Shown here piece after piece: positions 1-64,000 of a stretch of DNA of 64,000 nucleotides. Each line of letters starts with the position of its first letter. The stretch's first letter is position 1. Both the position numbers and the translations under genes were made by a program. This DNA comes from Ascidia mentula (taxonomy: Eukaryota > Chordata > Ascidiacea > Phlebobranchia > Ascidiidae): assembly GCA_947561715.1 (NCBI GenBank), contig OX387200.1:2792501-2856500 (forward strand). Reading direction: 5' to 3'. The notes under the pieces are model-generated. The model did no database searches and was not told where the DNA came from. It saw only the letters and a list, made by a program, of their open reading frames with translations.

Positions 1-61
1 GTTTTGGAACCAAAGATATCGAAACAGAAATGAACAGTTGTTTTTATCAGTAAAACACAAG

Positions 62-150
62 GATATTCAAAACATTAGGTTTACAGGCTTCGCAGCTCAG
101 GCATTGCAGGCTTGCAGCCTAACTGGATCGGCCGAGATTGTAATTTTAAA
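62..150 (-). repeat. Fragment of tRNA-derived composite repeat
   Basis: This stretch shares the core GGTTTRCAGGCTTNRCAGC and the following 'CAGGCATTGCAG..CTRRCTGGATC' words with the longer copies at 6850-7180, 7203-7350 and 19880-19995. Only the 3' body is present and the tRNA-like head is missing. The orientation is set by the head seen in the 6850-7180 copy. Confidence 0.6.
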
Positions 151-313
151 CATATTTTTCAAAAAATCAATAAAACCCACCCAGCATAAAATTCATCAAG
201 TTCATCATCCACTCCTCGCACTGTAAATAAATTTTCCTCAGCTTGCGGCAAATGGTTTGAGTTGGTTGGAAGGCGATTGTTGCAGGCTGCAAAACACCAA
301 TCTCACATTAACA

Positions 314-2976
314 TCAAAAATCCATATAGGCACAACAAAATGTAGAGCATGTATGTAAATCACTTTTTTTGCTTCCAGACTTTTGCGATTTCCTACTTCT
401 TGACTTGGATTTTCTTCTTTGTTTTGATTTGCCTCTAGATTTTGACCTTGACTTGGTCGTCCTTTTTGCCTTGCGTCTACGACTCCTGCCAACTGAAGTA
501 ACGCGCAATCGTCGTCCAGCATTAATAAGAATGCTGTCCACTATTGCATCCAGTTGCTAAAAAAACAGCACAATGGTTTACATAAAAAATGATTTTGTCC
601 ATGTAAATGTCATTGGATTTCCCTGTTCAAATTTTTTATAATGGTTGTCATTTAATTATTTTTTTGCTTTCCTGCAACAAAACCAACATATTTCAAAATA
701 CTTGACCTGATTAGATTATTTTATTTGACAAAAAATAGCTTTTCTATAATACTACTTTTCAGTTGGCAACCAATACAAACAATGAAACAAACAACTTACA
801 TCGTTTAGTGAAGTTGTTACACCTGCAAGTCGCTGACGCGATCGACTTATTTCTGTTCTTACACGCTCTGTAGCAATTGTTCGACCTACAAGTCGATTCT
901 GTCGCCTTCCAGATGGTTGTTGTTCTTGGAAATAAGAAAAAAACAGTTATGAACAATCAAAATATCCTTATCTCAGGTAATGCATAAACACACCAAAAAA
1001 GGGAATCTGTATGTCGCCATTTGAAAAAAAAAACATAACTATTACTTCGCTTTATAACATAAGATTTAAATCAAGTTGATAAAGATTATCCTTTCAATTC
1101 TAGTTACTTAAATTAAAAATTTACTTTTCAGTAAACTATCACATCCTTTGCCTGCATAGCTCTGTATGGTTGATCCTTTCTATGGTCAATGTTACAACAA
1201 CAGAATAAAAGTACAGTTCTCACATAGAATGGTATAATTTCACAGATGGCTTGATCATTCAACACAGCTGCATAATTATAGTCAGCAATTGTATGTATAT
1301 GGACATAATGTCCAAAATGGTGCATTATGTATAAGGCACCCTTTAAAATGTACTAACATTACAAAACCAATTATGAATTATACCTTGTTGTCTGTGAATG
1401 GCACAATCTGGACAAAACCATTCTCCAGCTGGAACCGCATCCAAAGATGGTAGCAGACAAGTGCAATGGTACCTTAATTTTACAACTTAATTAGCTTTAG
1501 CTTGTTGTACATAATGCAAACGATATCTTAATAAGGGTAATTTTTTCTCTAGTTAAAGTGTTTGCAGTCGTAATACCCACGTAACATTTTGTTATTAAAC
1601 ATGACAGCAACACCCATATACTAAGGCCTCTAACAACCCAAACACAATGAAATCATAATTGAGAATTATTAACAGAAACATGGAAGTAATTTTTGAGGGT
1701 AAACAAGAGGTTTGAGAACCTACTGTATTAAACTTTTGAAAAAACTTTGTTGCACAAAAACATTAGGGCAAATGCCACATTCTTAAGATTATTAACAAAC
1801 TTTTGAAATAAATCAGTCATGTTCAACAACAAAAAAGCACAAATTACATATATATACAGTTTTTCTCAAGTAAAATGGCAACAACAGTTCCTACCCCAAG
1901 TCACAGCCGTCACAAAGAAGCAAAGTATCTTCCCTGTCTCCTTGCCCACAAACTTCACAGCAGGTTGTTATTTCATCAGGGATGCAGACTTTACCCTCTA
2001 CTTGCATTTCCTTGAGGAGGGAGCCACCAATTCGTTTGAACACCTGAATCTTGTCGAAATCGATACGATCCACTGGACAGGAGTTTGCATTCTGCACAAA
2101 AATTCAGGTTTAGTTTGAATTAATGTCAATGTAAGCTAAAATATTAAGCTCTTCTATTGACAACACAAAGGTTTTTGGTCACAATTTCTTATCTGTAAAA
2201 TATGTTTAAATCCACACTCAACTGCCTTCAAGGCTTTTAACACAACTAGACTAACTTTGGTCCATTCCAAGATGCAATCAACACAGAAGACATGCTTGCA
2301 GTTTGAAGGTACTCCTATTTGCTGGTGGTTGAAGTCGTTTAAACAGATCGGACAGGATGGATCGGCTGCAACAGAATAACACCGTATAAATTACAGAAAG
2401 AAAATCTATGTGGTCACTGTGGAGTCCCTACTTTTTTGGTGAATTTTGAGCGATTAATAAACACACATATTTGTTTTCTGTTTAACTACTTTTGAATGCT
2501 CATACACATAACACTTTGTTGTGGCACATTTGGGTTATAATGGGGTTTGGATTTGTCATCAGCACAGTCAAATATAACTCTTATACTGATAGCCTCATCA
2601 AGCCTGTTTTAGCATTATTTTTTATGTTACCTCAATGTTTTTATTCTTTTTACAAGTTTAAAATATATTTTCCATGACGAAAGAATTTATTTTGATGTTG
2701 TGATGACCGCAATAACTTGTTCATTAGAACAGCTCTGTCAATCAAACCACAAACCAAGGTTGAACCACATGTTTTACCTCCAGCTTGGGGAGTATGAAAA
2801 CTGATGCTGTCATCATCAGTGATGTCATCATCGTCACTATAGTCAGAAGAGTCAGTTGATAAAACTGATTGCCGACTGGAACCAGTTTGAATGGGATAAT
2901 CCTCATCAGATTCATCACTGCTATCATCTTCTGAATCCAGGACATGGCCCCTGTTGGAAAGCTTATTGCTACCCAT
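314..2976 (-). CDS. PHRF1: PHRF1-like PHD and RING finger protein (with frameshift; 3' end uncertain)
   Basis: Exons, in minus-strand order, are 2976-2778, 2364-2256, 2091-1895, 1472-1384, 924-800 and 556 to about 314. Exon 1 is an acidic Ser/Asp-rich N-terminus. Exon 2 holds the RING core (CPIC, then CKHVFCVDCILEW). Exon 3 finishes the RING (CPVD) and starts the PHD finger (CEVCGQGDRED, LLLCDGC). Exon 4 ends the PHD (EWFCPDC). Exon 5 is Arg-rich (ERVRTEISRSRQ) and exon 6 is an RS/RK-rich block. This RING-then-PHD order and the spacer are typical of PHRF1, a nuclear ubiquitin ligase whose vertebrate form also binds the RNA polymerase II CTD. Vertebrate PHRF1 is about 1,650 residues, so the gene may continue past the left edge; a stop at 314 would otherwise end it. 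Exon 2 is 109 nt, but flanking phases 1 and 0 require 3n+2. One T appears to be missing after the codon for the second Cys, giving an in-frame TAA. Confidence 0.8.
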
Positions 2977-3522
2977 CACTACTCCGTTCTAACAAACTTT
3001 ACACAGAAACCTGCTTTTGGCATATTCTCTGCAACAAGAGCAAAGATACGTGTTTTTTTTGCTTGACTCGAGTCAATTTGAATTAGACGTTTTAGGCCGG
3101 TGGGAAATCGCAAACAATCTGAAAGTTGTCCTGAAATTTTTTCACTTGCAACATCAGCAAATTGAAATTAACAAAAACCATCCCCGTTAGCTGACGATCG
3201 AAGAGCACGCCAATATTTATTGCCAAACCTGTTCGCACATTTGTTAGTTTTTCGCAAGTCTTTCTGTTATCCCATGAGCGCAGCTAATATCTCCGTTTAA
3301 GATATTCGAAACGTTTTCATTATGTCATCATTGTCCGGTTAATCGTTAAACGAAAGCAGCTTTAATTTCTTTTTCAGAACAACATTTGTTTGTTTCTTTT
3401 TTTTCATCACAAAAACGAAAAACTTCCACAACTGTGTCAAAAAAAACAACAGATTTTCACTTAACGAAAATTATTCTGCAAAGCTCGAAAAAGTTTCATG
3501 ATTACAGAAATTTTATGTTGTG
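2977..3522. other. Intergenic interval between PHRF1-like and UQCC2-like genes
   Basis: About 550 nt without a coding signal. It should contain the PHRF1-like 5' region and the UQCC2-like 3' untranslated region, both on the minus strand. It is rich in A and T runs. I see no repeat or RNA gene in it. Confidence 0.5.
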
Positions 3523-3840
3523 CTAATTATTTTTCCTCGTGCTGTTCTTAAACAACTCATCGATTCCTTGCGTTAAGAAGTCTGCCGTAAAACCGGAATA
3601 GGTGGCTTCCGTTTTTCGGGGATACTCTTTCTTGTAACGGTCATCTGCAATCCTTTCCAAACATTCCACTGTCCGTTCGCACTTACCTGGATCCTCGAGC
3701 TGTGTTGCATCTCCATGAGTAAATTGCTTCTTTCCCACTTTCTGCATATGGTCTAATAAAGTCACCATGCTTGCCGATCTAGTTTCGTTTTTCGGCCATC
3801 GAGCACAAACGGATAAAAATCGCTGGTAAAGAGATGACAT
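3523..3840 (-). CDS. UQCC2: UQCC2-like mitochondrial complex III assembly factor
   Basis: A single exon of 105 codons. The protein opens MSSLYQRFLSVCARWPKNET, which corresponds to the YRRFLKLCEEWPVDET-type start of vertebrate UQCC2 (MNF1). The middle has the family's 'Y-K-x-E-Y-P-R' segment (YKKEYPRKTEATYSG) followed by a short C-terminal helix. The family acts in the mitochondrial matrix and is needed for cytochrome b synthesis and early assembly of ubiquinol-cytochrome c reductase. The vertebrate protein is about 126 residues, so this one is slightly short at the C-terminus. I chose ATG 3840-3838; an upstream in-frame GTG exists but leaves no space from the preceding gene. The start lies 5 nt after the stop codon of the UPF0235-like gene, implying one transcription unit. 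Confidence 0.85.
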   Translation of the reverse strand: MSSLYQRFLSVCARWPKNETRSASMVTLLDHMQKVGKKQFTHGDATQLEDPGKCERTVECLERIADDRYKKEYPRKTEATYSGFTADFLTQGIDELFKNSTRKNN

Positions 3841-3851
3841 TTTTTCTAACA
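3841..3851 (-). promoter_or_regulatory. Intercistronic junction; possible trans-splice acceptor formed by the stop codon
   Basis: On the minus strand the upstream gene ends ...GGGTGTTAG, followed by AAAAA and then the ATG of the UQCC2-like gene. The AG of the TAG stop is preceded by a T-rich stretch and would serve as a 3' splice site. Tunicate operons resolved by spliced-leader addition are known to have almost no intercistronic DNA. Use of this AG is inference. Confidence 0.5.
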
Positions 3852-4398
3852 CCCAACAGCCGCCTTTAGTTTGCTTTCGAGCTCCTCCGCAGTAAACCCA
3901 GCTTCAGAAGAGAGCTTTAAAACTTTATTTCTTGACCTTATGCCCTGCAATAAAGGAATAATTGATGAAAATGTGTCAACAAAATCAACGGACTATCAAC
4001 AGACACTTTACTGTTTGTAAAGTGACGTGGCGTTTATGGATGCCCAGTGTTGCTGCAACAAAACGACAGATCGCAACATTAGCTGCACCTTTCTGTGCTT
4101 GAGCAGTCACAGCTAGAACAATCCCTTCTTCAGAAAATCCTAAAAAAAATCAGAAAATTTCTTAACACCATACCCAACAAAATGTAAAAGAAGAAACAAC
4201 CTTTTATTTGGTCTTTTTTTGCACCAGGAGATGCACAAACTGAAATGAGGATGTTGCCACTTTTGTTTCTTATTATGCTTGTGGTAGTTGCAGCCAGCAC
4301 TTTTGTCAATGTATTCAACTGCTGCAAAACAACATTAAACACACTGTATGTTCTGAATGGTGGAAAACAACTTCAGAATCCACCTTTTGTCTTGACAT
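3846..4398 (-). CDS. C15orf40: UPF0235 / C15orf40-like protein
   Basis: Exons in minus-strand order are tentative 4398-4384, then 4321-4201, 4139-4012 and 3944-3846. The last three are well supported by consecutive phases and GT/AG sites. They encode ILISVCASPGAKKDQIKG, then EEGIVLAVTAQAQKGAANVA, then GIRSRNKVLKLSSEAGFTAE, ending with TAG. This is the UPF0235 (DUF167, YggU-like) fold: strand 'hAKPGSK', strand 'aP-eGkAN', helix and 'G-xSR-K-v-I'. The biochemical role of the family is not established. The proposed first exon has only five codons (MSRQK) and a 62-nt intron; it is chosen because its phase is right, but another 5' exon is possible. Total predicted length is about 120 residues, close to the human protein. 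It is the upstream member of a two-gene unit with the UQCC2-like gene. Confidence 0.8.
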
Positions 4399-4871
4399 TA
4401 CCAACAAAAGTCTATGAAAATGATGAAACAAAACCTAACCTAAAACCAATAATAAAAAGCATTGATCAAATTACGGGTATATATGCAGTTTTATTTTAAT
4501 ACTCATTACAGAAGGCACAACAGTGTGAGTCAGACATGATTTCTTTCCACCTAAACATGAATACTTCACATCACCCACTTTTATGCTCTAAAAATCTTGC
4601 ACATTACAAAAATAAAACTTTTGTTTTTCAATTTGAATGCAAGGTACATGGAACATCTTGAGAAACATGGAACATCTTGAGGGCATTGCAATGATGACAA
4701 AGTCATGCATGAGGATAAAAATAGGAACTACAGATAATTGCATAATTACACAATAAATGGCGGAAGAAAGTCAAACTAGCAAGCAATATATTGCACACTA
4801 CATGGTGAAGTTTGTAGCAAAAAGCTTCACAGATTACAGCAGTAATCAAACCAAACTATGATATAGTTTCT
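4399..4871. other. Upstream region of the UPF0235-UQCC2 unit / 3' side of HYI-like gene
   Basis: About 470 nt. It holds a short imperfect tandem repeat of about 19 nt at 4645-4682 (ACATGGAACATCTTGAG twice). No convincing coding exon is seen. Part of the interval is open on the plus strand, but that frame also reads antisense across UPF0235 coding sequence, so I did not call it. Confidence 0.4.
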
Positions 4872-5654
4872 TCAGTGACTCATGTAATCAGAATACCAGC
4901 GCAAACCCTCTGTTGTGGTTGAAGCTGGTGTGTATTCACATCCAATCCAGCCATCATACCTAAGTTTTTCAAGCAGCTCAAATATGTACGAATAATCAAT
5001 TTCCCCAAGAGTGTTTGGTTCATTTCTTTTTGGGACTTGGCTGATTTGAATGTGACCCAGCCTTGGAAATGTGGTATTTACAACATTGGTTAGGTTTCCC
5101 TCCATTAACTGCACATGAAAGAAGTCAAGCTGATACTTGATATTCGGTCGGTCAACCATATCCAAAACTTTCATCGCATCAGAGCTTTTATTTATAAAAT
5201 AATTGAAGTTGGTGGTGCAATTTTGTATTGGCTCAATTAGGCCAACAATGCCATGAGTTTGCAACTGATCAGCCGCATACTTAAGGTTTTCAACATAAGT
5301 TGACATTGCCTTCGATTTATCCATGTTAGGCTTAAGCTTTCCAGCCATAACATGCAATCTTTTGCAATCAAGGGCAGTTGCATACTTTATTCCGAGACTC
5401 AACTCGTCGCGAAACTTTTGCACATTTTCATAATCTGCAGCATGACCAAGGCTTTGAGCACATCCAGTGTTGATCAAAATCTGTTCAACGTTTGCCGCAT
5501 TTTTAGCGCCAATCAGTTCATCAATGGAATACTCGTGAGGCCATGCAAGTTCTACACCATCAAATCCAGCGCTTGCGGCCAGTCCGTATCTTTCCAGAAA
5601 AGGAGACTCTTTAAACATCCACGAAATGTTGGCACAAATCTTCAGTCTTCCCAT
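4872..5654 (-). CDS. HYI: Putative hydroxypyruvate isomerase (HYI-like), intronless
   Basis: One uninterrupted 260-codon frame from ATG to TGA. The order of conserved segments matches the HYI / xylose-isomerase-like TIM-barrel family: N-terminal 'ICANISWMFKE', 'GFDGVELAWPHE', 'VEQILINTG', 'CKRLHVMAGK', 'GLIEPIQN', 'YQLDFFHVQLMEGNLT', 'LGHIQISQVPKRNEP' and 'GWIGCEYTPA'. Metal and acid-base residues of the fold are visible as the Glu of IEPI, the Asp/His of DFFH, the His of GHIQ and the Glu of CEY. Bacterial relatives interconvert hydroxypyruvate and tartronate semialdehyde; the animal enzyme's substrate is less certain. Length is close to human HYI (about 277). The gene stands out in this intron-rich window by having no intron, which may mean retroposition or ancestral loss. 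Confidence 0.9.
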   Translation of the reverse strand: MGRLKICANISWMFKESPFLERYGLAASAGFDGVELAWPHEYSIDELIGAKNAANVEQILINTGCAQSLGHAADYENVQKFRDELSLGIKYATALDCKRLHVMAGKLKPNMDKSKAMSTYVENLKYAADQLQTHGIVGLIEPIQNCTTNFNYFINKSSDAMKVLDMVDRPNIKYQLDFFHVQLMEGNLTNVVNTTFPRLGHIQISQVPKRNEPNTLGEIDYSYIFELLEKLRYDGWIGCEYTPASTTTEGLRWYSDYMSH

Positions 5655-6849
5655 GTTGATTCAGTATAAAAAAATTTGAAACAAATCCACCGTTGATAAC
5701 AAAAAATATGCAGAGAACACGAACTCACGAGAAGTTAGATTTGTCGAAACGTCAGTCAAAATGTCATTCATGCGTAACGTTAAAAATAATAGAAATCTTA
5801 AGCAAACCTACTGGTGTAAAAACAAAAAAATGTAACAAAAAAACTGTTTTTACACTTTCCCCTGTAATAATAGTATTAAGTGATATTTACGCGTAAGAAA
5901 GTAAGAAAAAGCCTAGCGCAGTGTGTGTCCAAGCCAAGGCGGATAAATGGGAAGTATAGGGACCAATTGGTGCAGATTATAACTTTATATAAACCAAGAA
6001 ACATCAACATTTGTTTTGAAGAAACAATGGTGTTATTACTATTTGCAAATCGTTTTAAGAATCGATAACAATTAAAGTTAAAAACATCGTCAATTTTTTT
6101 GTGGCCTGACAATTAAGTTTTACTGAATAATTGCATGCAAAAAATAAGTTTTTGGAGATGGGGGGACAAAGCCCAGCTGTCGCTCCAAGCCGTGAGTCTG
6201 GACCTGAAATAACATAATTATCATTTATAATTTTGTGCGCGCAATTAGGATTAGGATATATCCTATCTTCAAACCGTACAAACCAAATTTGCCAAATAAG
6301 AGGCGGACACTGATGGCTGTTTTCTGCGTGCCGCATTGTACGAGCTTCCGGCAGCAGTGCGACGCAACCACCACTGACAGATCACAAATGAATTGTTTTT
6401 TCTGTTGCAATCATATGCCGATATTTGACGACGTAGAAACGGGGGTGTCCCAGTTAATTACAGCCCACAACACACATGCAAAAACTCACGTAGAACAATC
6501 TGGTTTCGATCCAGGCTTTGCAGCATATGTCACGTCGACAGCCGGACAATATGAATAAGCACAAGTATTACTCGTTTTGTCGCGCCCATGGAAATTCACG
6601 ATGCAAAATAATGCAGAAGTGTGCATTTGCTGGATCACAAAAAATAGACAATTGCCACCACAACTCACTCAAACCTGTTCTCATATCCCATAGCATTGCT
6701 AGACGAATGTGAAGGTATAAAATATATTGCCACACCAGGGTTAAAGGTAAAACAAGATCTTACAGGAACGATTAAAGTTACAGGAAAAAATAAACCGTTG
6801 TGTTGTCGTGTACCACGTAATATCTCTTAATAAGTGAATACACAGTAAT

Positions 6850-7180
6850 ATTGACAGGATCGCCCCACAGCGCAGGTCCTTGCTTGGCGATCACAGCTAT
6901 CGTATCGCGATCATTAGGTTTGCAGGCTTGATAGCCCAGGCATTGCAGCCAAGCTGAATCAGCCACTTTTTCCTGACAAGTCGGAGCAAGATTTGAAAAA
7001 TCAAGATCCCGGTGAAGTTTGAACTCACGACCCTGGGCTAACCAGGCCCAACGCTCTACCAACTGAGCTACAGGAGCTCAGTGGTTTCACGGGGAATATT
7101 GTGGCCAAGGTACACTGGAACTTGCCAGGCAACCTTCACATATACGTAGGGGATCTCTACCACCGTATCAGATAACGCAG
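6850..7180 (-). mobile_element. Longest copy of tRNA-derived composite SINE-like element
   Basis: Read on the minus strand. A leader (GTGAAGGTTGCCTGGCAAG ... CCACAATATTCC) precedes a tRNA-like head at about 7075-7007, with an A-box-like TAGCTCAGTTGGTAGAGCG and a degenerate B-box GAGTTCAAACTTC. A body follows, with the words GTGGCTGATTCAGC, GCAATGCCTGGGCT and GATACGATAGCTGTGATCGC. The anticodon-arm remnant pairs TGGGC with GCCCA around a 7-nt loop. The acceptor stem is mispaired, so this is not a functional tRNA. Composite tRNA-like SINEs have been described in Ciona; assignment to a named family needs a library search. Confidence 0.7.
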
Positions 7181-7202
7181 TAATATTTCATGCAATGGCA
7201 TG

Positions 7203-7350
7203 ATTGACAGGATCGTCCCACTGCGCAGGTCCTTGCTTGGCGATCACAGCTATCGTATCGCGATCATTAGGTTTGCAGGCTTGACAGCCCAGGCATTGCA
7301 GCCTAGCTGGATCAGCCACTTTTTCCTGACAAGCCACTTTTTCCTAAGTG
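7203..7350 (-). mobile_element. Truncated copy of composite repeat, adjacent to the previous one
   Basis: Near-identical to the body of the 6850-7180 element (shared GGTCCTTGCTTGGCGATCAC and TATCGTATCGCGATCATTAG). Head and leader are absent. A 'CAGCCACTTTTTCC' word is locally duplicated at about 7312-7345. Confidence 0.65.
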
Positions 7351-9430
7351 AATACATTAACAAAATTAAAGTTCCTGCATTCTTATATCACTGTACCACA
7401 TCAACACAATTAGTGAAACTAGTTGACGGCAACGGAGTTAGATAATCACATACTGTCATATAAAACAAAATATGAAACAAAATCTTTTGTGACAACATAA
7501 TCATGTCAAGAAGCATCATTATTGGGTAACAAGTGCGCTGGTGTGTTCAGTGACTAATTGCTTTCTTTTAATAAGGAAAGGTTAAAATATGTAGTATTCG
7601 TTGTGGTAGGGGATTGCTTTGTGTTTGCAAACCATTCAATAAGTGTCAGGTTTCTGGGTTGCTTAAAGTCACATCGAAGAAACAAGTTGTACTCACAGTT
7701 ACCCTCGCTTAATCCGGATTCGATTTGACCAACAAATTCATCCAGATTAGACGAAGTTTGAGACGAATCGATTACGCATGTTTAGGTTTGATCATTATAA
7801 GTTCCAAATCGATGGTTTCCCTTGTGTTTATTAAATACGTTTCAAAATGTATCGGAATGAGGTATAAATAATACGTAAATTAAGCGTTGCGTAATGTATT
7901 TGATGCACTTGTCCGTGTAAAAAGCACCAAGGGCGTATTTTCTCCTCTGAAGCACAACACACACATTTATCCATCACCCTTTATGTTGCATCACCCTTAA
8001 GTAGATAGTTTGTGCTGTCACGCCAGGAAGTCGATATCTTAACTTCGTATTGGTTAAATATGCATGAGCGTGCGCTGTGTCAAGCGAAAGAGGAAAAAAC
8101 TAGCGTGTTTTCTTTTTTCTCCACGTGCAAGCCGCCCAGCCAATTTACAACACTGTCGGCGATCTGTAAAAGGCACGTTTATAAGACTCTCGACCACAAC
8201 AGAATGTCGCCCAGATGAGATTGTCGCGTGCGCCGGATCTGATGCCTCAAATAGCGACTTGGATATTGCAGCCTCCTGAAGTCACAGCAGTGCGCGGAAA
8301 GGAAGCTATGCGCGCACAATTAGCCTGCTTGAGTCTTTTTTATGCGATTCGAGTCACTGAAAGTGACGTGGTTTGTTCGTGTTCCTACGCATGTTGTTTA
8401 ACGGTCATTTTGCAAAGTTTAATGGTGCAGGTTATTCGAAAAGGAAAAGTGTTTTTGGCTCATAAGCAATACTAAAAGTAATGTTTTAAACATCATGTCG
8501 TGTAAACAGTCGAAAGGAATTCCTTGAGTAGCAAGTGTTTTGATGCTACCAAGCGCTGTGTATTTAATTTGATTGTGGTCATCAGGCCCTGGGGGCACAG
8601 CCTTCCTTTATATACCCCGGGGAGCCTCACAGCACTTGGAAAGGTTGTCACTAAATGCGGAGACAGTAGTTCGTGGAAAAGCAGCAGCAAGCACGACGTG
8701 ACGAAACAGTTAACTAGCATGGACCGGATTTAGTTGGGAATTTTAACACATAAGCTGCCGACAGAAAACAGCTTCCTAGTTGGACTAATGCAAACAGAAT
8801 CGTTTGGGATGGTAAACAACTTTACGAGACAGAATTAAAAGTACAGCGAGTTTTGAAATTTTTTAATCTGCTGAACCAACACCCTAAAAGTTGGGTCAAA
8901 TTCTCCCCTGTATTTTAAGATTGTATTTATGCATAATTGGCAGGTATACATATCCTTACGTTTATTGCAATGATAGTGTCACAATAACGCTGTATTCTAC
9001 CAAATCCACCTTTGGTTTCTGATCAGCAAAAGTTTGAGAAAGGTTACACCATGTAAGAATAATGTAGATTCATGACGATCTAGACGTTTTGTTTCATTAG
9101 TTGTGATTTATTAGTCATAACGTTGTGTGCTGTAACAACTGTATCTGGGAGTTTGTGTTGTTTACAGAGAGTGTCTTTATTTGATCTAGGAAGGCTGACA
9201 TTAAGACCGCCTAGTCAAGGATGTATTGTGACCGTCTAGGCGCAGCAAAAGCAAAACCGACAGTCTTCCGGTGGTACAGCGCTCAATCAAAAGTGCAACG
9301 TGCGAGCCTGTTATAGCATTATTGTGTTTCGTGTACGTGCGTTTAATCAGAATTCGATCCCTACTTTTAGGAACACTTGTAGCGACTCAATTGGAGGTTT
9401 TCGTAATCTTAATGCTGGAGGTACAGCCTA

Positions 9431-9443
9431 AATTTGCAGTAAC
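9431..9443 (+). promoter_or_regulatory. Candidate cis- or trans-splice acceptor just before CALHM copy 1 ATG
   Basis: AAATTTGCAG followed by TAAC and the start codon. The short distance to ATG is what spliced-leader addition produces in tunicates, but a 5' UTR intron is equally possible. Confidence 0.35.
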
Positions 9444-11574
9444 ATGGCAAAACAATTGACAAGTCTGGCAAAGAACGCCAAAGGTTTGGGCGACTACGCA
9501 GGTACAGCTGTGAACACAAGCATAGTGCTGGTGACCACGGGTCTGGAACAGCTCACGACCCTGGCAACATACCGTTGTCCGTGCGTTGACCCAACTCAAA
9601 TCAGTGGATGCAATCACACCATCGGCAAGAACGTTTGTAACACCCAACTTCTCAACTACGGCTACGGCCTTGTCTTCATTATCGCTCCGGCGATCGGGCT
9701 TTTGATCTTCGGGCTGGTTTCGAACCCGCGAATGTGGAAGTCTCTGACTGGAGTGTGTAGAAAAACTGAGGAACTAAAGCGAGGTTTCGTGGAGTGCGGT
9801 TGGACTTTCGTGGGGATCGCAGGTCAAGCCTTCATCGCACCCATCACGTGGGTTACCATAGCAATGCTCGACGGGCGGTATTACGCATGCGCAATTACTG
9901 CGCTGCCGTACGACACGGTCGGGGCAGGAGCGACACCGACATACGCCAACTGTGAGAAAGTGAGTGGTTAAAATAAGGTTTGTTGCATTCTTTGTTTCGT
10001 AAAACTGCAACGACATCTCGTTGTGCACGCGGACCACGTGTTCGTACATATACCAGGTCGATATTAGAGTTGCAAGCCTTGCTGGTTTCAGTGTGAAAAA
10101 AGTGTGAAAATATCGGTGCGCATTCTTGGTTCTGAAAAATATTCACACTCTGCTACATTTGGAATTGTATTTTGACTTTCCTATTTGCATGAATGCGCAC
10201 ATGGTCCCAAAATACCTCATCCTCTAATTGATTGTGGTGACGTCAATCAAGTTGCTACTTTACCGAAACAACTTCAACATTATATTCACTACATTGTCAT
10301 ATTTGCATCCTAATTTCACTTTCGAAACCAGATTAAAGACTGACTTTTCATAAGGGTCGTGTTAGGGCCTAAACTACAGAATCAGATTACAACTAATTTT
10401 TTCCATTCGCAATACCCCGTCTCAGTTCAATTGTCGTATACGTTATACACCCTCATACATTGCTACATGTTTACATGCAGGTGGCGCAGGCCAAGGTTCC
10501 CATAACTTCCAACCTGTACAACTCAAACCGAAGTTACTCGCAAGTGTTGGGTTGGATCATACTCGCTTCGGGGATCGTGCTTGGAATGATATTGTACGCC
10601 TACACACAATGCAACAGTCCACTCACTTACTACCACGCCAAGTACTTCCAGCTGTACAGATCGGCGGAAGAAGCGGAATTCGACGATGAAATGAAGAAGA
10701 AGGTAAATTACAGTGGTCACCTGGTGGAGAATGCGCACTTTTCTGTTTGAGAAGAAACTCGACGTTAAAATTTTACGAAAGTCCGTGATGGTTTTTTAAG
10801 TCGTTACTTTTAGGGACATAACTTACGTCTTTGTAAATCTTTAAGACAAACAACATAGCCCAAATAACTGATACTCGAAACGTTTGGTAATGAAAAATAT
10901 TTCCTAACTAGTACTTGATTCAGACCTTGATTATTTCTCTTTCACATGTTAGAAGTTTGGTTCGGATGATGATTAGTAATATTTATTGGAATCCTAATGT
11001 ATGGTTTGCAGTGAGCTGCAGACACTTAAACTTTGTGTTGACTTGCTTAGCTATTATCTATCAAGATCGCTGTGCACTGATGAGAACTTTTAGGCCGAAA
11101 CAATGGACTTGTCTGCAGCTAACTGGAAAGCATTGTTGGTTTTACTACTGTTTAGTTTTGCGTTTGTATATTTTCTCGACCACCGTTTTAACTGTTTCAA
11201 CGTGTTGAAATTGGGCGCGCCCCCCAAAAAACGGGTGATAACAGTAAAGAAAAAACTAACAAATAAACAAATGTCGTAATTTACAGGCGCAGAAAGACGC
11301 AGAGTGCAACGTGCTCCAGTTCATGGAAAAGCGTCGAAGCAAAACCGAATGGGATCAAATCTCGACTGTGTACGAGTTCCACCGCGACAAGAAGAACCTG
11401 GCCCTCTACTCCCATCTCCACGAGTGGGTTCTCAATCAACAGAAGAAGTCCCTGCTGAGGAAGCAAGGAGGCGAGAAACAACCTCTCATCGATGGAAAGG
11501 ATCATGAGGATGGGGAGGACAGAGGAGGAGACGTGAACAACATAACTGTGGTTGCCAATGTGATAAACACGTAA
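9444..11574 (+). CDS. CALHM-family large-pore channel, copy 1
   Basis: Three exons, 9444-9959, 10481-10702 and 11287-11574, all in phase 0, predict 341 residues. The protein has the calcium homeostasis modulator layout: a hydrophobic N-terminal segment (about 19-43), an extracellular CPC motif at residues 45-47 with further Cys in 'GCNHTIGKNVC', a TM after 'YGYG', a third TM at 'APITWVTIAMLDGRYYAC' and a fourth in exon 2 at 'SQVLGWIILASGIVLG'. The cytoplasmic 'YHAKYFQLYRSAEEAEFDDE' matches the CALHM 'KYW..Y...E..LFDE' helix. CALHM proteins form voltage- and calcium-sensitive plasma membrane pores that pass ions and, in some members, ATP. The C-terminus is charged and unlike vertebrate tails. 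A T-rich AG acceptor lies 4 nt before the ATG (TTTGCAG then TAAC), suggesting a spliced or trans-spliced 5' end. It is paralogous to the gene at 16328-18900. Confidence 0.9.
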
Positions 11575-13242
11575 CGACGTAGTGAGGTTTTGTGGCGTTG
11601 TTGTGAGAATGTTTGTAAATCTGTTTTCCAAGCTTTTTTGTAAACAAACTGTGAATATTTCCTTCAACTTCAAACACCCCATGATTGTAAAGTTTGCACT
11701 CTGGCATCTTCTTAATGGTAGTAATTTGGTGAAGAGTGCTGTATAGGTATCATCTGAAATGGTGATAAATGTTGATAAAGCAGTTGTCCAGCCGCGAGCT
11801 CTTTAAATATTAATGTGAAATGATTTCATAACCTTCACCATTGGAACACAATTTATGTCAGGGCTACTATAGAACGGCAATGTAAATTTATAATTTTTTA
11901 CAAAACTTGACATTTTGTAAACTTTGAAAATGCATTCAAACGAGATTCTTAGTTTTTATGATTTTACTCACTATAAATACCTGTATGAGAGCTGTTTGCG
12001 TGTTTGACTCCGTGTGTGCATTTTCATCCGTATTCAGTGAACATCTTACTTTGATTGTTTCTGTACACGTTTCCTGCATCATGGGCGTAGCCGGGGAAGG
12101 GTCAAAGGGGCAATGACAAATATCAATTTATAAATTGTGTCTTAATTTGCATCAACGTAAGTTACCGTTAAGCACGACCAGCCGTTTCGCGCATCGTGAG
12201 AATTTTGTGTCAAAACTCTTAGTTACTTTTGCACGTAAAATATGTGGCCCCAACCGAAATTTCGGTCTGGTTGCGCGTGTGTCGTTTAAACGTTGTATAT
12301 CATATAATGTTTTGTACGTCTCACCAGTACGTACTAAAAACACTGACGATTTAGTTCTGTTCAATGCGTTTCTTTCTTCAACAAGTTACTGAAAATTTCT
12401 CTGTCGATTTCAATCTCTGTACTTGTGTGATTAAAAGGCAAGCAAATGTAAACAAGGAATATCTGATAAACACCTTGAAGCTGCCAATAGTTTTCTTCTT
12501 TATGGTATTGCATTGCTGTTAAGCATTACAACAGGTCATTTTGGTAATAGCTACAACAGGCCATTTTGGTAAATCAAATTTCTCAAAGGATTGTTACAAT
12601 TTATAAAGGAAAGTACATTTAACTGCCACGACAGCAATCTAATTTCAAATAGTTTGCACGTGACTATTTTAATGTATGCCATAGAAAAGGCCTTCAGTCC
12701 ATACCCTCCCTTTCCATGTGTTTACAACATAGTGCAAGATGAGTGTATCAGTACGATGTACTTTCAAATATTCATGAGACTCAATTCATTTAGGCTTTTA
12801 TTAAGCAGCCATCTGGACGCCGAAGCAAGCGTCGGTGAGGGGTCGGATTCACCTTAGCTTGGTGCCATGTGTTGCCAATCGACACACATACATCGAAAAG
12901 AAAAGCTGTTTTAAGCTATAAACTGTGCCTGGCTGCAGATAACAATCGTAATTTTTAATTTACAAAAGTCCTTCAAAAACCCAATCCCAAACGTCCAACG
13001 ATTAGTGTTGACTGAATTTTTGAAAATCAAAAGATGCAGAAATCAATTTTCACATAAAGCCCCATCCACCAACAATTTGAAAATGGACCAGTTCCGGCGC
13101 CATACATCACAGAATAATCTATGACATGTCTCTTTAGCGGTATCTAGCCGCAGAAATATCACAAACGTTTTGAACACCGGGGAGCGCTGTCAGTATGTGT
13201 GACCACGTGGTATATAGGTCCGATCAAGACAAATAAACGCCT

Positions 13243-13292
13243 GATCGGGATTCTTGTTCACGACAACCAGGGTTCGAATCCCGGTGCGGTAC
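13243..13292 (+). repeat. tRNA-like relic (3' half, perfect B box)
   Basis: GGGATTCTTGTT..., then GGGTTCGAATCCCGGTGCGG, resembles the anticodon-to-acceptor part of a tRNA-Glu-type sequence. A pairing 5' acceptor strand and D arm are not evident upstream, so it looks like a pseudo-tRNA or SINE fragment. A similar 3' half occurs at 21816-21862. Confidence 0.45.
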
Positions 13293-13558
13293 AAAATGTA
13301 CAGTATGTAGAAAACTTAAAAACTACGTACTTTTTAGATAGTCTTGGTTAAGTGAAAAACAGGGTGTCTTTCAACATAAGTATGCTGCTTCTCTCTGCTA
13401 TTTCATTCAGAAAAATTTAATATTAGTTGCGGAGTATAGCAATTTCTGACATCTGATCACTCAGATGCACATTATGTAATTGCTGGTGCTCTGTTTTTTG
13501 GACAGACTGGCTGTTTTAAAACTCTATTTGCACGAGGTTCGCTTCATCAGGTGCTGCG

Positions 13559-13597
13559 AATGACGTCACAAATGACGTCACAAATGACGTCACAAAT
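13559..13597 (+). promoter_or_regulatory. Tandem array of three consensus CRE sites
   Basis: A 12-nt unit (AATGACGTCACA) occurs three times in a row plus three further bases. Each unit contains the palindrome TGACGTCA, the consensus ATF/CREB binding site. It lies about 300 nt upstream of the CALHM pseudogene. A single TGACGTCA also occurs near 17309. Regulatory use is inference. Confidence 0.5.
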
Positions 13598-13864
13598 AAT
13601 TTGCTCAAAAAGAAAACAGAAGAAATGAATCGGGAGCTCGACTGAACATCAAAAAATGAATACTCGTAACGCAAATTACCACTGAACACAAATTATAATA
13701 GGAACAGTTCATCCTGCAATATAATTAAGTAACGTAATGCGGAACTACTCGTTTCGATTGCCTGTAAGCATTTTACCAGTATCGAAACATCAAATCGCAG
13801 CCCGTGATTCAACCGGAAATTTGAATCACCTCATAATAAAACGTTACGCAGCGTTTGTCGTCTG

Positions 13865-14135
13865 GCAAGCAGTTGTACCTTTACTCTAGGAGAGATAGCA
13901 TGTCAAAGCAATAGTGTCAAGAAAACAGGAGACTACGCAGCAGTCACAGTAGCCAATACAGGAATAGGCAACGGTTTCCGTGGTGTTCCTGTGTATTAAC
14001 AAGAAACTGGGTGTAATACGCAAAGTGCAGTCACAACCTTAACGTAGGCTACGGTTTGTCGTTTAGCGCGATTCGTACTCGAAATAATTTCCAATCCTAG
14101 CTATGGAAGTTGTTCAATCTTTGATTCAGTCACTC
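13865..14135 (+). pseudogene. Decayed CALHM first-exon copy
   Basis: The stretch is collinear with the start of the CALHM copy 2 gene: AAGCAGTTGTA...AGATAG.ATG, then GGAGACTACGCAG, then CCAATACAGGAATAG, then CCTGTGTAT..ACAAG.AACTGGG, then CACAACCTTAACGTAGGCTA with GGTTTGTCGTTTA. Frameshifts, an early stop and missing segments (including the codons for the CPC region) break the frame. No exon 2 or 3 counterpart is visible before the intact second gene. The location between two intact paralogues supports origin as a third tandem copy. Confidence 0.8.
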
Positions 14136-16327
14136 AGCATCACGTGAACTTTAATTTCGTGTAGCGTCTGACGTCATAACACATCATATTTCTATATATC
14201 GCCATACAGCTACACAGACATAAACTCGCTTTCAAAGCACTGCATTTCGCTGTGCGCCTAGACCACACCGTCCTACTGTACCAGCATACACCTCCGTAAC
14301 CTTCATGATATAAATATGAAAAGAGTAGGCGAAATAAATAAGACCTTGTCACTGACAAAATCTTACCGGAATCGCGCTGTTTACATTTGGTTTAAAACAA
14401 ATGATTAAAACAAATATGCTTGGTTATGCGTTAACACTTTTAACTTTTCACAACAGAACAGATGTAATAACTACCGTGATCGTTTGGGACAGTGTTTTCA
14501 AAACTTCCGCGGAAAAACTGTAAGGTCATTTGAGTTTACAAGAAAGCCTCAAAACGTTAAACTGTTTTCATTTTGTTCTCGTGCGTTTGTGACCCAATAG
14601 CTTGACCATCATATTCAACAAATTTTGCCTCAAAAACTAAAAATAATAGTTCAAGGAACGCTTTATAAACACTATATAACCCCTTTGTTATGCAACTCTT
14701 TGGTTTCGCGGCACTTTGCTGCTTTAAGATTGTAATTATGCCTGCAAGCAAACACGCCGGTGTTTGTGTCAGGTTGCTTGCTAATTAAAAGACCACTTCA
14801 CGAGCGTTGCAGTTCAATGTGAGATGGCAAATCAATATTGCGGGTTGTAAACGTGAAATTATAAGGAATTTAGCAAAAGGCGTAACTGGAATGTTGAATT
14901 AGTTAAAAAGCTAACACAAAATAGGTAACATGGAATTACACTCGTAGTAAACCAGCACATTGTGACGCTCGCTCCGTACTTTAAGCTCAATGGCCACATT
15001 ATAGTAAACACGTATATAATTGAGGTTAAATATTTGGGAACACAATGGCTGCACATAATGTTATTTAAATCAACGGTATTTTCTATGCGTCACGGGAAAC
15101 GTTAACGGCCCACTTTGCATGTGTAAGCAAACTTGTTTCAGTGTCGCCAATGCAAGAGTAGGAAAAACATCTGTGACGTTTTAAACACAACCTGTGTATT
15201 GAGTCACATGATAAACAAGTCATCACCAACCGGGCAGGTCCGTTTCTTTAAAGAGTTTCTCCTTCTCAAATGCGTTCGTTTGCAATCGTTTCCGGCTTTC
15301 GGTGCATAGAAATAGAGGCAGTGTGCTGCTGGTAAGCCACTGCTGGGTACGTGATTCTTACGCTGCAGTGTAATGTGCAATGTCCCAGTTTGTCATTAAA
15401 ATTATGTAGCGGAGGTGTAAAATAGCATGATACATTGTGGCCTAGTTGCACTGCACGGAAATGCGCGTGGGATGCGGTTAGACTTCAGATTAGATGTTTT
15501 TGTTTACATCGTGCAGTTTTGCAGTTTCCTAATGTGTAACATAGTGGTTTTATGTAACACAAGCATGCTTTGTGTGTTATTTCATAATTGGCTACTTCTG
15601 TAGTAGTGAGTGAATTCGAAAAGACGTTGTGAAAGTCAAAACTAACGACATAGCATTGACATTTAACATAGGTATGGAAATAGGTTTTAGTTTCAACTTT
15701 TACTATGTGTAAAAGAGTATGGCAAGCGTCAAAAAACTTTCGATTAATTTCAGTCCCAACTCATGTTAGCCTTTAACGTCAGCTAAAGAAACGAAATACA
15801 GTTTGTATTTGTGCTGAAAAGGCGCCAGGAGACTGCAAGAATCGTGAAACAAGACTGGGTGTCAAATTCCACACATGCAAACGTGCGCTGTGCATTTACA
15901 ACGGAAATCGCCACGCGTCAAATACCATCAGCATTGCATCAGTTTTTCTCAGTAACAGAAGCAATGTAACGCGGAACAGTTTGTACCAAATTTCCCCCAA
16001 GCATTACCACAATTACGCCATAGCAACGCAGCACGTGAGTCAGACCAAGTTTCGCATCAACTTATCAAAAAAAGACGCTTTCTGTTACGCAGCGTGGTTT
16101 ACGTCAACGCGTTTAATCAGACACACAAAGCATTTGGTTTATGCAGGATTCAGAATCGTATGTTTTTAGGAATATGCATTTCGCTTTATGGTCATCGTTA
16201 CTCCTTTAATACAAATATAATTTTCGAATTACAATTGCAGTTTAATTAGAAATTGATGAAATCCCATTTATAATTGTTTGCTTTTGTCTTCTTCAAGCAG
16301 TTGTAGCTTAACGCTGGGAAAGATAGG
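14136..16327. other. Interval between CALHM pseudogene and copy 2
   Basis: No coding signal. The last 200-300 nt share short words with the flank of the pseudogene (GTTACGCAGCG) and with that of copy 1 (GCGTTTAATCAGA), so duplicated 5' flanking sequence is present. Confidence 0.4.
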
Positions 16328-18900
16328 ATGGCAAAACAACTGAGCGAGATAGCCAAGAAAGCTGGGGACTACGCAGGCACTGCCGCCAACACAGGAATAG
16401 CAGTTGCCACTGCTGGAATTGAGCAACTGACAACCGTTGCCGTGTACCGCTGTCCCTGTGTATCTACAAAGGAACTGGGATGCAACTTTACGCAGATAGG
16501 CAGCGCCAAATGCGCACACAATCTTAACCTAGGCTACGGTTTGTCGTTTATCGTGGCGCCGGCCATAGCGCTATTCGTATTCGGAATGATGTCCAACCCA
16601 AGGGTGTGGAAGTTATTGACTGGTTGCAACATCAAGAAGAGTCAAAATCAGCGTTCGGGGGGTTACTTCGCATGGACACTCTTAGAGGTGTCCGCTCTCG
16701 CCCTGATTTCGCCTATCACGTGGGTCGTGATAGCACTTCTGGACGGAAGGTTTCTGGCTTGCGCCGTTACCACCTTGCCTTACGACGTTGACCACAGCGG
16801 AGCTTCTTTCGCCTCGTGTGAAGCGGCAAGTATTAGTATTTGGCATCATAGGAATATTTTTTTAATACGCCGTGTCTGTCTCAGGTCTATAACTGTAGAA
16901 ATTGCACTGTTTCGGCAAAGCTGACTAAGAATAGAAATAGATAAAAGGTCCCTTCTTGAGTTTTGTTGTTAAGTTCAATTGTGGCCTCAAAGCATTGTGT
17001 CCAATTTTATAATGGTGATAACAGTTTTAAGAAAAAAACAAAATAGTGACCGCAAACAAGTTTTCCTGGGTAAAAGTTGTATTCATCAGGTGTTATTACC
17101 ATGCAGCAGTTGGTCGAGCTGGAAAAACATTTTGTTTTGCTGTGTTTGATATTTCACGTAGGTAGTAAAGCATTGGGCGTCGTTCTTTACAAATCGTGAA
17201 TCGCAATAGGTGCACTTTTGCTTTACAAATCTATAGCCTATTGTTGGTTCTGACGGGTTTCAAATTATGAACAGAACTGGTATTTATACCGTACAGCATT
17301 ACAGGGAATGACGTCACTGGACTTGAACTAAGGGTATTTCCGTTGCGTGACGGCTTGCTACATGACAGCATATACTTTCCTTCTGCTTCCATAACAATTA
17401 ATGTCACGATTTGAAGTGCGTTTGGTCGATGGAATAATTTCCCCGTGTTTGTTCGACAATATTCGAACCTTGAAACCACCAATCTGGTTTAAATAAGAAA
17501 ACCTTGATACCATCACATATTTGTAATATAATGATCTTACGGGACGAATATTATCTGCACCACAATGATTATCATGTCTTTTGTATTAAAACTCCCATGT
17601 ATTAAAACTTTCCAGACAACATCCAGCAAAACCAATCAATTCTCAAACGATTACGTCTACGGGCTTTGCAGCCCAGGCAATATTTAGCCTAGAGCTGGAT
17701 GAGCCACTTTTTCCCGATTAGGCTTACCAGACCCAATGCTCTACCGACAGAGCTGCGAAAGCTCAGCGTTTTTGCGGATATATTACAGTCAAGATATACT
17801 GGTGCGCAAGCACACAACCTTGCCCAGCGACCTTCATATATACGTGAAGGGATAGAGGATTTCAACCCAATTATCTAAATCCTGATGAAGGCTACTGTAT
17901 AGCAATCGAAACTTTGATGTAGTGAAAATTATTTCCAAAAGATCCATATTGTAGTAATAATCCAACAAAAACATTGAATACTGAAACGATATTTTTATTG
18001 TCCAGGTTGCGATTGCCAAGATCGTCTACACGTCGGATGCTTTCAACGACAACCGGAGTTTTTCGCAGTTCCTTGGGTGGGTCGTACTTGCTGGATGCCT
18101 GGTGGTCGGAATTTTCGCCTACGGTTACATGCAATGCAGTTCCCCGCTTACTTACTACCACGCCAAGTACTACAGATTTTACAGGAAGTCGGAGGAAGCA
18201 GAATTCGATGACGAAATGTCCAAAAAGGTAAGCGAGGTTTTCGAAGTTTAATTTGTGTTGGAAAAGCCGACACAGTCTCATCCAATAAATGGTTTTCAAT
18301 GAGTTGTTTACCATAACACTGAATGGTCCCCAGCTCACTGATATGACGTTAGGTCGAAACAGTGAGTACCACCGTCTACTGCTCACGATCTGTTTATTGT
18401 GCACGTATTCTTTCATGCAATTAGCTTTGATTCAGCTTGTATGGCTGCGATGTACATAATAGGTGTAAAGGCTTTCTTCAGGGGGAGATCCTGCCTCGGC
18501 ACACAAGAGTATGCATTGATTCCGCGTTAGAGCGTGTATATTCATCTTTTTATTTACACAAGTCACCATGACACGTGGTTTCAACCCTATATATGACGTT
18601 ATATAACACGTGATATATATGACGTTACAGGCACAGGTGGATGCCGAAGCGAACGTGCGCAAATTTATGGAGGAGAGGAGGGAGAAGAAATTGTGGGATC
18701 GGATTTCGACTGTTTACGAGTTCCACAGAGATCAGAATAATCTCGCTCTCTACTCCAACCTCCACCAGTGGGTTCTGGAGGAAGAGAGCGAGGAGGAGAG
18801 GGCACTCCTCGAGGAAGGAAGAGGTGAAGAGCACATGGAAGAAGTGCCTGATGTCGAGACGAGTTTGGGTTCCAATGGAAACGCTACAACAACTGTCTAG
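16328..18900 (+). CDS. CALHM-family large-pore channel, copy 2
   Basis: Three exons, 16328-16825, 18006-18227 and 18631-18900, predict 329 residues. Exon 2 has exactly the same length (222 nt) and phases as in copy 1. Visible CALHM features are YRCPC with 'GCNFTQIGSAKC', 'LGYGLSFIVAPAIALFVFG', 'SPITWVVIALLDGRFLAC', 'FSQFLGWVVLAGCLVVGIFA' and 'YYRFYRKSEEAEFDDEM'. Exon 3 retains 'ISTVYEFHRDQNNLALYSNL', nearly the same as copy 1. The tail is strongly acidic (EEESEEERALLEE). Intron 1 appears to start with GC (GCG then GCAAGT) because only that boundary keeps phase 0 with exon 2; the nearby GT at 16830 would shift the frame. Reading on into the intron gives an alternative short C-terminus to 16924. 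Role as in copy 1: probable plasma membrane ion/ATP channel. Confidence 0.9.
17645..17860 (-). mobile_element. Composite SINE-like element within CALHM copy 2 intron 1
   Basis: On the minus strand it has a leader (ATATGAAGGTCGCTGGGCAAG), a tRNA-like head at about 17760-17720 (CAGCTCTGTCGGTAGAGCA), then GTGGCTCATCCAGCTCTAGG and GCCTGGGCTGCAAAGCC. It is the same organisation as 6850-7180 but more diverged. Confidence 0.6.
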
Positions 18901-20283
18901 GATCGACACCATGTTTGGAAATGCATCATGAGCTAAAACACTTTTTATAATCAAAGTGATTTATTTTGTTAATTTTTGCTGCCTCGCCCAATAACAAAAG
19001 CAGCAAAACGCGTTTAATAACAAACGGCCAAACTGGTCATTCATGAGCAAATAACCCCAACAAGTTTTCATTAAACGGTTGGAAAAACTCACTTACAAAA
19101 CCAATAAGACCGAAAGCATGTATTTCTTCATTCAAATTTTACCTGTTTAATCAGTTTATTTCCTAGTTTACTTTGAATTGAATTAGTTTGTTTTTGTTCG
19201 TCATGTATAGTTCCACTGTCACAGACCAACGTTAAAACAAAGCTGTTGTATCCATTTTGGTAAACTAATGCTTTTTTATTTGTCCGATTTCCCAGGTAAC
19301 GTACATGTTTGTTTTAATTTTGTAGAAAAACCTCGTATAATATTTCACTGTACAGTGTAAAAAGAAATTTCCAACAAACGCAAAACCGCAGTTTTTTTGG
19401 CAAAAAGTATGTCCTTGTTTGTTTATTGTTCCCATGCACTGTGTTATGTCCACTGTACAAAGTCCGCTTTATAATAAACGTGCTCATGCGATTTGGGTGA
19501 TGAGTTCGCTGAAGGCCACCGTTACTACCTTGAAGTAGTCAGTCACCATGAACTCTTCTAAAATGTTTTCGGATATATTGAAGTGCTGTACGCATATATT
19601 AAGTTGTTCGCAGGGTGAGGTAGTGGTGGGCCTTTCATAATTTACCCATTTTTATGGCTTTTTAATGCACGATATATTTGTCTTATGCAAGAAAACCCGG
19701 GATATAAGCAAACATAAAAGGGAAGCAAGCTGGTTAAACAAATAAGCTTGGAGAAAACATATGGGGACAATTCAACAAACACTTCCTTTTGACGTCGCAT
19801 ATGTTCACTGTTGCTACTGAGCACTCGCAAATCTTAACGTTTAATTCACGCAGAAGTGGTTTATGCAATTACATTGGTAGAATCGCCCCTCTGTGCAGGT
19901 CCTTACTTGGCGATCCCAGCTATCGTATCGAGATCATTAGGTTTACAGGCTTCGCAGACCAGGCATTGAACCCTAACAGGATCAGCCACTCGAAAATGTA
20001 GGCTGCAATACTTGGGTGCAAAGCCTGTAAATCTACTGTTTAATATATGAATTTGAACCCTCTGTAACATGCGTATCTAGCGATGTAAGTTTCCAAGTTA
20101 CACAAATATTTAAACGACTGGGATTGTAGCTTGGCTTATTACAAATTAACCTTATATTGGCCCAAAATGAAACAACCGCTGTATGTACACACTTTATTAA
20201 CTTGCTCAACCAGAAAAAAGAATTTCATCGGAAACTTTCTGCTACACATTAAAATTAATTGTGTAAGCGCAAAGTTAAGTGTA
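18901..20283. other. Interval downstream of CALHM copy 2
   Basis: No gene recognised. It holds one truncated composite repeat at 19880-19995 and otherwise AT-rich unique sequence. Confidence 0.4.
19880..19995 (-). repeat. Truncated copy of composite repeat body
   Basis: Shares GTGCAGGTCCTTACTTGGCG, CAGCTATCGTATCG and CATTAGGTTTACAGGCTTCG with the copies at 6850-7350. No head is present. Confidence 0.6.
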
Positions 20284-22180
20284 ATGAAACAAGCCAAAAT
20301 CTTCCATAAGCGTACCGTTCTGCATGGGTGAGAACTACACGCCTCAGTAAACTCAACAACAAACCTGAGTGAAACTGCAGACCAAGCACTGCGCACACTT
20401 ATTTTTCAACTACGTTCGTCAGACAAAAGATGTCCTGCTGTAGGTAAGACCAAAGCACAGTTACCATCGCATTTTTGTAATGTTATAGTTAAAGTTTGGC
20501 TGTAGATTAAAGCAAAATAAATTTGTTACCTGTACACATAGGACGACCAGGAAAGGTGATGAAGCGTCGATAAAAACAACAGCCAAAAAACTACACAGGG
20601 CGAAGATACTTCTGGACTTTGAAGGCGTGGAAACAAAAAGGTGGGAATTGCGTTAAAACACCAAGTACATATATGCTGAGTTAAGGTGGCAAAATCTGAA
20701 CTGGTTGAAAAAAACAAACAGTGATACTGGCAATAGTAAGGTATGCTGCATTTATTTAGCCTCAATGCTGTATCAGGGACAATGAAAACTCGACAAGACG
20801 TTTTTGGTTTAAGGTCAGAACGTAGCCCAAACAGCAGAGCCCAATTTTTTTATCGTACTGGTGGAGTATAGCCAACGGCCAGAGATACTTGAAACGCATC
20901 AAACCGTGTCGAATCTTTAGCATAAATCTGAACACTTTGTTATAGCGGCTTGATACGTATTATGAGAAGCTGCATTGTTTTCTTGAATATCGTCACGGGA
21001 TTTAGAAACTATCACTTATTGTTGGTAAAGTAGAACCCCTTTATTTGCGCTTCATCAAAATTGTATTCATATACGCAGCACTTATTCAAATGCACTTATA
21101 ATAGACTGACTCTCATAATCTATTTGAATAGACTCTGTTTAAGGTTATGCCTATATTAGGAACACAAAATAAACTTTTAAAGCAAGAATTATTATTTAAT
21201 GTGGTTGACAATTTTGCCAAACAGGCGAGTTTTCAAAAAAAATACCAGTTAACAAAACTTTGAATGTGGATAAATTTACTGTTGGAAAAGCGCACAACTT
21301 TTTTCATAGCCAGACCTTTTTGACGTCACAGTGTATAAAAAAAAGTTTACGCAGGACTATAATTAACATGTAACTTTAAAAAATTCGTTAACTTATGTTT
21401 ACTTGAAGAAAACTGCCCAACCTATCACGTGACCAAAATGTTCAAAGCTCACATGTTATCAGCAGAGGTCAAATACTTGTTGCAAATATTTTCAGATATA
21501 GCAAAGTGAAATTTCATATCAAGCAAATTCGTGAACCGGAAAACAAGTTTGAAATTCACGTCAGGGTTTTGGACGATGCACTCGAATCTATCGACTTGTT
21601 TCATCTGGTAAAGTATATTAAGTATATTTGGGCATGTGGAGCGCTCTACAGTTCTATGGTCACAAATAAGTTTGGCTCAACTAATGTCATTTAAAACTAA
21701 TGTTAATTATATATGTAAATATCGCTTTTAGTTCTATCCGCAAGGTGTCATTGCAGAGCAACGTATGTTATTTGGCATCAGTCAAGGACAACAGACACAA
21801 AAACCAAGTGCAAAACTTGATTCTTGGCCAGGATGTCCTGGGTTCGAATCCCGGTGTGGTCAAAAAATTGCGCTGGTTTCGTCATTTTCGCATAAAAAAC
21901 ATATCTGAAAGAGTTCTACTGGCAAAATAAACGAATATAAAACCTTTACGATATTACCTGAATACCGACTACAACCTTGAATTTAAACAAATAGTTTTTG
22001 GTCAGAATCCAATTGTACAAGTGAAATATGGCCGCCAACATATCAAACAAAATTTCAGGACCTTCAACGCATGGAGAGCGAAGGATCCACAACATTCCAA
22101 GTGTTCGAAGACAGAGCAAAGTTCGACGTCGTCGCTTTCCTAAAATATCTCGACAAAAATTTCGCGTCTTAAGAGGATGA
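20284..22180 (+). CDS. Unrecognised five-exon gene of about 135 codons
   Basis: I do not recognise this protein. Five consecutive segments have good splice borders and matching phases: 20284-20327, 20542-20640, 21496-21607, 21732-21762 and 22059-22180 (stop TGA). Together they read through without a stop (408 nt). The segments contain ASIKTTAKKLHRAKILLDFE, then KFHIKQIREPENKFEIHVRV with DDALESIDLFHL, then FYPQGVIAEQ, and a very basic tail (RRQSKVRRRRFPKISRQKFR). No signal peptide or membrane segment is visible. The start is tentative: the first exon could be longer and reach back to an AG at about 20259. Pieces of this kind are easily missed because every exon is under 125 nt. What supports it is phase continuity over four introns; what is missing is any known family match. 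Confidence 0.45.
21816..21862 (+). repeat. tRNA-like relic (3' half, perfect B box)
   Basis: GATTCTTGGCCAGGATGTCC, then TGGGTTCGAATCCCGGTGTGG. It is similar to the relic at 13243-13292 and to the 3' half of tRNA-Glu. No full cloverleaf can be drawn. It falls inside an intron of the unrecognised five-exon gene. Confidence 0.45.
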
Positions 22181-24605
22181 CGTCACGAATCATACAATTT
22201 AACCCTAAAACTGATTTCTGTACAGACGCAGACATTTGACCCCACCACCATCTGTTGTTTACATAAATATCATAGCAACAGCTCTTGAGCGCCAAATGTT
22301 ATCTTTCGAAGCTGACAACACTAAGTTTAGACAGCACAAGATAAGCATTTGTCTAAATATTTTACATGGGCTGCGAAGCCTGTAAACCTTATGATTTCGA
22401 TACGATAACTGTGATCGCCAAGGACAATCCTGTCAATCGGTATGTTGCATGAAACATTACTTGGTTGTACTGCTGGCTATACTAACAACCTGCCTCCATT
22501 TACAATACATGCAGGTGATACAAGATTGTACTAAATGCTGGATAATAATGGAGACTGCATCCAGTACAGCTGAGCAGAACTTCCTAAAGTCATTTAGAGC
22601 TTAGGAAGCGATTCGGCTTCTGAAACACTTCACAACGAAACGCTTAAAAGCGATCTCGATCCACTTTTCAGCTGGCCAATGACCCGAAAGTCGGCGAAAG
22701 GTCACTGTAGGTCAAACTTCGTTTCAGTGGTTCTGGTTACCGGTCGATCAAAGGGATATCGAGCGAGCAGGGAAAAGCGGCACGCTTCCTCCGTTTACGC
22801 TAATTGATCCATTGCTTATTGACGGCGTCAAATGCATTCGGGTTAATCAACGGGGACGCAGCGTCGGCGTGGCGCCGTCTGGAACCTTTGGGCCGTCAGG
22901 ATCCAGCTGCCTATCCAGTTAGATACGTACATTTGGCGGTAATGTACATAACGTCGCAACAGGCTCTGTAGTGTGCAAAAGTCGTGTGGTTATCGATTAG
23001 TTCAACGAGTTTCGACCGTTCTTTTCTGTTGCTGGATAATTGAATGGCGAGGGAAAAGCAATACAATGCAATCTCAGTTGCGCAAAACTCGGACAGCATT
23101 CTGTTATTAAATGAAGAACAGGCACTTGTAATATTTGTGTGGGAGTTTTTGGAAATAGTGTCAGACGGAGCGTTTAGTCAAACTCAGGGAATTTTTCATG
23201 CAGAGAAGGCAAAAGAGCAGGAAGATGTAATCAAGATCGGTCAGTGTTGAGAGTAACCTGGAACCGGTGAGAATTCAACGGCAGTGTTTCCCAAATAATA
23301 TGTGAAACTTTAAATAAGTCTTTTAATTATTCAAGAAACCTTATCTGGTATACGAAAACACAATTGTCTAGTTTTTTCCTGTAAATTTAAACTTCAAGTA
23401 AGAATTTTTTTACTTACGTTCAGAATATATGTGTAAATATTGAGAAATTATTGTCATAAAACTAATCAGTGTTAGTGATTCAAAAAAAATCAGTACAATG
23501 GCGTTTGTTTTGCAACAACAACTGACAACAATACAAGAACAGTTGCGGAATCAGGAAGTCATTAAGTTTGCCGATTTTCTGCACCTTCGCAAGAACAAAA
23601 CGCCACTCATGGGCCTTTATGACTTGTCAAAAAACTCATCAAGCCACGATGGCAGAACGGTTTTTTGTCTGCGCTGCCAGTCGCACTGTTTGCTTTCCTG
23701 CATAATTTATTTACGTCACTCGGTGCAACTTCTCGCTGTCAGTCTCAGGTGAAGGATGTAAGTGGCCATTTTATAGAAAAATGGTGTCCGGTAAATGAGA
23801 GTTGGTCAAGGGTCAACTTTGGGTTGTGTGATGTATGTTTTAGTGAAAGTGGAGTCTAGGTTTTCTGTTGTTTGTTGTTTGTAAGTTGTTGGCGTAACCG
23901 CGTCGGTAATAAACCTGTGACGGGTTGGATTTAGAACAATTTAACAACTAAATTTGATCCCTGGCCTTTTGTGTTTGTTGCTTTCTGCTTTTTGTTAACC
24001 CGCATAATCACAAACGACATTTTGCAAACATCAGTATATCTCGTGATATTAACGCATCTAAAGTCTATTGTTTGATGAAATATATTCTTTACAACACAAT
24101 GAAAACCGCACTGAAATCTGTAAATATCCACAATACCCTGAAAGCTGTAGTTTATTGACCACTGGTAGTCGGATGTAATCACTGTGGTGACAATATTCGC
24201 CCGATGATGCGTTAATCCTATTGGATATCATTAACCTAATCCTTTGCATGGCAGGAAAGGATCGAGATAAAGAAGTGTTAAATTGTTATCACTGATAACG
24301 GCTGTTCGAGTAGCGACATTTTGTCGAAATTGAACCTGCAGTGCGCATTCCTCTCCGAGGTTTGAATAGACAGGTTTACATAGCAATAGTGCATGGGGTT
24401 TAATTTTCGTTGCGCATTTGAGGGCCCAGACGGTTTTCCATACAAAGTTTAATTTAAATCTACAGAATTGTTTCTTTATTGTTCTTTTTGTGGTACGTTT
24501 TTAGAAGTTCGGGAAAGATAAATTCGACAATTTCAGAAAAACCTGTGCCCAGGCCCTTTTACAGATCAGCGCGTTTCCAATGCAGAAGACAAGCGGGTCT
24601 TTTAG
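22181..24605. other. Interval before TMEM178-like gene
   Basis: No recognised gene. A composite-repeat fragment lies at 22368-22441. A short open frame at 23498-23752 with a plausible N-terminus (MAFVLQQQLTTIQEQLRNQE) has no clear continuation: the frame best continued downstream (23665-23859) is offset by two bases. I treat it as unproven. Confidence 0.35.
22368..22441 (+). repeat. Fragment of composite repeat body, opposite orientation
   Basis: GCTGCGAAGCCTGTAAACCT followed by TACGATAACTGTGATCGCCA and ATCCTGTCAAT is the reverse complement of the terminal part of the copies at 6850 and 7203. Confidence 0.6.
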
Positions 24606-27600
24606 ATGGCAGCATGGAAACTGTTGGCTCCCGGCGTCGCACTGGGCGTAATTTCGGCCGTCCTGCTGTCGGTCGCCATGGCAACGGACTACTGGTACGT
24701 CGTGGACGCCTCGCTCCACTCCCAGTTCTGCCCGGAGCGTGGGGTCTTCGAAGAGGCCATTCCGTGGCCCTATTACGCTTTTGGTAGCTTTTACACACCG
24801 GGGAATTCCCCGATACGCGACGTGGGGGTCGAGGAGAAGGGGGGATTCCCCCCGGCACCGTTGCATAGTTCGGGTGTGGTCGACGGGAGGGGTTCAAGGC
24901 CAACAAGGACCCTCAGTGACGTCTTGGGCCCCTATTCGAGGGATTTGCGCAAGTTGAGGGAGTGGAGAAAGCTCATGGAACAGCTGCATGGCAACCTGAG
25001 GTCGTTCGGAGGACGCGACATCACGGCGCGACCCGAAAAACGTCGAACTGGTCATATTACCGTGAGTTGTTTCTACGTAGAGTTTAAAGCTGTCTTTTAC
25101 AATTTACATTGAAATAAGTTTTTACTTTCCTTTCCGGGAAAACACAGCTTTGGTGGATCTCATATGCGGTGTCGAATACACGGTTGAAAATAATTTTCAT
25201 TTTCTGTGAATCACAGTTTGATCAAACTCATATATGTGTGACGTAAAACTCATAAGAATTTTTGTCTTTGGCAGGGAGCGAATAACACAACAGGGGAAGT
25301 CCCGCTCGCCTCGTGTCGGTTACGTCAATTTAGCACGGCCAGTGGACTATGGAGGACTTGTTTCATCTCCCAGGCCGGTTCCCTACTGGAAAAACTTATC
25401 GACTGCGGTAGGTCGGGTGTAACGCAAAAACGCATTTAAACAAATGTGAAGGGAGAGTGGAAGGTCTATGTTGTAATTAATTGTTACTTTTCCATTTTGC
25501 ATTAGTTTGCGTATATTAGTCCACTAAACAAGATAGTTGTTATCTTGTAAATAAAACATCCAACCACCCCACATTGATAAATACTTGTTCAGTAGTTAAA
25601 AATTTAAATTAAACCAAACACTTTCATTGAAACGTTTCGTTGAGGCCAGATGCGGGTTTGCGTTTTATATTCAGGCGTTCATTACAAACGCAAATTTTCA
25701 AAAACGTTTGACCATCACAATTACTCCGACTATACAGCGGACTTCTGTAGTTTATTCGTTGTGAGCTGCGTACTGTAGGCCTCTGTTTCTATGTGTAAGA
25801 TCACATCAGTGCAGCTAGGTGTGACTATTGTAGACGATCTTGCCGACCATTCATATTATTGGCTCCACTTTGCTTATGTTTGTGATTTGAAGTTCAATTT
25901 TTCTACCCTAGTGAAAATTACCGAAAAAGAGTTGAAATAAGACACAATCCGTGTAGTTGGGCAAGATCAAAATTTCGTTGGTGTTTCGTTGCCCTCACTC
26001 TGACCCAAATCTCGCGTTCATAAATGGAATTAACGCTTGGAACGCAACTGCACCCTTCGCCGGTATGACGTAGCAGCTCGGATTAGTCGGAAGATGACAA
26101 ATGACATCGTGGTTATGAGTCCCTATATTTATTTATCTTGGACCGGAGAATGGGGATAAATTGCTCGCTGGAGCAGCACGACACGCCGGTGTGAGCTTGG
26201 TTATCAATATTTCATAGAACACCTCGTGCTTCCTCTAATGACTTGGCAAGCGGACAGGAAAACGGCCGGTTGTCGGTTGGCAATGGCCTTCCATGGTAAT
26301 GATAATCACATAATTATGCGGATTTTCCTTTATTCATGAATAATTGCCGGCGCTTTAACTGTTGGCAAAATAGTATCAAAGATATTGATGTATTGTGTCT
26401 TTACATTTGTCAGATACCTAGGTGTGTTTCAAAGTGTAAAGGAAATCCATAAACGGATGGATGCGGTCAAACCTAAACAAACCTAAGCATCGTCAGAGAA
26501 CGCACGATTTGTCACAAAACACATCACCGAAATGTTAAAATAGACTTTAAAATGCACTTGGACGTGGTCCAACCGTGTAGGAGTTACTCTGAAGGTCACG
26601 TTCTCTTACAAAATCAATTTCCTAATATCACACCCGACGGGGTATCTCGCCAAAAAAGGGACGACAGAAAACCCAGCGGCGGTATTTTAGCAGCAAACAT
26701 CCGTTCGAACTCGAACCTCACACCTGAGAAGGCCACGACTGACGGATGGAAAGCCGTTTGACGCCAGAACTCCCGTCATTAGCGCCACTTCGTTTGATTT
26801 CAATGAATAATTGAAGAAATTCGGACCCCCCAGAAACACATCAGAGACGTGCCGATAATTCGATACGGTGGCATGGTTGGTGTCACTCTGGCGCCTGTAC
26901 GAGATTTGTAAAGAGATAACGTTTTCTTGTGCTTGTGAAAGGTGCTGATGATTAATGCTGATGTCCGTGCGGTTATTCGCCGGGCAAACAATAACCCGCT
27001 GTTTACAAACACGCCTTTCAACTCGTAAACAGTGTTTTGTGAACAAAACCCCAGTTTATAAACAGATCCACTGGCTATTTAACAATACAAACCCGATTAA
27101 CTTATCCAATAAGCACAAGAAAAGACCTTCGCAGTAACACGAGTTTGACTTGACGTATAAATATGTATGCAAAAAGCTGCAGTGTTTAAGGGCAATTTTG
27201 GCACAAGACTTATTGGTTGAAAACACATCCAAGGAAGAAAGTCACTAAAATAGTTAAAAGCAGTTGTCCCTGTGGAAATGATGGTTTATTTATTCTCAAG
27301 CATGAAATTTGGGGTTCTGTCCGACCCATGCATATATATTGTCATCACTTCACGTCAGATTTAACGCCTAACGAGACGTTTTGTCACGGTTGGCGCAAAT
27401 CAACATGTACAGATGTTGCAATTTTGACAAAACCCAGAATACAATTCCCCAAGTAATGAAAAATCGACAAAGCAACTGTTGTTTGCATTAGGGACGCATT
27501 TACTCTTACGGCAATGCGACGTATTTGCTGCCAAATTGATTTTGTGGTCCTGTATAACACCAAGTGCCAGATTAACTATGAACAAACAAGATACATGTCT

Positions 27601-29796
27601 CAGGGCTGGCGAAACATCCAGACCACTTAAATAACTTTGTGACGTAATTTCAAGATTAAAGGATTACAGAGGTCAAAAGGTCAACAACGTCTTCTTCGAG
27701 TCAAAAGTTAATTCATTCACAAACTTGACTTTGAAATATTGATCAATGGATCAGTCTCTGTGTTCTTTAGTGTTTCCACCTATAATCTTGGTGATGTTTG
27801 ATTTCAGGCAACTTGACACAATTTACCTCAGGCCAACTGAACCTTAATCCAACCCTGCAGATGTCAGGCCAATTGTTTTTAGTAGCAATTAATTGTTGCT
27901 CTTCTATCTTACCACAGGCAACCTGACCAGATGCGCCGCAGTCACGTACGCGAATGTTGACTTCCGTTCGATGCCGGTCTCAATCCGTATCAACGAGACT
28001 GCCAAGTTTTACGAGGACGAGTTGATCTTACTCAGTAAGACACCGTGAGAACTAGCGCTCGTGCATCACTTAACGGTTTCTGTTCTCGCAGATGTACGAC
28101 GCACGGTGGCGTCGTTTTTCTTTCTCTCGCTGGTTGCCCAGCTGGTCGGTCTCCTGGTGATTGTGTACGGCTGGATTAGAGATGAGTGCTTTGAGCAATA
28201 CGCAGGAGGTCTTGTGTTATTGATGTCAGGTGATTTGCATTGCACTAACTTTACATATCTTCCGTGTGTTAAATACTGTATGTGTATTTGCCAATGCTGT
28301 ATGCATGTTTGGCCAATGTTGTTGTTTGGTGTTCAAGAGCATCATTCTACAAAAAGGCGATCTACGTCAGTATTGCATCGGACAAAGCTGTGTCAAATTT
28401 CAGCAATCGTGATGCGTTTTTATTTCAATAATATTTGCCAATTTTTGCAGTAAACCGGTTTTAGACTTACAGGAGGTAAAGTTAAAATGTGTTTTGGGCA
28501 TTTTTGACCGACGTTGATGTTGCAGGAATATTCCTACTGGCCGGTCTGTGTACTCACATTATCCAGTGTCGGATAGAGTTAGATCGCTCGCCCCGTAGAG
28601 TTTACACCCTTCCTTCCCTCGTACTCCATCGTTACGGTTCGTCCGCCTATGCCGGTTGGTCGTCGTTCGGTTCCGTTCTTCTCTCCAGCTTCCTATGTAT
28701 CATGGCCCCACTTCACCCGCAAAGACAACCAACCCCGAAATCCAATGGGGTCGGCGAACAATGGTATAGATTAGTTAACGCTTGGATTTACATTTGTTCA
28801 CAAAACATTTCACATCATAAAAACCGTATTATAAAAATCATTTACGCGGACTTGGTTGATTTCTGAATGTAGCTGTCGACGCAATACCAAGCCCACAACC
28901 TTTTTTTAACAATCATAAACGCTTGTTTCTTTCTTGCTCTTTCTAATGTAACTGCCAAGATTTTCTCTTATCTAATTTTAACGCGACACTAGAAGTCATA
29001 TTTTATTTCCAGCTCAAAGTATACCAACCGCTCATCCACAATCCCCACCTCATCCACCCAACCGACTCCAACACCAAGACCCAAACAAACTCCAGCAGTG
29101 ACCGGTTTCCATAGAAACGGCGGAGGTTCAGTGAAAGTGACGCCCATTGTCAGACCAGTTGCCAAGCAACGGAGCATGCGAGGGGAGGTCGTGAGCCCCA
29201 AGCGACGCCGGGACCCAATCGAACCGTGGGATTCTCCATCTCATTTTAACATTTACGGAGCCGACAGGATGCTGTGCGAGGTCACAAGGGGTGAAAGTCT
29301 GCAAACAGAGGCAACCACGCTCCCTCATTTGAAACACCAGAGGGCGATAAGGCGTCAAATGTCCGACTTGGCGAAGGTGAGCGTGGGCGAAAACAAAGAA
29401 AGTCTGCAGGGATTTTACAGACGGACAAGGTCGCTACCTCGCGATGCTTCCAGCTCCAATTTCCCTTGCTCTATACGAAGTGGATCTTCCACTATCGCGC
29501 GGTGCGTTCGCACGAACTACCACGACCGCACGATGGCGTCAAACAGCCGCGACGAATCGGGTCTGGATTCTCGTTTGGCCCGAGCTGCTTGCGAGTCGGG
29601 CGAGAGCGACATGCGCAAAGTGGCCGAGATATTTCGATCTGCAAACCGACTTGCGCGAAGTTCGGAAGATGCGGACGCGGAGGAAATGACGGAAACAGCG
29701 GCAAACAGGGAAAAATGGGATTCGATGAAGAGGAGTTACCTGGTAACCTCGTTTGAAGAAGGGAAACGAAGATTATCTTCCACTGGCGTGTCGTAA
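24606..29796 (+). CDS. TMEM178: TMEM178-like four-TM protein with long cytoplasmic tail
   Basis: Six exons with continuous phases: 24606-25061, 25275-25407, 27918-28034, 28092-28229, 28526-28763 and 29013-29796; predicted 621 residues. The core follows TMEM178 closely: TM1 then 'ATDYWYVVD', an extracellular loop ending in the claudin-superfamily signature SGLWRTC (about 175-181), 'NLTRCAAVTY', 'ETAKFYEDELILLNVRRT', TM2, 'FEQYAGGLVLLMSGIFLLAG' (TM3), 'RIELDRSPRRVYTLPS' and TM4 at about 326-348. In mammals TMEM178A is an ER protein that restrains store-operated calcium entry in osteoclast precursors. Vertebrate TMEM178 is about 297 residues, so two parts are unusual here: a longer first loop and a C-terminal tail of about 270 residues rich in Arg and Ser with no domain I recognise. 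Intron 2 is large (about 2.5 kb) for this window and could hold regulatory DNA. Confidence 0.88.
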
Positions 29797-30757
29797 TTCT
29801 TTAAGTGCATTTTTTAGGCATAAAATGCTATTTATTGATATTGGCGCGCAAATCGCGTATCGCGAGTCGGAATTCACACGTTTGCCCAGCCAGTGGTAAG
29901 GTGTATTTTTGAACTGTACGACGGGAGTTACAAATAATAAACGACAACTATTGGAAGGTGCGGGTTTGAAACCAGCTCAATTTTGTGAAAATAATTAATC
30001 TTTTGCTGTATCAGAAGCAAGCAGACGTGCAGGTTGTTACTTACAACTACCGATGACAGGGAATGAATGCATTTCTGTAGTGCTCAATTACAAAGGTTTT
30101 CTGATTTCTATCCCAAAGATTTTTGTTATTTTAACCAAATTACGCATATTTATGGATTGCTAAATCGTCACTAATTTCAACTTTTCAACGCCACAATGAA
30201 CAGAATCAAATACATTTTAGAATTTACTCTTGGAAAAACAAGCAAGCCAAGAAACACGAATACGTATTTTTCGCCACAGAAAGCAAATTCAGAACAGACT
30301 CAAGTACCAGGATTATCTGCTTTCGTTTATAAGCGTTAGGAATGTAAATAATACGGAACACACGGAAAATCCCCCGCAACAAGAAGGCAGCAAAAGATGT
30401 TGTAATTGCAAACAACTGGCAATGACCAAACTTTGTGTATATTATTCGAGTTAAAATACAAAACCCATTTTCTGAGACTCACCAGCAAGTGTTCGTCCGA
30501 AACCACATTTGGAAACACAGCACAAACACATAACATAACCTAACCTTTCTTTCTTATGCCATATATAGCCACTGTAAATGCATCCACGGTGTTCTGTAAC
30601 ACCCGGTCATGCTCAAATAGACTTGTTGAAAATTTTCTTTGCGTTTTCCTAACAAAACATTTTGATACCGAAATCCCGCAATCACCAAAAATCCGGTCAT
30701 CTCAAACTTCCACCCACCAAGATATCTCTATCGCACTTTAATCTCATGGAATGGGGA
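29797..30757. other. Convergent intergenic region between TMEM178-like and EFL1
   Basis: The two genes converge here, so 3' untranslated regions of both are expected. No coding signal or repeat was recognised. Confidence 0.45.
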
Positions 30758-33700
30758 TCACTTGTTTCTCCCCAGAGTCCTCTGTTTCTCCGCGTGCTCC
30801 ACGGTCTTCTCCTCCACGAAAAGTCCCTTCCTCCTTCTGACAGAGTTCATGTATTTTGTGGCTTGATTTTCGAAGTCGGCTTTCTCCCCGAAATGTTGAA
30901 TTTCTTCCTCGGTCGTTGGAACCCAGAAAGGGTCACTCGTCACAACCTGCCGAAAATATTTGTTGTGTAATAGATCGTCGACCTGGATGGCTCAATTAGG
31001 AAAAAGGTTTCAGAATATTGGGGCGTTCAGCGCATGCTGTTACAGTATCATATTTAAGTGATCATGACAACCAAAACAACTAAGTAAGGTTGTTTTGTTA
31101 TGTGGGTGCAAAATATTTGGAGTTGATAACTTTGAAAATGAAAGCCAAAGCTAAAATGCTGTTAATCATATTCTTAGTAGACGTTTCGAACACTAACTGG
31201 GAACAGTTAGTGTTCGAAACGTTTACTAATGATTAACAGCATTTTAGATTTGTTTTGTTATATTTTACAAAACGAAGTTTTAAACAGTTTTTCACAATAT
31301 GGCGACTTGTGTTGTTTGAAGTCAAGCAAATGCAGGGTTTTGTGACGATCCGCTAACTCAGAAACTTACAGCTTGCCCAACCCAAGTATTTTAGATCCAA
31401 TAATCAAAATGTTTTTATTTTTGTGGTAAGAAGTCAAATATATTGTTACAAATACGAATTTAAAATTAAAACAAAAACCCACCTCCCAATGACTGAAAAC
31501 AAGTTGCGGGGAGGCGAGACCGCTCGTACGTTTTCGGATTTCTTCGGCAAATCCGAAACTTTCGGCGACAGGGAGTGTAGCGACGATGTTGAAAGAGCTT
31601 GAACCCTCACGCAAATCTTCCCTCAGAACTCTTCCCTCCCTACGCCCAAGCACCGCATACACTTTCCCTGTAGGAAAGAAACGCATTGCTAACTTGTTAC
31701 AAATGCAATCTTTGACTTTTGAAGCCCAGTAAGCCAAGTAGACCTAGTAAGTGCACGGGCAAAAACTAATCAAATCCAACTGTTAACTACACAGAGCCCA
31801 TTCATACCTAACACCTCTGCAGTAGCTTGTACGTCGCATGTGTACATTGCAGCCATTAAACGCTGGGGTTGAGTCTGGAAAGCTCGGCGGCAACATTCCT
31901 TAGTTGTTGAGATAAGTTGACCGGACATGGGGCCGTAGAAATGTCGGTCAGGCCTAAAAAAGATACGGAATTGTCAGAAAATGTAGCGTATGACACAAAT
32001 AAACAAAAAAAAATCGTATGAAAACATTTTTCCACTCCTGGAATCATTTTCCATTTTGTTGCAATTGCCCTGACTATTAACGCCATTTGCTTGATATAAG
32101 AATGCAAACGTTTGTTTCCAGGGTATAATCTGTATGCTTTTTTACTTACTGACAAATACATTTCGCTTTAAAAAGTATCGCCAGTGTCTTGATATGAAAA
32201 GAAACCAACGTTAAAGAAGTGATGGTTGTTTGGTAAAGAAATTACCTTCACAATATTAACCTCTGGATAATTTACATTCGAACCTCGTATTTGCCGTTTC
32301 TTTCGTTTCTCTCTCTTCGGCAAACGTAACACTTCGTTCAGTCGGCTCAACATCGCCGTCGTGCGGTTTCTCCGTCAACTCTAGCTCGCCGCTGGGTGTC
32401 AGTGACGGCGTGTTTCGCGCAGGAACCCGAGTTGTCCAACCTTCCACGATGAAACAAACACCGTGGAGCGGCTCCTCGCACAGTGGCCCAGACAATGTGG
32501 CCAATTGGAACCCACTGGCCACACTGTGGTCGCATTCACGGTAAGCACCGGTGACGTCATGAGCGTCGGCGTCCACGCACGTCCATATCGAGGGCCTCAT
32601 GTATTCCGGTATTAGATTGACGAGCAAGTTGGGCCCATTGCCTCGGGGCCCGAAGGACCAAATGCGTTCCACCACGCCCGACCACTTGCGGCGCCCCGCG
32701 GTCGTAAAGGACGTATCAAGGTCAAGTTTAAGCTTACGGAGAGCTGCCAAGGTCGCCGGTTTCACCTTCAGCTCGGCGTGTATTTTGGAGATGACGTCAT
32801 CGTCGTCGTTGTTTTCGTTGTTTTCGTCATCGCAGAACGAATGTCGTTCGGTCGGTTGCGATTCCTGAAACACACTCGAAAGTTAATAAACATGGTACTG
32901 GTCGTTACACTGTCTGAATGAAAATTCTTAAACATTTTGAAATGTAAACAGCTGAAGCAAGGTAACCGTCCGAGTCTTCCTTTGCGCCTTCTCTTAAAGT
33001 CATGTTTTAAATGAAAACCGACCTCCTCGTCCGTATGTGCGCTATCAAATGATTTACAAGTTCCAGTATGCCTTCTAGGCTGATTACAAAAATCATATCA
33101 TAAAAAACACGTTAGTAGCCCTTCTGGATAAAACATGTAAATGTATACAGCAGAGCTGAAGCTTAAAACAGTTCATTTAAAACAGCGCTGCAAACAGTAT
33201 AATAATTAATTTGAAAATAATTGTTTAAAGCTTGTTGGTTGTTGTACCTCAGTAGCACTTTCCTCTCCTCCAGTACTGCTCCCTGTACTCTCCAGTCTTC
33301 TTCTCCTCTGCAGGAAAATCTCCTTAACCTCCGTTTCCATCTGCTGGAGGACCCGGATCACCTCCGCGTTACGCTCCAACAGTTTTGTGACGTCAGGTGG
33401 GAGCGCGATCGCTCTAGCGAATTCGCATTCAATGTTATAAATTTTTCCAATAAATTCCTGGTTTGTGTACGTGGCTTGATGGCATTGGCTGTTAGATCTA
33501 AAGTTGGAATATATAGAGTAGCAAACATACCTCACGGAGAGTGTTGCTTGTTTATCAGGGGTCTGCATAACAACCGTGCTTTCCTTAGCAACGTTCGATT
33601 TTTTCGGGTGTTGTTGTCCGGTGTCGGTCAAGTTTGCGTCTCCACTTTCTTAAAACAAATCGTAAAATAAAGTTCGGCGTTGCCAAGGAAACTAACGAGG

Positions 33701-36700
33701 CACTTTTCCGCCTTCAGAACAAGCAGCATGTTAAAATCACATGATCAAAATTAGCCGCGCTCAGTTACCACGATTAACAACCGCCGAATTAAAGTAATGT
33801 AAGATCTTACCCTTCTCCCACTTCTGCATGAGATTTTTCTCCTGAGTTCCGATTAATTCGTTCATCATATCCACCTTGGGCGGGGGAATCACCGTTTCGC
33901 GGAATGGCACAATCGGTTCTGAAGCGTTAACCTCAATTTTAGCGAATCTGTATAATGATGAATTGTGGGTAAATGCATGTGACGTCATATTGATTTTACA
34001 TTAAAATATCATTGGTAAAAATTTAAAAATAACAAATGATAACAGCTTGTACTTAAAAAGGGCAGCGGTTAAGTTTTTTGTTTATTACATTTTTTAAACA
34101 TTTGTACAGATTTAACATTGCCAAATAAGACCCATGAACAACGATATACAAAGATTACATCAACTATTTTTTCTTTTTTTCCCATAAACTTAACTGTGTA
34201 TGGCAAACCATGGAATGTATTCTCTACAAAGTTCGAACAAACCTAGTTCTCAGGTCATCGAGACATCTCTGCAGATGAACTTCTCCTGCTGCGACGATCA
34301 CGTGTTCCCCAGTCTCCTGCACTAAGACTTGTACGCACGGGTCGGCTTGATTCAATAACTTCAATCCGTTCATCAAACTTCCCATTTCACCTGAAAAAAG
34401 GCACACTTGTGTATGGATTTTGAAGGTTAAATTAACATTAACATTAAACTACAGTATTAGGACATGTGAATTTAACAACAATGCAGACAAGACAACAAAG
34501 GCCTAGAATATCGTTTTTGTAGGACATGCGAAATGAGCCCCCACGTGAACACTTTGTAGTGTCAATTAAAACGCAACTTTAACTGCATTAAAAACAGTCA
34601 AATATGGGCAAAAACACAATTTTAGGGGGTGTTTTCACAAATTGACGATAAAAATTAAGCAATATTTTAAAATTTAAAAACTTACTGAGCAGCTTTGGTT
34701 CCACAGCTACACGGATAATGGGAGCGCTGTCAAGGGACAAAGCACTGAACGGAGGGCAGGCCACAGTGCTACTAAGTGTGGCAGAGTTAAGAATGTGATC
34801 CTCAAGGCCCCCAATACCTGAAGCAAAAACAAGGGTGAAAAAAATCATGAAGAAAATGTCTGTTTGATCGGCATTTTCAGTTTTACACAGAAGTTCTCGA
34901 TACGGTTTTCGATCGACAACGTGCAAGGGTAGCTTAGTTCTAATCTATATCCAATCAGGTTTCTAACAAGTTATATAAGAGCAAACCTAAGTCACCTGTA
35001 TTTCAGTTGTTTTATTTTTATATTTTTCGCATTAATTCGGCATCATCAGTATCACTTTTTCAAATAAAATCAATCAGGGTTCTATTATTATTTTCAACAG
35101 TAAAACATTTGCACTGGACAGAGCATTCAGACATTTGTGTTTGTTTCAATGCGACGTACCAACTATGCACCCAGCCGGTGCTTCTTCCACATTCTCCAAT
35201 TCCCTGCCCATCCACAAGTAAACGCTTGAAACACTGGCTTGGGTGATGTAAGGATTCGACGCGATCACGTCGTCCAGCTGAGTTTCATCCTAAATATCCA
35301 CAATGGAAAAGTCGTTTTTAAATTACAACGTAAAGTACTGGTTTCTGTAACTAGCATTAAAAGCAGATTAAACTAAGTCCAAATAAACTTAAACTGGAAA
35401 GTATGTGAGTAAAGCTGTTTTTTAAATTTCAGAGTTTTTTTTAAGTGGGATTCTTTTAACATTTTGGACATCTGAATACAATGCCTTTGTCGGTACAATT
35501 TCGGGAAAGTCCAACCAGCTTAATCAAGGTTACCGGCTTTCTTAACTTCAAAAGAAACTATACCTGCTCCAACGCATCTGTAAATGCCGAGGGATTGTGC
35601 TTGGGTCCCAACACGTATAATGTCTGCCCAGCCCGTAAAGTGCCGCTGAAAACCCGGGCGAACGCCACAAAATGTTGCTCCTTTTTCGGTTGTGTTTCTT
35701 CATTTTCCTGTGGCTGTTGAGCATTTTTAGACGGAGCCGCAGAATTGTCACATCCCATGGGTTTCGCACCCCGGGATTCCCCCTGTTCGTTTGCGGTACG
35801 TTCAGCGTGACGTAATCTCGCTGCTTCACGCCTTCGTTGAAGTTCTTCAGCCGTTAAGGGCCTAAAACATTTGGGTGAAAATAGAGATTACACAAAAAGT
35901 AAAAAATACTTTTAAGCATTTTTAAAGACAAAAAAACAAACATTTTGTAGCACTTTGCCGAAATTGTATACGGTTCTGAGAATAAAAAGACTGGCCCATA
36001 CTGTTATCAACATTGCCATGTTGAAACGTTTCGGCAAAAACTTATGCCATCATCAGTATGGGCCAGTGTTTTTATTCTCAGAATTATGAGTAGGGGTAAA
36101 TCCGTGAATTGTGTTACCATGTATACAGTTGTTTTATTGTTGCACAATCTTCATGTTCAAACGCGGGTTGCACGGAAACTTAGCAACTTATTTGCTGTGT
36201 TAAAAAAAATTTAATTTACCTCTGCTTATTTTCAGGAAGCACTTTGCTGTCCACTGCTACCATCTTTGAAACGAGGATAATCGGAATATCAGACGAAGAA
36301 TCGCATTTGAGAAATTCTGAGATGAAAAAAAATAAAACTTACAAGAAAAATACACGCATTTGTTTGTCTCAAAGCTATAAATTAACTTTTTACCTTGCTT
36401 AAGTGCCTGTGATGGTTCAGGGAGCGATGAAAAACTTTTTGTTGCTCCACACATCAAACCTTCTATCCTTTCTTCAGGTAAGTTGTTGGGGGATGGAATG
36501 TGGTGGCAAACACTCGCTTTAATACAAACTTTACATCAAACAATACACACCAATTAGTGTTTTCTATGTTATGAAATATGCATAAAAACACTGACAGCGG
36601 TAAAGGGTTGATTGACTGCTTGCCAGGGTCCTTTGATTCAACCAGATCAAGTTTACTTTCATTAATATATATGTGAATACTTTTTCACATTAACCAAACA

Positions 36701-38961
36701 ATACATATAATCATATTTTCAGGAGTCAAATTAAAAATTTAATATCTGCCAAGATATAAATTGTGCAACATGTAAGTAAGAAGAAAATTTTTTTTTTACT
36801 TACAAAGAACAGCTTTGGCAAGTGGCAGCCACTGACTGCAGATGGCGTGAAGATACGACTTTGGTTCAGATTTTGAAATTCTGCTGTCTCTTGCTGACAC
36901 TTTGATGTTTAAGGATGATGTGATCTTCTCACACCTTTCAGGATCCCTGAAGCAATGCGGTAAAATCTTTACATGGCAGAGTAAGTACAATGGATATTTT
37001 TATTTGCAAGTGGGCGCCTGACTCGATAACCTTTATGGTTTTATCGGTGCCTATGCCATTTCATTTCTTTGTATATTGTTCTTTGCTTAGTTGCTTTTTT
37101 CGCAAAATAAACATGATTTGATTTGAAGTCCTTACCTTCGAACCAACACTGTGTCATACAACGACCAAAGGTTTTCCAAAATAAACTGAACAAAAAGTGG
37201 TTTCTTCCCCTTTGTCTGCAAATGTTATGGTTCAGTTTTGAGTTTTTGTTTGAATCTTTCAAGATGTTTACCTGAGCACCTTTCACAATTTTCTTTGCTT
37301 TAGTGTTGACGTAATAATCACCCCACAGTGTTTTACAAAGGACTGATTCTTTTATTCCCAACTTTTCAGAAAAGAACTTTGCGAATGTCTGCACCCTTAA
37401 CAAGACAATATCCTTTGTTTATTTTTAACACAGTTGATACTTTTACAAATATTCTTTGCCAAATGTCACAATAAGAATCAACCAGTTCATTAGAAAAACT
37501 TTTAAACCCTTTTAAAACGCAAAAACTTTCTCGAAAAATTAAAACTTGAATTTACACTCAATACTCACTGAAAACCCCAACCATCAGCTGCACTGGCAAA
37601 CACTACATTTCCCTTTTCAGGCGCAAAATATAACTCTGTGTCGTCAATATCATCCAATCCACTGCTCCAGTCATATACTACCTACAATTTACAACCAGTT
37701 TAAGCTTACTTCTGGCCATTGAAGGAAAACATTAACAAACCGTACATTTCCATCCTTTAATCTCTTCTGCGTTTGTGAATTATTCTGGGCACTCTTTTCC
37801 AAAACTTCAGCAGTAAATAAACTGCCTGTAACAGCATTGATCTGCAAAAACACACAAAATACCTCAAAAAAAGTTTTACAGAAATATACCAGAAAGCTGA
37901 CTAAATAACATTAAACAAAATACAAACCCAAGCAGGTGTGTGTAAAATTTAAAGCATTTTATTGTTGCTTGCCGGGTGAAACTGTTGTTGGTTTCAGTAT
38001 TTATATAACCTTAAACATGCTGTATTCACAATAAGCACCTGTTCCATGAGTCTCTGCAAGTGCAAATGAGCTTCCAGAGGAGTGTAGCACAGCTCAGAGA
38101 TGAGGCGATCGACTTTGTTTAATACCAACACTGGAGTCAACTTTTCTAACCAAGCTTGCTTCAAAACAGCTTTTGTCTGCAAAGACAACAGTATTACATC
38201 AGTATACATCGAAAAATGTTTTGGTAACCTATATTGGTTAACAACCATTACCTGTGGACATACACCTTCCACAACATCGACAACCACAACAGCTCCATCA
38301 CATAACCGCACAGCTGTTGAAACTTCACTGCTAAAATCCACATGGCCAGGAGAATCAATCAGATTTACAAGAAACTCTTTGCCACCATCTGTTTTTTACA
38401 AGAAAATATAAAAATTAACAAACAGTTAGTTTTTGTGTCTTTTTCAAAAACATTCATGAGATAAATATGAAATGTAGGCAGTTTAATTTTATATACACTG
38501 TGAAATTGTTTCAAAACTACAATATCCGATAGAAAAACACACCTTGGCTGTAATGCAGGGCAATTGCACTGGATTTCATGGTTATTCCCCTCTTTTGTTC
38601 ATCTTCACGACTGTCCATGTATCTCAGCTAAATATAAAAGTTGAAATTAGGAAAAGTTGATGTGTAACGTATGTTATCTAACCTTTCCAGCCATTCGATT
38701 GGAAATGATACCATTGCTAGCAATGAGTGAATCTGCCAGGGTTGTCTTTCCTGAAAGGATTTGTGTTTGAGTTGTATAGTTAAACAAGATTAATGCAAAA
38801 CCATACCATGATCAAGAAAATTATCATATTAGAGTAATTCTATAGGCTATACTTACAACCTAAGTCATACCATGATCAACGTGGGCCAGAATACAAATGT
38901 TTCTCAAGTTGTCAACATTTTGCTGAAGTTCCTTAATTTTCTCTGTTGTCGTTGTCCGCAT
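30758..38961 (-). CDS. EFL1: EFL1, elongation factor-like GTPase 1 (60S ribosome maturation)
   Basis: Twenty-three exons with consistent phases sum to 3,525 nt (1,174 residues; human EFL1 is about 1,120). Exons on the minus strand: 38961-38871, 38750-38683, 38627-38543, 38388-38252, 38176-38039, 37841-37746, 37681-37569, 37395-37272, 37215-37136, 36946-36804, 36516-36394, 36316-36220, 35861-35564, 35289-35160, 34817-34686, 34390-34243, 33947-33811, 33648-33531, 33413-33248, 32864-32284, 31953-31808, 31677-31493 and 30946-30758. GTPase motifs are G1 AHVDHGKTT (split over exons 1-2), G2 'RGIT', G3 'DSPGH' and G4 'NKVD'. Later EF2-like parts include '[11 protein letters not shown]', '[10 protein letters not shown]', '[19 protein letters not shown]', '[12 protein letters not shown]', '[20 protein letters not shown]' and the end '[19 protein letters not shown]'. 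With SBDS the enzyme evicts eIF6 from cytoplasmic pre-60S subunits. Exons 13 and 20 contain charged, family-variable inserts. The exon 6 donor is the least sure border: only a GTACGG donor keeps the frame. Confidence 0.95.
31151..31247. repeat. Near-perfect long inverted repeat (hairpin) in last EFL1 intron
   Basis: Two arms of about 44-49 nt flank a 4-nt spacer. They differ by one 5-nt insertion and one substitution. The inner arms read CGTTTCGAACACTAACTG and its exact complement; the outer ends read CTAAAATGCTGTTAATCAT. It could be a foldback MITE or a very long hairpin RNA. Confidence 0.85.
35974..36083. mobile_element. MITE-like element with 30-nt terminal inverted repeats in EFL1 intron 12
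   Basis: The left end begins TTCTGAGAATAAAAAGACTG and the right end finishes in its complement. The two 30-nt termini differ at one position. The short interior contains CGTTTCGGCAAAAACTTATG. The 110-nt size and lack of coding fit a miniature inverted-repeat element. No clear target-site duplication was found. Confidence 0.75.
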
Positions 38962-41900
38962 TTTTGCTTTTCTCTTCAAAATTGTAAAATATTTTTCTTT
39001 TTTAGTTTTGTAACATTCTTAGTGTAACATTCTTACAATGTTCCATCAACTAGCATTTAAGGCAAACATTTACCTTGTAAGTATGTTATCTGATAACACC
39101 AACCGTGATGTTGTTTGACGAAAAGTTGTTGCGTTATTGATAACTTTTAGATAATCTTGCAATACAACGTGCATAGTAAACTTGAATCAACGCGCAAATC
39201 AGCTGTTTCATGCCTGTTGCGCAACACTGAGCACAGACAAATTCAGCGCTTGATCAATCAAGCACGCCATCAATAAATTTTGCAGTAAAATCCATTTGGT
39301 AAAAAATATAATAATTTACAAAAATAATTTGACAATGATAACGGGTTCTTGCAGCAATATCCATAAAACAAAGGCTTCAAACTTTCAAACATATTTTGTG
39401 TATTCCCAACGTCCTAATCTGAAATCTCCTCACAAGCACTTTTATTTTTTGCAGAGTTTTATCGGGATTTCGGTATCTAATTTGTTACTAGCCCAGTTTA
39501 AAACTTTATTTTAATTACGCTGACATGGTCGTATTTTAAGCAAAATGTATTTGTTGCACATAAAGAGTCATTTAAGCTGTTGCAATAGCGGTGTCACGAA
39601 GCAGAATAATCACCTGTTCACATTTTCAAGAGCATACCGGCCTTACTTGGCGAAAATGCAACACACTGTTACAAGGGCCAGTTTTTCGGAATGATGTATT
39701 TGAAAAACATCCATAATATGGTTGTATTTTCACATAATATTTTACGCTTGTTCGGAAAATTAGATCAAGCAAGGTTATAAGACTTAAAATGATGCGTTCA
39801 AATAACTATTTTCAGCGCGCTATAATAAACTTCAGAATTACAAGCCCAGTTGAGTATGTTTAGAAGCGGTACAAACAAAACTTGTTACCAAGGCAACAGA
39901 CATTTATCAGGGCTTGGCCTTTCACAGTTGAATTAACCTGCGTTCCTAAAAGTGCGTCAACGAACTTAAATTGAATTCTATTTAAAGTTTGTTATTTTGA
40001 TTTTGTAACCGGGTGTCGATTTTACTGCTGTGTGTGGTGCCATAAGTAACATTTTGGATACCGAAGGTCGCAGTGATTTTGTGCCGATTTAACAAAAAAT
40101 AAACATTCCATCCTAAAAATTTAGTTTATTGAGCAGGAATAATCGAGAGGGCGTCCAATATATATTAGGGATGGGCAAGCTTGTCAACACAAGGGCCCTG
40201 AAGTTAACAATAATGTAGCAAGCGGGTCAAGTGCTTTACGAGTGTGAAGTAAAATCGTAGTTGCCGCAAACAACAACGCACAGAATATATTTAGCAAAAC
40301 GCCTAAAAAAATGTCACAGCGGTTTCAGTATAGTTTGAACATGGCCTTGAGCTAACCATGCAGCCAAACTTCGACATTTGGGAAAACCGCAGTGAACAGT
40401 TAACATTTCCTGTGTGGAACTTGCGTTTCTGCAAATATGTCACGAATGCAAAAAAAACGTTTCTCGACGTCACGATGTACCGGTGCCGCAGTCTCTAACT
40501 TCAAAACTATGTTGATTAGTAATGAACATGCGCTTTTATATTCGGGTGTTTGAGGTTATGAAACGCTAGATCTTTTCAGTTCTAAAATACGTGAGGAGAT
40601 TCTACATACCGCAGAACATTAGATAGTAATGAAATATAGGTTGGCTACGAAAGCTTAAATCTTGCCATGGAAGAGCATGCATTATTTCTGCCTTGTCTGA
40701 TTACTGTGGTAGAGATCTTACAAGCATGTGAAAGTTGCCTGGCAAGTTGTGCGCTTGCGCACCAGTTTATCTAGGCCACAATATACACCCCTAATTACTG
40801 CAGCTCAGTCGGTAGAGCGTTGAGCCCGGTATGTCAAGATCCTCCTCAGATACGTGATTTTTCAATTAATTTACGACATGTCAGAAAACATAGCTTCGAT
40901 CCAGTTTGGCTGCGACGTCAGTGTTCAGGTAAAGGGAGCTGAACGTTGTGGTTTTCTGTTATATAGAAGTTAATGCATGGCTTTGCTTTGCGATATCTGG
41001 GCAATATTTACGCACTAAAAATTTGTAGGAAACTTAAAGGCTTTTATAGTCGCTTATTCTCTAAGGCGTTGGTTCTCAACAAGGGTAATTCTACTTCTTG
41101 GGGAAAATAAGGGAGAACAAATTTCAATTTTCGGTCGAAATTTTTCTGAGAAACACAAATGGTTCGTATTATTTGGTCTGGATTCGTTTTGTAGTGTAAC
41201 GCATATACGACAAGGACAAAAGGGTTAAAAATACAAGCACAATGAAATCAAAGGTATTATTGTATGATGGAGGGGGAGCGTAAATTTTAGTTCGGAGAAC
41301 AAAGAGGATTGTCCATATAGCGAAAACACATATAAATGTTTAATTTATTTAATACGTTTCGGCAGCAACTCATTCGAACATCAGTTCAATACTAAGGCGT
41401 GACTGGTCTAACTCCACTGTAGCGAACAAAGTATTAAAATAGAATTTGGCCTGGCTACGTAGGTTACCCATTTTCCTCTCGGAATTGTGAGTAAATCCGT
41501 GAGTAATGTTCTTGGGTAAATTTTGTTTTCGAAAAACGTCCAGGAGTAAACAAGAAAAAAGGGGATGTCGCCGCGAAGCTATGCTTTTAAGAAAACAACA
41601 CCACCGTTACTTGCTGTTGACAGAGGGTAAACGCAGCAATAACACTCCCATCGTCCGTTGAATTTTGTCTGTACACAGTCATAGGGGTATGACAAAAATC
41701 GGATCATTTGCTTTGTGAGGGGGTTTAATGTTTGGCAATAACCCGTGTCAGACGGGTGTGCGTACGGACCCTTTTGTTTGCTCGAAGTAATACGTCAGTT
41801 GCTGTAGGTCCGGCAGGTATAACATGCCAGGCCTGTGCGACATACCGAGCTCGTTAAATTTGTGAGGCTGTTTGAAGGGTAACATCACTTGCAAATGATA

Positions 41901-43177
41901 TGAGATTGAGGCAAGACAAAATCTGCGAAAGGTTGTAATTTGGTCGGCCGGGTTGGCATTTAGTGTCGCAGGAAGCAAAAACATTCAAGGAAATGTGTTA
42001 GCAGCCAAGTAATTTAATGCACATGTTAAGTTAGATGTTTTGGTACAACCTGCTTCATGATGGCCTCGTTGCAACTTTTTTTGACAAAAATTGTATTTCG
42101 ATGATAAGCCGACTAACGTTCTCACGGAAATGCTATATCGCCTTCTCACATGCAGCAAGCTTGCGGCATTCGCCCACGGGTGATCGACAGAGCAACATGT
42201 CAAGCGTGAAAAAGGCAGCTATGTGACGCAATGCAGGACGCCTCCATACGCTATTGCCAAGTGCCTGGTATTTGCCTGGAACTCGAATAAAACATATAGT
42301 TGGCACAGCTAAAAAGTACAACGGGAAAAAGTATGACACTGCGAAAGTAGGTGACGCAAAACGGAAGAGAAGTCGTTTCCATAGAGTCGAACAAATTGGT
42401 GGGCGATGTTTGATGACCCACTATAGGAAAGCTGGTCAGAGAGGGAAGGTTTAGCAAGCAAGCGTTATTTGTCAGTTCAGTTTAGTATGGAAAGCTTATT
42501 GAGGTTAGGAAATTTCTGGAAATTAATATTTCCCGGTAGTTTCGTTGGATCTTATGACGGAAAGTTTCGATTCGGTTAAGCGGCCAATCGTGCGACTGAT
42601 TGAACGTGGCGTTTTTCCAATCAGTTTGGAAAAGGCGTTTGTTGTGGCTGAAGATGTATCGGTATACTTAAAGCTGGCAGGTTGTCCTGGATTTTAAGAG
42701 GAGTGGTTTTATCTCTAATCAATGCAGTGCAAAGCTATGTACCTTGAATTACCTGTTTGCTCAATCTCAAGCTAGCCTGCAAAAATACTTGCGCAAAAAC
42801 TTTTAGGGAGTTAACCTAGAACACAATGTTGTAATGCGAAAGTTAAACATATTTAATTTGGGTGCAAAAGGTTAATATTATAACAGATATACCCATGTAC
42901 ATACATATCATATGTGAAGCTTAACTTTCATGAAAATCAGCTTGTTCACTTTCAATACGTTGTAAATGTGGAACGTAACCAACCGCACTCCTCAGTATGG
43001 CAAACAATACCCAATCGTCGTCAAAGGCTGTAACAAAGCAATGCTTGTGTTTCTGCACAGCTTTACAGCACATTAGGTACATGAGGCGTTAACTGTCGAA
43101 GTAAAATCAGAGAAGCGATTATTTAGCCACGGCTGCTGCATTTTGACCCCATCTGGACCCATTCGAAAACCCTGAAA
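38962..43177. other. Gene-poor interval between EFL1 and the SLCO array
   Basis: No gene supported. It should contain the EFL1 promoter (the gene points left from 38961) and the 5' flank of the first SLCO gene. One composite repeat with a tRNA-like head lies at 40695-40880. Short open frames near 42254-42454 have no motif or splice support. Confidence 0.45.
40695..40880 (+). mobile_element. Composite SINE-like element, plus orientation
   Basis: GTGGTAGAGATC, then GTGAAAGTTGCCTGGCAAG and CCACAATATACACC, then the tRNA-like head GCAGCTCAGTCGGTAGAGCG. It preserves the leader-plus-head arrangement of the 6850-7180 copy; the body decays after the head. Confidence 0.6.
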
Positions 43178-46100
43178 ATGGCCCCTGACGCTGACAAGAA
43201 TGGCAACGAAAAGAGCTCGGTCCATTCGTTTGAGGTCAAGGTCAAAAGGTCATCGTCCGATGGCTCGTCTGTATTTGATGAGGAGGAGGATTACAAGTGT
43301 GGTTGGGGCAAGTTTACTCCATCCTGCCTCCAATTTTGCAACAACGCTAAAGGCTTCCTGGTGGCATATTGCTTTTTCGTCATTATTCAAGGTGGGTCCA
43401 AGCAATGTTATCGGTAAAAAACGAGTATTTACATTACGCTGTGATTCAATCAGTATTTAGCGTTTAAAACTTGTTATCGGAAAATGTAACGGTTAAAAGC
43501 GTGCAGTAACTATACAGTATGAACAGATAATTTTAATCTACACGATACCAACCCCTGGATGGCTGGATTTGGTCATCGGGCCAGAGTTAGTCCATGTCTG
43601 GTGTATACGGTTACAGTCAATGGATCAAACTTCCAAAACACGCCAACACAAATAGTTGCGAATTTTGCCCTATATTCCTGTTTTTGAATGCCATTTATAA
43701 ATGCACAAGATAAGGATGGAATAGGTTTAAACAGACCTGTTACTGAGGTATAATTGTAAACAACAGAACAATGTAAGTGTTGGGTATGTGTGCCGCCCAC
43801 TACTTACTGTTGGGTCATTTCCCATCTGACACAAACACTCAGCAATCGATCGATTAGGAGGACACATTGTTACGTAACAATGACGTAGAGAATAAACGCG
43901 TGGGAGGTTTATCCACAATGGAGTGATAGATGGCAAACGTCACAAAGGTTATTTGGACTAACCGGATATTGTAATACAAAGAAGCGTGTATAGTTGGGAT
44001 TGAAGGAATTGCACAAATAGCCCCAGATTTAAGATTGTACCCAAATGCCAAAGATTGCACGCACAACCAAGTAAAATATGGCAGAAATATATCCTTTTTT
44101 CAGCATTTTTCCAGCACGAAATGAAATGTTGTGCTGCTAACGTGCTTGTAACACCACCAAAACACATTTGAACGCTGCAGAGTCGATTTTGTCGATCAAA
44201 TACACTGCGTCCTACCTCAGCATATAATGAAGACTAGGAGATGTCATAAAAATCGCCTGGTTTAAAAATTAACCACCGAATCACGAGTTGGCATTGTGCA
44301 AGATGAACTGTACAGAGCATACGCGGTTGCATGATTTATTGCAGGCCAATGTACCTTGTGTCTGCAAATGTCAATATTAGTCTTACAAGGCAATGCCTCA
44401 CATGAAATCTGGCAGTTTTGTCCATTGCGTTCTTGCAAAGCAGTGTCACTCAAACTGTTTATAAGCGACGCACTTGGAAAAATTCACAGCCTTTGAGACA
44501 AACTAATTTTGTTTAAATTGTTGCGCGATGAACGCTACATCCGTCACGGTTCGACTATTTTTACGCGCTAAGGCCTCGTAAAGACCCGATTTCTCCACAT
44601 AAACACTTTAAAGGTGCCGAGACTGGTTTATTTTACAACAAATTCCGGGTATTAAAAATCCAGTTCTGGTAACACCGCGTCGTTAAGCTGTCGAACTGTT
44701 TGCACAACCTTGAGCAGCAGAAAACGAGTAAACGACACGTGAATGGTGAAGCAAACACTTACGTGCATGACATAACACATTCATTAATCGCCGCATAGTC
44801 TTTGATGTTAGGCTTGTTCCATTAATCATTGAGCATGACTTGGTCATTTTCAATGAAAAAAGACGACACCGGTGAATTTAACGTGAATTTTTCACCTTTT
44901 TCACTTCCCTATATATTTGAATAAAAAACTGGCGATTCTGTTACATCGAAATATGCATTTGTCTTTTATAAAAGCTGACCGACTTTAAATACACTATATA
45001 ACAAAACATTGAATCGTTGAGGGCGTGGCCTTGTGGGTAAAATTGGGAGGGATTCCTGTAACTGTTAACAGGAATTGCATTTCTTCTTGTGAATCTGCCC
45101 CCTGGTAGCGCACAACACATCATTAGTCATACAATACTGAAAACCCACAAATCTATTCTTTCAGGGTCCCTTGTAAACGGATTTGTCAACGTAAGCATCT
45201 CAACATTGGAACGGCGCTTCGGGTTGACGAGTTCGGAGACCGGGGTCATTTCGACTGGATACGATATCGCGTTCTGCGTCCTCACCATGTTCGTCACATA
45301 CTTCGGTTCCAGATCCCACAGACCGAGATGGGTTGGGATCGGTTGCTTCATCATGGGTGTCGGGGCGCTTGTCTTCTCTCTGCCACATTTCACAACCCCC
45401 AACTACGAGTATGCTGAGGATTTTACAGGTGGGGGTTTTTTCTGCTAGTTTTTAGACGTTATTTGTTGTTTTGTGAGCTGCTGACAAATGACCACTGTTT
45501 CGACATACAACGTCTCATCAGTGCAGCTTGGTGATTTATTATGATTGTGTGATGCTAAAGAAAAAAAAGATATTTAGTAACGTTTGTAAACGCATTTAGC
45601 AAGATGCAAACAGAGCCACGGTTTCTACCTCTCTTATCATTTGATCATATAAAGAGATATCGTATTTACTCCATTGCTTGTACATGGTTTTTAAAATAAT
45701 TGCAAACTTCTTTTAATCGCAACTTGTGGCCTACGTTGAAGAGTTTTTAAAACAGGATAATATTCCTTTATAAAATTTATGAGTTAATGATGTATTTGAA
45801 ATAATTGACCTAAAAGTGAGACTTAATGCTCTCAAATAACGCTGAGTGGAGTACACCGAATTATGATGAAATGAAACAAACATACAAGTCGTGAAATGGA
45901 AACCGAATAAACCGAAAAGGTTGCAGAGCAAAACGTCTATTATCGTGATTTCCTTTTGGAAATAAGGGACAAAAATTCCAATTATAAGGAGTTTCGTCAT
46001 TGCATGTGACAGTACTTTTCCATCGTGCAACGCATTCGAATATCATCACGCCATAACTGAGTCACTAACGGTCGATGTGTGCATATATATAGGGTCACAT

Positions 46101-49100
46101 ATGCGGACTATTACACATTAACTTGGCGTTTTTTGCAGCCGAATGCATCGCACACAACGGCACCAATTGCGATGATGCACCGAGCAGCCTCCACAAATAC
46201 GTGTACGTTTTCATCCTGGGGCAGTTGTTGCACGGGGTTGGATGTACTCCACTTTACACTCTAGGCTTGTCTTTCATAGAAGACAGTGTGCCCAAAGAGT
46301 CTGCGGCCGTGTACCTTGGTAAGTTGAGTACTTCTGTTCCGGCTTAACTTCTAAATATAGGTTCACTTTTCTGGGGGTCTTCCAGTTTTGTTTGGTTGTG
46401 TGAATGTAGCGTCAACATGTTGTGGTAATCTCTTATACATATTGTACTTACTTTACCGCATGGTTTACTACGCAGATATAAACTATGTGCGAGATGAAGT
46501 GGCATTGGCACTGACAAAACTATAATGGTTATTCAAGTTAAATTCGAAGCACTTTTTACAATACGCAGCAAGTACGATAATAACACTTGCAAATCTTCCC
46601 GTAAAAGTTTTTCCGTTGGTTGGTGGTTTATTTGTGAGGCCATGCTTCTGGTTAAAGTGTTGACATACCTTCAAAGCGTATATTGTCAACAACACAGGTC
46701 TCTCGCTTTGCTTTCGCACACAAAGATCATTCTGGTCATTGTGTTAGGGAGGGTTCTGAGATTCACAAATTCCACCGATGTTGTTATGTTAGCAGCGAGC
46801 TAAACTCGGTTGCGGAAAGTACCTCTCCATAGGGAATGACAACGGCAAAACACTGTGGCATCTGGGTCAGCGAGTCGGGTATAGGATTACTCAAAACTTG
46901 GCATTACCAAAGTCACGCTGTGTTTGTGTTGTCACAAATACCTCCAAATCCACTCTGGTTTAAGGTTCTATTTCACGCTCACTGAGCCTAAACTATTTAT
47001 GACTGACGCATGAAAAAAATGCTTATTTTGGGACTATTGGTTTGTGTCGCCAGGAACTTTAAACACACTTTTCACTTAAAAATTCTATCAAACTGAATCT
47101 GTCTTTCGTTTAGGAATTGGAAACGCAGCTTCAATATTTGGACCCGTGCTTGGCTATGGACTGGGTGGTTTGGTGCTCACCGTTTGGGTGGATTTCGATA
47201 CCGTGGATGAATCATTGTGAGTTTAAGCACGACGAACTCATACATTAGGCCATAAAGCCTTAAACATTAGTTACACATGGAAACTGCTACTCTGTTTCAC
47301 TCGTTTTACAAATAGAACGTATGTTTTAATAAATCAATGACCATGTGCCTGATACTTGGATGCAATAATGATCACATTAACCCGTTTCTTGACCATTCGA
47401 GCTATAAAAACTTTTCAATCAAGAAGAAAAATCTTATGACGTCTATATTAGCGTTAATGCTTCAAAAATGTTTAAGAACCATTGACGGTCTGGACATCTA
47501 ATAAACATATATTACACAGTTTTTGGTAATATTAGGCATTGTTGGGTAATAAGCATTTATCGTTACAGAATCGAAATTGATACGTCAGACCCGAGGTGGG
47601 TTGGGGCATGGTGGTTGGGAATAATATGCGCAATGGCTTGTGCCTTTCTACTCACTGTTCCTCTACTGGCCTTCCCGAAGGATTTTCCAGGTAGATAAAT
47701 GTAACTTGTAGTTTACATCCACTGTTACCACGTAAAATGTGGGGATGGTGGACGCTTGTACAGTTATGGGGGGGAGCACACTTAAAGTGATACAAAGACT
47801 ACACGTAACAGTTTTTCACTAACCTTTGTTGAAATACACATACTTAGGCTATGTACCATGGAGTTTTCAACTGAGGAAAGTTCAAGCAAAACTATAAGCG
47901 TGAAATCAAATTCAACGTTTCTCAAACCTTGTACCACACACAGGGGCTGGCAAATTCCGGGCCCTCAGAGAGTCCGAGGTCTACAATGATGGAAGTGAGG
48001 ACATAACAGAGAAGGAGGGGTTCGGTCGTTCGTACAAGGACTTCCCAATCGCCCTGTGGACGCTCTTGAAGAATCCCACATACGTTCTCACCTCCCTCGC
48101 CGGATGTAGTGAGGCAATGGTGATAAGTGGGTTCACCACATTCCTACCTAAGATCATAGAGAACTTGTACCAGCTTCCAGCCGGAGATGCAGCGATTATG
48201 GCGGGTGGGTTGCGGTGGTTAGTATTCTATAGTAGAAAACTTAGAATGGTTTTAATTACGTTGCTTGGCCTTGCAGCTAGCAGTGGCGCACACAGCCCAA
48301 AACTTTTGGTGGGGGCCAAATATTTTATAATTTCAAGTGAGCAAGTTATTGGTTTGAAACATCGCCTGACGCTTGAGAAATTATTCCACAAATGGGATTT
48401 CGCTAGTTTCCCAACTCGTTTTCAGTATTTTTTCGTGAATCTTCCGTGCAAAATAAACATCGCCAATAGTATTATTGTTTAAGGTCTCTGACCTGTGATA
48501 GACCGCCACGAATCCTTGCAAGCGTGACAACATACTTTCTGACAACTAAAAAATGCTATATTAAAACCCTTTTATTCCCAGGAATCATCAGCATACCAGG
48601 GGGTATAGTTGGCCACATACTTGCTGGGGTCATCGTCCAGAAATTTAACTTGAAGACAGCCAACATACTCAAGTTCAGTGCAGTTTGTTGTGTTCTTGTG
48701 TGTGCTGGAGCACCAGTGTTGTTCTTGTACTGTCCCAACCAAGCGGTGTCGGGAATTACATATCCTTACTTGTAAGTATGCTAATATCAAATTTTATCTT
48801 AGACTGGTGATACCTGACATGTTTGGGAATGTGTTCTGCGTCGTACGACCACTTTGAGTAGCTCTTTACAGTGATCAAACAGACCACAAAAATTCTGTTA
48901 TAAGAACATTTCCGAATTCTTGATACTTCGTAGCCTTCCTACAGTGGCGTGCAAGGGCCCGTGTGGCAAAAAAAAACAACCCAATACCATTAAATTGTTA
49001 CATAGTAGTCAGTGTGGAGTCTTCTTGTGGGACCAGGAGAACACCCGGTGGCGCCCCAGGGCAGAGTCATAAGACACCGTTGAGAAAACCCTGTAATAGA

Positions 49101-50896
49101 GTAACAGATTACAAACACTACAGCCTTTATTCGTCGACATTTTGTTTAAACTCCTCCCTCTTTACAAGTAACCTGAAATATATGTGTTGTGTGAAGGGAC
49201 AACACCACGCCAGGAGGAGACTTAACAGCGGCATGCAATGCAAACTGTACGTGTCAAGGGGAATATTACATCCCAGTGTGCGGAGCTGACAAATCCATCT
49301 ATTTCACAGCATGCCACGCCGGCTGCACCACCTCATACGAAATTAACAGCACAACGGTACGGTTTATCTACGGGCGTTTTTATGTCTTTCGTCCTTTATT
49401 CACATAAAATTTGAACGTACTGACTTCCTTCAAATAGTTAAGTGCTTAACTATCGGAGTAATATCAAAACAACGTATTTAATTTGTCACCACACAGTTTC
49501 GATTACAAAAATGCTACTGTGATCTCTTATGTATGCAATTATGTTGTATTTTTAGTATTACAAGGATTGTTCATGCATTTCAAACACAACGAGTGGGGGC
49601 TGGCAAGCAGTGCAAGGTCTGTGTCCCTCAAACTGCAACACTTTGGGTGCATTTCTGGGCATATTCTTTGTTGTGGTCATGTTCACTTTCATGTCGAGCA
49701 CACCAGCACTGGTGGTGACTTTTAGGTAGGATGTTGAATATTTTGTCGCATTTTAACTCCTTCAGTTGTGTCAGTGATCATTGCCAAAGCCAAAGCATAT
49801 TTTTCTAAATTGCAAACCTTTCATATTAGGTAGAGCTTAAGTGCCATTTTGGACGCAAGAACCCTCATTACAAATCCATTAAAATAAAAAAAGTGCTGCT
49901 GCCAAGATAGCCAGTATATTAGAAGTATCTGTGACACAAACGTTTGATGTCTATGGTCAGCATCAAAACTACATTTATGAGTCAGAAAAAACCGGAGTTA
50001 AGAAAAACCTCTATACGCTTGTGGTGGTTTAACTGGGTTATGGTCATCACACTGACTTCTTCTTTTTCCTGCAGGATTGTCCCCGCTTCAATGCGTTCCT
50101 TCGCCATCGGTGTTCAGTGGTTGTTCATCCGTGCACTGGGAAGCATTCCCGGTCCGATACTGTTCGGTTTTATTATCGATTTCACCTGCATTCTATGGCA
50201 AACTAGGGAGTGCGACGGATCGCAGGGAGCGTGCTGGATCTACGATAGTTATAATATGGCGATCAACGTCCTTATCATTTGTAAGCAAGTTTATATGCTA
50301 AGGAAACATTTTTTTTCATATAGTGATTGCTAGGACTGACCTAGATTATTGCACAATCATCCAAAATACTGGTATACAGAATATATGTATTTCGCCCATA
50401 CGGCATCATCAGTATTCTAAAAACAACAAACATAAATAAAGCAAACATTATGATTGGATCAAAACGCACACATCCAGACTAGCACACACTTAACATCCAG
50501 ACTACATTCCTGCACGAATTTTTCTGCCTATCGTTTTCTCACGAGATTTGAACTCATTAAATTCCAATCAGTTTTATTATTTAGTTAGTATGTGGGCCGA
50601 AACAGCCATATCACTGCCGAGGTTATCAAAATGCATTAAAATTCATTTTGTTTTCAGCTTGTGTATGCAAACTGGTGTCTGCCACTTTCTTTTCGTGCGC
50701 CTGTTATTTCTACAAACCTCCACCCAGCGCCGAGAAAATTTCCGAAACCGAACTGAAAGCACAAACCGATATGGTGAACGAGGCATTCGAAAATGACCTT
50801 GGAAAGCCGGCGGAAAACGGTGTGGAACGAAACCAATCAGAAAACGGCGACAGCTCAACAATCGACGACACAAAGGAACCCGTCACGGTGTTGTGA
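43178..50896 (+). CDS. SLCO4A1: SLCO4-like organic anion transporter, copy A
   Basis: Eleven exons: 43178-43391, 45165-45428, 46139-46318, 47114-47216, 47569-47690, 47944-48204, 48582-48771, 49197-49356, 49556-49725, 50075-50280 and 50658-50896; 2,109 nt, 702 residues. OATP features in order are 'CGWGKFTPSCLQ' before TM1, 'NGFVNVSISTLERRFGL', 'ILGQLLHGVGCTPLYTLG', 'DPRWVGAWW', 'LKNPTYVLTSLAG', an extracellular Kazal-like Cys cluster ('CNANCTCQGEYYIPVCG', 'CHAGC', 'YKDCSC'), 'SMRSFAIGVQWLFIR' and 'GSIPGPILFG'. Twelve membrane helices are expected. The family exchanges large amphipathic organic anions (steroid conjugates, thyroid hormone, prostanoids) at the plasma membrane. Segment-by-segment resemblance is highest to vertebrate SLCO4A1/SLCO4C1 by eye. 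The C-terminal tail is Glu/Asp-rich. Intron phases are 1,1,1,2,1,1,2,0,2,1, identical to copy B. Confidence 0.92.
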
Positions 50897-53800
50897 GCAC
50901 CTATGTCACGTGACGCAATCACGTGTTTCGGTTTTGTCATCGCACTGAACCGACCTGGAATCGACTGATGATGTTTAATTGGGAAATTGTTCAGAAATTT
51001 TCGCAAAGACGTTGGGAGTTTTTAATCATTCAATCATTCCCGAAAACAGGGTATTTTTACTTGCATGTTTTATTCCTAAAAATGGGTAATTTCTTTATAC
51101 AAAGAAGAAAGGATTGCGCTGGAAAATTATGATTTAACCCCGTGAAAACGATTTTGAGGCAGTTCTTAACGTGAATGCGTCAATACGTGTCTTTGCAGCT
51201 CTTTTGTGCCATCGAGTGGTTGAACAAGTTGTTTATGCATATGGCGATTGAACAGGATCTTGAATTCTGATATTCGCGTTCTGTTTGTATAATACTGACG
51301 CGTATAATACTGACGAAAAAATACTGTTGTCTTCACGAAGTGGAACTCTAACATGCATGAGTTTTTCGTAAAACTTTATATGCATTTTTCGCACGGGTCT
51401 CGTAATTGGATACTTTTTCAACTTTGTGTTTTGTCAAAAGTGCAATCCTCGTGTTTCCTGTTTCCGCCAACTTATATTTCAAATATAATTCAAATAAGTT
51501 TCAAGTGTGTGTTTATGTCAGCAAAAGTCCAGACGCTGAAAAAATTAATTCAGCTTTTGCAAAACAGTTTTATCGCGCAAATACATGTAAATAGAAGAAA
51601 TAATATTGCAAAGAAAAATACTTCGTAGTAGGAAGCATGACGCGGAATCAGAAATTTTATGCTCATGGTGAGTCACTGACCCGCGGTGTTCGAAGTCGAG
51701 TGTGGTAGGTTCATCAACGCAAGTTTGTTCCAACTCATTCTCCGCTCGACCCCCGTCACACACGCGGGTCATAAAAAAAACGATTTTTCAATTCCAAGAC
51801 AAGAAACGACCCGCACGATACGAGTTTGCAGCCACTTTGGGCGTGGGAAGTGTCAACACCAGGCGCACGTGATCCCCAACCTACTCGAACCCAGCAACTT
51901 GTTCATCAGTCCACAGACCACGTTTATGGCGTCAAGTTACCAAACTTGACCACTCAGGTTTCGAGATTCGATAATCTCGCCCCTATCTCCCACGCACATC
52001 TCGAACAGACCGACAATAGGCACAGTTACGCCACGTTATGACACGAATAACACAAAACTATGCTGAAAAGTAATCTTACACGTCAAGTATCAAAAAATCA
52101 CCTGTTCTGAGGTGACTATATAACGGCATAAAACCGTATGGTAGTAAGAATCTAAAATAATAAAGCCTTCATTTACAGTCGCCAACGCTGGTAATCCATG
52201 TTTCAAACCGGACAGCGTTATAACATAATCTTTAAAAAAACAAAAAAAAAAAACATTGATGAGTTCCCGAAACCGATATGAACTTTTGAAAGTTGGGAAG
52301 TTAAAATAGAAAAAGATAAACTGGATGAGACGAGAGTCACGAAAGACACGCGGTTTGTGAAAGCGGCTTTAGCGATGCAGTAATGAGAAAAAATATACTC
52401 ACAGCATTACAAAACCTGATGTTTCTTAAGATAACAAATTATTTTGCGTAAAGACAACTGAGCTACGCAATATCTTAGAGTGCGTGAACCAGCAATGCTG
52501 ATGTGAAAGAACCGAGGCAGACTTTAAACCAATGGCCACAAAGGCCACAAAACGGGGTTTGCCGGCAGCCATTTTGGTTGTAAGAAATTTTAGGGAAGCG
52601 ACACAAATGAAGCTTGAATCGAACACAACTTTTTTGATCAGACAATGTTGCGTTTTAATGTTTTTATTTTTTTACCACCATTTGAGGGAAGACAGAATAC
52701 ATGCAGTTAATATTAACAATTAATTGAAATAACGTATATTTCAGTGAAAAGTTTTGAAAAGATTTTCTCGAAAATCTCTGTAAATTTAAACTGACAAAGT
52801 TTATGTGGCATTGGGCAGTTTAAAAACCATTTGAGCCGACAAGACTAACCCCAGTCCCTATCTGTAGCTGCACTGCTAGGTCCAAACAGTGTATAGTGCC
52901 TAAAGCTCACTAATCATTGTTGGCTATATTGCTTCTCTATTTAGGTTCGTTTGTATTTGCCACACATCACATATTGTAAATCTTTGAACGGGGGTTGCCC
53001 TGGTTGGCTTAGTAACGCCGTATTTGTAGCCTGGATGTTCGCCGCGAGAAAAGTACGAGAAATGACTGATCCAGAATTAGATGAGGTTATAATTTGACGA
53101 TACAGTGCCTTGAATCATTGCCACCAATTTCTCCTGGTGTAAGTCAAAATATGACCAACTAACCCATCAGGTTATCCTACAGCTGCTGACGACCAGGGCT
53201 TTGATTCGAGTCGCCATTTTTAAGTAAATAAATTTCCCCAGAAAGAAGTTGATCTACGACCCGAGTCATTTGCTAGTCACGTGCTCGTTTCTTCGCTAAT
53301 GCCTGAGTTTTACCTCCATGTATTTAATTATATTCATAGCAGGAGATAGAGCAATAATACATGCAAAGAATTGAAAGAAATTGGAGTCTTAAAATCTTGG
53401 GTGAAATTTACGTGAATAGTGAAAAGCCACACTGTCCGTCTCACCACTGCCAGATGACCACCAAGATCAAAGGTCATTTTCCGGCGCCATTGAAAATGGG
53501 CAAGCGATGAAACACTGGGTCTCAATGCGAGGTCAAGCGCCTTAGCATGGCTGCCAGTGTTGGATTGCCTGCTTTGAATGAAAAGTTAACAGCGCAGGAT
53601 GAGGGATAACGTTAACCCTGGGACTACTAACGGATATACAGACGTCATTCTTCAGCCCCAGGTAAGTGTGGGATGGGGAATGCGACGTTTTATTACGCTG
53701 TGTTGGATGCTTGAAAGGTAAAAGGGCAGCAATAGCATCTTCGCACAAGTTATGGAATGTTCCAAATGGTTTGAATAATTCTATGGATGATGCGACCACG

Positions 53801-55112
53801 ATTGCGATGATCTTGTGCGTATTTGGATTGGATTATAGACATGGAGAGCGGAAGACTTGAGGTGCTGGATCGAGATCCAAACAAAGGTGCATTCCCATTT
53901 TGAAATACGACGGTTTAAATGAGAGTAGATAAAAGTCATTGGGCTTTATTATAGAACAAGATTGTCCGACTCAAGCCGAAATCCAACTGAAGTCAGGTCT
54001 CCTAAAACGGCCCATTATGTTTGTTAAACAATAAAATTTGCATACATAGACAAAAGTTTGTGGTGTTGCTGTATAAAAACTCACAGTAATTCGCAAGTTC
54101 TATGCGTTCTGTGCAAATTGCTCTTTTATCAAATCGCATTTGCTGCAGAGGAAGACCTCAACTTGTCATTTTGGAGTAAATTTTTATTAGCTTTTGAGGA
54201 AGACTGAAATACCAACACTATGCAATCACCCTGTACCTCAGCTGTGCTCGCATCGCATGTTTGTAGTTAGGTTTTAATCTGAAATTAAAAACTCCGTGAT
54301 TTCTGTCAGATAAAACTTAAATGCAAGAAAACAAACACATTCCACATGCAAAGATTAGCTGTGGCTGATCAACCCCTTTGTTCAAATTTCATTAAAATCA
54401 GAAAAAGTTCCTGAACATCCAAAGTCGTGAATGAGTAGTAATGTTTCCTTAACCTTTTTCCCAGTCCCACAAACCGTACAACCTCAACTAAAAGGGGTTT
54501 GTCTGCTTTTGCGGAACGTTTGCATTGTGCACATTTTGATAGTTTACCGTCAAACAAGAGCACAGAAGAAAGTGAAACACCAGTGCATGTACTGTGCAAC
54601 ACATAAAGCGACGTGCTGCTCTGTTGCGCTGTTCGTCGTAACTCTTAACTGCATCAAATTAAACATTAACATGCTGCAATTCGACTGACTGCACAAACGG
54701 CGTTTAATGGGTTTCACTGCGTACACCAGATTGCTTCCGACTTATGTTGTTCTAAATAGCAACCCAAAGTTTGAGGCCCACGTAATAATCTTGGGTTGTC
54801 TCACAAGACATGTTTTTTGTGGCCATGCGTTTAAGCAATCAAACAAGTATTTTTACGAGATCTGCCAATGTTGTTAAAGCGTTGACTTTGTGGCAATTAG
54901 CTTTACTGTATTTGTACAATTGTCTTCGTGCTGTAAGTAGTTTCAGGCCGGTTTTAATGATTGGTGACACAATTAGGCACGCAGCTAGTTAAACCTTTAA
55001 ACCAATGCCTGCTGAAGAAGAATTGCATTAAGAAATCTGACAAAAAAGTTACCAAGCACAAGTAGAGATTTGATGATATTTACTTTTGCAGAAGCAAATG
55101 TCATAGAGAAGC
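50897..55112. other. Interval between SLCO copies A and B
   Basis: No gene supported. Open frames around 51660-52040 and 54431-54688 show no family motif or splice continuity. A 16-nt direct repeat (TATAATACTGACG twice) lies near 51286-51316. An A-box-like and a B-box-like word about 200 nt apart (52990-53215) may mark an old SINE. Confidence 0.4.
55086..55112 (+). promoter_or_regulatory. Candidate cis- or trans-splice acceptor upstream of SLCO copy B
   Basis: TATTTACTTTTGCAG lies about 20 nt before the ATG and has the pyrimidine tract and AG of a strong 3' splice site. It may receive a spliced leader or close a 5' UTR intron. Confidence 0.35.
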
Positions 55113-58100
55113 ATGAGTGATTCTGAAAGTAACGCGGACGAGCCGAAGGAAGGACGCTACAAGTTAATTTGCTGCGCTCCTAGATGGCTGCAATGGCTCA
55201 ACAACCCGAAAGGCTTTTTGGTCGTCCTGTCTCTCTATATAACAATAGCAAGTGAGGTGTTAAACAAGGCCTTTTACCAAAAATTGAACGCACTCAGCCA
55301 ACATTTTTTACTGTCTTGTTTCATGTCGGACAACATGTACTGTAAAAACGTTTGGATATCACATAAAAACGTTTGGATATCACACAAAAACGTTTGGATA
55401 TCACATCACATACACAAATTTTTATGGCTAGATTCACCACACAATGCATTAAACGCCATATAAACTCTATATAGGCAAAAGTCACAAATCGGTACAAACC
55501 AATGAGAGACTATTGCCCGCTGCAGCAGGCTAGCTGTACAGCAGTCATAACAAAAAGTACTCAGCGCAACTTGATTTGCAGCGTTTCTCACCAGCGGTAT
55601 CGTGAACATCAATGTAAGTACAGTGGAGAAAAGGTTCGGATTGGAAAGTTCTCAGTCTGCCCTAATACTGGTGGGCTACGACATCGCCTTCTGCATCCTC
55701 ACCATATTTGTGACGTATTACGGTGGTAGATCGAGCAGACCCAAGATAGTAGCAGCGGGCTGTGGAATTTTCGGCCTGGGTGGTTTAGTTTACGCTTTGC
55801 CACATTTTGTGTCACCAGTCTATCTGTACGGGGAAGATGAAATACAAGGTATGGCTTCCACAATACGTGCAATTTCCTTTGTTATTGCAGTGAAGTCGCG
55901 CCCTTATCATACCATACTGTACTATGTTGCCTATAAAACTTCCACAGCTTAGACAAAATCCAAATTTATACCAGCATAAGTAGAAGTAAATCCCAAGTCA
56001 TTTGTCGTTATGATCGTGTTTTTTCTTTGATATATATTTGGTCTGCAAGGCATTGTCAGTCTCACTTATTCAAATAGGATTATTCCATAAGCTGTCGAAA
56101 AATTTAGATACAATTCGTGTTGCCCATAAGACTGTTTAATGATTTTGATACTCCATCAAAAAACCTAAACAAAAGGTACAAGTTTCAGAAAAATATTGAT
56201 CATTGGGGCAATTATGATTTACATGCAGTATTCTCATCTCAGTGACACCAAAAGTGTCCTGAAAATGCTATTTTATTTATGTAAGATTAGCAAATAACAC
56301 CATGTATCTATTTTGTATTTAAGTTGTTTGTCCTCTCGACCCAAACAGCAACAACTCGACTGGGTGCGGAATTAAGGAAGGAAACCTCAGCAACCTCATG
56401 TGGGTGATGTTTATCGGCGAGCTGCTGATGGGGGCTGGCGCAACCCCTATGTTTACCCTTGGGTTGACCTATATCGAAGACTCGGTGTCAAAAAATGTTG
56501 CATCTATTTACCTAGGCAAGTAGAAATAAAGTCAAATGATAACAACTGAATTTTTACCAAATAAATTGCTCGTCAGTGGTTGCTGTCAAAACGCAACAAT
56601 CGTAAATTTAAAGGTAGACGACAAATTAAATATCTTAATGTAATATCCATGAAAAATTGCCCCAGCCCCTTTTTTAGAGATCAACTGCTCTTTAAAAGGC
56701 GGGTTTAAGATGCCTGTTATCAAACAAAGCATCAAACCACTATAGATGAATTCGTTTCTTTGTGTTTAACGTACCAGTATGTTTTTAGGCCTTAACAAAC
56801 CCCATGTCATTATTGACACAAATCGTGAAACTGTTTGTGTGTTGTTTGCAGCTATTGCGAACTCCGCAGCTGTTGTTGGGCCAACGATCGGATTTCTTGT
56901 CGGTGGAGAATTTTTATTTAAGTACTACGTGGATTTCGACACGAAAGTAGAGTAAGGGCCCAGTGTCTACAGTAAACCTTTTGATCGATTTGCATTACTT
57001 AGAGGTATTTTTTAAATTATACGCTTTTGTGAAAGTTAGATCGACTGTTGCAGATTTTTTTCGGGTTCCAAATCACACATACTGACTTTAATCTAAAACA
57101 AACGCTAAAAACGTTTTTAAGATTTTTAAAAGAAAAGAAACAGTGCACATCTGCATGTAGCTCGCAGAATCCATTAAATGTGTTTTTTTGCAGAACTGAA
57201 CTAACTGTGTACGACCCGAGGTGGGTGGGAGCTTGGTGGGTTTCACCATTGATTGTTACAGTAGTTTGTTGGGTTCTTGTGATACCTTTGTTCGGGTTTC
57301 CAAAACAACTGCCAGGTAAAAGCAGAAACTAAGATCGCCCCAAATATTTGTGAGGCATGCATTCGGATTTTTTCCGCATCTATCGTGGGATGCTGGTAGA
57401 CATGTGACGTTGATTTAAAGGCAAATAATTTTAAAATTTATATTATTCGTTAACTGGTTCGATACATTAAATCTTTGATTTAAAGAAACTGAAATGTAAT
57501 TGCGTATATCAGATTTTCTGTGTAATTTCATCTGGAATCAACTCCGTAGAAATAATTTGAATAGAAATGTCGTCGACAGAATATCATCAACCACCATTCA
57601 TACTTTGTTTAAAGGTACGAACGCCAACAGAGCAAAGCGTGAATCGGAAGTACACAAAGATGGCGGAAGCGATCTTGCAAGTAAAAGTAACTTCGGAAAG
57701 TCGTTCAAGGACATCCCAAAGGCGGCCTTCATCATTCTACGCAACCCCACATTTACACTGCTCATACTTGGAGGCTGCTGTCAGGCTGTGCTCATTAACG
57801 GAGTCAGCGCCTTCATGGCGAAGTTCGTCGAGGTTGAGTTCCACATGACGGCGGGAAGAGCGGCACAGATTTCCGGTGGGTTTTTGTCAAAACTTCCAAT
57901 CATTTGTAGGAAAAACTCGTCTTGACCAAGGGGTAAAATACACAGGCGATAGAAGTTGTGAAACTTGAAAAGTCTGAAAAGTCCAGGCCTTTAAACCACA
58001 CTGATGGTCCTAAACTGCGATCAACATTATAAAATGAAAGCTTAACATAGGGAAACACATTCATGCATGAGACCAAGGCTTAAGTTAGTTGTATCTGTGT

Positions 58101-60579
58101 GAGAACCCAGTAAAAGACTAATCCAGAAAACTAGTATTGGATCAGTCAACATATTAAAAAAAAGTTGCCTTTGTTCGCTGTTTAGCTTCCGACCGACTTT
58201 ATGTTGTAATATTTCTAGGTGCGGTGTTGGTTCCTTCGGGTGCCCTTGGACACATTATCGCAGGGATAATTATCAACAGAATGAAATGGAAAGTGCCCAC
58301 CATGCTCAAGTTCGCCTCGATTTCAATGTTTGTTGTCGTGGCAATCGTTCCTGTAGGTTTTGTTTACTGCTCCAATGCCGATATCGCCGGAGTGACGGTG
58401 CCTTACCCGTGAGTTGTGTTTTTTAATACGCCACAGCAACAAATGTGCCCCAATACCATAAGCATGATGAATAGTGGTAGCTATGTTATATATTTATGAG
58501 CTGACTTTGGCAAACAATACAATAAAAACAACAGCATCATTCGAATTGTGACCAGCATTTAACCAACCAGCATCGAATTAGTTTGCGCCCTAATAGTTTC
58601 AGACAGTATGTCTATAATCAGGCGTAAAAATACAACGATAATAAATACACTTACTTATTAATTATTACAGAAAGATTTCCTCTGGAACTAATACCATGTG
58701 ACTGTCATCAGTCAGCAAAGACAATATTTTTAAACGTACATTTCCAGAGCGAAAAAAATAGTTATGCCCCTTATACAAGTGTTTTTAGACGTGTATGTGC
58801 TGTTTTGCCAACACCACAGTAACAACGGAATTAAAACAACTCAAATTTCTACATAGAAACGACGCTGTGTTTGCGGCAAGAAATGTGACCGCACCATGCA
58901 ACGCTCACTGTCAGTGCCAGGAGGAATATTATATTCCAGTATGCGGGTCGGACAATATAACCTATTTCACTCCATGTCATGCTGGATGCTACGATGCAGA
59001 ATACCAGAACAACGCTACGAGCCCAACTGTAGGTTAAAACATTATCGAGTATCATTATACTGTATGGTATAAGGTTGTGTGTGGGTGTTTATATTGCTTT
59101 ATCTTTGCCTTATGGGTTTAACAGAGAATTTACAGAACATAGACTGGGTTTAACAGAGATTTTACAGAACATAGACTGGGGTTGACAGAGAATTTGATTG
59201 TACAAATGCATTAACAATAAAACTTGTCGGGGTCACTACTGAATTTAACACAATATTTGCGACCATCTTCTCCATAATCCGTTACTGACGCTGCTAGACA
59301 TATTCATATTGCAAATAGGCTCTTAGAGAAGTACATCCCGTTGAAGGTTGTCAAAATTAAGAGCGATTTCGCATTGTATTCTCCATAAGTTTAAAAGAGA
59401 TTATTCTGTTCAGCACTACACCGTGTGTTCGTGTGCACCCCCCGGATTCTCACCTGAGGGTTATCCCCTAGGAAGAACAACCTCAGGAGCTTGTGAAGTT
59501 CCATGCAATTCAGTGGGTGGATTCCTAGCCGGAATGTTCTTCGCTATTATGATTTCCTTCTTCCCTCTCACTCCATCGCTTATCGTCCAACTCAGGTCAG
59601 TCCTAAACACAAATTTATGCAGTTAGATACCAACATAGCAGAAGTCAATGTTTGAAACTTGTTTGACAAGTAGATCTGTAAGATCGGTCGTCCTGTTAAA
59701 GCATTGATTTAATGCAGGGCAAGGGTGGAACTCTGGGATTTAATGGCAAAAATTCAAAAATGCAGTAACGTTTGATATACAGGTCCTGGGATTCTTCAGG
59801 GATTGGATTATGTTTCTTCTTTTTTAGAGTTGTACCGGAGAATATGCGTTCGTTCGCTCTCGGTCTTCAATGGTTAATCGTCCGCTTGCTCGGAACCATA
59901 CCAGGACCATTTATATTCGGCGCCTTCATCGATATGACGTGTATCCTGTGGCAGAAACGGAGATGCGACGGATCGAGGGGTTCATGTTGGGTGTACGATA
60001 ACTCCGATCTCGCAATTTCTTTCGTCTCTTTGTGTAAGTTGGAGTGAAATTTGTAATCCGCCTTATAACTTGATTTAGGCCCAGCAATTACCACAAACAA
60101 GTTGTGCCACTAGAACAACTGGGCCATATTCCCGGCTTTACATTTACTTAGAAATTGTTGAAACTGGGTTAATGGCTAACTGAGATACCCTGGTCAATTT
60201 GACAATGCTTTTTTATTCCCAACCAAATATCCTTATGATATTGATAAGACTAGATTTAAAAGTTAAAATTAAAAACAGTTTAAGGGAGCAGTAATGCCTG
60301 TTAGCTTCATGCTGCTTGTAAAACCTAACTACATTAGGTATTTTCACATCCGCAGCCATGGTTGGGAACTTCTTAGCCGGCTGTTTCTTCGCTGTCGCTT
60401 GCGTTTTTTATAAACCCGAAAGAGAGGAGGCATCGAAAAAAGCGCTTGAAGTTGTGGAAAACAAATACGCTACGGACACGGATAAACCAAATACGGAGAG
60501 AAACATCCACGAAAATGGAAAGGAAGTTCTACATGAGGGAATCAAAGGAGAGCCTTACGAAGTGATTGACAGGCTTTGA
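55113..60579 (+). CDS. SLCO4A1: SLCO4-like organic anion transporter, copy B
   Basis: Eleven exons: 55113-55251, 55582-55848, 56324-56515, 56852-56951, 57194-57315, 57615-57875, 58219-58408, 58857-59028, 59414-59595, 59828-60033 and 60356-60579; 2,055 nt, 684 residues. The order of motifs parallels copy A: 'NNPKGFLVVLSLY', 'NINVSTVEKRFGLESSQSA', 'GELLMGAGATPMFTLGLTY', 'DPRWVGAWWVSPLIVTVVCW', 'LRNPTFTLLILGGCCQAVL', the Kazal-like 'CNAHCQCQEEYYIPVCG' and 'CHAGC', 'NMRSFALGLQWLIVRLLG' and 'IPGPFIFG'. The N-terminal cytoplasmic part is shorter than in copy A. Intron 3 seems to begin with GC (CTAG then GCAAGT). Exon 3 probably starts at the AG at 56322-56323 (TATTTAAG), giving VCPLDPNSNNSTGC; the nearer CAG at 56343 would shift the frame. 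Same expected activity as copy A; differing loops suggest substrate divergence. Confidence 0.92.
55344..55406 (+). repeat. Three tandem 21-nt units in SLCO copy B intron 1
   Basis: Unit AAAAACGTTTGGATATCACA plus one base, three copies, differing only in the last base of the second unit. The near-identity suggests a recent expansion that may vary between individuals. Confidence 0.9.
59114..59196 (+). repeat. Tandem 32-nt repeat in SLCO copy B intron 8
   Basis: GGGTTTAACAGAGAATTTAC and the rest of the 32-nt unit occur twice with one substitution, followed by a partial third unit. Confidence 0.9.
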
Positions 60580-63374
60580 CCAAAAGCGACCACAACGTCA
60601 TTGTCTTTTGTTTTTTTAAACAGAATTTCACGCAAATTTACACCGTCTGCGTGTATATTTTTTTAGGTTTAGGGAAATAATTATGTATGGGGTTGAAGTT
60701 TACTGTATGTGACAATTAATAGTTGTCATTGTGGTTAATTCGCGCAATCTTTCGTTAAGAAGGTGTAGTGTGATTATGTTTTTCTGACTATCGTGTGATT
60801 CTCAGGCGGCCAAAGTATGTCTAATTTTCAAACAAATTTTAATCAGTCAATTAAACGTTCCTATTGCTGCTTAACAAACTTTACTGGTGTTTTGGCTTTT
60901 AGTGATATTGTAGAAACAAGAACATGATATAGGTTTACTATAGTAAGTTATAGACCTGTGATTGACATGGTGTATTGAAGAAATTTAATGACATGGGTTA
61001 TATTTTTTACAGTAAATACAGACAGGTTGACTTCCTTAACATGTTCATGTCAAACAGATAAGACTTATGTTGCAGGTCGTATGGGACCCTGCACAAATAA
61101 ATCGTATGCAAAGGGAAAGTATATTGCGCACAATATAGCCGATAACCTTAGGGTGAACAGTGCAACTACCCCAAGGACAACTACATTGAACTTTATTTAA
61201 CCTACACTTAAAAGTACATCGCGGGTGGTCGACACAGACAGGATATTCGACACCCACTTGCCTGCTCGTTGCTGTGGCGGCAATCACGGCTTTACAACGC
61301 GCGCAAGGCAGCACATGGATGGGTTAAAGGTTAAATACACAATAAAGTTTCGACATATAGGCAGTGTTGAACCTGCAATAAATTCGAATGCACTGCAACA
61401 CATTCATGCGACTCACACAAACAGTGGTAGCAGTAAGTATTTGCAAATCATTTCCACTAATTCTATTGTACAGTCGTGGTGCTGATTCGAAAATACTTTG
61501 GCCATTGCTTAATATACGATCTAGTATTGACTTCTAAAACAGGGCCGTGTTAAAAAAAGAGAAATGGAATCCATTAGATAAAAAATCAATGCAATAATCC
61601 GGAGCCAAATCGGCATGTTTGACAAAACCGTTTGCTAAATGTGTGACCAAAATGAAACGCGAAACAACTAAAACACCGGAGGTATCCATTACCCCTTTTC
61701 GTGAAAACGTTTTCATTTTGCACAAAGTCGTGACCTTGAGAAAATGCAAAGCTACATCATGTGTTTATTTATACAGAAGCAATTTTTTGTAGATTTGGGC
61801 TGATTAGGAACTGTGTTCTACCCTCGGGCGCCGTTGTGGGATTACCACAGGCAAACTCATGCAATTTGCGACAAAAGATCAACAAGAATCAACATTTTGC
61901 AAAAGCTATTTCAAGGGAAAGAGCAGCTCAATTGATCTTCAGTGCAGCAATTTCTTCATCACTGGATGCCAATCACAAACTTTGAACTTGTAATGACAAA
62001 ACAGTGTTGTTGCAAGCTAAACAAATTGATACTATGTTTTTCTACATCTTCGCTTCAGAGTTCATTAAAAAAAAACGCCGAAAAAGGCAGATTTGATCGA
62101 GAATAAAACGCTACTGAAAAGGAAAAAATAGAAAAGGAAGAGACTGGGCACGTTTTCCACGCTTGCCAGCGGCGCTACCTTCAACTGTGACTAGATGTAT
62201 TGAAATCCTTGCTTGCCTAAATAATTTTTGATGCAATTAGGAGGTTTTCAGTGACTGAATAGAAACTGTAGTTACGTAATGCATCAGTGCATGTTGTTCG
62301 TAAGTTGGGTCAATTCGAAAGGGTTGCATATAGAAGGGCCGTTTTTTACAAGTTATATTAGATGTTTTAAAACATTTGTGATATTTTAACTTTTCAAACG
62401 TTCGTTTCAGCTCTTTTGCCCTTCATGTGTCAACGTCAGCAATGATTGGGAGCAGTACAACGAGGATAGTTGCAATATTGCAAGACCTAGAACATATCCT
62501 ACATTTAAGCTGTGTCATTATACCAGTTACAAGGCTAATCGTTTAGGTTCAGTTTTTAATGATCCGTTTTGCACGCCTTTTTTGCGCCATTAGTAGTGTT
62601 TGCAAATTTTTCAACAAGTGACAGTGAGTTTGCACAACCAACCTATACTATACATCATATACTAATACATGATTAAAACACAGTTTCCATGTTTGGAACT
62701 AGTCCACCTTGTTTTCCAGGACTTAAATTTTGCAATATGTTTGCTTAAAGGCCTACTCCTTCACTGCATGAACATTTGTTTCTACAACGCAGCAAAATAT
62801 TTTGAAAACAACAAGCAAAACAAGAAAGATATGATTATGAAAATCAAACATCCAGTGCGCAGAAATAATTTTGTAATTTTGATGTTGTTCCTTTTTTTCG
62901 TAGTTATTATATTTAAATGGTGTTCAAACTCACAATTTATTCAGTGTATATTTTAGAATTTGTACTATCCAGCTCGTGAGAAGTTGCAAAAATATTCTTT
63001 TGGTTGGAGTTAACTGTAAATAGAGTAGGTCGAAGCATAGATCTGCTACTTTGACCTCCATTTCACAGACAAGCATATTGGAGCCGCAGGAAGGTCTGGC
63101 CTAGCGACTAAACTGGCGTGAGGGTCAGATCGAGTTACATCACAGAAGAAAGTAAAGCTTAAAGCAACTTGTTCCATATCAGCGGACGCAGAATAAAAAA
63201 ATTGATTTTTGATCCCAATGTCAAAAGGCCGTGTTGTCGATTGTAAGCGGTAGAGCAACGTCCGCACGCGTACCTTAGGGCATGTAATGGAACCACGACA
63301 GTCGAAGCCAGGTTATAAAGCCTTATACATCACATCATCGTAGAAGCTAAGAGACTTATGCTGATTGCAAGCAG
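60580..63374. other. Interval between SLCO copy B and truncated copy C
   Basis: I searched by eye for counterparts of SLCO exons 1-4 and the first half of exon 5 and saw none. No other gene is supported. Around 63230-63270 there is a weak tRNA-like word (AGCGGTAGAGCAACG). Confidence 0.4.
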
Positions 63375-64000
63375 AAAAGTTTTGCTTATGCTCCCGTTAT
63401 TTGGATTTCCAAAACAACTTCCAGGTGAGACAGTGGACTGGCATGTTTTAATTAGCAATAAGGTAACGACAAAAGGTAAAGATATTTTCCGCCTCTAGAG
63501 GTGTGTAACGGACAACAATGATACATGACGTCACCACCCACGCGAGCCATATCTACGATCTGTGACGTCAGTCAGGCCAGCCCCATATAATCCTGGAGCT
63601 AAACAACCACGTCATTTTCAACTGATGATGGCATAAGTTCTTGCCAAAACGACTAAAACAAATAAAACATGTCTATGTTTAAAACAGTATATGGGCCAGT
63701 CTTTTTATTACCAGAACTTAACCTGTGTTTGTCAACAACACCCAGGTACCAGCAGTAACAGGGAGAAACGGGGAACTGAAACTCATCGCGACTCTGCATC
63801 TCTGTTTGCCACCAGGAAAGGGTTCGGTACCAATATGAAGGACATGCCACGTGCGTTCTGGATCGTGATCAAGATTCCCATGTTCACTTTGGCGATGATT
63901 GGCGGGATTTTTCAAGCAATCCTCATCAATGGAAGCTCGGCGTTCTTGTCAAAGTTCGTAGAAGTGGAATTCCATCTGACTGCTGAGAGAGCTGGACAAC
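63375..64000 (+). pseudogene. 5'-truncated SLCO4-like copy C (exon 5 end and exon 6; runs off the edge)
   Basis: Positions about 63375-63424 encode 'LMLPLFGFPKQLP', the end of SLCO exon 5, followed by a GT donor in the same phase as copies A and B. The next exon starts at 63746 after CAG and continues open to the window end, with 'GFGTNMKDMPRAFWIVIKI', 'MIGGIFQAILINGSSAFLSK' and 'FVEVEFHLTAERAGQ', aligning along copy B exon 6. Exon 6 is intact so far, so the copy is recent or still used. The absent upstream exons point to a truncated duplicate. It could instead be a functional gene with different 5' exons that I failed to see, so the pseudogene label is provisional. Confidence 0.65.
63573..63716. 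mobile_element. Relative of the EFL1-intron MITE inside SLCO copy C
   Basis: The right end (CAGTATATGGGCCAGTCTTT plus TTATTACCAGAA) and the interior (GATGGCATAAGTTCTTGCC) match the 35974-36083 element. The left end is degraded to about GGCCAGCCCCATAT. Confidence 0.6.

Follow-up and report, generated by a model that had tools for sequence, protein, structure and literature searches.

The window, the whole stretch of DNA analysed here, comprises 64,000 nucleotides of the Ascidia mentula genome. Near its beginning, two genes follow each other on the minus strand with five nucleotides between the stop codon of the first and the start codon of the second. An earlier sequence-only reading had named their products as UPF0235-like and UQCC2-like and had concluded that no space is left for a 3′ UTR plus promoter. 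The gap is as described and lies on the minus strand, both gene names were borne out by matches that pass the Pfam cut-offs (DUF167 and UQCC2_CBP6, respectively), and coding regions only 5 nt apart indeed offer no space for a 3′ UTR between the genes.

A C15orf40-UQCC2 pair with a five-nucleotide gap

The upstream gene, C15orf40/UPF0235, was assembled by hand from four exons, which are separated by introns of 61-67 nt and whose in-frame join yields a protein of 120 aa. The features of the pair are the following:

4384..4398, minus strand: C15orf40/UPF0235 exon 1, five codons; the least certain exon, placed by its reading frame only, without homology support
4201..4321, minus strand: C15orf40/UPF0235 exon 2; the joined protein matches DUF167
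4012..4139, minus strand: C15orf40/UPF0235 exon 3; the joined protein matches DUF167
3945..4011, minus strand: last intron of C15orf40, proposed cis/trans switch (splice-site scores); donor ACA/GTAAAG, acceptor TTATTGCAG/GGC, the slash marking the boundary
3846..3944, minus strand: C15orf40/UPF0235 exon 4 including the stop codon TAG (3848-3846); proposed AUG-free leader of UQCC2
3841..3845, minus strand: spacer between stop codon and ATG, consisting entirely of AAAAA (sequence reading)
3523..3840, minus strand: UQCC2, single exon, 105 aa (PF20180, E = 8.5e-15; translation; one match in the genome)

Read along the minus strand, the junction is TGT TAG (3848-3846), AAAAA (3845-3841), ATG (3840-3838). 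Since the ATG of UQCC2 begins 8 nt beyond the first base of TAG, its frame differs from that of C15orf40. Upstream of this ATG, the UQCC2 frame is open to 3903 only and contains no earlier ATG. For 678 of the 2245 ATGs counted on both strands of the window, a stop triplet of whatever frame ends no more than 5 nt before the ATG. The motif by itself is common, and what is notable is the presence of genuine genes on either side; as both frames were verified as genes, the short spacing characterizes an actual gene pair.

The C15orf40-type protein matched Pfam DUF167 with E = 1.5e-17, above the cut-off, and had three matches among solved structures at E up to 0.1. The best of these was 1n91 (E = 1.4e-4, the sole one below 0.001), and the weaker two, 1jrm (0.03) and a protein named UPF0235 PF1765 (0.055), pointed likewise. 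UQCC2, with a coding sequence of 318 nt whose stop codon ends at 3523, reached 55.5 bits against Pfam UQCC2_CBP6 compared to a cut-off of 27.9, and had no match among solved structures at E up to 0.1. Searches of the 195.8-Mb genome with either protein (E up to 0.01, best candidates scored) returned the junction locus only, so that a duplicate or retrocopy of UQCC2 was not seen. A retrocopy origin of the intronless UQCC2 gene was considered and set aside, as no second copy was found in the genome search.

PMC5814406 describes human C15orf40 as conserved, mitochondrial and uncharacterized, and gives mitochondria and nucleus in a table. A common mitochondrial role of C15orf40 and the complex III assembly factor UQCC2 is a lead only, and the functional link between the two proteins that had been read from their arrangement is no more than hinted at. 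We noticed no published description of the pair in a cursory literature search, the coverage of which did not extend to Satou 2006 and Matsumoto 2010. As far as the sources retrieved go, UQCC2 was named together with C15orf40 in the context of ovarian insufficiency and, among the matches listed, together with operons or trans-splicing in the context of diplonemids.

Spliced-leader genes and a same-strand neighbour

The genome was searched for spliced-leader (SL) genes with the 16-nt spliced-leader sequence of Ciona. With at most one mismatch, it occurs at 1409 + 1560 places in the genome, compared to 4 + 4 places for the reversed control. At least 45 exact copies, among the matches listed, form four runs with a spacing of 719-720 bp in the interval 15.2397-15.2914 Mb of C1. 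In 1400 bases of this array (two units), two exact copies alternate with two one-base variants, and the SL exons of both units are directly followed by GTAAGC. The units of about 720 bp at C1:15239200-15242200 hold one exact and one variant SL each. The genome has a tunicate-type SL RNA gene in a tandem array. The 16-mer is also scattered genome-wide in several repeated contexts outside the array; it is followed by GTGGAGCCG in five and by GTGCGGTCC in three of 20 contexts examined. These 20 non-array contexts, which divide into several shared or singly occurring types, are probably not SL genes, and their make-up suggests that the SL exon has been captured by mobile or retroposed sequences.

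In Ciona, operons have been defined as same-strand gene pairs less than 100 bp apart, which gave 1,310 candidates, and 5′-full-length ESTs are reported to show that the operon genes abut directly (PMC2760879, Satou et al. 2008). The SLOPPR re-analysis reports 1 bp as the median distance between cistrons in Ciona (PMC7986045). C15orf40 and UQCC2 lie on the same strand with 5 nt between their coding regions, and this gap fits the Ciona system, where the published distance is that between transcripts, from transcript end to acceptor, and not that from stop codon to ATG. As a same-strand pair within the published definition, the two genes are probably members of a known operon kind and would join the sea-squirt layout already described. 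The compact tunicate operon that had been proposed for them is supported by the gap and by the SL-bearing genome, and is likely rather than proven.

Ciona operons, as reported, resemble the locus in having close same-strand neighbours, and one SL serves all of their genes without intergenic DNA. They differ in that the upstream transcript abuts the acceptor and the 3′ end is not shared, whereas the coding regions of C15orf40 and UQCC2 themselves nearly abut, so that, unlike in Ciona operons, no 3′ UTR fits between them. Around 14 LSM-family matches, where upstream frames were judged by eye only, we found no clear case of another tight pair.

Upstream of C15orf40, on the same strand, lie a further gene and two candidate processing signals:

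4872..5654, minus strand: HYI-like gene in one open frame (4872-5660), possible first cistron (PF01261)
4490..4495, minus strand: AATAAA, which may serve the HYI-like gene as poly(A) signal (hexamer scan)
4440..4441, minus strand: AG of the strongest candidate SL acceptor of C15orf40, first exon base 4439 (score 7.3)

The HYI-like gene at 5654-4872, which we take to be of the hydroxypyruvate isomerase type, encodes a protein of 260 aa that matches PF01261 (xylose isomerase-like TIM barrel) over residues 25-255 with E = 3.1e-41. The candidate acceptor at 4440 exceeds 34 of 35 training acceptors and lies 41 nt from the ATG of C15orf40. Because the HYI-like gene is followed on its strand by the AATAAA at 4495 and this strong acceptor, the unit may be tricistronic. 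A single-exon first cistron, as the HYI-like gene would be, is a common trait of Ciona operons, with the first gene reported to be single-exon in 60% of them (PMC2760879).

Splice sites, poly(A) signals and how the two mRNAs may arise

Acceptors were scored with a position matrix built from 35 non-redundant of 53 acceptors of the same genome, the sites of C15orf40 being held out. Of these 53, seven came from OATP genes of the window (assigned by eye from paralogue alignments) and 46 from tubulin introns (GT-AG rule). The donor training set had 34 entries, comprising 25 distinct tubulin donors and nine OATP donors chosen by eye, with two that repeat tubulin letters; one GC-type OATP donor was left out, as were those OATP exon ends at which the boundary was unclear.

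The acceptor of the last C15orf40 intron (3945) scored 8.4 and narrowly exceeded all 35 training sites (best 8.3), and that of intron 2, at 8.3, was likewise above 35 of 35. The donor of the last intron was lower than all 34 training donors, while those of introns 1 and 2 were above one and none of the 34, respectively. The donors of introns 1-3 being weak throughout, the gene as a whole combines poor donors with good acceptors. Two earlier models had been discarded. A tubulin-only donor model, since replaced, had placed introns 1-3 at percentiles 90.0, 78.9 and 60.8 among all GTs. A 10-intron acceptor model, dropped because its training included C15orf40, had ranked the acceptor of the last intron within the top percentile and had placed the AG of the TAG stop codon at the 62.1st, with 3901, 3914 and others above this AG.

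A hexamer scan for poly(A) signals gave the following candidates:

3865..3870, minus strand: ACTAAA, weak poly(A)-signal variant, with 16 nt between the hexamer and the C15orf40 stop codon
3361..3366, minus strand: ATTAAA, candidate shared poly(A) signal 3′ of UQCC2
3216..3221, minus strand (3221-3216): AATAAA, alternative poly(A) signal 3′ of UQCC2

ACTAAA is counted here as one of the known variants of the poly(A) signal. Neither AATAAA nor ATTAAA was found by the scan within 70 nt upstream of the C15orf40 stop codon.

As no 3′ UTR fits between the genes, their mRNAs most likely have a common 3′ end and distinct 5′ ends. We infer that C15orf40 and UQCC2, possibly behind the HYI-like gene, are co-transcribed as a Ciona-type, SL-resolved operon with a choice between cis- and trans-splicing at the last acceptor of C15orf40 and a common 3′ end. 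This is the reading that we tentatively prefer, at somewhat less than an even chance. By the cis route, the weak last donor would be joined to the 3945 acceptor, giving a C15orf40 mRNA in which the intronless UQCC2 gene forms the 3′ UTR. By the trans route, the SL would be joined at the same acceptor, giving a UQCC2 mRNA with the 16-nt SL followed by a 104-nt AUG-free leader. One pre-mRNA would in this way yield either the C15orf40 or the UQCC2 protein. A poly(A) signal inside the coding region would not be needed, and the ATTAAA at 3366 or the AATAAA at 3221 could serve both mRNAs. Exon-junction-dependent decay needs an intron downstream of the stop codon; as none follows that of C15orf40, its mRNA should escape.

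A strong acceptor combined with a weak donor was found at the last intron, and intron 2 of C15orf40 looks alike. Because the other splice sites of the gene are similar, the last-intron scores support the proposed cis/trans choice only modestly, and the largely tubulin-derived training donors count against it. Exon 4 together with the A5 spacer contains no ATG in 104 nt. This absence is expected by chance (P = 0.61) and is weak support, since 61% of resampled sequences likewise lack an ATG. In Ciona, trans-splice sites are reported to be frequent at the first cis acceptor, the paired donor of which tends to be weak, in a study that covers non-operonic genes and leaves operon genes out (PMC11155486). 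That preference concerns the first site of non-operonic genes, whereas the candidate in C15orf40, an internal gene, is the acceptor of the last intron. A choice between cis- and trans-splicing at one acceptor is reported for sma-9 of C. elegans (PMC2904332); there it yields forms of one gene, while here it would select between unrelated proteins.

If the cis/trans choice exists, one acceptor decides between a UPF0235 protein and a complex III assembly factor, both proteins would be inversely coupled, and the locus offers a natural test of tunicate operons in which no 3′ UTR is available. As no more than an operon with a short gap, the pair would be a useful yet ordinary example. The sequence-only reading had remarked that the two products may compete. 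Such competition fits the last cis acceptor better than the TAG codon to which the remark had been tied.

Under that original proposal, the genes would abut as members of an operon, and the stop codon itself would contain the acceptor. The SL would follow the AG of TAG, producing an SL-AAAAA-AUG mRNA for UQCC2, and the upstream mRNA would be cleaved at or just before this acceptor. We regard the arrangement as rather unlikely. It gains from the fact that, of the ten AGs of exon 4, TAG alone is a YAG, as are all 35 training acceptors, from the abutting pattern reported for Ciona, and from the weak ACTAAA 16 nt upstream. On the other hand, TAG scored only -4.6, which exceeds one of the 35 training sites and corresponds to the 57.8th percentile of 6539 AGs, and three other exon 4 AGs (first exon bases 3936, 3914 and 3901) slightly outscored it. 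Only seven pyrimidines occur in the 17 upstream positions, a number matched or undercut by two of the 35 training sites, and a standard poly(A) hexamer is absent from the 70 nt before the stop codon. The proposed use of this AG gains from its YAG context and is weakened by its score, and TAG is the weaker of the two candidate acceptors compared to 3945. SL1-type operons of C. elegans, as reported in PMC12582326, are similar in having no intercistronic sequence, the SL acceptor coming directly after the poly(A) site. In the pair studied here, by contrast, a weak acceptor stands at the point of abutment and is not closely preceded by any standard poly(A) signal.

If TAG were cut behind its T or TA, poly(A) addition would restore a UAA codon. 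Completion of stop codons by polyadenylation is known from animal mitochondrial genes. That UAG serves as such a processing boundary here, with the SL acceptor AG inside it, cleavage within the codon and polyadenylation completing UAA, is a very improbable special case. If true, it would be a nuclear gene whose stop codon is made by polyadenylation, in an operon without any 3′ UTR.

It is likewise unlikely, and slightly more so than SL addition at the stop codon, that UQCC2 has its own promoter within the introns or exons of C15orf40, the transcribed parts merely overlapping. The approximately 550 nt of the upstream gene, with its 61-67-nt introns, could house a start site, and two-promoter models are discussed for trans-spliced genes of Ciona (PMC11155486). 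Against this, operons of the best-studied relative are, according to the published accounts, defined in practice by just such short same-strand spacing.

We consider it improbable that both proteins are made from a dicistronic mRNA, by leaky scanning or by termination-reinitiation across the 5-nt spacer. Past its start codon, the 363-nt upstream coding sequence contains a single AUG, which is out of frame, and the UQCC2 ATG has an A at -3. However, a count this low is expected from the amino acids (mean of 1.9 upon resampling; P = 0.34), and an SL system able to do the job is present. AUG depletion was therefore rejected as a sign of dicistronic translation, being significant neither in the coding sequence nor in exon 4; in the comparison genes, counts were 20 versus 15.9 expected (HYI) and 6 versus 5.0 expected (UQCC2). 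To our knowledge, SL trans-splicing is not involved in the dicistronic transcripts of Drosophila. These transcripts, in which two adjacent coding regions are reported to share one mRNA (PMC4528330), otherwise resemble such an arrangement.

Finally, it would be most surprising if the two frames had come together by chance or through a local assembly error, the latter named as a danger by the sequence-only reading, given that both coding sequences are intact, family-matched and matched nowhere else, and that a 1-kb query spanning the junction has its own locus as the sole match in the genome.

Other features of the window

Beyond the pair and its neighbour, positions 6850-7333 contain a 131-nt direct repeat (96% identical, spacing 353) that flanks a predicted tRNA-Thr (7003-7078, minus strand; ARAGORN, bacterial code). 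The repeat-flanked tRNA is perhaps a tRNA-derived short interspersed element. Open frames of the calcium homeostasis modulator family (PF14798) at 9432-9971 and 16307-16924 on the plus strand apparently represent two gene copies. Those of an EFL1-type GTPase gene extend over 32256-38395 on the minus strand, with PF25118 passing the cut-off at 32259-32882 but not at 33209-33649, and PF00009 at 37997-38395. The plus strand of 45000-64000 carries OATP-family exons in apparent tandem copies, with PF03137 matches at 45062 and 47904 and paralogous exons beyond. At one OATP exon end, near 56520, an apparent GC donor stands where the paralogue has GT.
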